Assembly: GCA_025618425.1 (NCBI GenBank)
Contig: CM046850.1
Span: forward strand, 6,731,925-6,795,924
Source: Heliocidaris tuberculata
Lineage: Eukaryota; Echinodermata; Echinoidea; Camarodonta; Echinometridae
Reading direction: 5' to 3'
Length of the DNA: 64,000 nt
Shown here piece after piece: positions 1 to 64,000 of the stretch. The translations under genes were made by a program, and so were the position numbers. The notes beneath the pieces are model-generated. The model searched no databases. It had not been told where the DNA came from and saw only the letters and a program-made list of their open reading frames with translations. Numbering within the stretch: position 1 is the first letter of the stretch; each line of letters opens with the position of its first letter.

Positions 1-323
1 ACCAAGAGACTGAGAATGGAATAAACCGGAAAAGAGAGAGAGAAAAAAAAGGGGGGTGAAAAATTAAATCAAATTGCATAACTTAAGAATCATGAGCTAT
101 AAAGTGAGATAATGGAAACAGAATGGAAATGAGATGGAGCTTCAATCTGAAGAACACAATTTGAAGAAGAGGCGATATGACTGAGACCTTCAAAATGATA
201 AAGATATGTGATCCAATTGTATAACGCCTCTTCTTATATAAGCTTAGTATTTCCAGGACGAGCCGGTAATAAGCAAAATAGAAGATCCAACAAAAGTATA
301 TTTTAGTTATTAATTTCTTTTCC

Positions 324-424
324 ATGAGAGTGGTAAATATGTGGAACAGCCTCCCAAACTGTGTTGTGGAGGCTAATAGTGTCATACGTTTTGAAAATAA
401 ACAAGATAGGTTCTGGCACAATGC
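324..424 (+). mobile_element. Non-LTR retrotransposon fragment (RT C-terminal end)
   Basis: The plus-strand frame contains a RVVNMWNSLPNCVVEA-like block followed by a short segment ending near an FW pair. This is the usual signature just C-terminal of the reverse transcriptase in CR1/jockey-like non-LTR elements (R-x-x-N-x-W-N-x-LP). The frame then runs into a poly-C tract. Only about 30 codons survive, so it is a dead fragment. It lies in the opposite orientation to the larger fragment at 1640-2460, so the two are probably separate insertions. Confidence 0.6.
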
Positions 425-555
425 TGAATTCAAATTCAAATATAAAGCAGCTCCTACCCCCCCCCCCCCCCCCCCCCCAGCCGTGTCGATACCGCTGTCA
501 AGAGTCCTATCAGGCAACCAGAATCTGGACATAGAGGTATCACTACCTGCGTCCA

Positions 556-686
556 GGGGCCTGTAACATAAAGAGATACAATCTATCTTACGATCAATTG
601 TAACTCTTCAATACATGGTTTGCCATAGACTTACGATCGATATCAATCGTAAGATTGATTTATCTATTTATGTTACAGCTAGCCCC
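556..686. mobile_element. Short hairpin MITE
   Basis: Ends are inverted: GGGGCCTGTAACATAAAGAG at the left and its near-complement (TTTATGTTACAGCTAGCCCC) at the right, with an inner inverted pair around the GATTGATATCAATCGTAAG-type core. About 130 bp, with no coding capacity. Resembles the hairpin at 44973-45124 in layout (CCC...TATAAAGAG ends and a GATTGATATCAATCG core). Confidence 0.6.
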
Positions 687-1012
687 AGAACTCGTAAGAA
701 CTACTAGTATATGATTTTTTTTTTCCTTTCAGTAATCTCATGATTTTTCCCATTAATATGTTCATTTTCATTTCATTTCATTTCATTTCATTTCCACTTC
801 CAACAAAGTAAAATGCAGTTTTACATCGTACATAGCAAATCAATGAAACTTTACAATTATTGGTTACAGTGTACAATAGACATACAGAAAAACATAAACT
901 AGCAGGTTGGTCGCGGAGGGGACTGTTAAAAATCTGGGCTTGTAGATTGCAGCCCCCTATAACATATAATTGCAAAAATAGTGTATCGTTGAAAAGGGAA
1001 CGTACTTGTACA

Positions 1013-1126
1013 CAGTGGCGGATTTAGGGGGAGGGGCAATCCCGGCCCGTGCCCCCCCCCCTTTGAGGGAAAACAATGCATTGTGCCCCCGCTATTTGCG
1101 ATTGTGCCCCCCCCCCCCTTTTCGAC

Positions 1127-1159
<33 letters not shown>

Positions 1160-1353
1160 GGTTGTTGCTTGTCAGAGAATTATGGAGAGGGGAACTGGAC
1201 CCCATACCCCCCCCCCCCCTACTGAGCGACTTTTCGAGGGCTGGCGAGACCAAAAAAATATGGGTCTCCCTCCAAGCAGTTTCCCAAAGTTGACAGTCCT
1301 GCATTTGTGTGCCCCCCCCCCCCCCCTTATACGAAATCCTGGATCCGCCCCTG
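1013..1353. mobile_element. MITE with CAGTGGCGGAT termini and poly-C tracts
   Basis: Left end CAGTGGCGGATTTAGGGG and right end CCTGGATCCGCCCCTG are inverted repeats. The interior is dominated by poly-C and poly-T runs and has no real ORF. Related copies sit at 29862-30206, 34357-34613 and 57376-57543, all with a (G/C)-homopolymer-rich interior and a GGATTTxGCGCC / GATCTGCCCCTG end. Confidence 0.6.
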
Positions 1354-1639
1354 CTTGTACATAAACCGGATAAACAAAACATAAGAGGAGTGAAAGGGAC
1401 AGGAAAGGAAGGGAAGCATGAGGAAGGAGAGAGGGTAGGACTCTTTCCTGTAGACACACACACAACAAAACACGGACCGAACAGAATACGGATGGCAGTA
1501 TATAAAATGAATAGGAACGTAATCGTGTACACTGTTGAGTGAAATAAATTGAAGAAGATTGAGGGATGATGAGATTTAAAGAGCCGACGTTTGAGAATAA
1601 TTACTCAGAAGAAATTTTTTAAATTTAAATTTAGAAGAG

Positions 1640-2460
1640 TTTAAACTAGGGGCATTCTTGATGCTATTATCAAGAATGGTCCAGAGAGAGTATAGTTTTA
1701 GTTAATGGCAGATGAAATTTGTTTTTAATGAATATTATATTGAAGACTGAGGGTAGAGCATTATTATTCAACTGGTACATAAACTGACCAAAGTTATAGC
1801 GATATAAATCAGTTATCTTCAAGATTTTATTTTCTATAAACAAGGCATCAGTATGGGATCTCCATGAAGTGTTACAAAAACACGCATGGCTTTCTTTTGT
1901 AGAAGTAGTATTCTGTGAAGATAAGAATTGTGTGTATCCCCCCAAACAATGATACCATAATTTAGATAGGGTAAAATTAATGTCGAGTACAGCATTAGCA
2001 GAGAAGAAGTTGGCAGAAAAACTTATTTATAGTTCCTATATATTACGGGAAATTGTTCGACAAATAGTATCAACGTGTACTTTCCAGCATGAGAGTCTAT
2101 CGTTTATTGTCAAACCTAAAAATTTCATTGAAGAGACGACTTCAATATTAGTATTATCTACTTTAATATTATGTGGTAAGTTATCTATAAAACTGCTAGA
2201 GAGCATACATTTTGTTTTTTGTGAATTTACTGACAACTTAATTATTGGCTCTTATCCATTGTAACAATTTGTCTCATTCAATATTTAAGGTATTAATCGA
2301 AATATCAGGATTTGGATGTGAGAGGAGCACATTCGAGTCATCTGCAAATAAGAGAAAAGAGAGGATATTAGATGAATTGTGGATATCATTGATATAGATT
2401 ATAATAAAAGGGGGCCCAGTAATCTACCCTGGGGAACACCACAGTTTACATCCTGCATAG
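1640..2460 (-). mobile_element. Degenerate non-LTR retrotransposon reverse transcriptase
   Basis: Reading the minus strand from 2460 downward, consecutive frames give GVPQGRLLGPLL, then after a frameshift IIYINDIHNSSN, FLLFADDSNVLL (the RT catalytic FADD box), NSQKTKCMLSS, then MKFLGLTINDRLSCWKVHVD (the KFLGxxID-LxWxxH block) and, in another frame, a TDALFxxxKILKITDLYRYNFGQFMY block. The order and spacing are those of the RT palm and thumb of CR1/jockey-like non-LTR elements. Frameshifts between blocks and loss of everything upstream of GVPQG show it is 5'-truncated and inactive. Confidence 0.8.
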
Positions 2461-2704
2461 AAGAACATTGGTCATTTATACATATGTATAACATAATGTT
2501 CTTATTCCAAAATATTGTATTAAAAAAAAACAACAACAAACAAACAAAACAAAAATTATTTATTTATCTATTTATTCATTTATTTTAATTCAATTTTTAT
2601 TTGGGGGCGGGTCAGTCTTTTAGACTCACTCAGGCTAGCTAGCTTAGTCTTCTCTCTCTCTCTCTCTCTCTCTCGCTCAATCGGATCGACTCTTCGCCTC
2701 TCAG

Positions 2705-2738
<34 letters not shown>

Positions 2739-3087
2739 ATAACATTTATATTGCGCTTAATACAGATCCACCTATTTAAAATTTCATTATAAAAAAAAGG
2801 CAACTGTAGGTCTACTAGTCTTCATTCTTCTATAGTTATGTGATGTTACTTCTCTCCCTTCTCTCACGTCCACGGTCCACCCGTTTTCCCAATATACCTT
2901 CAGGACGATCCAGGATTTGGTAATAAGCCGCGGGGTTAAGGGCACAATAAAAAAAAAAAAAAAAAAATGCGTCGCCAAATTTGAAAGGAGACACAAAAAA
3001 GTATGCCATCGCCACCGTTTGGCTTATAAAAGGTGGGACACGGACCGATGTACGTGTGCATCTATTTTTACAAGATACATGTGTAAA

Positions 3088-3590
3088 GCCCGGGGGGGGG
3101 GGGGGTACTCACGTATATTGGGTATACGGGGATGTGCCGCTGGGAAGGGTGACTTTTTGAAGAAAGATCCTTAGACATGGGTCCCCTTTTCATTAAAAAG
3201 ATCCTTAGACATGGGTCCCATTTTTCGACTAAAAAAATCCTTAGACATGGGTCTCTTATCCCGGCTCTTATCATTTTGTTTCATTCCTCTCTTTTCTCCC
3301 TCATTTGTCCGGGATTTTCGGATTTGCACCCAAATACTCGAGGTAATCGAGCCTACATTGTAAATGCCTACTAATCTGCAAAATGTTTGGCCATTGCATT
3401 ATATTACAGCTAAAATATGTAATATCTAAAGTTCGAAATCCTTAGACATGGGTCCATTTTTCACAAAAAATCCTTAGACATAGGTGCCTATTTACAGCAA
3501 AAGGACCCTTGGATGTGGGTATGGGTCTGGAGTTCTCAGCCGCACACCCCCGTCCGATTATAATCTGAGTACCCCCCCCCCCCCCCGGGG
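3088..3590. mobile_element. MITE with internal 'CCTTAGACATGGGTC' repeats
   Basis: The outer ends are inverted: a G tract then GTACTCACGTATATTGGG and GGGGATGTGCCGCTG on the left; CAGCCGCACACCCCCGTCC and ATAATCTGAGTAC then a C tract on the right. Between them the motif AATCCTTAGACATGGGTC recurs at roughly 3167, 3199, 3236, 3439 and 3469, with a diverged last unit near 3507. No ORF is credible. Confidence 0.65.
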
Positions 3591-4009
3591 GGGCCCGGGG
3601 GTGTAAAGGGGTTCTGCTCACAGAACTCCCGACTCAACCACACCCCTCCACCCCCCCCCCCCCCCACCGTCTTATTGCATAACATTTCAAATACATTAGT
3701 CCATAAGCTCATTTATATCATTTCAGTATAGTAGCCTGTCCAGCTGTTGAATTTTTATTTTATCTATTTTTTTTTCTTGAAGTACAAACTACAAATTGTA
3801 TACTACCCTCACCAAGTAGGTACATGTATTAGCCTAGTACCTCCTTGCTAGCTCTCACCAAGGAGTTATCGACTTCTGTGATTAATCCTTGCTCTCACCA
3901 TGGACCTACTAGAGACTGCTCTCACCTAGCTCGCTCTTGATTAAATCATGGACCTACTACGAAGTAGGTCCATTATTAAAATGCAATCCAACCTTGGTAA
4001 TAAGATGAT

Positions 4010-4550
4010 TTGCGTGAAAGCAGAAAAAATAAGAAAAACAGGATGGTGAAAGTTTGAAAGAAATCGGACAAGGACTGAGAAAGTTACGGATGTTTGAAAA
4101 ATGAGATCACTGCATCTATGCGAATCTCAAATTGGCAATTTGGTGAGTCATTTATGGTGACATTTTTGTGGTGAACTCTCCCATTTGTCCCACAAAAATA
4201 TAATTAATTTTGCGGTTTTCTTCGAGGCGCTTTTACCCTCGGGGCTGTATTCAAAATATATTGGAGATAGCATATTGTTATAGGTCTTCATGAACGAAAA
4301 GATCCTACTGAGTAATGCATTTTGAAAAAAAGTGACATTTTAGTCATTTTGTGTGTTAGAGCGAATGGGGGAGTTGTCCACAGCTAGCTATGTACATCAC
4401 AGTGACATTACCTATTCGGCCAATTTGAAATTCCCATAAGCATAGTGATTACAACTTTCAAAAATTCATAACTTTCTTGTTGCTTGTCTTATTTCGTTCA
4501 AACTTTCACCAATCTGCTTCTCTAATTTTTCCTCTTTCTTTCAAAGCAAC
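4010..4550. repeat. Degenerate fold-back repeat
   Basis: Left arm words (GTGAAAGTTTGAAAGAAATCGGAC, CACTGCATCTATGCGAATCTCAAATTGGC in overlapping pieces) reappear as reverse complements near 4420-4520 (GGCCAATTTGAAATTCCCATAAGC, CGTTCAAACTTTCACC). It belongs to the large group of 'AAAGGGGAAGTTCACCC' fold-backs scattered through this window. Confidence 0.45.
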
Positions 4551-4560
4551 TTCACTTTCA

Positions 4561-5050
4561 AAGTTCACCCTGAAGATTACTTGAGTTTAAAAAATGCAGA
4601 AAAAATAAAGAAAAATATTGGCGAAGGTTTGATGAAAATCGGTCAAAAAATAAAAGAGTTATGAGTATTTAAAGTTTTTGATTCGTGACGTCACATGCGA
4701 GCAGCTGCCCATTGGTCATGTAATAAATATTCCATATATTCGCATTTTTTTTACGTTCCACGATAAATTAATATTGTTTCTTTTCAGAATCTAGTATTGA
4801 ATAACATTTCTGACAATATATCAAATGCACAGACGAAAATATTCTAAATTTTCTGAGAAAACTGTATTTTAAGGAATATTTATCACATTACATAATGGAG
4901 GAGCTGCTCGCATGTGACGTCACAAAATCAAAACTTCAAAAGTCCATAACTCCGTTATTCTTTAACGGATTTTGTCCAAACTTTCGCCAATATTTTTCTT
5001 TATTTTTTCTGCATTTTTTAAACCCAAGTAATCTTCGGGGTAAACTTCCC
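4561..5050. mobile_element. Fold-back (long inverted repeat) element
   Basis: The two halves are reverse complements over roughly 160 bases each: left AAGTTCACCCTGAAGATTAC ... GTGACGTCACATGCGAGCAG; right CTGCTCGCATGTGACGTCAC ... CAAGTAATCTTCGGGGTAAA. The middle (about 4720-4890) is not paired. There is no transposase. RNA or single-stranded DNA from here would fold into a long hairpin. Confidence 0.75.
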
Positions 5051-6276
5051 CTTTAAGGTTGCAGGGATTTCCCTTTAAATTCAGAGCGCTATGGATAGCT
5101 CTGATTAATTAAATTGGTCTGGCGCCATCACTAGACAAGAGAAATGTAATGTTATGTTTTTTATTATATTACGTGCATAAATACCGGTACCGTACATAGG
5201 CAGCAGCATACACCTCTTGTCTTGGCTTGAAAATCATCCACGTAATAAGAATAGATCATAAAGGATATATAGATTTCGGAATAAATAAAAACTAATAGGT
5301 GAGTTGATTTTTTTTCAATCTTGATATGTTTGGAACGTAACCATCATGGTGAAATAAAGAAAAGTGGCATGTAGTAGCGGTACGGTAACGTTATTCAATG
5401 CGATTGTATAACTTGTTGGATGACCGTAACCCACTTATCCAATGAATGAAGAGCCTGATCGGTTAGTCACAGACGGACATTGGACAAATTTAGAAAGTTA
5501 AAAGGTCTGTAGAAAATAAGTATTAATCGAAGTGAGGTATTTTATGTTTCATTGTGATTTGTGAAGAGTATAAATAACTGAAGTAGACCTAGTCCTAGTT
5601 GAAATTCGGTTGCCGTGGCAGCCTACTAAAATTTTAATCCATAAAATATTCAGTGTCACCGACGGACAAAATGCCTACTCTGAGTCTTAACTGATCAGGC
5701 TCTGAACAAGGTTGTAATATAACCTATAACTAGCCGTAACCCGGAGTAGCATGTGCATGTGAGTGGCTCTGTATTGAGTAGAGAGTAGTGTAGTAAATGC
5801 ATACAGTGATGATATCGTATGAATGAGCGAGTCTGTGCCAGTAGTGACCATGGATGGTGACAATGACATGTGACTCGTAGGATGGGGGGTTGCATTTCCG
5901 GACACGTAACAAAAATTAGCCTGTCAATTTTGCCGTCAGATTTTGTGATAAACATGCATCAAGTAACACTAAAACCGGTGAATATTTGCAATTCACATGA
6001 TTTTCAACCTACATCATACATGTATCCTGTGAAAGATTTGTGACAATTTGCATGAAAAGTTGTTTGATTTTCTGTTTAAAAATGACCTGTCCAGATTGAC
6101 AACCTGTCTGGAATTACAACGTCTGGGTATAAAGTTTACTAAAGGTACTATTCATGGTAATGTACACTTTTTGTCAGATTTCTTTGATTTTATTTTTAGC
6201 AAGATACCACAAGTTGCACAATCAGTCCTTTCAAACCCACTCACACATTGCTATTTTGCGAAGTTATTGTAGCTAA

Positions 6277-6690
6277 TTAACCCTTTCAAGACAATTGACC
6301 ACATTATGTGGTTTGGCTCAATAATTTTTGATTCGCCTTAAAAAATATACCTGATGCATGAGTAGGAAGAGCAAAAATTTCTGCACAAACTATGACCATT
6401 TTTGTTGCATGACCATACTACGTTTGATGCCAGGAATTTTTAAAACGAGAATAAGCTTTAAAATCCTTAAATTGGCAACACATTGAAAAATTCAAAATCA
6501 TTGTTTTTTTAATCAAAATTGGCAATTTTTAAACTTTTCGACAAAATTGTTAACCATGAATATTGTTTTCAAAGATATTACACCTTATTATAACCATGCA
6601 GCACTAAAAGAAAAATATTATTGTTGCCAATTTGAAGAACAAAATGTGATCAATTTACCCCTTAAATAATTCCTGTCCTGAAAGGGTTAA
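6277..6690. mobile_element. TTAA-flanked MITE (family 1), copy a
   Basis: TTAA precedes CCCTTTCAAGACAATTGACC and follows CCTGTCCTGAAAGGG. The inverted ends (about 14 bp, CCCTTTCAGGACA) and the TTAA at both edges are what piggyBac-type excision and insertion leave. About 410 bp and AT-rich, with no ORF. Other copies: 16800-17203, 17791-18505, 21213-21634, 26889-27288, 37476-37890. This one is in the opposite orientation to most. Confidence 0.75.
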
Positions 6691-6710
6691 TAACCTTGCA
6701 TCCACTCACA

Positions 6711-7190
6711 CTTTAGACTGAAAATTCTGTCTCTCGTTCGTTAGCTCTTCACTTAGAGACAGAAACAGTCGTATGATCGTATCACTCTGCTGTGCAAACC
6801 GACTACAAACCGATGTGTAGTTGGAAAAATTGCAATAATTTGATTTTTCCTCATACATGTACATACATTCTCTATCTAGATCTACATCACTCACACTTAT
6901 GCGAGGTTATTGGAGATAAGGATCTACATATTATTACTGAATTGGTTAGGCCTAGGCTCTACTACTTTAAGGAATTGGTTCAACTTACCAATTTGACTGA
7001 ATAATTTGTTTAAAGCTCCTTTTTCAGGTAATTCAGGGTCCAAGGTATTCTCCGTTTGAAAATCTTGCAGCCGTATTCAAACTGTTATTATTGTGTAAGT
7101 CCATGCGTATTCAGTTTGCACAGCAGAGTGATACGACCTTTTCTGTCTCTAAGTGAAGAGCTAACGAACAAGAGACAGAATTTTCGGTCT
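6711..7190. mobile_element. Inverted-repeat element
   Basis: Arms of about 90 bp: GACTGAAAATTCTGTCTCTC ... CACTCTGCTGTGCAAAC at 6715-6800 are repeated in reverse complement at 7107-7190 (GTTTGCACAGCAGAGTGATA ... GAGACAGAATTTTCGGTC). Copies of TCACACTTATGxGAGGTTATTGGAGAT occur as direct repeats at 6891 and 7192. Confidence 0.65.
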
Positions 7191-8494
7191 TCTCACACTT
7201 ATGTGAGGTTATTGGAGATTACCTTGCACTCTGTACCTTCATATCGTGAGCAATTACCTCCCATAGGCAAGTGTGTGTGATATATTGCCCATTTGTGAGC
7301 AAGATCACCGACCAAAAACAGCCTGAAAATTTCACTTGATCAAGATGATAAAGATCCTATCGAAGGATCTGGCATGAAATTAGATATTCTATCATTCTAA
7401 AATGTACAAGGAAGTATTTTCTCAAAATTTTACTGATTATATTGGTGTTTTTACCTCTTCAACTTAGAGGTCGTGGCAGGCCAAAATTGACAGAGCCCTA
7501 TATACATGTAGTGATGGTCCTGTGAGTGCCTTGCATCATACCTTCATACCTTTGCAGCAAATGTAAATATAGAAAATTGATCTCTTACACTTGTAAATCA
7601 TCTAAATGGGAGACTGTCTCCTAAATAGGCTACTAAATATATGGACAAAAGTCTCTGACAATAGAGACAGTCTCTCGAATATCTAATACTGGCCATGTGC
7701 CACTACTACATGTACACTCTTTATACAAGGAGAACAGCATGAGCCTAGGGTCATTCCATGTCAAATCACCCAAATTTTTCAAAAGTTTAAACCCTACCCC
7801 CTTCAAATTAGCCCAAATTTGGTATGGTGATCGAATCTTCCAAAGCTAAAATTTTAAGTTTTAGCCCCATCGGTCAAACGGTTTTGCGCTATATGGCACA
7901 CATTCCACAGGCATGTCTGCCAAATAGAGACACTTTTTTTTTTTTCAATTTTGAATTGACCATACTGTACACTGTATATAGATCTCTGTAACTACTGGGT
8001 CAATTTTGTTGATATTGACATTTAGAAAGGTAATAGACCTGTTCACAAAGATATTCAAATTTTATGCATACTTAAAGAGGTTGTTCTTGAATCTTGACAA
8101 CCTGAAAGCTTGTCAGAGGCTTGTCAGACATACATGTAGCAACAAATGATGTATGTAGACTGATTCCAAGTATTGTAGTTCATTCATTAATAACAGGTTA
8201 ATGGAATACCTTGTTACTACATGTAGGTCCCCAGGAAAGAAACACTCAGTAAATTTGAATAACTTTGTGAATAGGTCTATTAAAATGTACACAAGCTACA
8301 TATACATGTATCTATTATATGCCATCATTTTCCATACTTGTCCGAACAACATGAAATTCAATGACCTCTTGATCATTTCTAAATTAGGTCACTAAATATG
8401 GAGATGAAATTTTGTGAATTTATACATCAACATTTTTTCTACATAATACAGGTATAAAAAAATCAGAGGAGTAATATTGTTTTGTTTTCTTTCT

Positions 8495-8735
8495 AGCTTC
8501 TTTTAAAGTTGGTAAACAGCTGATTTTTCACTGTTTGACCTAGACTAGTATCAGTAATTTATTCAGAACGGTATAGTTCCCATTGTGCATAACATCTGCC
8601 ATTCCACAACATCTTATTCAGGCAACATCATGACAGAATATAGTAACAGGTGTGACTATGTTCTGAATAAACTACTCATATTAGGTCAAACAGTGAAAAA
8701 TCAGCTTTTTGCCAACTTTCAATTAATAATTAAAA
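8495..8735. mobile_element. Hairpin element
   Basis: AAAGTTGGTAAACAGCTGAT ... CACTGTTTGACCTAG ... TTATTCAGAAC on the left is mirrored by GTTCTGAATAA ... TAGGTCAAACAGTG ... GCCAACTTT on the right. About 240 bp in total, with no ORF. Confidence 0.6.
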
Positions 8736-9954
8736 AAGATAAGAATTAGTAGAAACGTAGAAAGTCGTTTACTACAAACTTTTCTCATTACATTACGTGT
8801 ATAATGTATATGTTTACAGTTCACTATTTGACCAATAACAGTGTTCGACTGTTAGTAAAATTCAGTAAAGTAAGACAACTTCTACCATGTACATTGTATT
8901 TGTACATTAATATGTTTGTGCACTTCTAAAGTTAGTTGGCAGCTCAAGTTTTTAGGGTGTAGTCTAAAAAAATGTACATGTAAGTAAACAGCCTGAACTA
9001 CTCAATTCCTGAGTTTCAATTTCGATGAATTTCCCCTATTAAATAATCCAAGTGCTCATTTGATTTAGTTTTGAACAAGTCAACACTCAATAAAATCTGG
9101 GAAGATTAGTCAGTTTATGTAATTGCCACCTTCTTGCGTTTTCTTCCATTAAAATGCAAAATGTATAATGTTTCACCAGGTGTAGTTGGTCACAGAAATA
9201 GATTTTGTAAAATGAGATGAAACTATCACTTTGATTCATAATGAGTTTCTATTTAAAGTTAATCGGAATCACTTTGCATTTAACTTGTACATACATGTAC
9301 GTGTATACCTGAGCATGCAGGCCTGCATGTGAAATTGAATATAGGCTGTTATACAGTCAAGGCCAAAGGCAAATTTGGCAAGTACGTGTATGTCCTTATC
9401 GAATATCAACCTGTTCATCTATTGTATTCGTTATCTACTTATAAGCAATTTACTTGAAAATTTACTGCGTAAAGTTTTTTCAGCAATAACAGTCCCAAAT
9501 ATACATGTACATGTAAGGAAAAGTAAATAATAGCTGATTATTGTGAAATGTTGCTGTGTGTTCTGTTCTCAACTATACATGTACTTTTACCACTTAAAGC
9601 AAAAACTTTTCAACCATTTAGAATTTGAAAGTACACCATATCATATACTATTTTTTAATATTAAATGTAATAAGAAATCTGACAATCTTCACTTTTGGGG
9701 CTACATACAGGTAGGCCTATAATGTACTACATGTACATGTACAATTCAAGTTGTAGGCTTTATGATTTTAATGACTGAATTGACCCACTTAAAAATGATA
9801 TTCACGTGTTAACTGAAAAGTGATATTCAGTTGAAAATTTGAGAAGGTGAATTAATCCCTGTATTTCATTGTTTTCTTTATCACCCCCTGCTAGGCTCGT
9901 CAGCTGCATGATATCACTGAGACGTCACCCACTATAGAGATCATCCTTAGAGCA

Positions 9955-10039
9955 ATGTGATTCAGTACTTCACTGGCAAAGACAATCTGTGATCAGTGGA
10001 GAAAATCTAGTGATCAGTTGTACCTCCTTGAGTATGTGA
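9955..10039 (+). promoter_or_regulatory. Two start-stop (ATG-TGA) minimal uORFs, if transcribed
   Basis: ATGTGA occurs at 9955-9960 and again at 10034-10039, upstream of the first in-frame ligase ATG. If both lie in the 5' UTR they would be one-codon uORFs that stall initiating ribosomes. The 5' end of the transcript is not visible from sequence, so this is only a possibility. Confidence 0.25.
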
Positions 10040-10117
10040 CACAGAGAGCATTGAGCTTTAGCAGACAGGAATTGAACAATAATGATGTTCTCATCACATC
10101 GCTGCAATCCGATCAAG

Positions 10118-10195
10118 ATGAAAGTCGGACAGGTGGTCGTTGCTTTGCTGCTTCTCTGCACAGAGATCATGCAGACTGCTGCTGATGTCATTGCT
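10118..10195 (+). CDS. RNF13: Ligase exon 1: signal peptide
   Basis: Encodes 26 residues, [14 protein letters not shown] and then [12 protein letters not shown]: a short basic n-region, a hydrophobic core and a small-residue cleavage region before Asp. The donor is GTGAGT at 10196, phase 0. In-frame ATGs also occur at 10082 and 10085, after a stop at 10073; starting there would add 12 residues (MMFSSHRCNPIK). Both 10082 and 10118 have A at -3. I chose 10118 because it gives a standard signal peptide, but human RNF13 has about 34 residues before the equivalent Asp, closer to the longer form. The exon is far too short for ORF finding and was recognised from its splice site and its fit to exon 2. 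Confidence 0.8.
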
Positions 10196-13100
10196 GTGAG
10201 TTCATTGTCCATAATATTATTTGTTTATTTTCTTTGTATTTAAAGGCTAAGTCCACACTAATATCAAGTTGATTTGAATTAAAAGAGTAAAATTAAACAA
10301 GCATAACAGTGAAAATTGTATTGAAATCGGATGTAAAATAAGAAAGTTTTGAAATTTTGTGTTATTTCTTGAAACAGTGATAAGCATAACAAGGGTGGTA
10401 AGCAAATGAGTGAACCGATGATGTCACACACTCACTTTTCCTTATGTATTCTATTATATGAAATATATATTTCAATTTTTTTGCTGTAAAACGTGGTTTG
10501 ACTCATTATGGAACATGTAAAATCATCATTATTGTAACTTATTTTGATACAAGGGAGAAATTCTTTATTATCACATCCATAAAACTTGAAATATTTGGAG
10601 TTTCATGTAATAGAATACATGTACATGTACGGAAAAGTGAGTGTGTGACATCATCGGTTCACTCATTTGCATACCACCCATGTTATGCATATCACTGTTT
10701 CATGAAATACATGTAATGCAAAACTTCAATATGCCGTAACTTTCCTATTTTACATCCGATTTCAGTGAAATTTTCACTGTTATGCTTGTTTAATTTTACT
10801 CTATTTATTCAAATCAACTTGATATTAGTGTGGACTTGGCCTTTAAGACAGGGTAACAGTAATCAGAAGTTTTATGTTGGTGTTTATATTATAGTATTAT
10901 ACCTAGAAGCATGTACATGTACATGTACAAGTACACATGTAGGACTGGGATGTCATTGCTATGAGTTCATAGTCCATTTCATTAGTTATTTGTAAATATC
11001 GTTATGTACATGTATGTATTTAAAGTTGAAGTGCAACCTGGTATTAAGTTGATTTGAATAAAAGCAGAAAATGAGGGAACCAGATTAGTCAAAGTTTGAG
11101 CAAATCCTTTAAGAAATATTTAGTTATAATCAATCATACACAGATCACTCTGTGTCGTATGTATACATGTATGTATCTTGCGAGCTCCTCTCCTATTTGC
11201 TCTCTACATAAAATTTTGTGGATTGTCATTTTCTCAGTTAGTGATAAAGGAACGATTTGTTTCGTATAGATCTATATGTTGTGTGTAAAAACATAAATGT
11301 ATGTATTTGCAACAATAAATATCTAGGGTGCAAATGCTAAATACATTGTTGTGTATGTTATTTTTTTTTAGTACAGGGCAAATGGGAGAGGACCTCGCAA
11401 GATACGTCACATGTATGTAAAATGGGATTAAATGGGCCTACATGCATGCCTCTTCACACTGCTGTGTGAGTCCGAAAAGCAGCTACATGTAATTCCCAGA
11501 AATATCAGACATACATGTACAAAAAATAAAGGGTTAAACATTTTCAGGTGTCTACAATTATTTAATGGATACCTTCACATTTAGCCATCTGAGCATTTAC
11601 TATTTTCAGCAGGCTGGGAAAACAGTAAAACAACCCCCCCCCCCCCCCCCCTCACTTGTCTCGTCTGTCATCACCATCATTTGCTGTCTTTGTACATGTA
11701 TGGTCTCCGTGGAAATTGTTGCTATTGGCAACAAGTCAATGTGAGACTACATAATGGGAAGTGGGAATGTAAGAGAGAAGAAATAAAGAAAATACATGTA
11801 GAAAGAATGATGCAAATGGGCATGAAGAGTAGATTGCGTTCCCTGCGGCATTGTGAATAATAATTACTCAGGGTGAAATATTTATTTGTGCTGGTATGGT
11901 AGAATGTATTTTACATGTATGTATGTACACCGTCTGGTATACGTGTAATGTACCATCCTATTTTATGGATTCCTGAGCAAACTGATTATGTTCCAGTGAT
12001 AAGTAATTTTAAGTAAAGTATAGCACATGATCAAATTGATTATATAATTACAGTACATGTATACATGTATGTACATGAGCAAATTTATTATATTACAGTG
12101 ATATGTAAAAATATACATGAGAAACTTGATAATATTACAGTGATACTGTATGTAAAAGTATACATGTATATAATACATGAGAAATTTGATTATATTACCA
12201 GTGATACATATCAGATGAGCAAATTGGTTATATTACAGTGATATGTAACAGTATATGAACATGAGCAAATTGATTATATTACAGTAATATGTAAAAGTAT
12301 ATACATGAGAAACTTGATTATATTACAGTGATAGGTAAAAGTATGTATACATGAGAAGTTTGATTATATTACAGTGATATGTAAAAGTATATACATGAGA
12401 AACTTGATTATATTACAGTGATATGTAAAAGTATGTATACATGAGAAGTTTGATTATAGTAACAGTGATACATGTGTAACACTATTAATACATGGTTGGG
12501 AGTGCGTTAGTGCGATCTCGATAAAAACCTGCGTGTTGCTGGATCGCACTAAAGCACGAACTCACAACCATGTATTAATAGTTTTATAAAACGGGTCTAC
12601 AATCTTAGTGTTTTCTTACAATCTTAGTGTTTGATCCAGATTAGCCGTGCGTTAGTCCCCTCGCCGTGCGTTAGTACTTTTTTTTTGCACGATCATGTGT
12701 TACTTGACCAATCAGGATGGCTACATTCTTGAACCCGTTTTATAATAGATTATATTGCAGTGATGTGTAACAGTACATTGTACATGTGAACATGAGCAAA
12801 TTAAGGTGATGTGTAAACAGTGACCATGAGCAAATTGATTACACTACATGTACATGATCATTTCAGTGTACATGTATGTAGTACATGTAGATCTATGAAA
12901 ATGTGTGTGCAAATCATGTGATAATGCAGGGCTCCACACTAATTTTTATGTACATGTACATTGTAGGGGGGTCTGTTACGTCCGTATAAATTGACTTTGA
13001 AAGGTCTGTATGCATAAGCCCCAAAATGATGAAAATTTTGGGGTCCAGACGAAGGTTTTGGGTGCCCATTTGTCCCTAATTCCTGTCAGTGTTGTGCCCT

Positions 13101-16100
13101 GGTTAAAGACAGTTAATGACTGACTTATATTATAAACAGGTAAAATCAATCAGTGCACTTTGAACAGATACATGTATACATATTTTTTGTGGTCACATGT
13201 ACAGGTGTATGCTCATAAAAATGTAGGTTGTTTACAAGCATTTTTTTCAAAATTGTGTTGAATTTGTAGGGAGAAGAAAATTAGCTGAAACAGAAATTGT
13301 AACTATTTGAGCAACTAGATGTTTTAATTTGTGATCATGTCAATGTTGTATATGTACATTTTGTGAATTCCTCTATACATGTATTGTACACAAAAAAGTT
13401 CTACAGTGACATGTACATGTACATGTAGGCTCTACATGTATACATGTATGTACATGTACATGAATCCCAGTGAAGAAAAATATAATCCTAGGCCCTGTTA
13501 GGTGCTTTTTGGAAACAACTGTTCCGTAGCGTATCATGCCGACCCGTGCCGCGCCAAAGTGTACCGTGCAAGGGCGGTTAGAAAGCGAGCGTTCAGGCAC
13601 TTAATATTGGGAAGCGTACCACGGACTCCGTGCACGGAGGTACATGTACGTATTCGGTACATGTACATGTATGCTTCGTGCTCGAATCCGGGGGATGATA
13701 CATTAGTCATTACGTAGCAACCGGTGTCGAAGTTGAGGAATTTAGGGCACTCGTTGAATTACCACTTCTGGTACTGTCCGGTTTGCGTTCAGGACCTTGT
13801 CGAGGCACTGTATGGTTTCCTTTGGCAAGCTCTGGACCAGAGGCCCTCTTAAGAGACCTGTTACCAGTTGGTCAGTTTAAGAAGTCCCCTTTCATACTCG
13901 CAGGTTAGTGTGAAGAGGCCAATTTTATGCACATTTATGTACATGTGCAATGAACCTACATACGTGTACATGTACTTGTACATGTAATTATTGTGAATAG
14001 GCCTCCTGAAGGGAATCTTATAAATCAGTGTGAAAGGAACTCTTTAGGACCCATAGCACAGTGGGAAAAGGCACATGTACTGTACATGTATTATTCAGTG
14101 TGAAGAATCCTTCTTATGAGACTTGTTACTGATCAGTTTAAAAAGCCCCCTTTCGGACTCACACAACAGTGTGAAGAGGACCAATTAATCCCATTTTACA
14201 GGCACATACAGTGTACTAGTGTAGATTTCCTTTGATGCAATAAGGTGTTAGTAAATTATGTAAGTGTGTTCAATACATGTACCATTGCCATCAAAATTGT
14301 CAGTAAATGTCACGCTGTTGGCAAGCTTGACTACATCTACATGTACATGTAGTAATTCATTGTACATGTATCTACTGTCAGCATTGAAAAAAATAAGCGG
14401 GGGCTAAAGGCGATTAGCCCCCGAAATCTTGAAAAAGCCACCGTAAATGAAAAAAGAGCCACGGTCAAATAATATTTCTGCCCATGGGTTGTAGTGTATT
14501 TAAATCTCTGAACACAATAAGTAGCCCTCGCAAAGGACATTGTAGATTTTTACACTGAGCGTTTTCTGTACATGTATATTGAACCGGTAGTCGTAGAATA
14601 CAAGTGTAGCCATCTACATGTATATAAATGTACATATGTTTTCTTGAGCATTGTAGATTGGAATACTCCATGTAATACTGTGCACATGCATTATATTGTC
14701 TACATGTACATGTACCTGTCTGAGCATATTTTTTTGGCCGTTGATGAAAATTTGCTCTGTTCATGAAACCGGCAAATGCATGGAGGGATGATGTTTGGCT
14801 CTGCCGCAATCCGGGTTTCTCCTGAGCAAAGTCCTACGGCTTAGTTTGCAAGCTTTGGGTATTAAGGAAGGGATTCCATTCTCTGATGATCAGTCACACA
14901 TTTTACATAAATCTCTGTCTAGCTCTCTGGACAGTCAAAGCTTCCCGGGGTGGAACATACATTTGTATTTACATGTATTCTTGTATTCTTTGGCATTTAT
15001 TTATTGATTGATTTCCCTGTCACCTTCTTTCTCTTCCTTCTTGAATTTAAAACACTTAATTTGTACTCCTGTTGGAGAGGGGAAATCTAATAATGATCAT
15101 TTTTCTTTGTTAGTTGTGTACATGTAGACCTATATATTAAAGGTACTTCAGCCCTTTTGCAGACTTACACAAAATTCCAAGACACATTGCATAAGTTTAT
15201 TAGACATCCTGTAGATACGGCATATGAAGTTTCAAGGTAACAAGTTCTATAATCCTTTGTAAGAAATGAAAATCTGCTTTTGACGCAGAGGGAGCTATTC
15301 AGAAATCAACGCAAGTACATGTACTAGGAACGGTCAAAAAATGATTTATTTTTTTTTTAATTATATGATTTTTTTTTTAGTCAAAAATATAAAGTGTTAC
15401 CAAAATTGTTGTTTTTAATTGAAAGCAAATTATAATCCTTTTCACACCCGCACAAGTTTTCCAAAAATCGCATACTCACACAACTTCAAAATTTAGGGCA
15501 AAAGGGATGAAGTACCTTTATGCTTAAAATTTTTTTTTTCCACCATCATTTCTGCTCAATTTTGACAACCCTAAGCATGTGTGAGCTGACATTGTTTTCA
15601 AATTTACATGTACGAATCATCTCATTTGACCTGCTACATGTAAATGTACAATTTGATTTCGATGTAACCTTTTTTTTCCCATAGATGATAGATCCCAGAC
15701 TCTGTCATCGTGGTCTGGTTGATCAGTCACCGTACCTTGGATCACAAGGGAAAGGGTTCAAATCCATGCCTCAGGACTTTTGTCCTTCAGCAAGACATTA
15801 ATTTATATTTGCCTCCCTCAACCCTTGTTGAGTAATTGGGTACTGGTAGGAAGAAATTCTTTGAATGCTCCATCGCCTTATCCAGGGAGCAATGCATACA
15901 TGTATATATATATCAAAAATAGAAGTTCTGCTCGGAGATGAAATGTAAATCACAAACAATAAATGAAGACACTGACACTCTGTAAACAAGTTAAAATATA
16001 TATGTAGAGGTGTTGTGGTCTAGTGGATAAGTCCCTGGCCTGTGAACCACAAGGTAGGGGGTTCAAATCCCTGGCCCAGCACTAGTGTCTTTTGGCAAGA

Positions 16101-19100
16101 CATTAATCTACATTTGCCACACTCGACCCAGGTGAGGTAAATGGGTACCTGGCAGGAATTAATTCCTTGAAATGCTAGAGCGCCTTACATGTAAGTGCAG
16201 CCATGCTAAAGCCAGGGTAATACATGTAATTGTGGAGCGCCAGGAGTGTCAAGTTTGTCAGACATGTGCGCTATACAAGAAGCCATAATTATTATTACCA
16301 TTATTATGTATACAGTATGTGCCTGAATAGGTAACTAGGTACATTGTATGGCATGTGTTATTATCATCGTTATTGACGACAATTCTTTGTTTTCATATTG
16401 AACAGACATCTCCGCACAACGACACTTCACATTTCCAGTCCATCACGGCTGCGTTTGGATTTCCTCCCAAAGGGCAAATGGTATGATTGATTAAAAAAAA
16501 ATTTTTTTTTGGTCTCCTAGTTTCCTGTTTCTAGTTTTCACTCATTTTTGTTGTTATTGTTGTTGTTTGTTGTTCTTTTTTACACTTCAGGAACTTTCAC
16601 CTATACTAAATTAAATCCTGGCCCAGAATATACAGTACTGGTATATTATTTGTCACCTCTCTTTTGTTTAAAAATAAATTTAAAGACACCCCCCCCCCCC
16701 CCCCCCCCAGTAATTAATTGTTAGTGTCTTGCAATTTATCAGCCAGAGTCAAAGACACTAGATGAAAAGTTTTGTGGGGCTTTCCAACACTATTAATCTT
16801 TAACCCTTTCAGGACAGGAATCATTAAAGGGCTGAATTGATCACATTTTGTTCTTCAAATTGGCAACAATACTATTTTGGTTCTTATAAGGTGTAATGTC
16901 TTTGAAAACAACATACATGGTTGGTAATTTTGTCGAAAAGTTGAAAAATTTTGCCGATTTTTATTTTAAAAAACAATGATTTTGAACCTCTCAATGTGTT
17001 GCCAATTTAAGGATTTGAAAGTTTCTTCTTGTTTTTTAAATTCTTGCCATCAAATGCAATTAGGTCATGCAACAAAAATGGACATAGTGTGTACAGAAAA
17101 TTTTGCTCTTTCTACTCATGCATCTGGTATATCTTTTAGAGCTCTAAATCAAAAGTTATTGAACCAAATTACAAGATGTGGTCAATTGTCTTAAATGGGT
17201 TAATGTACATCGTCTGCATTGTTTTTGTTTCTGTAACTTGTCATACAGGGTTTGTTAGTGGTGGCCAACCCAGAAGATGGGTGCCTGAAGGTAGACAAAC
17301 CTCCGATTCTTCCACCAAATGCTTCTGACATGTACTTTGCTCTCGTCAAGAGAGGAAACTGTGACTTTGATAAGAAGGTAAGATAGAGAGATTGTCTGCT
17401 GAGACTCCTGAGTCAGATTGATGGTATTAAAATCTGATGCAAAATGTTTATAAGTTTTATGTGCTGTTTTAGCAGCAAAAAGGAAATTGTAAAAAAAAAA
17501 AAAAAAAAAAAGTGTTTTATAGTCTCATGTTGTTCCCCTTGTATCAAAAGATGTTTGTAAGAGATCGTTTGGTATTTCATCAATGATTTCCGGTGAATTT
17601 TAGAGTAACTACATGTATCTGTAAGAAACGCTACATGTAGATGTAGTAGATCATGGCAACATACTGCCCTATGGTACGACCTTTCCATCCCAATGGCTCC
17701 CCATACAACAATCTCTGGGTTTCTGTTTTTAAGGGCTTATCAAAACTGCACATTGCCTTAATAATGCCCTTCTGACTCTCAACAGAAGAATTAACCCTTT
17801 CAGGACAGGAATTATTGAAGGGCAAAATTGATCGCATTTTGTTCTTTGGCAACAATATTTTTCTGTTAGTGCTACATGGTACTAATGTCTTTGAGAACAA
17901 CATACATGTACATGGTTGGGAACTTTCACGAACAGTTGAAAAAATTGCCAGTTTTGATTTAAAAAACAGATTTGAACCTCTAAATGCGTTCCTTGCCAAT
18001 TTAAGAATTTTAAAGCTTTTTCTCCGTTTTAAAATTCCTAGCATCAAATGCAATATGGTCATGCAACAAAAATGAATACAGTATGTGCAGAAAGTTTTGC
18101 TCTTTCTACTCATCAGGGGATGTTTCATAAAGCTCTTCGTAAAGTTACGCATGACTTTACGAACGACTTGAATATGACAAGCCAAATGGGATGCTCACTC
18201 TTTTTTAACTGCATCAACTAAAGTTGAACTGTACAGATGTAGATTAACATTCTTATTATAACAAACATTTTTAATGCAAAGTATATTTTTTGCCATAATT
18301 TAGTTGAGGTTATGGGAAATACAGTCACACTTTGTTAAAACATCAGGAAAAACTTTGGGCATCCTATCTGGCACTTCATATTCAAGTCATGCGTAACTTT
18401 ACAAACAGCTTTATGAAACACCCCCCTGGTATATTTGTTAGGGCTCTGAATCAAAAGTTATTGAGCCAAACCACAAAATGTGGTCAATTGTCTCGAAATG
18501 GTTAATCAAATGTTGCTCACCAACCTGGTCAGTGATGCAGCATATTCATCTGTTCCTTCTTAGCTATGAAAATAAACTACTCTCTCTTCTAAACCTTCTT
18601 TACCATGATATCAAACTGAGTTCGAACATTAAGCATAAAATCTGTTGTAAAAAAAAATCATGTTGGAAAGTAGTTCATTTTATTTTTCAAAGAGGATGCA
18701 TTATAAAATTGGCCTTGATCTACAAATTGCTTTCTTTGGGGGGGAAAAATTGTACTTGCTGTTTGGTTTCCTTTATATCATACATATAGTGCTTCCTCAC
18801 CTGTTTTCTTACATTCAATTCCATTGACCTATCATTTCGCATACCAGACAACCTGAGGAACATGAGTATTCTAATTTATGTACTGCTTTTCACCAAATGA
18901 GATAACCCACTCTGTTTAATTGGTTCAAAATGTACAGTACATGCTGTCATTGGAGATGATATTATGCTCATGTTTTTATACTTTGCGTGCAGGTTTTTAA
19001 CGCCCAGCAAGCAGGGTACGGGGGTGCCATTGTGTATAACAATGAAGGCAACATACTCACTACTATGAGTGGTAGTGTCTGTAAGTATATATGATGATTT

Positions 19101-22100
19101 ATTCCCGCAGAGATGAATAATACATAAGATGATTTTTATACTTTCGTACATGTATGGCCCATGGCCTCTTTCTGGAAGCATTTTGCAAAATTTCTATCAA
19201 ATTTCTATTGAATAAGCCAGTTCTTAACTACAATTTGCGCATTTGCAGATAAAGGTCATTTGTACATGTACCGAGTACAATTGACCTTTAAGCGCTGTCA
19301 TTTTGTATGGACCAGTATGATTCTACATGTTAAACAAGTAGCGTGTCCACCAAAACAAGTGCGTGTGCGCGAACAAATTGGGGTCATTTCAGGGTCATTA
19401 TTTTTTGTACCATTAACTAATTACGAACTGGTTTATTTGTATCAAATGGTTGCCATGGTCATGATGGTTGTATGCTGTAATAGGAGAAAAGATCAAAGCT
19501 TTTTCATGATTTTTCATGATTTGAGGATTCTGTTTTTCCTCTTCAATTCTCTTCTGTCAAATTAAGTGGCTGCTTTTTAAACAAAGGAAAATATTGATCC
19601 AGGATTATCTTGTGTTGTCCTAATTTTTTACCCACACCGATAAAATCAGCAGGGTTATGTAAAGGGTTCCGTATGTTTGTTTATTTGTTTGTGTACAAGA
19701 TAACTAGAGAATGGGTGAACGGATTTGCACCAAATTTTCAGGGATTGTTTGGATAGTGACAGGAAAGAATCGATTAGATTTTGGAGATGATTGGTTGATC
19801 CCTGCAAATTCTGTGTGACCTTCTAGTTTTGACGCTATAGTATAGTATATGTAAAGATCACCGTTTCGCACGTATAAGTACGAAGCGGTTTTAGCAGCCA
19901 TTGTACAATGCCTCAGTCGGACACAGGGGTCATGTTTTTTCGGTACATAAATTTCGAGTTAGGTAAAGCCATGTGTTAAGACAAAATCATCAGGGGTTAG
20001 TACACATAATGTAGATTTCAGTTTTGACCCCACAGTATAGTATTGCAACTACTCTGTAGCACCGCCAAAGCGTGGGTCTGCCGCCTTTGACGGCCCCTCT
20101 AGTTTCATTATGAAATTAGCTTTTTCCCTAGTGTGTGATTCCAAATGTTTTGAAAATTGAGATTTGCAAGTGATCGTTATCAGCCTAACAATACATGAAC
20201 TCTTGCAATCATTTTCAGGAAAAAGGGATTATTAAATATACCTTCAAAGGTTTCATTTTGACAACATTGTTTTGTAGGGGTTTTACTTTTGTGAATTTGG
20301 TGAATTGTTGTAGGGTCGCGATTCTAACAACACACAAAAATGAGCTGGCACTGCATTCACGAACATGTGTTATAAGTAGCCTGTCTTAAAGGGAGCCACC
20401 CTCGATATCCATGTACGTTCAATTTCATTTGCTTGCCCCTATTGCAAGGCCGTGCATAACAACAATCTCAGAGCAGCGAACGAAATTGCTGTCGAGGGTG
20501 GGGTAGTTTGTTAGTTGGGTTGTTCAGTTCGTCTTTCTTCGGTCGAATGCGTGCTGCATAGACACAATCATGCGTTTACCGAAGATGTACGGAGATTCCT
20601 GAACATTACCCGAGCCGGGCCAAGCTCCAAAACACCACGATTGGCTTTTTGCTCCCTTTAACTATTTGTTTGCCACATAAACACTCTTCTTGTGTGTAGA
20701 GTCTGTGTTTAATGACACTATGACACAGTAAGTGTTAATCATCTCGAAAACAACAACTGGCTGATACATGCATGCAACCTTCCAGGATGTGGTGAGGTAT
20801 AACTTAACTAAGAAAAAAAAATAAATTGGCAGCAAGAAAACAATATGGCAGTACTATACTACTATCAAAAGATAAACACTTCAGTTCAAGAACAGTGTAT
20901 AAATCGGAATCAAAGGTTATTCAAATTCTTCTCTCAAATATTATCTATATGTTTTTGTTTACCAACAATATATGTTTGCTGATCAAAGTATTTTTTATAT
21001 TACCAAATAGATTTGATTTATGCTTTACCCTCCTCTTCTGCAAGTACATGTACTGGTAGCTAGAAATTTAAGACTGAGGTTATTAAGTGAATAACAAATC
21101 TTGTAGCTCGATTGATAGTACTTAATTGAAGAGGTCTAAGGTCTCAGTCTTAGGATTATAGGGAGACGATAATAACTGCATACACTTACATACTGGAAAG
21201 GAGATACGTTTATTAACGCTTTCAGGACAGGAAATATTTAAGGGCTAAACTGATCACATTTTGTTGTTCAAATTGGCAACCGTAATATTTTCCTTTTAGT
21301 GCTACTGTACGTGGTCCTAATAAGGTGTAATGTCTTTGAGAACAATATGCATGGTTAGGAATTTTGTAGAAAAGTTGAAAAAATTGCCAATTTTGATTTT
21401 AAAAAATGAGTTTAATTGAACCTCTCAATGTGTTGCCAATGTAAGGATTTCAAACCATATTCTCGGTTTTAAAATTCATGGCATCAAACGCAATATGGTC
21501 ATGCAACAAAAATGGACATTGTGTGTGTAGAAATTATTGCTATTTCTACTCATGCATCTGGTATATTTTTTCGAGCTCTGAATCAAAAGTTATTGAGCTA
21601 AACCACAAAATGTGGTGAATTGTCTCGAAATGGTAACAGGTGCATTTGGTAAACCACTGTTGTTGATTATGCGAAGGAAAATTATAGTTTGACCAAAAAT
21701 GGGTAAACACTAAATTATATAATGACAATCTTGGTCAGTGTTATAGCTACGGTGGTCGGCGGTGGACGGGCCCGTCCAGCACGGGGGATTTCCGTCCACC
21801 ACTCCGGGTGAAAAACACTGCTTCCGACCGGCACTAATTTCACATAAGAAACTGCATTAAACGTAACTGTTTGTGAAGAAACGTGGTACTTACATTCATA
21901 TTTCCATTTTTAATCGTGTTTTATTTGCAATTTTACGAGAATCATGCTTTCAATTTGATAATAAATGATTATTTACTAAAGATTTGCCGAGTTTTATTGT
22001 CTTTTGTTACGCACTAAACTGTACTACGGTCCGTAATTTGCACGTACATACAGATATCATGTTTTACGTAGCGTATACCGGAAGCTGCTGTTCTGACAGC

Positions 22101-25100
22101 TGTACTGTCGCCATACCATCGATCTCTTTGGAACGACTTGTTGCTTGTCAAGTCAGTGAAATTTGAACCACCACTAAAAAGTTCCTAGCTATAACACTGA
22201 TCTTGGTTATAATAATAATAATGATTATAGCCGTTTCTTATATAGTGCCTTACCAATTACAATGTAACCGACCAAAGCACTTCAAGCATTATTACCCAGT
22301 CACTGGATTCAATTGCGATTCTGCACATTACAGTGCACATTCTCTACTCCTCTGGGGAGCGTTCCAGCCAGTCGCCTGTTTCCATGTGCGCACATGCTAA
22401 TCTAACCACAATGACGTTGGCATCCTGCAGGGTACCCATTTAACATCTGGGTGGAGGAGAGCAATGTAGATAAAAATGCCTTGCTCAAGGGCATTATACA
22501 GCATTATACAGCATACTGCATATGTATAACAAATGCATGTACACGTACGTATGGGAATGAGATACGTTTCATAATGTGCCCTAGGAAATCATTGCACAAC
22601 TGTTGTTGGTTATGCTATGGAAAATCATAGTTTGACTTGAAAAGGGTAAACAATAGATAAGCCAGATTGTAATTGGGTATTTCCAGAAATAAGGGTCCCA
22701 ATTTGTGACATTCTTGGTGTCCCACTTACATATGAAACACACAGGTTTTCGTTGCTCTGAGTGGAAGATGCCAAATCGTGGTGTAAGACTGCAAAGTGAT
22801 TCTGAGCATAACATTGCATTTTCACAGTTAGAATAGTACTCAATGCTTCTCCACTGTTTTTCTCTACCCAGAGCCACAAAAAACCATTGAGTTTCATATG
22901 TTGTAAGTGGGACACCAAGAATGTCACAAATTGGAACCTTTATTTCTGGAAATACTGTACCCATTTACAATCTGCGCAGGCAGATGAAGGTCATTTGTAC
23001 CAAGTAAAATTTACCTTTATATGCTTTCATTTTGTATGCACCAAAATGCGCACCCCAGTATTTCATGTGTTCAACAAATAGTGCATCTACCAAAACAAAT
23101 GTGCACACCTGTACAAATTGGGGTAATTTCAGGGTCATTTGCACCATGAATAAATTAGAAACTGGCTTATTGGTTTGTGATAAATTGTAGCAGGAAAAAT
23201 GAGGCAATATACTGACAAACTTTTAATAGTCATGGAAATATACATGTACCAAAATATTTTTTTAATGAGTCACCAGTCAAAATGGATAAGTGAAGATTAT
23301 ATGCCAACCGTATATTATGCTGTTTGGGATACATCTCGTCTACTCTTAGCTCTTAATTGATGGGTTTTCATGAATAGCATAACCTTCACTTTCCAAATTT
23401 GCTTCTGTATATCTGTATATATTTTATTGTGTGCCCAGCAGAATTGCATGAAGGGATGCATGGCGAGCAGATTGTACAGTTATTAAAGTTTTTATGTTTT
23501 TTTTATTACTACGTGTACACATGTACACATGTACTGTACATCTGCACCAGACGAAGTCGTCACATCGTCCAAACTGTTAATAATGATAGGTTATAACTTC
23601 TCTATAAATTATTTCTATATCCTTTCATTGCAAAACTAATTATTTGAAATTTTGACCACGGTTTTTGTTTGCAGCATTCTGCCAGACATAAATGTACCTG
23701 GTACAATGATTCGTTTTCCCTTACTCCTGAATATCACCTACTGGAAATTTTTTTTTTTTTAATTTAAAGCATATCTCATGTCAGATTACTTTTGTTTATT
23801 TCTATAATATCCATGCATTTCACAATGTCATCTATTCAATACTATTTGCTCTGTCTTATGTAATTTTCTTACATTATATATCTTTGTTAGGTGCCTTGAA
23901 CATCCCTTGGAATGGATATTAGAAAAAGTGTTGTTATTATCCTACATGTACATGTACCTGTTATTTTTTTTTTTTCTTTACTATCTCTAAAAAATTCTTC
24001 TCATTTGAATAATTATCTTTTTATTTTGCTATTCATAAATGATAAGTGTACATCTAATTTCATTTCCTTTTGATGCTTGAATTCTTGTTATTTTCTTACC
24101 ACTACCATAGATTCCAAGAGTGTCTTTATACCGTCAGTGTTTGTTGGGCTGGACAGCGGGGTAATTTTGCAAGGCATGAACTACTCCACAGGGTATGTAT
24201 TATCAAACACACAGTCATGTAGATGTCTGTACACCTTGTTGTGTCAGATGTAAGCCTTGTTCACTTATGTCGCGGTAAACCGCTGAGGCAAAATGAAATG
24301 ACATACCTATGTAAGGGGAATGCACTTCACATGCATCTTATGACACACAGATGCACAGTTACTGTATCCCCATGTGCCCTTCACTTACACATGAAGAAAA
24401 AAATCTGGGCCCCGTTGTATAAAACTTACCATTAACGATAACTTTGCCTCAATGGTAACTCCCATGGAAACCTTGATTTTGATTGGCTGTTGAGTGATGT
24501 TACTATCATGGTAGTTACCATTGATAGCAAAGTTACCATTAATGGTAAGTTTTATGCAGCGGGGCCCTGCTGTTTATCATTTCATGTGTGAATAAGCCTT
24601 AGGTGCTCAGTCTTTTTGTTGTAATAAGGAATGGGATGAAATTATTTGAGGTTTATTCCATTTTCTCTTGTTAATGAGCTATCTGTACTTCAGTGAAGCA
24701 AACAAAAGAAAAATTGAAAAATGCCAAGCAAAGACAGAAGTAAGGAGTAAGTTGTTGATTTGTGTCTAGAAGCACAGGTTTCGTGCCAAGGACCCTTGAA
24801 TGAAAAATTGATGTTTTTTTTTGTTGTTGTTTTTTTTGTTTTTTTGAAGGAAGCAAAGAGGGAGGGAAAGAAGTAAGAAGGAACTACATTTAAGCAAGCA
24901 AAGACAGAAATAAGGAGTTTTTGTTTAATTTGTTTCAGAATTCAATAGAAAGTCATTCTGGAAGCCCAGGGAAGTGCCTTTGTGCCTAGAACCCATGATT
25001 AAATGACTGATCCTTAAAGATAAGGTTGAGTTCTTGGAAAGGTGATAGAATATTTGTGAGCTTTCTCATTCTCTTTATGTCAGTTTGGAAGAATATCATA

Positions 25101-28100
25101 GTAAAAATGTCCCCTGAAAAGGATTCCTCTTCAAATGCCCTCATATTCGAAATAGGACAAGAAATAGCTGAAGTGAGTGGGCCAAATATTCATGCCACTT
25201 GTGTGTGCAGTCCCATGTACCCATTTCTGCATGCAGTGCATGTGCTTTTCAGGGAGAGTGGGTCAATTTCTTATCATATTGATGATTCCAAAACCTCACA
25301 TTATACACCAATTCTTTTGTAGACATGATCAACCTTTCCCAATTGTTTTGACACAGTTTCTTTCATAATGTAATCGCATGACCAGAACCCACCTTTATCT
25401 TTAAGTACATGTACCTACAAATGTCATCTAAACATCAGACATACATAAAATTGTGAAGTTAAGATCAAGTTGAAATAACTATATTCTATCAAGTTGACAT
25501 CAAATAAAAGTAGAGTTACAATCAGGTCAAAATCATTGCGAAACCAAGTCATAAAGATACATGAATGCTATGCATATCAATTCTTTACGTTTATGTTATT
25601 GTTGACATTTCTGGTATGCAATATTCATAGTTGATAATCTTCATGTTGACTTTTCTGTTTCACTGCAATTTGATAAGAATCATAATTATTGGGAATCTGT
25701 GCAAAGTCCAAACAGTGTAGATAACAAACTGTAAAGAAATAAAGATTATAATTCCCAATTACTTAACCTATAGAGAAAAGATTTTTCTTACAATATGACC
25801 TTTGCCTCCCCTATTGGCAGTAGTTACATGTATATATTTTTCTTTCACTCTTACAGTGTACATAACTTTAAAGGAAACCAAAACCCAAGGAGAGAATCAA
25901 TGTTATTGGAAAGTGAAAATTCAGAGAAGCACTTTACAAAAAGTTTCATTAAAATTGGTTAAAAAATGAGAGAGTTATGGAAGTTTGAAAAGTCTCGTTT
26001 TACTTTCTATGGGGATCCTCAAATTGGCAAAATTGCTTCAAAATGGCTGATTTTGTGAACAACTCTCCATTTGTTTTGTACACAGATTTTCAGATTTTCC
26101 CCATTATCTTTCAAGGTGCAGTTAATCTCCTTCTGAGCTCAACATATATAATGGGAAAATGTATTTTACACCACATATGTCGAGTTCAGGAGGAGACAAG
26201 GAGCACCCTGAGAGATAATGGGGAAAATCTGAAAATCTGTGTACAAAACAAATGGAGAGTTGTTCACAAAATCAGCCATTTTGAAGCAATTTTGCCAATT
26301 TGAGGATCCCCATAGAAAGTAAAACAAGTCTTTTCAAACTTCCATAACTCTCATTTTTTAACCAATTTTAATGAAACTTTTTGTAAAGTGCTTCTCTGAA
26401 TTTTCACTTTCCAATAACATTGATTCTCTCCTTGGGTTTTGGTTTCCTTCAAGTATAAACATGTACATGTATATTGTATATTAAGTAACATATGGCAAAA
26501 AAATCAACAACACCAAAAGTGGGCCTCCAAAAAAGGGCTACTGTATATTTCGTTAGTGAAAATAGTGATGTAATGAAAGCATTCTTGTTGTGAATGGCAC
26601 AGTTCATACTGCTACAGAAACGGATTCAAAATTATCAGTGAACGTCTTGCTTTTGTGCTCACATGTTTGTGTAATTCATAGCAATCTAGATATAATTTTT
26701 TTAAAAGCGAACCACATAACATTATAAGGCGACTCTGTACCTGTATACATGTACATATACATGTACATGGGGAAAACAAAAATCAGTAATTTGAGGTTTC
26801 CTTCCCTATAGTTTTTACATTTACTTGTACACATCTGCATGTACATACATGTAGATTTGTATCACTTGGTGTTATATGACACACTGCTTTAACCTTTTCG
26901 AGCCATTTGACCACTTTTTGTGGTTTGGCTCATTAACTTTGATTCAAAGCCCTAAATCATATACCAGATACATGAGTAGAAAGAGCAAAAATTTCTGCAC
27001 ACACTATGTCCATTTTTTGACTATATTGCATTTGATGCCAGGAAATTTAAAACAATAAGCTCTAAAATCCTTAAATTGGCAACACATTGATAGGTTCAAA
27101 ATCATTGTTTTTATCAAAATTGGCAATTTCTTCAACTTTTCGGCATATTTAACCTTGTATATTGTTTTCAAAGACATTACATCTTATGAGAACCAAGTAG
27201 CACTAAAAGAAAAATATTATTATTGCCAATTTGAAGAACAAAATGTGATTAATTAAGCCCTTTAAAATTCCTTTCCTGAAAGGGTTAATTACCATTGCGT
27301 TAAAAGATCCCTTCTTTATTCGTTTGTGCAATGTTCAAGACTGTAAATGAAAGCTGTATGATTTCAGAAAAATTTTATAGGTTGATTTTTAAAATATTTT
27401 TTTCTAAGCACGTGCGTTGCTGTCTGTAATATAGTACTTTTGCATCAATCTTTCTGACACTGTCAGTTATAAATACACTGGAAATTCCATGTTTTGGGTT
27501 TTTTAGGATCTTGTGGTGCAAGCCACTTTTTGTGGTGTGGTTTGATGTGTATATGCTTATTGTAATTAGTCAGTCTTTATGAAATTCAGATCTAGTACAG
27601 TATACAAGTACATACATGTATATGTTTGACTTGCAAATTGTCAATACAAACAGTATGCAGATACATATGTACATATTGAATGATATTGCAGGGAAAAGGA
27701 AAATATCTCAACAAAATCTGTTCAATACACAACAGAATAAAATAAACACTGCTAAGTCAATACCAAGAACAAGTTAATGTGTGTATTAGTTTAAATATAT
27801 AAAGAATAAAAAGTATGAAGCATGGCTCAAAATAGAACAAGGAAAACTTGAGACATGATATTTATGAGCAGTTATCTTATAGCATACCTTATATGTTCAT
27901 GATAGTACATGTATGTTAACTGAATGAGAAACTGAGACAAGTAGATACATACATGTACAAGAACTCAAACATCATGCCTTACTATAAACATCCTTCTTCC
28001 TCATATTTTATGGAATCCAATCCAAAAGATTAACTAAAAGATAAAGTTGAGTAGTGGTCGTGTGACATGTGACAGAAACTGGAAGCAATTTGGAAAGGTT

Positions 28101-31100
28101 GATTATGTAAGTATATACATGTAAGAATTGATGTACATGTATACTGTGAGGTTTTGGAAATGATTAAAATGAAGAGAAATTGAGTCTTGCTGACAATCAT
28201 AAGCACATATAAAATAGGACTATAATACCCCTATGTGGCATGCAAGTTTGGTCCAAAATTTTCAGCCATTTTGCATCATACTTTGAATATGAGGGCATTT
28301 AAAGGACAATCCTTTTCAGGGGACATTTCTTCTATGATATTCTTCCCAATTAACAGAAAAAGAATGAGGAAGCTCACAAATTATTTTTTCCCTTTACCAG
28401 AACTCAACCTACTTATTTGTACAGTGGAAACTCACTATAACAAGGACCTTGGGACCATGAATATTACCTTGTTATTATCAGGAATCTCCTTATATCAGGG
28501 TAAAAAACAAAAGGACCTGGGACCAGCAGAGTTACATTGTTATATCAGGAACCTCGTTATATCAGAGCTCTTTAAAAAACAAGTTTCTGCATTATATGTA
28601 ATTGCAAATCATTCAAAGCCAAAATTGGGTGTGTGACCTCTATTTTACATTCACCCAAAAATGAAAGTGAAGCAGTTGGATTGTTCTGAAATTACTCACG
28701 CCTCCCTGTTGCATGATAATGTAAATGTACTGTTACATTGTCTGTTTTGTTCATTGTATTCATACAAGGAAACTTTCTTTTTGCCATCAAATCAAAACAT
28801 AAAACTAGTAGAGGTGGGAAAACTGAATAGTATTAAAATAACTAAGGAAAGGCAAATAAGTGTAAGATGTAAAAAAGAAGGAAAAAAATGATAAAAAAGA
28901 TTGTAGTTGTTACAATGGGTATGATACATCTACATCTACATGTACATTGTTTACGTAAATCATGACATGAGGAAATAGCAAATGTCAACTACATGTACAT
29001 GTATCAAATTCATTGTTCAAGATGTTAATCTGTAGTACTCACTTTATGTGTGCCAAAAAGTTCTGCTATAAATCTAATAAATTCACAATGCTATATATTC
29101 CATTGTAGTTTGTAGGTATAAAAGGACAGATCTTTCAATTTTGATACATGCTAGTTGCTTCACATAATTCAGTAAGACTGCAATTTTTGACTTTCGGCAT
29201 CATTATTGAAACATTGTAGAAATACACAAAGCAACTTTACTTGGCTTCAACTGCAGAAAGTTATAACAATAAAACAATGCATGCAAATGTACAACCAGTT
29301 GATATGAGCAATACGCAACAAGTGTCAAGGTTACAATAAAGTAATTTTTAGCTGTGACAAAGAATATCTCAGAATATCCAGTTTGTTGTTCAAAAGAATA
29401 AAAACACTTATATTACATTGGACCATGAATTGCATAATCATTCTATTGAAGCAATTAGGTAACTACATAATATTCTTACATACTACATGTACAGATACCA
29501 GGATATTTTATTATACTGTACAATAATGTACATGCATATAGAATAATGTAGTAATAATAAAGTAATGCATGTAGAAATTGTGTGGTGCTGTATTGTTACT
29601 GGCAAAAGTAAATTCTTGCCAACTTTATCTAAATCCTAAGATTATATTATTTTTGAGGATAAGGATGAACTAATCCTCCCAAGAGCAAAAATACATGTAG
29701 CTGTGTATTTAGAATTGTCCAAAATCCTTTCAATACAATACAGCCCTAGATCTAGCCAAATATCCTTGTCTTCAAGCTATTTCATATTTTACTTGCCAAT
29801 TTATTGTGTACCGAGTTCAACAAGAGATAATCCTATTGATGTTAATGACTTAATTGTACTAAGCACTAGCAGATTTAGGGCAGGGGGAACAATTGGCTCA
29901 CACCCCCCCCCCCCTCTCTCTTGAAACCCAAGTGGCATACTAGAAGTACATGTACACAACCCAAAAATGTAACCCTCCCCCTTTTCAAATTTTTACCCAA
30001 AGGCCCCTGAAATTGTAATAACTATTTTTTTTTTTTTTTGTCTATTCGTTTCTTCTTTTTTGTTGTTGCTTGTCAGAGATTTTTGAAAATAGTAAATTAG
30101 TTCTGATATATGTGATGACCCCCCCCCCCCCTTATTTTTTGCTTGTCATAGAATTGTGGAAATTGTTTCTCCCCTTCTTTTTAGAAAAAAAAGAGATCTG
30201 CCCCTGGTACTAAGGGCTTCATATTTTTCAAATCAGGATGTGACTATTATCAGCCTCAAATAAACATTTTCTTAGAATTTGTTGATTTGGGGATGTACAC
30301 TCTAAGCCTTTATCAATTTTAAGAATGTTGCTCATGGAATGTTGACAATCAAGATTTTGAGATTATGAAGGCTGATGATTTTTGAGCAGGACAAGCCAAT
30401 CATGGCACTTGAAAAGAAACATTGGGAGCTTATATATACTTTTTAAAAATTGTATAGAAGCTGTCAACATATGTACAAGTACATGTATGTGCAACTAACA
30501 AACCAAATTAATGCAGCATGTGGTGGATTGACAAGCTCAATAAAATCATCATTCACTATTTACATGCACATTTCAAAAATTACTAAACATTCCAAAATTT
30601 CTGTACAAAAAATAACACAAAGATATATTTTTTTAATGCCAAGACTAAAGTAGATTTTACAAAAGAAAAAAAAAGTAGAAAATTGTGGAATTTGTAACAT
30701 TGTCAAATACTGCAAAATGATAGGTAATTATTCTTCAGTACATATACAGAAATGCCCAGTTTATGTCCTTTTTACTTCAAGCACGTAAACAAAGCACATT
30801 TAATTCAGTTAGCCACTTTGTATAAACTGTACATGGTACAAATGACCCTGAAATTTGTACGTGCACAGGCATCTGTTTTGGTTTGCTACTTCTTTAACAT
30901 GTAAAGTCATGCTAGATCAGGAGTTGGTCTAGCAGTAACGTCTATTGGCAGCTCTTTGTATTCGCCTACATAATGACTCTTATCGGACCCAGGTTCGTAT
31001 CTCAGTCACGTCTTCCGGATAATGACGTTAAAGGTCGGTCCCAGACGTAAATAGTCATATCTGATTGATACATATCAACTGGTGCGCACGTCATGGTGCT

Positions 31101-34100
31101 ACACTATGAAAGTGTATATGTCAATTGTAGTCGGTACAAATGACCTTTATCTGCACATGCGCCAATTGTAATTATGAACTGGCTAACCCTGGCTTATTTA
31201 ATAAAAGAATTAGAAAGGGAAGATGACTGGGGCAGCACACACCCTAAGCAAATTTGTTCAGCCCGCTCCCAGTGTCGTCAAGTTTTCAGTAGTGTCCTCA
31301 CATGTACTCTGATGCTATAAGTAACAGTGAGTGGCTCACATTGAAGATTTCCTGTTTTCAAGTAAAAACAGTCAGGTGATCATGAGGCCATCAAACCACA
31401 AAAGAACTTAAAGGCCCATATTCTGAACTCTGGTTTAACTTAAACCACTGTCTAAATGTGTGGTTTAACTATGGGCAGCCATATGTGACACAAATCTGTA
31501 ACAGTAGATATTCAATTTATCAGCATTTTTGGTACTCAAACTATTAATAACTGTCTGGGAATGATAAGTAGGCAGTAGTTTTCTTAACTATGAAAACATG
31601 AGACCAGAATCCAGTAAACATAAGGAACATACAGTGTAAACAAAGTTTTGACATTTTTGGCTACCCATAGTTAAACCACAGATTTAGACCATGGTTTAAG
31701 TTAAACCGGAGTTCAGAATACGGGCCAAAGTCTTTGTATAGTGTAATAATCAGTTTTGAGTTGTTATTTCCTCTTTCTTTTTACTACGGTCCATTTCTGT
31801 CTTTGCTTGGCCTGAAAACCTTTGGATACATATTAACCTTTTGCATTTCATAGATTTTAAAAAGGTAATTGATTATTTGTGGGGGGGGGGGGGCAATCAA
31901 GAAGAATTTGGGTATGTGGTAAAAAAATTTGTGTGTCATGAGTTTGCTTATGCTGTACAAATGTTTACAGTAAAACAGGTGTCGATGCACAGTGGCCCCT
32001 AAATTTTAATTCCTGACCCCACCCCCCATCCCACTCCCTGCCTTTTCCAAATTTTTGAAATGTGAATAAGGGCCCCTGTCAATAATTGTGTAGCCCTGTT
32101 AAAATTTCAGTCAGTATCATCAAATTTTAAGAAAGTATTCAATATTTAAAGTGTGTATCTATTCTTAAGATTTTCTGTCACAAAGAAGGTTGAAATTAGG
32201 CAATCATGACTCATGCACTCACTGTGTATGGGGCCTATAGTCAGATGTAGGATTTGTATTTTTTTTTTAAATGGGGGGGGGGGGGGTCCAATTCCCCAAA
32301 ATTTGTGAGAAGCAAAACAAAAAAAGGTCATCAAACACCCTCCCCCAGATCTGCCCCTATTTTGGATACTTCCACCATTAAAGGGGCAATATCATGATCT
32401 GGGGCAAGATTTCTTTGGACCATATAAACAAGAATTTTCCACAAGACCAAGCCTCATTTTGCTTATTCACACATGAGGATGAAGTGGGATTTCAATCGCA
32501 CTAAAAATCATGATTTTAGTCATGATTTAAATCTCCCTTCTGCTGACCCTGTTTGTCATGCAGAGTCCTCAGCAAGTAATCTCAATTATTCACAAAAAAT
32601 ACCATAAGGAATTCAGGATGATTTGATTCATGATCAGAACACCAATTAGTGAGATTTTCTTTTCTTCGACTCATGAAAAAAGTGAGACTGCTCATTGTTA
32701 AAAAAAAATAAATGATTTTGAATCTCACTGATTGTTGTGTGTGTAAACACCCTTTTTGACTACAATACTTTATGAAGTTCATTGTTATTAAAACACAAAT
32801 TCCTCCTATGGATCCTTGATTCCATGAATTAACCCGTTGACTATTGAATTCTTGAACTCTCATAGGCTTAATACAGGAGCCACCCAGTTCCCTTAGTCTA
32901 TGGGTTAATGGAATCTGTTAAATGGGAATTCCACCCTTTTATCTAGTACGTTTTAGAAGAAGCAGAAAAATTAAAGAAACAATTTACTGAAAGTTTGAGC
33001 AAAATTTGCCAAGAAATAGAAAAGTTATGATTTTTTGAAGTTGTTATCAATCATACCCAAATTAGCAACTCTGTTTCTCTCATGTTTCTGCTTTTATTCA
33101 AATCGACTTAATACCAGGGTGGACTTCCCCTTTCATCAAAAGAAAAAAAGAATACAATGCGGTTGCATCAAAATTTCAAATAATAACATTCATTACTTTA
33201 CTGATTGTACAAGGTCCATACATGTTGAAATGAAATGAATCAATGTCATAAATGCTTTTTTTTTTTAAATGCATAATTTGTTATGAGAATATCCATTCTA
33301 CTTGTGCATACCATGCAGTGCCTTGTCATAGTGTGCTGTCAACTCCCCTTCATATTTAGCTCAATAAACATCATATTCAGTCTGGTTTCAGCACAAATAC
33401 ATGTAGGCCCCCTTGCCACCACTATCTACTTGTAACTCTCATTAAAAATCTACTTTTTTTGCACCAAATACTCCCTAAAATGAAAGATGATCTTTCCAAA
33501 AATCCCACTTATGTAGAGCATGTAAATCGGATAGAAAGCTACATGTAGACATTGTAAGTGTTGAATGTAAACACTCGGGGTATTCTTTGAATGACCTACA
33601 TGTTTGAGTAAATTTTGAAATGAAGTGACAGAATTACATGTAAGTTGTCTGGGGAAAAAAGTCTGGTATCGTAATTAGAAATTTAGAGCGTTAAACAAAC
33701 CTACATGCACATATACACCTTTTAAAGCTCTTAATGCTCCTTGCCTTCCATCTACTAACCAAAACATTGCCTGTTGCTATTCATTTACGAGCAAAATTTT
33801 GTTGCGGCCTATTTCTTTTAGCCAGTTTACCACATGTCTGAATTAAGCTTTTATTAGGGGATCGTTTTGCTCACAATCCAGGCCAGGCTACATTGAAATC
33901 ATATTTTGTGTCATGTGATTACTACTAACTCTAGCTGTAGCTACACACATTATGATACAAGCATCAAAACCCTGACTGTGCAGAGTTTCAAGTTATTTAC
34001 TTGCACCAAACAGCACCACTTCACTTGCAACAACATCAATTACACTTTAGATTTCACCTTTCATCTATTCCACACAACTGCACTGTATATAATCAATTCT

Positions 34101-37100
34101 AACTGCGTAGATATATTATTATGAAATGTTTTAATAGGCTTTGCAAGTGTAATGTACATGTACATGCATGTTAAAATTAAATATGTCTGTGTTGTTCTTG
34201 TATTAATGTGTTGCATACTAGTACTAATGAATTATTTATCAATTGTAACATGATTAATTCCATGAATGGAAGCAATTACATTTTTTTTTGTAATGCAATG
34301 CAGATTGGGATTTAGTATTTCTATTAAAAAATATGAAGGTGTGAAATTATGGAAAACAGTGGCGCAAATCCATTTTGAAAATTGGGGGGGGGGGGCATTC
34401 GCCTCAAAAATTCTCTGACAAGCAAAAAAAAAAAAAAAAAAAAAAGGTTATTCAAAAAGGTGGGGGGGGGGGTACATTCCCCTCATAAATTCTCTGACAA
34501 GCGAAAAAAAAAAAAGGGTTATTCAAAAAGGTGGGGGGGGGGGGGACATTCACCTATCTTCAAAAAGGTGGGGGGACATGTCCCCCTGCCCCCCTCCCTG
34601 GATTTGCGCCCATGATTGAAAGAGACTATTCTTAGCATTTCTTATTTTCATACCTCCTGGCATTTCCTTCCTAGACAACTACAACAACAACAACAAATCT
34701 GAAAAATTAAGTCTTTTCTTTTACTGATCTCATTCATGAAGTTATAATAATAGCTGTTTCGTATATAGCACCTTACCAGTTACAGTGTACTGTAACCGAC
34801 CAAAGCACTTACAGCATTATTACCCTGGTCACTGGATTCAGTTGCGATTCTGCACATTTCAGTTTTTCAATTCTTTTGAAAATATTATGCCTGATATCAG
34901 ACTGTCATATAAAATTTTCTTGTTTTAGTCTCACACAAACTAAATGATAATCCTTTGTCTGAAGCTTTTGAATACACCTCTTCCAGCAGTTCAGAATTTG
35001 TGCACAATTTAACTGCTTCCCTTGTGTGCTTAGAAAATTTTAGTAATACCTTTAAGCTTTGTCATTAAATTTGTTACATACATGTATCTATAGTTGGCAA
35101 GTGCCCTGTGTTATTTGTCAAATTTCATAGTTCTATACATGTATTTGCAAATTTCATGTCAAGTGTACATGTAACATTGTAACATTTCAGTTGCATCTAA
35201 TATTCAGTGGGCAAATTTTTATGACTTATAACATTTATTTCTCCATTTCTCTTTCTTTTCCTTCTTCTCTCATTGCATGTAAAAAAAAAACTTCTCAAAA
35301 TCCCATTTAAGTATATCCATCACATTCTGTTTTATACTCCATTTTCATTTCTCTTCGGCAATCCCTTTCTTTGTTTTATTTTGCCGTATAATTTTTCTTC
35401 TCAATAACTTTTTCTTCAACATAATTGTTCAAAATCACACAATTATTTTCTAATTTCATTATTCATCTTTCTTCTGCTCTTTTGTTATTTTATCCAATGT
35501 TTTTTTTTTTTTACATTAATGTCTCCACACTTACTCTCATCGGTCCTTTCTTTTCTTATTTGATTTTTTTTTTCTCCATATTTCATCCTTACCCCAGGTA
35601 TACCATTGAGCTAACACCTGACTTCGTATTTCCCTTTCATGTATACCTCATCCCTTTCGCAAGCATTGTAGGAATATGTTTCATCGTAATGTTGTGCTTC
35701 ATGGTAAGTCTAAACAGAAGACCTCAAAATCTAGACCCTAATCATCACTACTTGGGTATCACACATCGTTATACTCCACCGAACCCTAGCGGCGGACTTG
35801 TGACATAGTTTCTTTTCTGTGAATTTCATCTCACATATAGTTTTTATTTGAAAGGTTCATACATCATCCAATCAGCACCTTTTACATGTACATGGTGATT
35901 GTTCTGGTTATTTTTTTTTGAAAAATCTCTGGAAATTTACCTCGGCCCTTAAAAAGGAATAATTCTAACTGACTCTCTTGAGTATGGTTGTTTTTCCCAA
36001 ATCATGGCAATAAGCAGTTGACTCATGCACCATGGAGAGAACAAGATTTTTTTTTTTTTTTAAAGTAAAAAAATCTTGTAACATCTTTGCCAGAGTTCAA
36101 AGTGTGATAACTATAGGTGATACCCAGATTTCAGTGGAATACCTGTTGGCTTTATGCCCTTAATCGGGTCCAGATCCAGTGTCCAGACCGGAGGTCCAGC
36201 TCCTTTATCTCCTTGGGGCCAAGTTACCAAGATCACTAAGCTCTCCCCCCACCCCCACCCCCACCCCTCCCCCTTTTTTTTTTATACCTTTCTTGCTTTT
36301 CTTTGGTGGTTAATTCTTTGTTAGGTCTTCTTTGGCTACTGCTTGCTCAGATCTTCACCTGTTTAACATGTTCTCAACTAACAATTTTTGGTTTTTTTGT
36401 ACTGGTGCATGTTGCAATATTTTTTTGTGTCTGTTTGGTGAATTCTTATCACAAAGCCATGAACATAGCAGCAATAATGATGTACATGTTACATTGAACA
36501 GATTTTGTCCTAATTTTGCACAAGTTAGACTCTCTTTCTAAGAGCAGATTAGTCCGATGAGAGGGAATATAAAAAGTGCATAGATTTGGGAAGAATTCTA
36601 GAATTCAGACAAATGACCTGTTTAGGGGTGAGTCTGAAGTCTTCTTTTGAGACATTTATCAAAAAAGAAATCAGAAATACAGGTTTTGATAGAATATAAG
36701 TCAAACTGTTCATTTTCAATTATTTTTTTTCTGAAAGACTGTGGTAAACATAATGCCATATTTGTCATCTACATACTGAAAAGTTAGAATGGAAAGATTC
36801 TAGTTTGAAGATCTCTCTATTAAATCTCGTATATCACTACTTCTTGATTTGAATGCTAAATTTATCATTACCAGTCCACCTAACAAACTGCAACCAAAGT
36901 TGCAAACCATTCACAAATCCATTGGAAAACTACTGTGCGAAAAAGCAAACAATATTCTTTCCTTTTGGGATCCAGGTTTATTTGGAAGCATTATTTTTCT
37001 CTGACAACATCAAATCAATCTTGACACCTGTCATACATGTACGTTCATGGAGCATTTGAAGCGCTGCATGTACACACGCACATCTCTTGGCTTTGATAAC

Positions 37101-40100
37101 AAATTCATCTCTCATGCATGGTGGTATAATTTAATTCTTGTCCACTATTTTTCATCTGCTCCATGTATTTCAAGTTATTGGTCGGTCAATCAATCAAGCA
37201 AGCATGCTTACTACCAGTATACCCAATGGCTGGTATTCTACTAATTTAGTTAAACTTGACGCTGAGTCTAAAGTCGTGTTTAAGAAAAGGAAAACTTAGA
37301 GCTCACGAGCTTGTTCTAACTTACTTTGTTAAAACTCGACCTTAGAACAAGTGTCAGGTCTAAATTTTAGCAGAATATCAGCCAATGTGTTTGTTTCATT
37401 GTTCGATGTATTATTGTTTTATTAGCATTTCTGTTTGGTTGTGCATGACAGAATCATTGATTTTGCCTTGCTATATTAACCCTTTCAGGACAGGAATTAT
37501 TTAAAGGCTAAATTGATCACATTTTGTTCTTCGAATTGGTAACAATAAAAAAATTCTTTTAATGCTATATGGTTCTAATAAAATGTAATGTCTTTGAAAA
37601 CAACATACATGGTTAGGAACTTTGTTGAAAAGTTGAAAAAAATTGCCAACTTTGATAAAAAACAATGATTTTGAACCTCTCAGCATGTTGCCAATTTGAG
37701 GATTTTAAACCTTATTCTCCTTTTTAAAATTTACGCATCAAACACAATGTGGTCATGCAACAAAATTGGAAATAGTGTTTGCAAATTTTTGTGTTTTTCT
37801 TCTCATGCATCTGGTATATTTTTTAAAGCTCTGAATCAAAAGTTATTGAGCCAAACCACAAAATGTGGTCAATGGTCTTGAAAGGGTTAACATGCATGTA
37901 CTTACCTGACCAGCACTAAACATATTGATATTTGTTGTAATATTGCATGTATTTATATACCTGTACCTATTTTTGTATATTTCTGTGAGTTTTCATAGCA
38001 TGTACTCGTACAATATATGCTTTAGAAGTAAATGTGAATGCTCCTATTCTAGCAGTACACATTCCCTTTGTTAGAGTGGAACCTCCTTCACACTTACACT
38101 TACATGTAGCTCTAGACCAGTGTTTCTGACTATCCTATTCTCTAACAGGTGGGTGATGACTCTCTACCCTTTTACCTATTATCCCTGGACTTATTACATG
38201 CTTCCTTTCCTTTGCATGAGCACTTCTTGCACTGCTTTCCTCTTCCTGTATGCGGTGAGTATTCCAGTGCCTACCCCCATCCCTTTGTGCTTCCATCGCT
38301 CCCCCTCCTAGCACCGCTTTCCATCCCCATCCTTGCTCCACTTCTCCCCCCTCCAAGCTCCATCAGTCCCCTCCTTGCTCCACCATTCCCCTCCTTGCTC
38401 CACCATTCCCCCCTCATCTCCTTGCCTCCATCATCTTTGGCCGGTGGGTCTGTAGTAGTTTTAAGCTCTGGAGGATGTGTTCATACCGTACGCAAATTTG
38501 ATATGATCCTGAGTTGATGGAGAGGACAATTCATCTGTTAAGAGCTAGGAGGGTGTCAACTCTGTGTTAAAGTATAAGAGTTGATGCCCTTCTGGCTCTC
38601 AAGAGACAGATTGTTGAATCTGGAAGATTGTCTTTATGTACAACATGGCTCATTTGATTCATGCCACTTTCTGCACTGAACAGTGCGGTGCTCATTATTG
38701 CACCCCCCCCCCTTCCCCCCCCCCCCCAAAAAAAAAGAGGATTCATTATGTCAAGTCATATGCTTGGCAATATACCCCTCCCTCCCTCATCTTCTTGCAC
38801 CAAGCATATGACATATTTATAGACATCCCAGGAGAGAAATATGATAACAGCACCATGGAACGTGGTTTCATTCATGTAAGAACACATCTCCTCTGAGCTA
38901 AGACTTGTTGAAAGACAAGTGACAGGGCCCTGCTGGTAGCACGGAGGTAGCATGGATATTCTCTTTTTATGATTTCTCCCCCTCCTTTTTTTTTTTTTTT
39001 TTTCTGTTTGGTTATATCTACATTATGTTATGTTTTCAGGTTCCATGTGGTCCTATTACCCAATGAAACCCCGTCTTTGGGATATTACTTCTTACCTTTC
39101 ATTAGCGTCACATCTACTTGTCTCCTCTTCTTTGCCATGTATGCGGTAAGTAGGGTCTTCCAGTGCCCCTCCCCCTCCCCACCCCCTTTATTGCCCCTCT
39201 CCCCATTTACTGCTGGCTCCAAAAGGTGTTTCATACTCGGTGTCTTTGAAGGAGACACTGAGATATTGAAGTTTGAAGCATCCGTTTTCTTGCCTCTTGT
39301 TTGCCATGTTTGTGGTAAGTAGTGTCATCCAGTTTCCCTCCCCCTCCCCTTGCTCCGTTTTATTGCCCCTCTCCCCATTTACTGCTGAGACCAAAAGATT
39401 TTTGCTTTGGGAGCTAATATCTTTGAAATAGACATTGGGACATGGAAGTTTATTAGTGTCACATATTCACATCTCTTCTTTGCCATGGTAAGTAGCCTGC
39501 TCCACCTCACCCAGCCAACTTTCATTATCCCTTCCTCATTCACTGCTGGCCTTAACCCTTACTGTACTGGGGGCGGTTGGGCCTCCGAGGCCCCCCCCCC
39601 CCCCCTGACAAATTTCGCTGCACATTTCGAACTGCTATATTTCACGCTACGTCACTTTTCTGACTTTTTTCTTTCAAGTCTCGTGCGTCTTTTGACACCA
39701 AGTTTTCAAAAATCGGTCATACCGTTCCTGAGTCACATGACCTTTTGTGACCTCATGTCAGCCTGAAAACGGAGATTTTCTGAGTTTTGTGTACAAAACG
39801 AATGGGAAACTGTATTTCCTCATGTTTCTCCTTTATCACCTATAATTTTTTCTTTGAGCTGGAATCATTTATTTTAACTGAATATTGGTTCAAATAACAC
39901 TCTGAAACAGCAGACTTAAAAAAACAATAAAAAAGTTAAAGTTGAAAAACAAAAAAATACATTAGAAATTTGTAAACAAATAGAATACATAGGAATTGAA
40001 ATCACTTTCAAAATTTTTTCTTATGTAACATTGTTTTTAAGGTTAAAACAGAACATCTTGCCTTAAAATTTTATATCCAAGCCTCTTCTTTACTTGATTA

Positions 40101-43100
40101 TCAGTGGACATGTATATTTATGCTTAAATCTGCATAAATTATAATATTAAATTAAAAAAAAAAGATTTACATTAAAATAACGATGGATTTGTGTTCTTTA
40201 CATGATTTTCAAGGCCTGTGCAAAATTTTGCATAGATCGGTCATGTCATGGCCCCCCTCAGTCAGAGAGATGCTTGAAATAGCCAAGTACAGTAAGGGTT
40301 AAAGGGAAAGTCCGCCCTGGTATTTAGTCGATCCGAATAAAAGAAAAACAAGAGAAACAGATCAGTGAAAGTTTTAAAGGGATTGATTAACTTTGCTGTT
40401 CGTAAAGTTACACATGACTTTACAAATGACTTAAATATGACAAGCCAAATGGGATGCTCAATCATTTTTAACTGCATCAACTAAAGTTGAACTGTGCAAA
40501 TGTAGATTAACATTCTTATTATAACAAATATTTTTAATGCAAATGTATATTTTTTGCCATAATTTAATTAAGGTTATTGGAAATACAGTCACACTTTGTT
40601 AAAACATCAGGAAAAACTTTGGGCATCCTATTTGGCACTTCATATTCAAGTCGTTCGTAAAGTCATGCGTAACTTTACGAACAGCTTTATGAAACACCCC
40701 CCAGGATTGAAAAAAAAAAATCACTGTTCAGCTAATGCTGTAATCATAATTGCAAACCTTAGGTCAGACAGGAATCGCCTGAGTTTTATAAGCTGATCAG
40801 TCGTTTATAGATCAGGATATTTACGATTGAACAATGATGTCGTGATACTAGTACCACCGAACTCTAAAGAACTCTTATGGTTCTACCGTACAATGAACGA
40901 ATCCCTATTTCTTCACGGGCTGGAAACCCGCTCTGAAATCGCTGGTGCTTGGTTTTTGTGACTGCAGCGCGCTGCAGCGCAGCAAAGAAGCTGAGGTCTT
41001 GCCCTATAGCGATCAATTGCTTTTTTCTCTTTTTTAGGATAGTAAACGGGTTCCACTTTCTCTCATACTTTCACATATCCTTAATATTATGTAGTTAGAG
41101 GACTGCACACAATTCACTGGCATTTGAACTGATTTTTGAATTTTTCACAAAGTTAATCAATCCCTTGAACAAAATCGGACAAGAAATAAGAAAGTTATGA
41201 ATTTTTGAAGTTGTAATCATTCAAACACAAATTGGCAACTCGGTGATGTATCTTGCGAGCTCCTCTCCCATCACTTTCACTGGTCTGTTTCTTTAATGTT
41301 TCTCCCTCTTTTAAAACCAACTTGATATCAGGGTGGACTTCCCCTTCAATGTCTTTGAAGGAGACATTGAGACAGTGTAGTTTTAAGCATCCATTTTCTT
41401 GTCCCTTCTTTGCCATGTATGCGGTAAGTAGGGTTGTCCAGTGCCCCTCCCTCTCCCCCCCCCCCCCCCCCCCTTAATTACCCCTCTCCCCATTTACTGC
41501 TGGTGCCAAAAGGTAGTTCATACTTTATGTCTTTGAAGGAGACATTAAAACATTGTAGTTTAAAGCATCCATTTGCTTGTGAGTCTCTTCTCTGCCATGT
41601 ATGCGGTAAGTAGGGTATTCCAGTGCTGCTGCACTGCCCCCTTTTATTGCTCTTTTATTGCCCATCCCTCATTCACTGCTGACATCAATAGATTTTTTTT
41701 TTCCCAAAGATAATGCCTTTGAAGGATTTATTTAGTCATAAAAGTTCCATATAGCATCTTATCTTGACATCTCTTCTTTGCCAAGTGCCAGATCACTTTT
41801 AATGGGAATAAAGGGAAGTTAATGAACATTACATCTACATGTCTCCCCTTCTTTGCAGTAAGTAGAGTTATACACCTGTATGATAAATTAGGATTTATTA
41901 GCCATGTGACTAGTTTGGTTCACATACCTGTACATGTAGTTATTGTTAATCAACATTACATTTTCAAGGAGTTATTACATTGTACTTGTCTTTTGTTGGT
42001 CTATTCTTGAGTGGAAAGGTAAGCAATTATTCTATAAAGCAGATCAACAAATGGTACTCTATCCAATATACAGTGCGTCCCAGAAAAAACGAAACCCTAA
42101 AACAAAGGGTTAGTGTGACCACACTATGCGCTCTATGACAATAATTATCTTTTATCCATAAACTAGAAGTATTATGCTTTTAAATGATACCTTGATGTCA
42201 TTCATCCGTACATGCTTTACCGAGCAGCATCATTTTGAAAATGACATGTAAAAACTCAGTTGTGCCAGATTTGGTTAAAACCATGAAAACGTTAGTATCA
42301 CATGCAAACATGACGTAAGGGAAATACCAGCCTTAAGAGATATGATACTTGAAAGTCCCTTGTGTGATGACATGCATTCAATCAGAAATTCTTAAAACAC
42401 GGGTCAATACCAATTTCCAGTGGTTGCAGGGGCGTACGACCTCAAAATTCCCAAAATCAATGAATTTCCCTCAAAAGATGAAAAAGTGCCCTTCTGTGAT
42501 GGAAAAGGTGCCCCTTCTGAGGTGGGAAATTGCCATAATCTTGATATTTTTTTCTGCATTATGTGCCCTTTCTACCTTGTATTTCCATTTGATGACAATG
42601 GAAAGTGCCACTTAATCTATTGATATGAAAAATATCACCTTTCTGTCCGATTTGTTCTTAAAATAAATTTCAGTTCTGAAAAAGGCATAAAATTCCTTTT
42701 CATTTCGATTGCAGGTACCATTTCAATACAAAACATGCCCTTTCTTTACCCCCCCCCCCCAACATCGACATAAAATTGACCATCCTTTATTTTATGATGA
42801 GGGTTGTTATTCTTACCCTCATTATTAAAAAAAAAAACAGATGGAAACAGTATTCTCATAGGGTTTTAAAAGTCATATTTCATTCGGGTCATGTTCGCAT
42901 GTGATCCTAACGTTTTCACGGTTTTACCCAAATCTGGCACAACTGAGTTTTTACATGTCATTTTCAAAATGCTGCTGCTCGGTAAAGCATTTACGGATGG
43001 ATGCCATCAAGGTATCATTTAAAAGCATAATATTTCTAGTGTATGGAAAATGTATAATTATTGTCATAGATCATATAGTGTGGTCACAATAACCCTTTGT

Positions 43101-46100
43101 TTTAGAGTTTCGTTTTTTCTGGAACGCACTGTATAATGCCCTGGAAATGATCTCAGGTTAGGCATTATATGTGAAATTTTTGCATTTTAACTTCAGGTGC
43201 AGACTTTCTGGAGTAGCATCTACATGTATCAATCAATATCTCCATATGTGATTGAAATAATACTGTGTTGGCTTTTCCTTTGAATTTAGATGCATGTTTA
43301 AGCAGGGGAGTGTCTCAGCAAATTCATTGTGAAGCTTTCGCTCCACTTTGCCCAACTTGAACTATCATAAGTTAACAATTTGCATAACTTGCATGTTGAA
43401 ATCACTAAGCTGTCAATGACACACCCATTTTCACTCTCATTCGCTGTTGAAATTATGGTACATAGCTTACACAAGGCCAGACTTAAGTTCTTGTCTCAAT
43501 GCATGTACATGTATGCATGATCAGCCACCAAAATGTTAACCAAATGTTTTTTAGCACTCTCAAGCATTGAACTATGTAATAAGCTTATTTGCTTGCTTGA
43601 TTTACAACTGCTTATCTCCATTTCCTTGGACTTTCTATCAGGTAAGTAGGCCATCCATGGCACTCCCGCAATACGTGCACCTTCTCCCGTTCTGTGCCTA
43701 TCATATTCCACTAGTCTCGCACACTATCAGTCCCATGCTAGCATGATTATTTTTTTCTCCTTTTATATATTGAAGGGTTAAGGAGTTAGGCTTAAAGTGA
43801 TTGATTAACTTTGTGAAAAATTGTAAAATCAGCTCAAATGCCAGTGAATTGTGTGCAGTCCTCTAACTACATATATAATTAAGGATATGTGAAAGTATGA
43901 GAGAAAATGGAACCCGTTTACTATCCTAAAAAAGAAAAAATCGCGATCAATCGCTAGCGCAAGTCGCTCGGCTTCTTCGCTGCGCTGCAGTCACAAAAAC
44001 CAAGCACCAGCGCTTGGCGATTTCAGAGCGGGTTTCCAGCCCGTACGGTATTCTGTGATAGAGCGAGGTATGCCAACCGTAAGAGTTCTTTAGGGTTCGG
44101 TGGTACTCTATCCCGACATCAGTGTTCAATCGTAAATATCTTGATATATAAACGACCGATCAGCTTATAAAACTCAGGTGATTCCTGTCTGAGCTAAAGG
44201 TTTGCAATTATGATTACAGCATTAGCTGGAACAGTGATTTTTTTTTTTTCAATCCTGGGCAAAGTTAATCAATGCCTTTAAGCTAAATCTAAACCCAAAA
44301 TGAAAGGGCAGGCCACATGTCAATATTTTGAGAATGATTATATTTTGATTATGATCTTAGAAGAGGTTTGATGATGATAAAATCCTTCCATGTACACTGT
44401 AGAAAATGTACTTGTAATGGATCGAAGCAAATCTGTGTTGAAAGCTCTTTAGCCTAAATCTGTCAGCACCATACAATTTATTCATAGACCAACTGTAGCG
44501 TTATCATTCTGTTATCAAATTGTTTGCATATAGCTGATATGCGAATAGCCCTCCACACTAACACTAACCCTGACCCTGACCATGACCCTAACCTAACACT
44601 ATGCATTAGCATAGGACCACTTGTGCATAGGACCACTTGTGCATAGGACCAAGGGGGTGTCACCAATTTGCCGGTGCAACTGGAAAGTACATGTAGTGAA
44701 GATCTTACACCCATCGAGAAATATTTTCAACAGGTGTGCATGTCTCCCCCACCACAGGTTTACGATCCGTCTGTATCCTTACTATTTCCCCTGGATATAC
44801 TACTTCTCGTCTTTTATCATCGTTACCGGCGTCTGTCTTTCTTTATGCTTTGTGTTCTCGGTGAGTCTGATACTTTGTCCGGTTGTACGACACACACGTT
44901 CCGGGGGACAATTGCCCCGCAGTCATTTTTCCCACACTAACCAAATTCTTTAATTTCAACCCTTGGGCCCAGGGGGCCCGTCTTATAAAGAGTTGGGATT
45001 GATTGCAAATAATTAGCAGTTGATATCAATCGCACCTCTGTACTAATTTAGAGATAGGAGCTGCGATTGATATCAAGTTACAATTGATTTGAATCAATCG
45101 CAACTCTTCATAAGACAGGACCCAGGGTCCTGTCTTACTACTGGACCAATTACTACACCTAATTCTGAACATAATCTAAGGGCAACCGCACACCGTACGA
45201 TCGGTCTGCGATCCAATTTGTGAATTAAATCGCTATGGCATTAAATATTGGCATTTTAGCAAATGAAATCTACCCTATTCAGGTTCTGAAAAGTAATATG
45301 AATACTAAGCATAGGGTTTTGGTGAGCTGTCAGCTTTCTACAGGGAATAAGGGCAAAATTAGTTTCAAATTGTAGGCAGTCGTACGATTTTTGTGACGTC
45401 ACTACGACTCGGAGCCGATTTGGCCCTTCCATGGACTAGAAAACTCGGCAAAGGCCGTATTATCGATTTTAGTATCTGTATGACTATTCACACCCTCAAT
45501 AAAAAATATTTTTTGTTTTTGAATGATTTGTCAAATGATACTACATTTTCTTCTGAAATCGGATCACAGACCGATCGTAAGGTGTGCAGTGGCCTTAAAA
45601 CCTTATTGCAATCCCGATCCTTACCCTATATCTCTGCCATGATAAAGTGCAGAGCATTATGTCGCTGGAGCACATGTCGGATGACAACTTCACTTGCCTT
45701 ACATGCATGTAGGTTCGCAGGTGTGTATACATGTAGTACATGTAAGTATGGCTTTGTTAAAAAGTTTAATTGAATATCTTGGAATGCAAAACTCCATAAA
45801 AGGTAAAGGTTAAGTAGACTCTACTTTCTTACGCACTTATTTCTTATTCTTGGACTAGAGTAGAGATATTTATTCATCTCCGTGGTGGTTAATGTAAGAA
45901 TGACATTGTAAACAGTCACAGGTTCAAGGGGAAAATAAGTTCATATTGATTTCTTGGAATGCAAAATCCTGTAAGAGTAAAAGGTAAGTAGATCCTACTT
46001 TCCTATGTCTGTATTTATTGTTCACTGACCAAAGTAGATTCATATATTTATTTTTCTCTTCCCTCTCTTTCTGCTCCTTTCTAATGCCCTTTTCGCCATC

Positions 46101-49100
46101 CTTTGCCAATACCCCAAAGTTAAGTCATCACGCCCCCCCCCCCCTCCTCTGGAATGGGGGATATGGAGAAGAGGAAAAAAAGAGTAATTAAAGGATCTGG
46201 ACCCTATTCTGTTTCATTTTAGGGGAGATGTGATTTTTCATTCGAATATCAGTCATTCAGACAATATATTTTGTTGAATTATCTGTAAAGTTGAATATAA
46301 TAAGCTTTATTTATGTTTATACATGCAGTTGTAGAGTGTATAGCAGTTTAGAGCATGTAATGTAGACTGTCATGAAAATCTCATAATATTATCGTCTATA
46401 CTAATTTTCTCGTAGGTGTGTCTTTTTGGTTTAAAGAAAAAACAATTGCATGAAAATCAACCATAAGTGTAAGGAAATAGAGTGGCTATTTTTGCTGTAA
46501 TTTTAGAATGTTTTTCATTAATGAAGTAGGATTTCTTTTGTTAAAGGGATTCACTTCATGTCATTAAAAGATATTACTTTCATTACCTTATTTTGAAACA
46601 AATTTTATAAAAAATATTTTATTATCTATTGCCTTCTCCAGATTGCAAAGTATGTAAGAGATCAGAGAAGACGAAGAAAAGCCAGACTATCTCGCGACCA
46701 TCTCAAAAAGCTGCCTATCAAGAAATTCAAGAAAGGTATATTTTTTTTATTTTCATTGGTAATATACTGGATAAATCAATTATGTCAAATTGGAAAATCC
46801 CCAGCTTTTTTTTTTTCTTAAGAGAACTAGATGATAAACTAGCACATTGTTTTACTCAGCCTTATCTTTATTTCACTTATGTTTGATGCCTCTGTTGCAT
46901 GAGACAATGTCTTTTATAAGTGTCACATTTTAAATATACATTATGCTGTGTGGCATGATAGGTAATTGGACATGACTGGATTTTTTTTTTTTTTTTTTTG
47001 TAAAAGATCTTTGAAACATTTGGTATAGTGGAGGAAAATTGATAAATGATTTGTACTACTACAGTGACTGTCACAGTAGTCCTTTAGTTTGACTAAATTT
47101 TTCATTATCACAAGTGGGAGTGCTGATATTTTATTTTCATTTTTAATGGACATTTGAGGAGATGAAATTTCATTTTTAGAAATATTGAATGTGCCTTGAT
47201 ATTATTTTTTAAATAACTGCCACAAGTACATCATATAATGAACTGTGACCTGAATTCTTACTTGTTTACCATTCAGATGTAAATTACATAGGAGTCAAAA
47301 TTCATTTGCTTGTAAATTTCATCATGCTTCAAAAGTGAATTTCACTATTTGATTGACAGGTGGAATGTAGAAAGATGGATTGCTTATTGATTTATTGTTA
47401 ATTTCAGATCATCTAAATTTGTTGTTTGTAGGTTACATTTACATCCTGTGCTTCAGCTGTTTAATGTAGATTTCAAGATTCCACTAAAATTACCTTCAGC
47501 AAGGTTCAGGACAAAGTGACCTTGTTCTTATATCAGTCTCGTATTTCTGTATCAAATTTTAAAGAAAAAATACACAAACACGCAAAACAAACCAATGTGT
47601 TCTGTCTCATAATCTAGACAGTATTCCCCATACTTCTTGTAAACTTATTTAAGTCTGAAAATATTTTCTCAACAATTGGAAAACTTTTTAGTCAAGCCTA
47701 CATGAGGTTTCTTTGTTAACATTTGATTTTTTAATGACATCACTAGTATACACATTTCCATTATATTCAGTACAAGAATTCTAATTTAGAGCAAAGCAAT
47801 TACACATCTACATTAACTATTTTATTTCAGTGTGTATGGTGCTCTTTTTGCCATCATTTTTTGTCATTTTTACATGTATTATATTAAAGAGATCTAGCAC
47901 TATTTACCCCTGTGATATTATAACTTAGAACTGGTAATTGATAATGATTTATTGATTTACATTTTCAGGTGATGAGTACGATGTTTGTGCTATCTGCCTT
48001 GATGACTATGAGGAGGGACAAAAGCTTCGCATACTGCCTTGCAACCATGGTGAGCATAAAATGATAATTTGGTACTAAAGGGAAAGTCCACAAAAGCATA
48101 AAAATTAAAGAGAAGCAGATCAGCAAAGGTTTGAGTAAAATCAGATAAAGAATAAGCTTGTTATGAAATTTTAAAGTGAATTGTAGGTTTAGTTTTTCAG
48201 GGTTACACCATGTAATTCTTTCAAGGAATAAGAGCCCTAAAAAGGGCTAGTGAGCTCCGCTAAGAGCTCTGTGGTTCTCGACATTTCAGTTTCTCCACCA
48301 TGAAAGTGTCGCTGATACTTCACTAAATACCGGCTCTAAGGGGAGCAATCATTCAGCGGAAAATCTGGCCCTTGTTCTTTATTCAGAGAAAACAATGGCA
48401 CCGTCCGGTGCTTTCTCTGTTTAGAGGAATTATAGCGCCACCAGTGACCAGAATGGGAATGCAGCCGTGAATAGAATTCGCAGGCATTTCCGATTGGCAC
48501 CAATCAGGCTGTGAATCGGATCCCTCCGTAGGCAATAAATAGCTTCCACTGGGCAGTGTTCTAGTCATTCTCCTGATAACGATCAGAGCATACTGATCGA
48601 AACGTTGAAAACCACAGAGCTCTTAGCGGAGCTCACCAGCCCTTTTCAGGGCTCTTATTCCTTGAAAGAATTACATGGTGTTACCCTGCAAAACTAAACC
48701 TACAATTCCTCTTCCTTTATCTTAAAAAAGAACTTGCAAAATTCAAGTCCTTCATGTTCACTCTGCTATATTTTGTCAAACTACACCTCACCTTAGCTTG
48801 TTAACTGATCTTTATGAGAAGGAAAAAAAATATTAAGATCATTTTCATTTTAGCTTACCTTGTTTGGTTCTTGCTCAGTAGTTTTGTCCAGAGATTTGAG
48901 ATTGTCAAAGAGGGTATCAACTTCACTATTCATCTACACAAAGATCAACCATGTAAGAAGATAAATTTTCAAAATGAACTTCACAATACTGAATATTGTA
49001 TGGACAGTTTGCACTATGATATGTATCATGAAGATATTAAACCATGCATCTAATGCTAGTAACTGTTAACTCTTAACTGAATTGTGTCATGAACGAGTAT

Positions 49101-51563
49101 CCAAGCTAATGTACCTTTCTTTCATACAGAAACATTATATAATGAGTTAAATGTCATGTAAAATGGAAGATGAATTCCAAGCCCTATCACAGTTTTAAAG
49201 ACAAAAGGCTCTGGCTTTTTCAATCCAAACTAGCTTATATCAATTAATACTTTCTGGCTGCAAGTGTAGATATTTACATGAGTGAACAAATGTAGTGTCA
49301 ACTCTTTATCATTGTTCTTCAAGTGAATTAAGTGTATCCACTTCACTTCAAAACCTAGATTCAATGAACAGAGAAACATTTCTATGCCTAGAGTCATCAG
49401 AGCATACTGATCGAAACATCGAGAATGACAGAGCTCTTAGCAGTGCTCACCAGCCCATTTCAGGGCTCTTATTCCTTGAGAGAATTACATGGTGTAATCC
49501 TGAAAAACTAAACCTACGATTCAGTTTCTCCACCATGAAAGTGTTGCTGATACTTCACTTAATTTTAAAGTGGTCACTCAACCTCTTTTGGCAACTCTGT
49601 GATGTATGTGTACCTTTTGAGCACCTCTCCCATTACATTAAGTACTAAAAATTTCACAAGTTTCAAATTTTTGTGAAGAAAATATTTTGGTATATCCATG
49701 CCCTAGATACTACATATATGTATTAGACACATTATTTTCTACATGCCCTCTATAAAATGATCTATTTCTTTGTCAGTAATCATGGAAATGGAAATTTTTT
49801 AAATTTTCACTACAAAGCAAGTTGGAGAGCTGCTTTAAAGATCTATCACAAAGTTGCCAATTTGCATTTGATCAGTTACAACTTTGAAAATGAGCAATTT
49901 TCTTATTTTTGAACTGATTTTCCTCAAACTTTCACTAATCTGTTTCTCTCAATGTTCAGGTTTTAATCAAACCAACTTATTGTCAGGATGGACTTCCCCT
50001 TTAAGTTATTCCGTTTCTGTCCTCAACTCTCCCACTTTTGTTCCCACAATTTTCCGACAGTGATCCTACTTCATTCTCATGTTCTTTCTCATATGAAGAC
50101 TTTTCTCTTTATCTTTTTGTGTCTGTCAGTTCCTTCTTTCTTCTTTTCCGTGTCTTCCTGTCCCTCATATTTCTTCACATTTTCATGCTTTTCTTTGTAC
50201 TCTCGTTTTGCATACCTTTTTCATTGTGTTCAGGATCTCCAATATTCAGAATCAATTTCTTCACTTGATATCTTTATCCACACATTTTGCTTAAATTTCG
50301 TCAAGTCGCAGATTTTTGGAAAAGAATTCACCAATTAGTATTAAATTTGTTTCAAAAAGATATTGTACTGGAAGAAAAAATCATAATAATTGGTTTTAAC
50401 ATTAATGAAGTAAAATTCATGCTTATTAATTTATTATTTATTTATGCTCAGTATGCAATTTATAAGGTGTATATACTTAATCAGTTTAGAAGTAAATCCT
50501 TTAACAGTCAGTCAATTTGGATGGCATTCAGAAATGATTTTATGTTTTATGTTAATTGGCAGTACAAAAACAAAAAAGAAGTACTAAGGAATATTGAGAT
50601 GCATCTGATCTAGTTTCTGATTCTTTTCTCCTCTTTTCTCTATCATATTATATCACTGTTGTTGTTTTTGTTGTTGTTCTTCATCATTTGACTAATTTTG
50701 TAAATATTGTCTTCAGATCCTATGTAATGTTGTTAAATGATATATTGTAATGAAGTACCTCGAAAGAGGAAAAGAAAAAAAAAAAATCTTTATCCACACT
50801 ATTAACAATACCTTGTAGCAGGGGATTGTTATCCTTTGTTACGTTTTCATAAACAGTTCACATTTTTCATTAGTGAAGAAGGTTCAACATGGAGACCTGT
50901 GTTGTGTTCTAGAAGTCTCTTAAGAAGTATCATTTTATTTCCAGTTAATATTCATGGAAGGAATTGACTTGTGTAGTACGAAGTTAAGGTTTGAATGCTG
51001 GAAGAGCATACATTTACTGGCACTAGAAATAGAAGCATGATATTTTTGTTTGTCCCAGTGTCGTTTAAAGAGTTTACCCTCTTGATTGAGAACTTGGGAT
51101 ATTATTCAATGCCTTTTTGTGTCATTCTCCAGCTTTCCACTGTAAGTGCATCGACCCCTGGCTAACTAACAACCGTCGCACCTGCCCCATCTGCAAGCGC
51201 AAAGTCGTCCCTCCGGGTATTGCCGACTCAGACGAGGAATCTGATTCCGAGGCTGGCGACTCCCCAAACGAGAACACCCCCCTTCTGTCTGGCATGCAGT
51301 CGGATAACCTGAGCGATCGGGGTGCAGTTGGTGGACTTGCCGAGACAGCGACGCCGCCCCCGTCCCCGACGACGTCCGTTGAAGGTGATGACTACGCACC
51401 CATCGATACCCTCATCAGGGTGGAGTCAGATTCGGAATCCTCGGGGAGTTTCCCACTGGAGGAAGCCAGAGGAAGCATCCAGGAGCTACCGAACATTCTC
51501 AGTGTGACCGTGCACTCCGAGAATGAGATGGAACCAGGCAGGAGTAGCACCCCTAAAGTCTGA
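10118..51563 (+). CDS. RNF13: RNF13-type transmembrane RING-H2 E3 ubiquitin ligase, nine coding positions
   Basis: Joined exons 10118-10195, 16406-16480, 17249-17377, 18993-19080, 24111-24192, one TM exon (35598-35703 or an alternative), 46642-46735, 47969-48049 and 51133-51563 give 387 residues. Order: signal peptide 1-22, PA domain about 30-150, TM about 166-186, basic linker 187-217 ([10 protein letters not shown]), RING-H2 with C224 C227 C242 H244 H247 C250 C262 C265, then an acidic Ser-rich tail. All junctions keep phase. The RNF13/RNF167 family (Goliath group) are endosome/lysosome-membrane E3 ligases with PA domain in the lumen and RING in the cytosol. PA blocks [21 protein letters not shown] and IPSVF, the linker [14 protein letters not shown] and the tail ENTPLL match RNF13 best. 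Human RNF13 has 381 residues. N-glycosylation sequons NDTS, NASD and NYST lie on the lumenal side. Family assignment is secure; RNF13 versus RNF167 orthology is inferred. Confidence 0.93.
10240..10846. mobile_element. Long fold-back element just after exon 1
   Basis: About 600 bp flanked by TTAA/TTTAA. Left arm AAAGGCTAAGTCCACACTAA ... TCAAGTTGATTTGAA ... AGCATAACAGTGAAAATT ... AATGAGTGAACCGATGATGT; right arm is the reverse complement, ending TTAGTGTGGACTTGGCCTTT. The arms run over 200 bases each with few mismatches. It lies in intron 1, 45 bp from the donor. Member of the 'AAAGGGxAAGTCCACCCTGGTATTAAGTTGATT' family also seen at 32921-33134, 40299-41346 and 48076-50004. Confidence 0.75.
10950..11040 (+). 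pseudogene. Duplicated exon-1 tail with a broken donor
   Basis: GGGATGTCATTGCTATGAGTTCATAGTCC here matches GATGTCATTGCTGTGAGTTCATTGTCC at the end of exon 1 and start of intron 1 (10184-10212). The similarity continues through ATTTGTAAATAT...GTATTTAAAG into a second fold-back left arm. In the copy the donor GT has become AT, so it cannot splice. This indicates an old local duplication of the exon 1 / intron 1 boundary. Confidence 0.6.
11965..12845 (+). repeat. Minisatellite interrupted by an inserted hairpin
   Basis: Units of about 45-60 bp built on ATGAGAAACTTGATTATAT plus TACAGTGATATGTAAAAGTATAxA are repeated about ten times from 11965 to 12477, with period drift. Two further units appear at 12751-12845 (GATTATATTGCAGTGATGTG, CATGAGCAAATTGATTAC), after a hairpin insertion. 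Confidence 0.7.
12478..12750. mobile_element. Hairpin MITE inside the minisatellite
   Basis: Inner inverted repeat: ACTATTAATACATGGTTGGG and GTGCGTTAGTGCGATC pair with GATCGCACTAAAGCACG and AACCATGTATTAATAGT. A second pair, TTTTATAAAACGGGT near 12582 and ACCCGTTTTATAATA at 12735-12749, bounds the right half. Minisatellite sequence resumes directly after it. Confidence 0.55.
15703..15905 (+). mobile_element. Diverged tRNA-derived SINE
   Basis: tRNA-like head with a box-A-like TGGTCTGGTTGATCAG near 15711 and a box B GGTTCAAATCC at 15755-15765. The body (TCAGCAAGACATTAATTTATATTTGCC ... TTGGGTACTGGTAGGAAGAAATTCTTTGAATG in pieces) is shared with the SINE at 16006-16310. It lacks a foldable mature tRNA, so it is not a tRNA gene. 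Confidence 0.65.
16006..16310 (+). mobile_element. tRNA-derived SINE
   Basis: Box A TGGTCTAGTGG (16016-16026) and box B GGTTCAAATCC (16060-16070) form an internal RNA polymerase III promoter. The tRNA-unrelated body follows, ending GTGCGCTATACAAGAAGCC and an ATT-rich tail. The tail motif gcgctata(t/c)aa is seen again before the (TAG)n array at 61257. Confidence 0.75.
16406..16480 (+). CDS. RNF13: Ligase exon 2: start of PA domain
   Basis: Acceptor TTGAACAG, donor GTATGA, phase 0 at both ends, 25 codons: [18 protein letters not shown] then FPPKGQM. Corresponds to the RNF13 segment ending in 'ARFGYRLPAEGLK'. Contains the sequon NDT. Too short to appear as a long ORF. Confidence 0.85.
16800..17203. 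mobile_element. TTAA MITE family 1, copy b
   Basis: TTAACCCTTTCAGGACAGGA at the left and AAATGGGTTAA at the right; same internal sequence as 6277-6690 in the other orientation. It sits only 45 bp upstream of exon 3. Any ORF inside is accidental. Confidence 0.75.
17249..17377 (+). CDS. RNF13: Ligase exon 3: PA domain core
   Basis: Acceptor TCATACAG, donor GTAAGA, phase 0-0, 43 codons: [18 protein letters not shown] then [18 protein letters not shown] then NCDFDKK. Matches the PA pattern of the family (G-x-L-x(3)-P-x(2)-A/G-C ... ALVxRxxCxFDxKV). The two Cys (C63 and C89 of the protein) are conserved in the family. NAS is an N-glycosylation sequon. Confidence 0.95.
17791..18505. mobile_element. 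TTAA MITE family 1, copy c, carrying a nested MITE
   Basis: TTAACCCTTTCAGGACAGGA at the left, CTCGAAATGGTTAA at the right. The element is split near 18115 by a 310-bp insert bounded by GGGGATGTTTCATAAAGCT and AGCTTTATGAAACACCCCCC (18116-18426); the host sequence resumes at CTGGTATATTTGTTAGGGCT. The insert is family 2; its other copy is at 40396-40702. The long minus-strand ORF over this region (17631-18185) is not a gene. Confidence 0.75.
18993..19080 (+). CDS. RNF13: Ligase exon 4: PA domain
   Basis: Acceptor GCGTGCAG, donor GTAAGT at 19081; 29 codons plus one base: [18 protein letters not shown] then [11 protein letters not shown]. Equivalent to RNF13 'VLNAQRAGYKAAIVHN...LISM'. Ends in phase 1. 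Confidence 0.93.
20386..20661. mobile_element. TTAA-flanked MITE (GGGAGC ends)
   Basis: TTAAAGGGAGCCACCCTCGA on the left and TTTTTGCTCCCTTTAA on the right; a further inverted word pair (ACCCTCGA near 20398, TCGAGGGTGG near 20494) lies inside. TTAA at both ends. No ORF. Confidence 0.6.
21213..21634. mobile_element. TTAA MITE family 1, copy d
   Basis: Left end TTAACGCTTTCAGGACAGGA; right end CTCGAAATGGTAA (eroded). Interior matches copies b and f. Confidence 0.7.
21736..22199. mobile_element. hAT-type MITE with intact 8-bp target duplication
   Basis: CAGTGTTATAGCTACGG at the left and CCTAGCTATAACACTG at the right. ATCTTGGT is repeated exactly on both sides (21728-21735 and 22200-22207), the 8-bp duplication expected for hAT transposition. 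464 bp; the interior has no transposase. Confidence 0.8.
22665..22974. mobile_element. Inverted-repeat MITE
   Basis: GATTGTAATTGGGTATTTCC ... CTTGGTGTCCCACTTACATA on the left is mirrored by ATGTTGTAAGTGGGACACCA ... TATTTCTGGAAATACTGTAC and ACAATC on the right, with arms of about 85 bp. No ORF of substance. Confidence 0.65.
24111..24192 (+). CDS. RNF13: Ligase exon 5: end of PA domain
   Basis: Acceptor CTACCATAG, donor GTATGT; enters in phase 1 (completing TAT, Tyr124) and leaves with two bases of a Gly codon. Reads [17 protein letters not shown] then [14 protein letters not shown] is the conserved PA-domain end in RNF13/RNF167. NYS is a sequon. The GG overhang must be completed by G, and every TM exon downstream starts with G. 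Confidence 0.93.
24417..24567. mobile_element. Short hairpin MITE
   Basis: GGGCCCCGTTGTATAAAACT plus TACCATTAACGATAACTTTG on the left pairs with CAAAGTTACCATTAATGGTA plus AGTTTTATGCAGCGGGGCCC on the right. 151 bp. Confidence 0.75.
25868..26453. mobile_element. Near-perfect 586-bp palindrome (fold-back)
   Basis: TTAAAGGAAACCAAAACCCA at the left mirrors TGGGTTTTGGTTTCCTTCAA at the right, and pairing continues inward over more than 200 bases per arm (GGATCCTCAAATTGGCAAAA / TTTTGCCAATTTGAGGATCC; AACTCTCCATTTGTTTTGTA / TACAAAACAAATGGAGAGTT). Few mismatches, so it looks recent. Intronic. Confidence 0.8.
26889..27288. mobile_element. TTAA MITE family 1, copy e
   Basis: TTAACCTTTTCGAGCCATTT on the left, TTTCCTGAAAGGGTTAA on the right; same orientation as copy a. 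Confidence 0.7.
29862..30206. mobile_element. Poly-C MITE related to 1013-1353
   Basis: Ends AGCAGATTTAGGGCAGGGG and GAGATCTGCCCCTGG; the interior has C tracts near 29904 and 30118 and the word TTGTTGCTTGTCAGAGA shared with 1160 and 34405-34500 (reverse). Confidence 0.55.
30830..31185. mobile_element. GGTCATTTGTACC repeat with a nested tRNA-derived SINE
   Basis: The outer parts (GGTACAAATGACCCTGAAAT at about 30836; GGTACAAATGACCTTTATCT at about 31133) belong to the repeat seen at 19230-19440 and 22970-23175. Between them, about 30913-31110 is a SINE with box A TGGTCTAGCAG (30925-30935) and box B AGGTTCGTATC (30991-31001), a different family from the SINEs at 15.7-16.3 kb. Confidence 0.6.
31413..31726. 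mobile_element. MITE with GGCCCATATTCTGAACTC ends
   Basis: GGCCCATATTCTGAACTCTG plus GTTTAACTTAAACCA at the left; TGGTTTAAGTTAAACCGGAG plus TTCAGAATACGGGCC at the right. An inner pair TGGTTTAACTATGGGCAGCC / GGCTACCCATAGTTAAACCA also folds. Confidence 0.7.
34357..34613. mobile_element. Poly-G MITE with internal tandem unit
   Basis: CAGTGGCGCAAATCCA at the left, TGGATTTGCGCCCATG at the right. In between, a unit of about 75 bp (TTCTCTGACAAGC, A tract, GGTTATTCAAAAAGGTGGGG, G tract) is repeated two to three times. Confidence 0.65.
35598..35703 (+). CDS. RNF13: Ligase exon 6a: TM segment, version a
   Basis: Acceptor ACCCCAG after a long pyrimidine tract, donor GTAAGT. One base (G, completing Gly151) plus 35 codons: [14 protein letters not shown] then [13 protein letters not shown] then FIVMLCFM. 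This is the version closest to human RNF13 (YLIPF...IVGIC), so it is the likely ancestral or default anchor. Enters phase 2, leaves phase 0. Conserved among all versions: an aromatic pair, P-F (S-F in 6d) and a mid-membrane Cys. Confidence 0.93.
36100..37475. other. Intron between TM exons 6a and 6b: nothing recognised
   Basis: Pyrimidine-rich stretch near 36241-36290 and an AT-rich remainder. The hydrophobic ORFs at 36303-36541 do not form an exon with the right phase. No repeat family was identified before 37476. Confidence 0.4.
37476..37890. mobile_element. TTAA MITE family 1, copy f
   Basis: TTAACCCTTTCAGGACAGGA on the left, TCTTGAAAGGGTTAA on the right. Well preserved; lies 260 bp upstream of exon 6b. 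Confidence 0.75.
38149..38254 (+). CDS. RNF13: Ligase exon 6b: alternative TM segment
   Basis: Acceptor CTCTAACAG, donor GTGAGT. One G plus 35 codons: [17 protein letters not shown] then [18 protein letters not shown]. Same length and phases as 6a, and the same YY-x-LPF core and Cys at codon 27; otherwise the sequence is very different, with aromatic residues just outside the membrane and a polar S-T-S-C-T inside it. The open frame continues into the intron by chance, to 38517. Expression is not shown by sequence alone. Confidence 0.85.
39040..39145 (+). CDS. RNF13: Ligase exon 6c: alternative TM segment with a sequon
   Basis: Acceptor GTTTTCAG after a T tract, donor GTAAGT. One G plus 35 codons: [17 protein letters not shown] then [18 protein letters not shown]. 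Shares YY-x-LPF and Cys at codon 27 with 6a and 6b. Unlike the other versions it carries an N-glycosylation sequon (NET) a few residues before the membrane, perhaps too close to be used. It is the parent-like copy of the decayed units downstream. Confidence 0.85.
39241..39495 (+). pseudogene. Decayed copies of exon 6c (two units)
   Basis: Two tandem units end in TTTGCCATGTTTGTG|GTAAGTAG (donor at 39315) and CTTCTTTGCCATG|GTAAGTAG (donor at 39488), matching the end of 6c, TTTGCCATGTATGCG|GTAAGTAG (donor 39146). Spacing is 169 and 173 bases. The 3' part of the exon (ATTAGTGTCACAT...TCTCTTCTTTGCC) is recognisable, but the 5' half and acceptor are gone, replaced by CTTTGAA(G/A)(G/T)AGACA-type sequence shared between units. 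Confidence 0.7.
39552..40302. mobile_element. TTAA MITE with CCCTTACTGTACT ends
   Basis: TTAACCCTTACTGTACT at the left, AGTACAGTAAGGGTTAA at the right, about 750 bp, with a C tract at 39591-39606. Another TTAA-type terminal-repeat element without transposase. It abuts the next fold-back directly (shared TTAA). Confidence 0.7.
40299..41346. mobile_element. Fold-back element containing two nested MITEs
   Basis: Outer ends TTAAAGGGAAAGTCCGCCCT and AGGGTGGACTTCCCCTTCAA belong to the 'AAGTCCACCCTGGTATTA' family. Its body is broken at about 40374 by a family-3 MITE (AAAGGGATTGATTAACTTTG ... CAAAGTTAATCAATCCCTT, to 41166), which is itself broken at about 40396-40702 by a family-2 MITE (ends GAAACACCCCCC; left end missing about 17 bases). 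Three layers can be read because uninterrupted copies of each exist elsewhere: 10240-10846, 43792-44281 and 18116-18426. Confidence 0.75.
41350..41870 (+). pseudogene. Decayed copies of exon 6c (four further units)
   Basis: Units end at TTTGCCATGTATGCG|GTAAGTAG (donor 41424), CTGCCATGTATGCG|GTAAGTAG (donor 41606), a donor-less CTTCTTTGCCAAG near 41786, and CATTACATCTACATGTCTCC...CTTTGCA|GTAAGTAG (donor 41858). Each is followed by a pyrimidine-rich stretch and CCATTTACTGCTG-like words, as after 6c. None has a visible acceptor or full frame. Together with 39241-39495 they form one array, now split by the MITEs at 39552-41346. Confidence 0.7.
42071..43131. mobile_element. TA-flanked fold-back element (Tc1/mariner-like ends)
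   Basis: CAGTGCGTCCCAGAAAAAAC at the left and its complement GTTTTTTCTGGAACGCACTG region at the right, each next to TA. Inverted arms of about 240 bases (TGACATGTAAAAACTCAGTT / AACTGAGTTTTTACATGTCA). The unpaired middle (about 42320-42890) has no transposase; it holds a short GGGGCGTACGACC segment and a C tract. Confidence 0.75.
43792..44281. mobile_element. TTAA MITE family 3, uninterrupted copy
   Basis: TTAAAGTGATTGATTAACTT at the left, AAAGTTAATCAATGCCTTTAA at the right. The interior (CTGCGCTGCAGTCACAAAAA, GATTTCAGAGCGGGTTTCCA) is the reverse complement of 40703-41166. Lies between TM exons 6c and 6d, in the opposite orientation to that copy. Confidence 0.75.
44758..44860 (+). CDS. RNF13: Ligase exon 6d: alternative TM segment
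   Basis: Acceptor CCACCACAG, donor GTGAGT. One G plus 34 codons: [16 protein letters not shown] then [10 protein letters not shown] then LSLCFVFS. One codon shorter than the others (103 bases) but the phases are the same. Clearly related to 6b in the juxtamembrane part (LYP-x-x-x-PW-x-YY) and to 6a in the membrane part (I-V-x-G-V/I-C). Has S-F in place of P-F. Confidence 0.85.
44973..45124. mobile_element. Short hairpin MITE
   Basis: GGGCCCGTCTTATAAAGAGT and ATTGATTGCAA at the left; TTGATTTGAATCAATCGCAA and CTCTTCATAAGACAGGACCC at the right; core GATATCAATCGC / GCGATTGATATC. Confidence 0.7.
45178..45597. mobile_element. MITE with CACACCGTACGATCGGTCTG ends
   Basis: TAAGGGCAACCGCACACCGT and ACGATCGGTCTGCGATCC at the left; GGATCACAGACCGATCGTAA and GGTGTGCAGTGGCCTTA at the right, about 415 bp. 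ORFs inside are accidental. Confidence 0.7.
45770..46060. repeat. Two-unit tandem duplication
   Basis: TTCTTGGAATGCAAAACTCC-like sequence followed by AAAGGTAA.GTAGA.TCTACTTTC occurs at 45777-45830 and again at 45953-46005, about 172 bases apart. No frame is conserved. Not part of the TM exon array as far as I can see. Confidence 0.5.
46642..46735 (+). CDS. RNF13: Ligase exon 7: basic juxtamembrane linker
   Basis: Acceptor CTTCTCCAG, donor GTATAT; phase 0 in, phase 1 out; 31 codons: [17 protein letters not shown] then [14 protein letters not shown]. Matches RNF13 'ITKFVQDRHRARRNRLRKDQLKKLPVHKFKK'-type linker. It is the common acceptor for all four TM exons. Confidence 0.93.
46740..47968. other. 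Intron 7: nothing recognised
   Basis: AT-rich sequence with T and A tracts (near 46808 and 46981-47000). I see no gene, repeat family or inverted repeat here. Confidence 0.5.
47969..48049 (+). CDS. RNF13: Ligase exon 8: first half of RING-H2
   Basis: Acceptor TTTTCAG, donor GTGAGC; phase 1 in and out. Reads [18 protein letters not shown] then LRILPCNH, providing C224, C227, C242 and H244 of the zinc-binding set. Nearly identical to the family consensus, so under strong constraint. Confidence 0.96.
48076..50004. mobile_element. Fold-back element with a large nested insertion, intron 8
   Basis: Ends AAAGGGAAAGTCCACAAAAG and AGGATGGACTTCCCCTTTAA are those of the fold-back family at 40299-41346. 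Inside, 48179-48708 is a second inverted repeat: GAATTGTAGGTTTAGTTTTT, ACACCATGTAATTCTTTCAA and GAGCTCCGCTAAGAGCTCTG, mirrored at the other end. A rearranged third piece of that repeat lies at 49390-49560. Remaining sequence between 48710 and 49390 is unassigned. Confidence 0.6.
51133..51563 (+). CDS. RNF13: Ligase exon 9: second half of RING-H2 and cytosolic tail
   Basis: Acceptor TTCTCCAG; 142 codons and TGA. Starts (A)[21 protein letters not shown], supplying H247, C250, C262 and C265; W254 is the conserved Trp of E2-binding RING-H2 domains. The tail is acidic and Ser/Pro-rich ([17 protein letters not shown], then NTPLL). E291-x(3)-L295-L296 is an acidic dileucine motif; human RNF13 has the same EHTPLL motif, linked to AP-complex sorting and mutated in disease. 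The exon is markedly more GC-rich than its surroundings. Confidence 0.96.
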
Positions 51564-54120
51564 ATTGCCCAATTTCTGGAACATTAATCGAAGGAATGAA
51601 CTTTAGCTAACAAATGAATTCATAGAACCTTGATGATAATAAAAGACAGACTGAAAGAATGAATCAGTGGATGAAATGGACAAAGACAAAGAGGAGTTAA
51701 AATACCATTTCCCTCGTACATCATTATCACAGTGATTCAGTTATACTCTGTTGTGGGCAAGGGCCATATTTTTGCATGGTGACCTTGCTCCACCAAGATC
51801 AGACAGTTATATGCCCTTCGATACTTGGCATGGTATCTACGCTTTCTTTCATGGTGGAAATTCCTTGAGAATTTGAATTTGAAGAACTCATGCCACATCT
51901 ATGACAAATCGATTGACTAAACCTTCAAATGTCACCAGTATCAGGTTCAGCAAGCAATTTTTCAGAGCACTAATGATAAAATTAAATGTGAATATTATAT
52001 CATGGTATTCACTGCATGAGTGTTGTGTAAAAAGCCTAATACATGCTACTTTATCAGTGAGGGAGATATATTCTTTAAGTACATGTATATGTTGAAATAA
52101 GTGTATACCTCTAATTATGCACATAATGACTAAGTTTCATTCGTTTGTGATATACGAGATGTATTGTTGGTTATTAAAGCTCCCCCCCCCCCTTTTATAG
52201 CCTGACATATTTAGACGTCTTGTCACCTAATACTTATGACTACATGTATGTACATTAACCATGGACATTATAGTTAGACCCATATCATAGACACATTAAC
52301 ATTGCTTGAAAGAGGAACAAATGTGCAAAGAAATTTATCTTGTTCTTTATATTTGTTGGAAAATGGAGAGATTATTTACATTTAGAGGAAGTACACATAT
52401 TTATATCATTCTTTGTTATTTTATATAAAGATGATAACTACTTCACCTTTCAAAAACTATGAGACTTTCAAAGAAAATTTATTTTTTTCAGAAACAATGC
52501 CCGTGAACTTGGAACGATAAGCAGTTAATCCAGCGGCTTCATGACGTAAATGCCTGAATGCACACAGGAGGTTTAAACCTTAACTAGTGATTCACGCAAG
52601 GTAGCCAAAGATGGAGGCCAAAAACTAATGATGAAAAAGATTGTTCTTCAATTTGGAAAAATGAAGGTGTAAACAAGATTTGTTCTTTTTTTTGTTCTTT
52701 TTTTTTTTTAAGGCAAACCAAAAATTTATGGTCTGTGTATTTGTCATATTTTCACTGTTTTTTTTTTTGTTGTTGCAATTGTTAATTGTTTGGCCATCGA
52801 TAGTAAATCGGTGGTTTAGACCATCGACCTGGTTGAAAGCCCATTTACAGCCCACGAGACCAGCAGTCTATGAGACCAACAATCATTTGGTCTTGGGGGC
52901 CTTCTGAAAAGTTGTCAGGACTCCAACAAGACCGACGGCAAACGTGACCGGCAGCCCACGAGACTGACATGCTGGTCTCCTGGGCTGCCTTTACTGTTCA
53001 TCCTTTTTAGTCCACCATTGTAAATTTGGGCCATACAACATGGTACTATGCAATCCTCATCATCTATTATTAGGGTACCTTATACTATGATTTCATACAT
53101 GAATTGCTGCCTGAGATTATAGAGAAATATATTTGAATATATATCATCATCATTCATCTTTATAATTTACATGTATATGTGTTATACTACATTTTCATGA
53201 TGTTAGGAATATGTATATTTGACATTCCCTAATGTACCGGGAATCTTTCCCATAAAGTATGCTTGATCATCACAGTGTTAGTCTGGATTCAGTTTCAGAA
53301 TTTTTGTGCAAATTGAGCCTTGTTCACATATGCTTCAATAAACCTTTCTGCATCTGATAGCAAGCAGATAAGTGAGTACAAGAAGGATGTTCATTGCGAG
53401 AAGAGACCTTTTTCATCTCCACTTGCCGATCACGTACACATAAAAGAAACCACTGCGTTTACGGTGTCATATGTGAACTACCCTTTAGCATATCCTCTGC
53501 TTAGAGCAAGAAGGGTCTTATGTTTAATGATAGGAGCTAGTGCCCTTCTGGCTGTCAGCAGACAATATACTGTAAAAGCTGTTATTTTAGCAGGGGTTTT
53601 ATTTTTCGCAAATTTCAGGAACCACTCACCAGTAGCAAATATAACAACATGGATTCCATACATTTCAGACCGTGAAAATATCCGTAGCTGAATATCAAGC
53701 TTTAGGGCTGCGCATGCGTACCTCCACTTTTCTAATGTACGATGCATTTGTACAGTGTACTGGTATGTGCGACACACCGGCACAATCATACAGTGCAGCC
53801 AGCGCATGCATGCATTGTGCAAAATCTGTTAGTATGTTTCTTGATGGCACAGGCGTAGAGTGTACGGAAGTAAGTACAAGTAACGACTAGCGAAAATGTC
53901 TCTGGGAGTGTTGTTTGCGAAAATATCTGTTGGCTAAAATATTAGCTTTTACTGTAAGATAATTGAAGTGATGTTGTGATTATATAGATGTACATGTACA
54001 AACACATTGTTTTTCTCTGATTTGATTAGTATTATCAGTACCATAGGCAAAACTACCATAGATTTATTTAATTGCATGATGGACCTGCAATAACCAAATA
54101 AACCAACTTATCCTTTCTAA
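51564..54120 (+). other. Probable 3' UTR of the ligase and downstream sequence
   Basis: No coding signal. Candidate poly(A) signals on the plus strand: AATAAA at 51638-51643, ATTAAA at 52173-52178, AATAAA at 53337-53342 and 54097-54102. Which is used cannot be told from sequence. A short GCCCTTCTGGCTxTCA repeat word (also near 17765, 38586 and 55480) lies at 53531. Confidence 0.45.
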
Positions 54121-54647
54121 CTTAACCATAAAACAAAGAGAATAGTACTAAGTGCCTAGTTATTGGGAGAAATATAATGTACTGGTTGTGAAGAACATGT
54201 AAGGAGATTATGTTTATCTTTTGCCTCTTTATATGTTCTTGCATACATGTATGTATATATGACCATATATTTGATATATATTTGAAGAATATACATTTTA
54301 TGTTTGGCCATCCTCCTTAAAGCCAGTAAGGTGATTTTATTTCATATGATTTTACAATTCAGACATATATTTCATTGTTCTGCTTGCCCTGTGAAAGTTA
54401 AAACCTCATGAAATTCAGACATATATTTCATTGTTCTGCTTGTGCAAGTTACAACCTTGTGAAATTGGAGTGAATTATCCATCGACATAATTTTATTCTA
54501 GTATAACAGGCTGAGAGCCAATTTGTCTGTAAAAATCACCGACAAGACACTTGATGAAACGCCCCCCAGGAGGCATCAAGAAACTCATCTTGTGTCAGAT
54601 GATGCACTTGCCTGGCTATCTATGGTACATGTAGCTTAGCAAAACAT

Positions 54648-54868
54648 AGTGGTGCGAAAAGACACATCCAGAACGCGAAATGAATATTAAAAAAATCATA
54701 ATTTTATTGCATTTCGGTGAATTGTTTTATGAAGACATAGAGTTGTTTGAAATATCTCTACTGCCTTGATTAGCAAAACTGTTATGACATGTCAAATTGC
54801 AACTTTTTATGCACCACTATTACCAACAATTTCACCATTTGTGTTCTGGATGCGTCTTTTCGTGCCAA
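54648..54868. mobile_element. Short inverted-repeat MITE
   Basis: GGTGCGAAAAGACACATCCA plus GAAC at the left and GTTCTGGATGCGTCTTTTCG plus TGCC at the right; about 220 bp. Confidence 0.65.
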
Positions 54869-55420
54869 CCAGGATTTGTCTCTCTGCAGAATGTCATCCG
54901 AAAGAAGCAGAAGTGGCACGAAAGGAATTGGGTGTACATGTATTCAGTTGGTGCCCATTCGTTCTACCCTTTTCACATAACACCACTTGGCTACGCATAT
55001 CTCAGTTCGATTTCGTTGGTGCTAGATTTGAGAGTGAAAAGGTGGAAACTTTCTGTAAATTGTACCTAGAAAGTGCCCCACAGATCCCTGCTGATCTTAT
55101 GTAAAAAGGTTTTGGGGTGGATGGTCATACATGATTGTAAGTTGTTGTATATGTCTAGTCATTGAAAATAATGTTAAAATGTCTTGTATATTTGGAATGG
55201 AACTCTGTGTAATTGACAAAAAATTAAGGATGTTCACAATAAGCATTTGTATGGTGTTGATATTTCTAATGTATTCTTTTGTGCTGGTACATGTACGAGT
55301 TAGTGGTGATATGATTAATGAATTTTATTTCACCTTTTGCCAAGAGATACAAATTGCTTGAAGGTGAAAGTACATATATATATATATATATGTTGGTTAC
55401 TGATTGAAGTTGAAAGTACA

Positions 55421-55502
55421 TATCGTCAATTTGGAGCCAGAAGGGCGTTAACTCATGTAGTTTAACAGAGTTAATGCCCTTCTGGCTCTAAATAGACGAT
55501 AT
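55421..55502. mobile_element. Small hairpin repeat
   Basis: TATCGTCAATTTGGAGCCAG AAGGGCGTTAA pairs with TTAATGCCCTTCTGGCTCTA AATAGACGATA. The GCCCTTCTGGCTCTxA arm recurs singly near 17765, 38586 and 53531. Confidence 0.65.
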
Positions 55503-55598
55503 ATTGGTTACTTCTGTGAAGGAGGATGAAAAAGAAAAATAAGACTACTGTATCCACATCATGAAAGAACCCTTTTTTTCTACTAGTTTTATGAAAAA

Positions 55599-55743
55599 CA
55601 GGGATGCCACTTTTCAGGCCCAAGCCTGAATTCAGGCCCAAGCAACTTATTTTCAGGCCATAGAAAACACATTTTTTGGGGTACAAAATGGCTCATTCTA
55701 GATGATTTTCAGGCTTTCATATCAATTCTAAGTGGCATCCCTG
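55599..55743. mobile_element. hAT-like mini MITE
   Basis: CAGGGATGCCACTT at the left and AAGTGGCATCCCTG at the right, exact inverted repeats of 14 bp. The internal CAGGCCCAAGCCTGAATTCA is itself partly palindromic. 145 bp; a clean target duplication was not found. Confidence 0.6.
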
Positions 55744-56799
55744 GAAAAGGAATCTAATTGCCTTTACCTAAAGAACCATACTGCAGGCACATAAATTTGA
55801 CAGGTTTTCACAAACTACCACCTTGTAACTTCCCCTTCTAGGTAATGCTTAGGGCTTGCCTGATACAGCAACATCATATTGTTAGATTGAACAGGAACTT
55901 CTTGTTATTGAGTCCCCTGGTGCTGATGTGATTGATTTTCATAGCAGAATGATGATTGTAACTTATGTATTTATACATGTAGCAAGCTAACAATCTTTGG
56001 TTTGATAGTGACTTATAATGTAGCTTTGCTGCATTTAGGATAATTGGTAAACGTGATTAAATGCAATTTGTTATGTGGGATTTTTTTTGTATGGCACTTA
56101 AACCTTGCCTACAGTATCAGTTGCTTACAGTCACTGTCTTGTTTCTTCATCATTCCCCTGGTTTACTCCCTTTTTCCTAGCCCCCCCCCCCCCCCCCTTC
56201 ATTTGACTACATTTGTCCAGTCAAATGATTTGGGTTGAAATTCAATATAGATTGTATAGTAAAGAATGTGAAAATAGAATATGGGTGTGATATTAGAAAA
56301 CTGATCAGCATTACAGCATCTATACCTTGAGGACAAATTGTGGCTAGTTCAGTGAAGGGAGTTGTTCCTATTGCAGTATGGATTTCAGATAGATAATTCT
56401 TGTAATATTCTGTAAAAATGCTTTTAAATGGTATGCCTTTCTTTTTCACCTTTTCTTCTTGAGGTAGTCAACACAATATACTTTAAGCAAAATATATTTG
56501 TTTGAACTAGGGTGCAAGTACATTGCATGTTCTATTAATGAATATGAATGGATAACTAATGTGTTATACATTATATGCAATAGTATTATGTACTCTCATG
56601 ATAATTCACTTCTAAAGGTATCAAAGTAACGTCATCGTTAAGTAAGGTAATCATTGTGTTATATCACTTTACAAATGTATGAATAAACATAAAAAATCCA
56701 CAAAATTTGATCCTTATCTTGGGATTTTTGTTTGCCTATAGGGAAACCGGGTTTTTCCTGTATGAAGCCTGTATGAAGCCTATGGAAATGAGAGATTTC

Positions 56800-57079
56800 A
56801 GGGGAGCGTTTCATCAAGTGTTTTGTCAGTGATATTTACCGACACATTTGCTCTCAGCCAATCAGATGCAAGGATTTCAGTAGCTTATGACAGTTGTCAG
56901 TAAAAATCATTGACAAAACACTTGATGAAATGCTCCCCTGGACCCTGTTTCAATTAACTTGTCATCAATGACAAGTTGCAATAACTGTTATAAGCTACTG
57001 AAATCCTTGCATCTGATTGGCTGAGAGCAAATTTGTCGGTAAAAATCACTGACAAGACACTTGCTGAAATGCCCCCCAG
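56800..57079. mobile_element. Composite hairpin MITE (GATGAAA...CCCCC ends)
   Basis: GGGGAGCGTTTCATCAAGTG and TTTTGTCAGTGATATTTACC at the left; GGTAAAAATCACTGACAAGA and CACTTGCTGAAATGCCCCCC at the right, with another complete inner hairpin ending at 56938. A truncated copy lies at about 54510-54571. Confidence 0.6.
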
Positions 57080-57375
57080 TAGTCAGTGGGTAAATGAAGA
57101 CATGACACATTGGAATAGACCTGTTAACTAATTTCATGCATACTTCTTGAACAAAAGTTTCTCTTGATGACTCAAAAGCTTGCCAGAGGCTTGCCGACAT
57201 AGCAACAAGTAATTATGTAAAATGGATAAGAGATGCCATTATGCAAAGCAGGTGCACTAAATAGTTGGTAACTAAAGGATTCTAGAGAGAAACATGCATA
57301 AAGAGAAATACATTAGTAAACAGGTCTTTTGCATAGTAAAAGTTTTATTTGAATACCAATGGAGGGTAAGGAAGA

Positions 57376-57543
57376 GCAGGGGCAGAACTCCCCTTTTTTT
57401 GTTGCTTGTCAAAGGTTTGTTTTAGTATACCACTTCCCCTATTTTTGCAGATAACCCTTTTTTTAGGAGGGGGGGGGTCAGAATTTTGGGAAAATTGACA
57501 ACCCCCCCCCCCCCCCCTTCACAAAGACTCGGAGCCACCCCTG
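57376..57543. mobile_element. Poly-C/G MITE
   Basis: CAGGGGCAGAACTCC at the left, GGAGCCACCCCTG at the right; G tract then C tract inside, plus the TTGTTGCTTGTCA word shared with 1160 and 30061. Confidence 0.55.
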
Positions 57544-60211
57544 AAGAGGGATATAAGAAAAGATAGTAGGACATGAATTATGAGGAAGTGCCTGTGGACA
57601 TCAAAATGGATTGAAAAGGGGAAGATTTAAGGAGGGGAAGGTGGATTTAACAAGGGGAAAGGGGGATGTCTTGGGAGGGTTGGTAACAGAATTACATACT
57701 AGTTTTTGTTTGCCTACTTTTGTATTTTATGCGTAATTTCCCCTCTAATTGATGTGAGTTCAAGTCGGTGGCATGTACCAGGTGGGCAAAGGGGAGGGGG
57801 TCCGAGGGGGTCACATGCCTCCCAATCAAATGAATAAGAAAAAAGAAAAAGAAAGCTTGGCAATAGGGGAAAAGGGAAGGGAGAGAAAAGAAGACGAACG
57901 GACGTCCTTTTGCACTCTCCCCTCATCAGTGGTCTTGTGAATTCACATTTTATTTTCCGAGGAGGACTGGTGGGCCCTCAATGATGATGCCAGAACCCAG
58001 TCAACAGATGGATGCACGCTGCGCTTCTGGGTGGGGCAAGTTATATACTTGCTATCATATGATAAATTCAGGAAAACAAATTATTGCATATGGTGGTTCC
58101 ATGACATTTGCTACTGCGACAATTGCTCTGGTCTAACTTTGCCTGTTAATCCTAAACCTAAACCTAACCCTAACCCTAATCCTAATCTTCACATTGTCCC
58201 TGACAAAAAACCAAATCATGAACTTGACCTTAGCCTTTGACCTTTCGAGATATGGACGGAGGAGCAAATGTCGTGTTACCGCATATGGTAGTCTCAAGAG
58301 AAAGTTGTCAAACAGAAATATATAGAAAATTTGTCAGAGTTGTATGTTCAAACTTGCTTGCATAGTACAAATATGTCTTGTTCTGCACCTGATATCGATA
58401 GATAAAACACACACACACACTCACACAAAAAACATTGTAATCGCTGGCACAAAGCAAGTAAACTTGTAAGAATAAACTGAAGCTGTCAATCTTTCAAACA
58501 CTTTTTATCTAGCGTTTTAAGAGAGGTATGAATGCTGACGAATTAGGTATTTGGGAAAAGGAATTGCTTCCGGATTGTGAGCATAATCATGATTCATTTA
58601 GTGATTTAATATGACAGGGGATTTTCTCACCTGACTACCCCGTCATTAATTATTCTTTGACAAGACTATAGGATGTGAAGTATTGATCACTATAATTACT
58701 CTCACATCACCCCAGGCTGAGAGCATCATAATACAGGAGTTATATTATAAGATCAGTCCGCCCCACCCAAATTAATATATCTTTGATGAGCCTCAATCAT
58801 TGTAAACACATAACTCTTCATTCTTACTCCCACGGTAGGCCGGGTACCCCTACAGTCTTCCGCTGCGCTCCTTCGGCGTACACCCTTTTACGGTGAACAA
58901 ACCCGTCGCGCGCTTTTCCGATGATCGGGCCCCGCCCCCTTATCAGGGGAAGATGTAAGAGGATACATTTACTCGAGCATGGCGTTCTCATGGCGTTGCA
59001 ACGCTAGGCATTTGAAGCGTGTGCATCATACGTGTCTATGATGAGCAGGTGTATGATAGGTCTTGGGACCTATGTTAAGGGAATGTGCATAGGCAGTGGA
59101 CAGTCTGTGTAAGCCTACGGAGAGGCAACGGGGGCACGTGCCCCCTCCCATATCGAGTGACAAAAAACAAAACACAAACAACAAAAAAAAGGAAGAAAAA
59201 GGATAACAAATGAGAAAGTGCAAGTGGGAAAGGAAAGTGAAGTGGTAATGAGCCCCCTCCCTTATCTCTTTGGCCTTGTTCTCTTGCAATAATACCAGTG
59301 CACCCCCCCCCCCCCCCCCCCCGCCTAAGTTCCTTCTTAGTCGTTGGGCCCATGCTATACACCACTGGAGGCATGTTATAATAATCCTCTCAGAAAATGA
59401 ATTTGCAATTTTGAGGGTCAAAATAATTACATCTCAAAACATAATATAGCTTATCCTTTAAAAAAAAAGTGCAGAGCAGTGGCGAATAATCGATCACAAG
59501 GGCAATATATTAATTTGAATAACAGTGTGGCCTAACGTGGGTTCAGACTGTGAGGGGGCACTGGCAATATGAAGGGGAGGGCCTCTGATCCTTGAAGGAT
59601 CAAACCGTGGTTTTTATAGACATATCGATCATTATCTGACTGTAACGTTGCAGTGATGAATTAAAGGCTAATTTCCATAATTGAAAACAGGTTTCTGTTA
59701 TACTGTATTTAAACGGTCGACTTGATTATCATCTAATGAACTGTACCATAATAACTGTACGTCAAAAGACTCCGGTAAGTAATTTTCTTTCTCAGAAGAT
59801 GGGGGAAAAAATGCAGAAAAGAAATGCATCATAATAAATCAAACAGGACAACGTGTACGGACGTTATCATGCTTCCATTTCACACCCGTATCTTGTAGAG
59901 GAAATACTAATTTCATTAAAAAGTAACCTTTGCAACTGAGGTTCTGTAACACTTGGGAATTCGATCAATCGCTGTTGTCAGATATAGAATAAAGAATGTG
60001 GACCCCCAACGGAGAAGCAATGTTAGATGGACTGTTATGCATGTACATGTATCATGACAAACTTGAGTGGCAAGAGTAGTATATATACCAGGTACTGGGC
60101 ATAGCTAGACTATTTTGAATGGGAATGGGGAGGGGGATGGGGGAGGATGAAGGAACAATGTTGCGACAACTTGGTCTAATACTATCCATCACCCCCCCCC
60201 CCCCCACTAAA

Positions 60212-60395
60212 GAAAAGAAGAAGAAAAAGAAGAAGAAAAAGAAGAAGAAGAAGAAGAAGAAAAAAAAAAGGAGAAGAGGAAGAGAAGAGGAAGAAGAAGA
60301 AGAAGGAGAAGAAGAAGAAGAAGAAGAAGAAGAAGAAAAAGAAGAAGAAGAAGAAGAAGAAGAAGGAGGAGAAGAAGAAGAAGAAGAAGAAGAAG

Positions 60396-60427
<32 letters not shown>

Positions 60428-60472
60428 GTAGAAGAAGAAGAAGAAGAAGAAGAAGAAGAAGAAGAGGAAGAG
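60212..60472 (+). repeat. (GAA)n microsatellite
   Basis: About 260 bases of imperfect GAA units preceded by a C tract. The long Glu/Lys and Ser/Leu ORFs on both strands are artefacts of this repeat. Confidence 0.95.
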
Positions 60473-61256
60473 GCATCAACACTTATAAAACGAGAAAATA
60501 CCAAATCAAATGAATTTATTTATACCGGAGAGGTTGTTAAAAATAACTTTCTTACATTAAGATCGCAAATTTACATTTTCATAAGTTATATGTATTATTA
60601 TCTAAATAAGCAAAAACATAATCAAAACATAAAGATAAACATATGAAACGAGTTAAAACAATTTCATAGACCTATGCCTTAAGTAGCAACGCTTTGTAGA
60701 CTTTCTATGAACTATATGTGCAGGCTTTTGCAGCATAATATTTACTCCATAAGAACAAAAAAATCATTTTCTCGACAAAAAATACCCATACATGCAAAAA
60801 TGATTGTGTGTTTGGGTGTCTGTGTGTGAGTGTTACATTCTGCTACTTCTGTATATGGAGGTAAGCTTAAGTTAAAGGGCCTTTTCTAGGTAGAAAGTAA
60901 AAACCGTACTTATACATGAAATAATTTAATTCATCGCTGAAACCTATACAAATGGATTAAAAACAAGATATGCTAATATTGTATATTCTGTACAGCTCGT
61001 ATAATGGATATCATCAGTTATATATGATATCATAACTATAGTCCAAAATTCCTTACATTTATTCCACTTATATAATGTATTAGAAATGTAATGCATTTCT
61101 AATTTATTGTGCATTTCTTTAAGAAATACTAATTAAATTGATTTCTTCCAACAACAACTTAAAAATAATAACAATAAAATCTGAAAACATGTCTCTACAA
61201 TTACGATATACTAATCTGTTTTAGACTAAGAGAGCACACGCTGTATCCTTTGGAAA

Positions 61257-61578
<322 letters not shown>

Positions 61579-62501
61579 CAGGTTAAGCTAAGAAGGGACT
61601 TTTCATATGAATATATGGATTCTTTTTTTTTTCTAATAGATATGAAAAATTATTAGGCTTTACCGTCTTTACATTGTAAACACATTTTGTTAATCATGCA
61701 TAAAAGTTTGAACAATCAACAACTTACATTATACTTTCATATCGAATATTCTTTTTCATTGAAAATGAACCTTAAGAAAAGAATATTAGAAAACATTTGA
61801 CAATGATCTACGTCCTGTAAAATTGTATTAGTTATAGTTAAAAATGGCTTCTTCCAAACCACGAATACGTATGTATTAATCACTTCTTATTTGCACCCAT
61901 TCTTAAGATGTTACCATTCACGTATTTTATTGCGAAAAACTGGTGAATTAATTGTTGGCTTTGATCAAATCAGGCTTCCTGGTTTGAAGCTCTGAAAAGA
62001 ACGGTGATATCTAGGAAACACTATATTGTACTCATGAATATTCATTTCATCTACATAGTTGTTGATTTGTTGCCTTTTCGAGGATTTGAAGTGTCGTGAA
62101 CTCAGGTCGAGAAACCGTCGTACAGTGTGAATAATCCGCAAATATTTTCCAAGTGAAGAGAGAAGAACGTCAGAATCCGCCAATCCGTTTCCCTCCACGC
62201 AATAATGGTACAGTCCTTAAAAACTCGTCAACCAATCAACGTTTCCAATATGGGTTATATTACTAAATCCGGGGTATTTCCACCTTTAATCCTCTCGTTC
62301 TCAGTGTACTAATTTTGAAGAAATAATTTTGCCCACCGGTGCCATCCTGATGACATGATTTCAGCATAGCCAAATCATCCTTTAGGAAATATTTATACCA
62401 TCTTTATGCGGCAAAAATTAACATAACTCAAGAACTCCCACGCCATTTTATCGAGTCCTCTTGTCCCTCAGTATAATATTTAGACAAAAATAGACGAATC
62501 C

Positions 62502-62599
62502 CTAGATGCCTTGACCAATCAAATATTGCGCTAGTTCCTGAACGGTTTTATTGGCGTTCCCGGCCACGTGATCTGCTCCATATACTCCAATGACGACAG
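62502..62599 (-). CDS. PFN: Profilin last exon
   Basis: Minus-strand acceptor TTGTTTCTAG at 62600-62601 side; two bases complete Ala, then VVIGVYGADHVAGNANK and TVQELAQYLIGQGI, with stop TAG at 62504-62502. The C-terminal helix contains residues that in profilins help bind poly-proline. Possible poly(A) signals downstream on the minus strand: ATTAAA at 62289-62284 and AATAAA at 61931-61926. Confidence 0.88.
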
Positions 62600-63365
62600 C
62601 TAGAAACAAAGAGGGAGACGACTTACGATTAACCATTGCAATAGACAAGAACAAAAGTTACATTAAAACGTATGACAACTTCATCGCTTTGGCAGGCTTG
62701 CCATGACTGGCTAATTATCAAAATGCATCTTTTTAACTCGTCAAAGGAGAAAGTGTGCTACTAATTGGGTCATACTGTGGTTGTCGAGTATACATGTAAT
62801 TTTGAAGAAATTATGATTGGGTAATACTGTGATTGTCGAGTTTGTTTATAACCAGACTGTGGTCATAAGATTTTTTTCCCCAGCTAGAGGTTGCTTTTCA
62901 TGTGTGATATCTTATAATGTGCACAATAGTACATTCCCGATTCCCCCCCCCCCCCCTCCCTCCCCCACCAAGTATCAATTTCTAGGTACGCCACGGTTTG
63001 TAGTTAATGGTTTCATGTAATTCCATCAAACTTTTCTCACTGGTGTTTTTTGCCTAAACAATATACATATCGTAGGGTCATTCGGGGATACCAATTAAAA
63101 GGGTCGTCGAGAGAAGCAGGTCATGCACCCCCCCCCCCCCCCCACACACACACCTTCACTCCTAAACATGCAACTGGAGGGGGTAATGTTACATGTTTCC
63201 AGTGCTTTTCAAACATTATTCTTTCCTGCTTATTTCTTTTCTCTCTCTTTGTGTGTGTGTGTGTGTGAGGTGAAAGACAATCATTCTTTTCGAGGGAGAG
63301 GTACGCTTGTACCTCAGTCCCCTTATCTATCTGAAATTGATTAACATTCATACATTCAATGATCG

Positions 63366-63422
<57 letters not shown>

Positions 63423-63625
63423 TGTTGCTGATAATAGCAAAATTCTTCTGTACCTGTGCTACTTTTCCCTACGCAGATTCCCGTGCGTTCTTTCCTCGCC
63501 AGAATCACACTATCGTCTGCTTGGAGCAGCACATATTTGACCCCACCAATCAGAACGCCGTTCTCTCGAAGAGACTCCGCAGTGGCCAACCCTCGAATCA
63601 GGAATCCTACCTCACCAGTGGAAAG
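62502..63625 (-). CDS. PFN: Profilin, C-terminal 89 residues (two exons); 5' exons outside the window
   Basis: Minus-strand exons 63625-63454 and 62599-62502 join (…KSST + A + VVIGVY…) to give LSTGEVGFLIRGLATAES, LRENGVLIGGVKYVLLQ, ADDSVILARKERTGICVG, KSSTAVVIGVYGADHVAG, NANKTVQELAQYLIGQGI, stop. Profilin binds G-actin and proline-rich ligands and controls actin assembly in the cytosol. Family marks seen: the NGVxIGGVKY strand, the K-x(3)-GI-x-V-x-K strand, AVVIGVY, and a C-terminal helix ending YLIxQG. Full profilins have about 125-140 residues, so 40-50 N-terminal residues are missing past base 64000. Neither exon stands out as a long ORF in its own frame, and the longest ORFs over 63359-63640 on the plus strand are shadows. 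The gene is convergent with the ligase gene. Confidence 0.88.
62600..63453 (-). other. Last intron of profilin gene
   Basis: 854 bp with phase 1 junctions: donor GTACAG at 63453 and acceptor CTAG at 62601-62600 on the minus strand. Holds C tracts at 62944 and 63127, (GT)n at 63250-63268 and (TC)n at 63377-63420. On the minus strand the (GA)n lies just after the donor. Confidence 0.8.
63454..63625 (-). CDS. PFN: Profilin penultimate exon
   Basis: Minus-strand acceptor CTCATCAG at 63627-63626; 57 codons plus one base, phase 0 in, phase 1 out. Contains ENGVLIGGVKY and ADDSVILARK, the central beta-sheet signature of profilins. Confidence 0.88.
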
Positions 63626-63659
63626 CTGATGAGGGAATGAAATATTATAACATATCAAT

Positions 63660-64000
63660 TCGATTTGGAAGACAGTGATTATATCATGCAGTTAATGACA
63701 AATGGTAATATATTGAATAAATTGAATTAAGAAATCAGGGTTTTGCAAAGTGATAAACTGATTTTATCAAGAACTCTGCAAATCAATTGAAAAACTTAGT
63801 TTATCACGGGAAAAACAGAGTTTTTCGAATGATAAACAAAGTTTATCGAGAGAAACACTGCAAATCGAATGAAAAACTCTGATAATCGAGAAAAATCCTT
63901 TTTATCGGTGATAAACTAAGTTTTTCGAGTTAAAAACTTACTTTATCTTGAAAAACTAAGTTTATCAGTTGATGTGAGGAGTTTCCCTCGAAAAACTGAG
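63660..64000. repeat. Field of short GATAAACT / TTTTTCGA repeats
   Basis: From about 63750 to the window edge the words GATAAACTxAGTTTTTCGAG, AAAAACTxAGTTTATC and their complements alternate at irregular 20-30 base spacing, making many overlapping small palindromes. No frame or known family. The remaining profilin exon(s) are not in this stretch. Confidence 0.6.

Follow-up and report, generated by a model that had tools for sequence, protein, structure and literature searches.

A cluster of four alternative exon 6 copies in the RNF13 gene of the sea urchin Heliocidaris tuberculata, predicted to exchange the last PA strand and membrane helix of a ubiquitin ligase

Introduction

Exon 17 of Dscam undergoes mutually exclusive splicing. 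The choice of its transmembrane (TM) exon sends the protein to dendrites or axons (PMC2566808). Given that this choice directs location, a TM exon can serve as an address. RNF13 is described as an endosome-lysosome protein whose PA mutants lose endosomal localisation and whose proteolysis frees the PA and RING parts (PMC8834447), and phorbol ester moves it to the inner nuclear membrane (PMC8834447; PMC4021871). Lysosomal targeting of RNF13 is attributed to a dileucine signal and AP-3; the human signal is EHTPLL, and variants of the sorting signal lead to developmental epileptic encephalopathy (PMC8620429). RNF13 has been studied for its trafficking, cleavage and nuclear targeting, and here we describe an RNF13 gene whose membrane anchor may itself be subject to exon choice. 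The window analyzed is the whole stretch of 64,000 nucleotides of Heliocidaris tuberculata DNA, to which all positions refer. The original prediction, made from these letters, had proposed four alternative TM exons in an RNF13-type ubiquitin ligase.

Results

The RNF13 gene carries four copies of exon 6

Using tblastn with the RNF13 proteins of Strongylocentrotus purpuratus and Lytechinus variegatus and with human RNF13, and checking borders and frame, we located nine coding exon positions between 10082 and 51563, which encode 399 residues, or 398 with exon 6d (Table 1). The protein opens with a signal peptide and continues with the PA region encoded by exons 2-5, the segment from slot 6, a basic stretch (exon 7), RING-H2 (exons 8-9) and a tail with ENTPLL. 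Both domains were recognized, PA by PF02225 (52.6 bits vs a cut-off of 23.9) and RING-H2 by PF13639 (55.9 bits); the top PDB match of exon 9 is RNF13, and this exon carries an ExxxLL dileucine signal (ENTPLL at residue 303) that is constitutive in the Heliocidaris gene. Searching the genome (897 Mb, 69 contigs) with L. variegatus RNF13 yielded 20 matches, 7 of them exons at the RNF13 locus. All of the remaining 13 cover the RING part, and one extends back over the membrane part. With the PA body matched nowhere else, the gene appears to be single-copy. Copy number was taken from this protein search because a Pfam PA search of the genome missed the split RNF13 gene altogether.

Table 1. Coding exons of the Heliocidaris RNF13 gene and exon remnants, by position in the window
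Feature	Position	Strand	Description	Evidence
Coding exon 1	10082..10195	+	start codon and signal peptide	tblastn, frame check
Exon 2	16406..16480	+	PA region start	tblastn, border and frame check
Exon 3	17249..17377	+	PA domain	tblastn, Pfam PA
Exon 4	18993..19080	+	PA domain	tblastn, Pfam
Exon 5	24111..24192	+	PA domain, joins any exon 6	tblastn, splice check
Exon 6a	35598-35703	+	last PA strand, linker, TM helix; ancestral type	identity 33/35 with S. purpuratus X1 and 32/35 with L. variegatus X1
Exon 6b	38149-38254	+	candidate alternative, Ser/Thr-cored helix	splice sites, frame, F-x6-C; like 6d (E 4.5e-6)
Exon 6c	39040-39145	+	alternative, Ser/Thr-cored helix	identity 29/35 with L. variegatus X2 and 27/35 with Diadema
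Five truncated copies of 6c 3' end	39293..41880 (region); at 39315, 39488, 41424, 41606, 41858	+	remnants	each with intact GTAAGTAG donor
Exon 6d	44758-44860	+	candidate alternative, one codon shorter, hydrophobic helix	splice sites, frame, held-out profile E 3.3e-5
Exon 7	46642..46735	+	basic stretch past membrane	tblastn, splice check
Exon 8	47969..48049	+	RING-H2, first half	tblastn, Pfam
Exon 9	51133..51563	+	RING-H2 second half, tail with dileucine signal ENTPLL, stop	tblastn, Pfam

The four copies of exon 6 lie inside one 22.4-kb intron, are 106, 106, 106 and 103 nt long and have equal phases, open frames and good splice sites. A pyrimidine-rich tract and CAG precede each copy, and the sequence after it reads GTAAGT or GTGAGT; on entry one base completes the codon opened in exon 5 (which ends at 24192), and the exit into exon 7 (46642) falls at a codon border. 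All four exons retain the F-x6-C spacing that marks the membrane helix in this family. F and C seven apart sit at columns that are invariant across 20 aligned RNF13 proteins, and in composition-keeping shuffles the spacing arises at a frequency of 0.004-0.010 for each of 6b, 6c and 6d. The original prediction had called the gene an RNF13-type ubiquitin ligase, and the locus is indeed an RNF13 orthologue, its top matches being the echinoid RNF13-like proteins of S. purpuratus (83%) and L. variegatus (82%); the predicted coordinates, lengths, splice sites and phases of the four exons all proved exact on checking. The aligned motifs held in part: the Cys is kept, the proposed aromatic pair fails in 6a, which has V-Y, and I-P-F in 6a widens the proposed (L/S)(P/S)F to (I/L/S)(P/S)F.

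Reading frame and the number of exon 6 copies joined

Joining exactly one exon 6 keeps the frame to the common stop in four of four cases. Taking zero, two or three copies brings in a premature stop, more than 50 nt upstream of the last junction, in each of the 11 combinations, and joining all four keeps the frame (1/1), a rule that adds to the original prediction. A functional protein is obtained straightforwardly by taking one exon 6. As in mutually exclusive clusters, the copies lie in tandem in one slot, are similar to one another and agree in phase and closely in length, and the annotated isoforms of relatives carry one exon-6 type each. We infer that the copies are mutually exclusive and that transcripts with zero, two or three of them would be lost by nonsense-mediated decay. 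RNA docking/selector pairing is one known mechanism of such exclusion, and some mutually exclusive clusters do without it. A duplex scan for docking sites over 16 intron pairs reached a best z of -2.8 with nothing common to the exons, and an Rfam scan of the intron gave no matches. A foldback between 6c and 6d (40729-41169 / 43792-44228) was rejected as a splicing structure because its first arm is repetitive: of the 40 matches scored, 39 are further near-full copies.

Annotated isoforms of other echinoderms differ in the exon-6 slot

Isoforms X1 and X2 of L. variegatus, whose sequence records are of equal length, represent 6a vs 6c types; the 27 positions that distinguish them all fall within 164-197, in the exon-6 slot. 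In Asterias rubens the 29 positions at which X1 and X2 differ all lie within 163-197, again the exon-6 slot (35 codons). In the models of L. variegatus X1 and X2 alike, strand 164-167 closes the PA fold, and the single TM helix between PA and RING spans 175-211. The X1 model matches the PA domains of VSR1 and GRAIL. Given the strand and helix positions in the models, exon 6 (163-197) is modeled to encode the greater part of the helix together with the linker and the last PA strand. Alternative exon choice at the four-exon slot, as originally proposed, is annotated for two types in other echinoderms. The proposal that the exons fill the TM slot was right about one shared slot and too narrow about its content, which is more than the TM segment: the start of the exon is the last luminal PA strand in the models. 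The conservation check in relatives that came with the prediction was made for 6c, which is kept. Next to its identities of 29/35 with L. variegatus X2 and 27/35 with Diadema, exons 3-5 and 7-9 together are identical at 242/295 and 211/283 positions, respectively; by this sequence comparison 6c is, in both genera, no less conserved than the constitutive exons. Identity is lower in the sea star, at 14/35 for Asterias X2 vs 6c and 19/35 for Asterias X1 vs 6a.

Comparing a chimera of the 6b, 6c and 6d peptides with proteins returned two proteins among 11 candidates, both of 6c type (L. variegatus X2 and Diadema antillarum X1), and no relative of 6b or 6d among the proteins searched, a database clustered at 90% in which isoforms may for that reason be hidden. 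The 6a-type core F..(ILV)(ILV)G.C is present in 151 of 170 proteins among the matches listed. The 19 listed without it comprise seven echinoderm or echinoderm-like proteins (P0001, P0002, P0014, P0015, P0018, P0019 and P0020) and 12 others, including RNF167, a tunicate and molluscs. P0014 and P0015 are 65-68% identical to Apostichopus. The representatives of Patiria, Acanthaster and Amphiura examined are of 6a type only.

Exons 6b and 6d as functional copies or decaying duplicates

Peptide matches within the window connect 6b with 6d (E 4.5e-6) and 6b with 6c (2e-4), and the matches of 6c with 6d (0.007) and of 6a with 6c (0.03) are not clear of simple-sequence or chance matches, which reach 0.004. 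A held-out profile recovered 6d (E 3.3e-5) and placed 6b at E 0.12, worse than two chance matches; what argues for 6b and 6d as candidate exons is their anatomy. The five truncated 6c copies (Table 1) indicate that duplicates decay at the RNF13 locus. This local decay, the weak profile score of 6b and the failure of the protein search to return a relative of either exon fit a scenario in which only 6a and 6c are used and 6b and 6d are duplicates being lost, like the neighboring truncated copies. However, 6b and 6d retain both splice sites, phase, open frame and F-x6-C, a set that no full exon among the five truncated copies preserves, and the match between 6b and 6d persists; we consider such a loss unlikely, though a serious contender. 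We prefer the alternative, a putative use of 6b and 6d alongside 6a and 6c in Heliocidaris.

Helix classes and age of the 6a/6c split

Insertion was scored by summing the best 19 residues on an insertion energy scale, which gave -1.67 for 6a, -1.16 for 6d, +1.73 for 6b and +1.50 for 6c. On the same scale the sums were +1.05 for L. variegatus X2, +1.26 for D. antillarum X1, +0.80 for A. rubens X2, +1.97 for P0014, -1.55 for Antedon, -2.14 for P0015 and -1.68 for Apostichopus, and all eight 6a-type rows scored as well inserted (-1.24 to -4.68). Exons 6b and 6c, whose core is Ser/Thr, score as weakly hydrophobic together with L. variegatus X2, D. antillarum X1, A. rubens X2 and P0014. This pattern suggests two physical classes of helix and is broken by the hydrophobic 6d and Antedon.

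In a tree of 23 exon-6 slot rows the alternatives fell on one side of a branch (support 90/99), and in trees of 18 rows Asterias X2 joined echinoid 6c (96/98 and 96/97). Forcing Asterias X2 with the sea-star 6a types was rejected in the 23-row tree (AU p 0.0004), and further tests of this constraint gave AU p of 0.0066, of 0.032 under a mixture model and, for 25 rows aligned with MAFFT, of 0.022. An independent origin of the Asterias alternative within sea stars was thus rejected at AU p 0.0004-0.032 on 35 columns, and for this reason the 6a/6c-like pair is likely ancient, its split likely predating the parting of urchins and sea stars; since the trees were built from 35 columns, have long branches and use groups picked after viewing the sequences, the result is suggestive, not final. 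The alternative-type helices of Antedon (a crinoid) and of P0014 hint that the split may be older still.

TM anchors in general tolerate change, and the X1 and X2 models share their elements, as would be expected if the alternative helices were used but interchangeable, a near-neutral splice noise around an anchor that need only span the membrane. Against this stand the conservation of 6c at the level of constitutive exons in Lytechinus and Diadema and the apparent age of the 6c type, older than the urchin-sea star split, and we judge interchangeable helices improbable.

No comparable exons in control stretches of the genome

An unsupervised scan of both strands of the window, which sought stretches of 100-112 nt bounded by AG and GT with a frame open in the exon-6 phase, returned seven candidates on the plus strand and two on the minus strand. 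Exons 6a-6d had the four best donors and were the only plus-strand candidates in the 22.4-kb intron, where one minus-strand candidate (33648-33543) was also found. With lengths limited to 103 and 106 nt, a control scan of 400,000 strand-bases, drawn as 20 stretches from this genome, gave three candidates, one with an equally good donor, none hydrophobic and none with F-x6-C. The best off-locus genomic match to the four exon types had E 3. A profile scan of the intron gave no convincing fifth exon; the stretch 31737-31814, nearer to 6a than 6c is (E 0.005), was rejected as such, being an open frame without a consensus donor and absent from the profile scan. Although a 22-kb intron holds many AG/GT pairs and the window scans gave other, weaker candidates, it is very improbable that 6b-6d are chance open stretches or parts of another gene, given the control rate (none comparable in 400,000 strand-bases), the resemblance of the exons to one another, a next genomic match of only E 3 and the same swap in annotated isoforms of relatives, which for 6c already refutes the idea.

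Discussion

On balance we think it probable that Heliocidaris RNF13 holds a four-exon cluster, likely used one at a time, that swaps the PA strand, linker and helix, and that the choice would set the membrane, cleavage and helix pairing of the ligase. All isoforms would have the PA body, RING and dileucine signal in common. Splicing, probably picking one of the four exons at a time, would exchange the segment that runs from the last luminal PA strand through the linker into the membrane helix, most of which it includes. Exon choice is predicted to set the resident membrane, the cleavage and the helix partner. The hydrophobic helices of 6a and 6d would hold the ligase on the endosome-lysosome route that RNF13 is known to take, and the weaker, Ser/Thr-cored helices of 6b and 6c would retain it earlier in the secretory route or ease intramembrane cleavage, so that an identical RING would be active elsewhere or as a freed fragment. 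Exon choice may tune compartment, cleavage or partner.

A wider reading, which we advance tentatively and judge somewhat less likely than not, is that the echinoderm RNF13 anchor has been splice-switchable since before the urchin-sea star split, that selection has kept two states of one ligase, one with a hydrophobic endosomal helix and one with a polar-core helix, and that splicing thereby writes both address and cleavage into the helix, a code widened to four in Heliocidaris. The old 6a/6c split suggests a difference worth keeping. The cluster is also a natural swap experiment, in which the PA body, RING and sorting signal are constant and the helix and last PA strand differ, and expressing the isoforms in urchin embryos, which are tractable, would separate the role of the helix from that of the rest of RNF13.

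Among the papers listed in a search of the open journal literature, none dealt with an RNF13 exon swap or with the X1/X2 isoforms, and as far as this search shows the swap is known from isoforms in databases. In these NCBI annotations the RNF13-like X1/X2 of L. variegatus and A. rubens show the same swap in the same slot, with two types vs four in Heliocidaris. Vertebrate RNF13 and RNF167 share the PA-TM-RING architecture and the dileucine signal, and RNF13 the F-x6-C helix. Among the matches listed, all vertebrate RNF13 slots look 6a-like, and some reptile and bird RNF13 isoforms carry inserts at the position of the 6/7 junction instead. The closest precedent is exon 17 of Drosophila Dscam (17.1/17.2), which likewise offers alternative TM/juxtamembrane exons within one gene. 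Dscam is an adhesion receptor with two such exons and a known effect on location, whereas the RNF13 described here is a ubiquitin ligase with four, known from sequence, and its exon 6, unlike Dscam exon 17, would also swap the last strand of the PA domain.

Donor sequences and repeats in the intron between exons 5 and 7

Counting the donor sequence GTAAGTAG across the window, we found eight occurrences on the plus strand, all eight inside the exon 5-exon 7 intron, and none on the minus strand, against an expectation of about 1.3 per strand. The donor is intact in all five truncated copies of the exon 6c 3' end, and a further donor lies at 43642; these donors may act as decoys. In addition, the 140 nt directly 3' of the 6b donor (38255-38394) are 50% C, the 99.7th percentile within the intron. 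Poly(C)-binding splicing factors may bind this stretch. Two inverted repeats, one nested in the other, lie between 6c and 6d. In the outer repeat, the arm at 40729-41169 is a mobile repeat, because 39 other near-full copies (88-91% identity) were found among the 40 scored genome matches.

Repeated elements in the intron
Feature	Position	Strand	Donors
Partial copies of exon 6c 3' end (5)	39293-41880	+	39315, 39488, 41424, 41606, 41858
Outer inverted repeat, 6c-6d interval	40729-41169 / 43792-44228		
Inner inverted repeat, nested, 6c-6d interval	42064-42326 / 42876-43138		

Helix and junction variants in other RNF13 proteins

RNF13 isoforms of Falco biarmicus (P0135) and Rhineura floridana (P0137) carry inserts where urchin exons 6 and 7 join, a position directly inside the membrane. 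A third helix type (...FLSVI.LCLLLPAIFG) is present in isoform X1 of the sea cucumber Apostichopus japonicus (P0020) and in P0015, a database protein resembling it.
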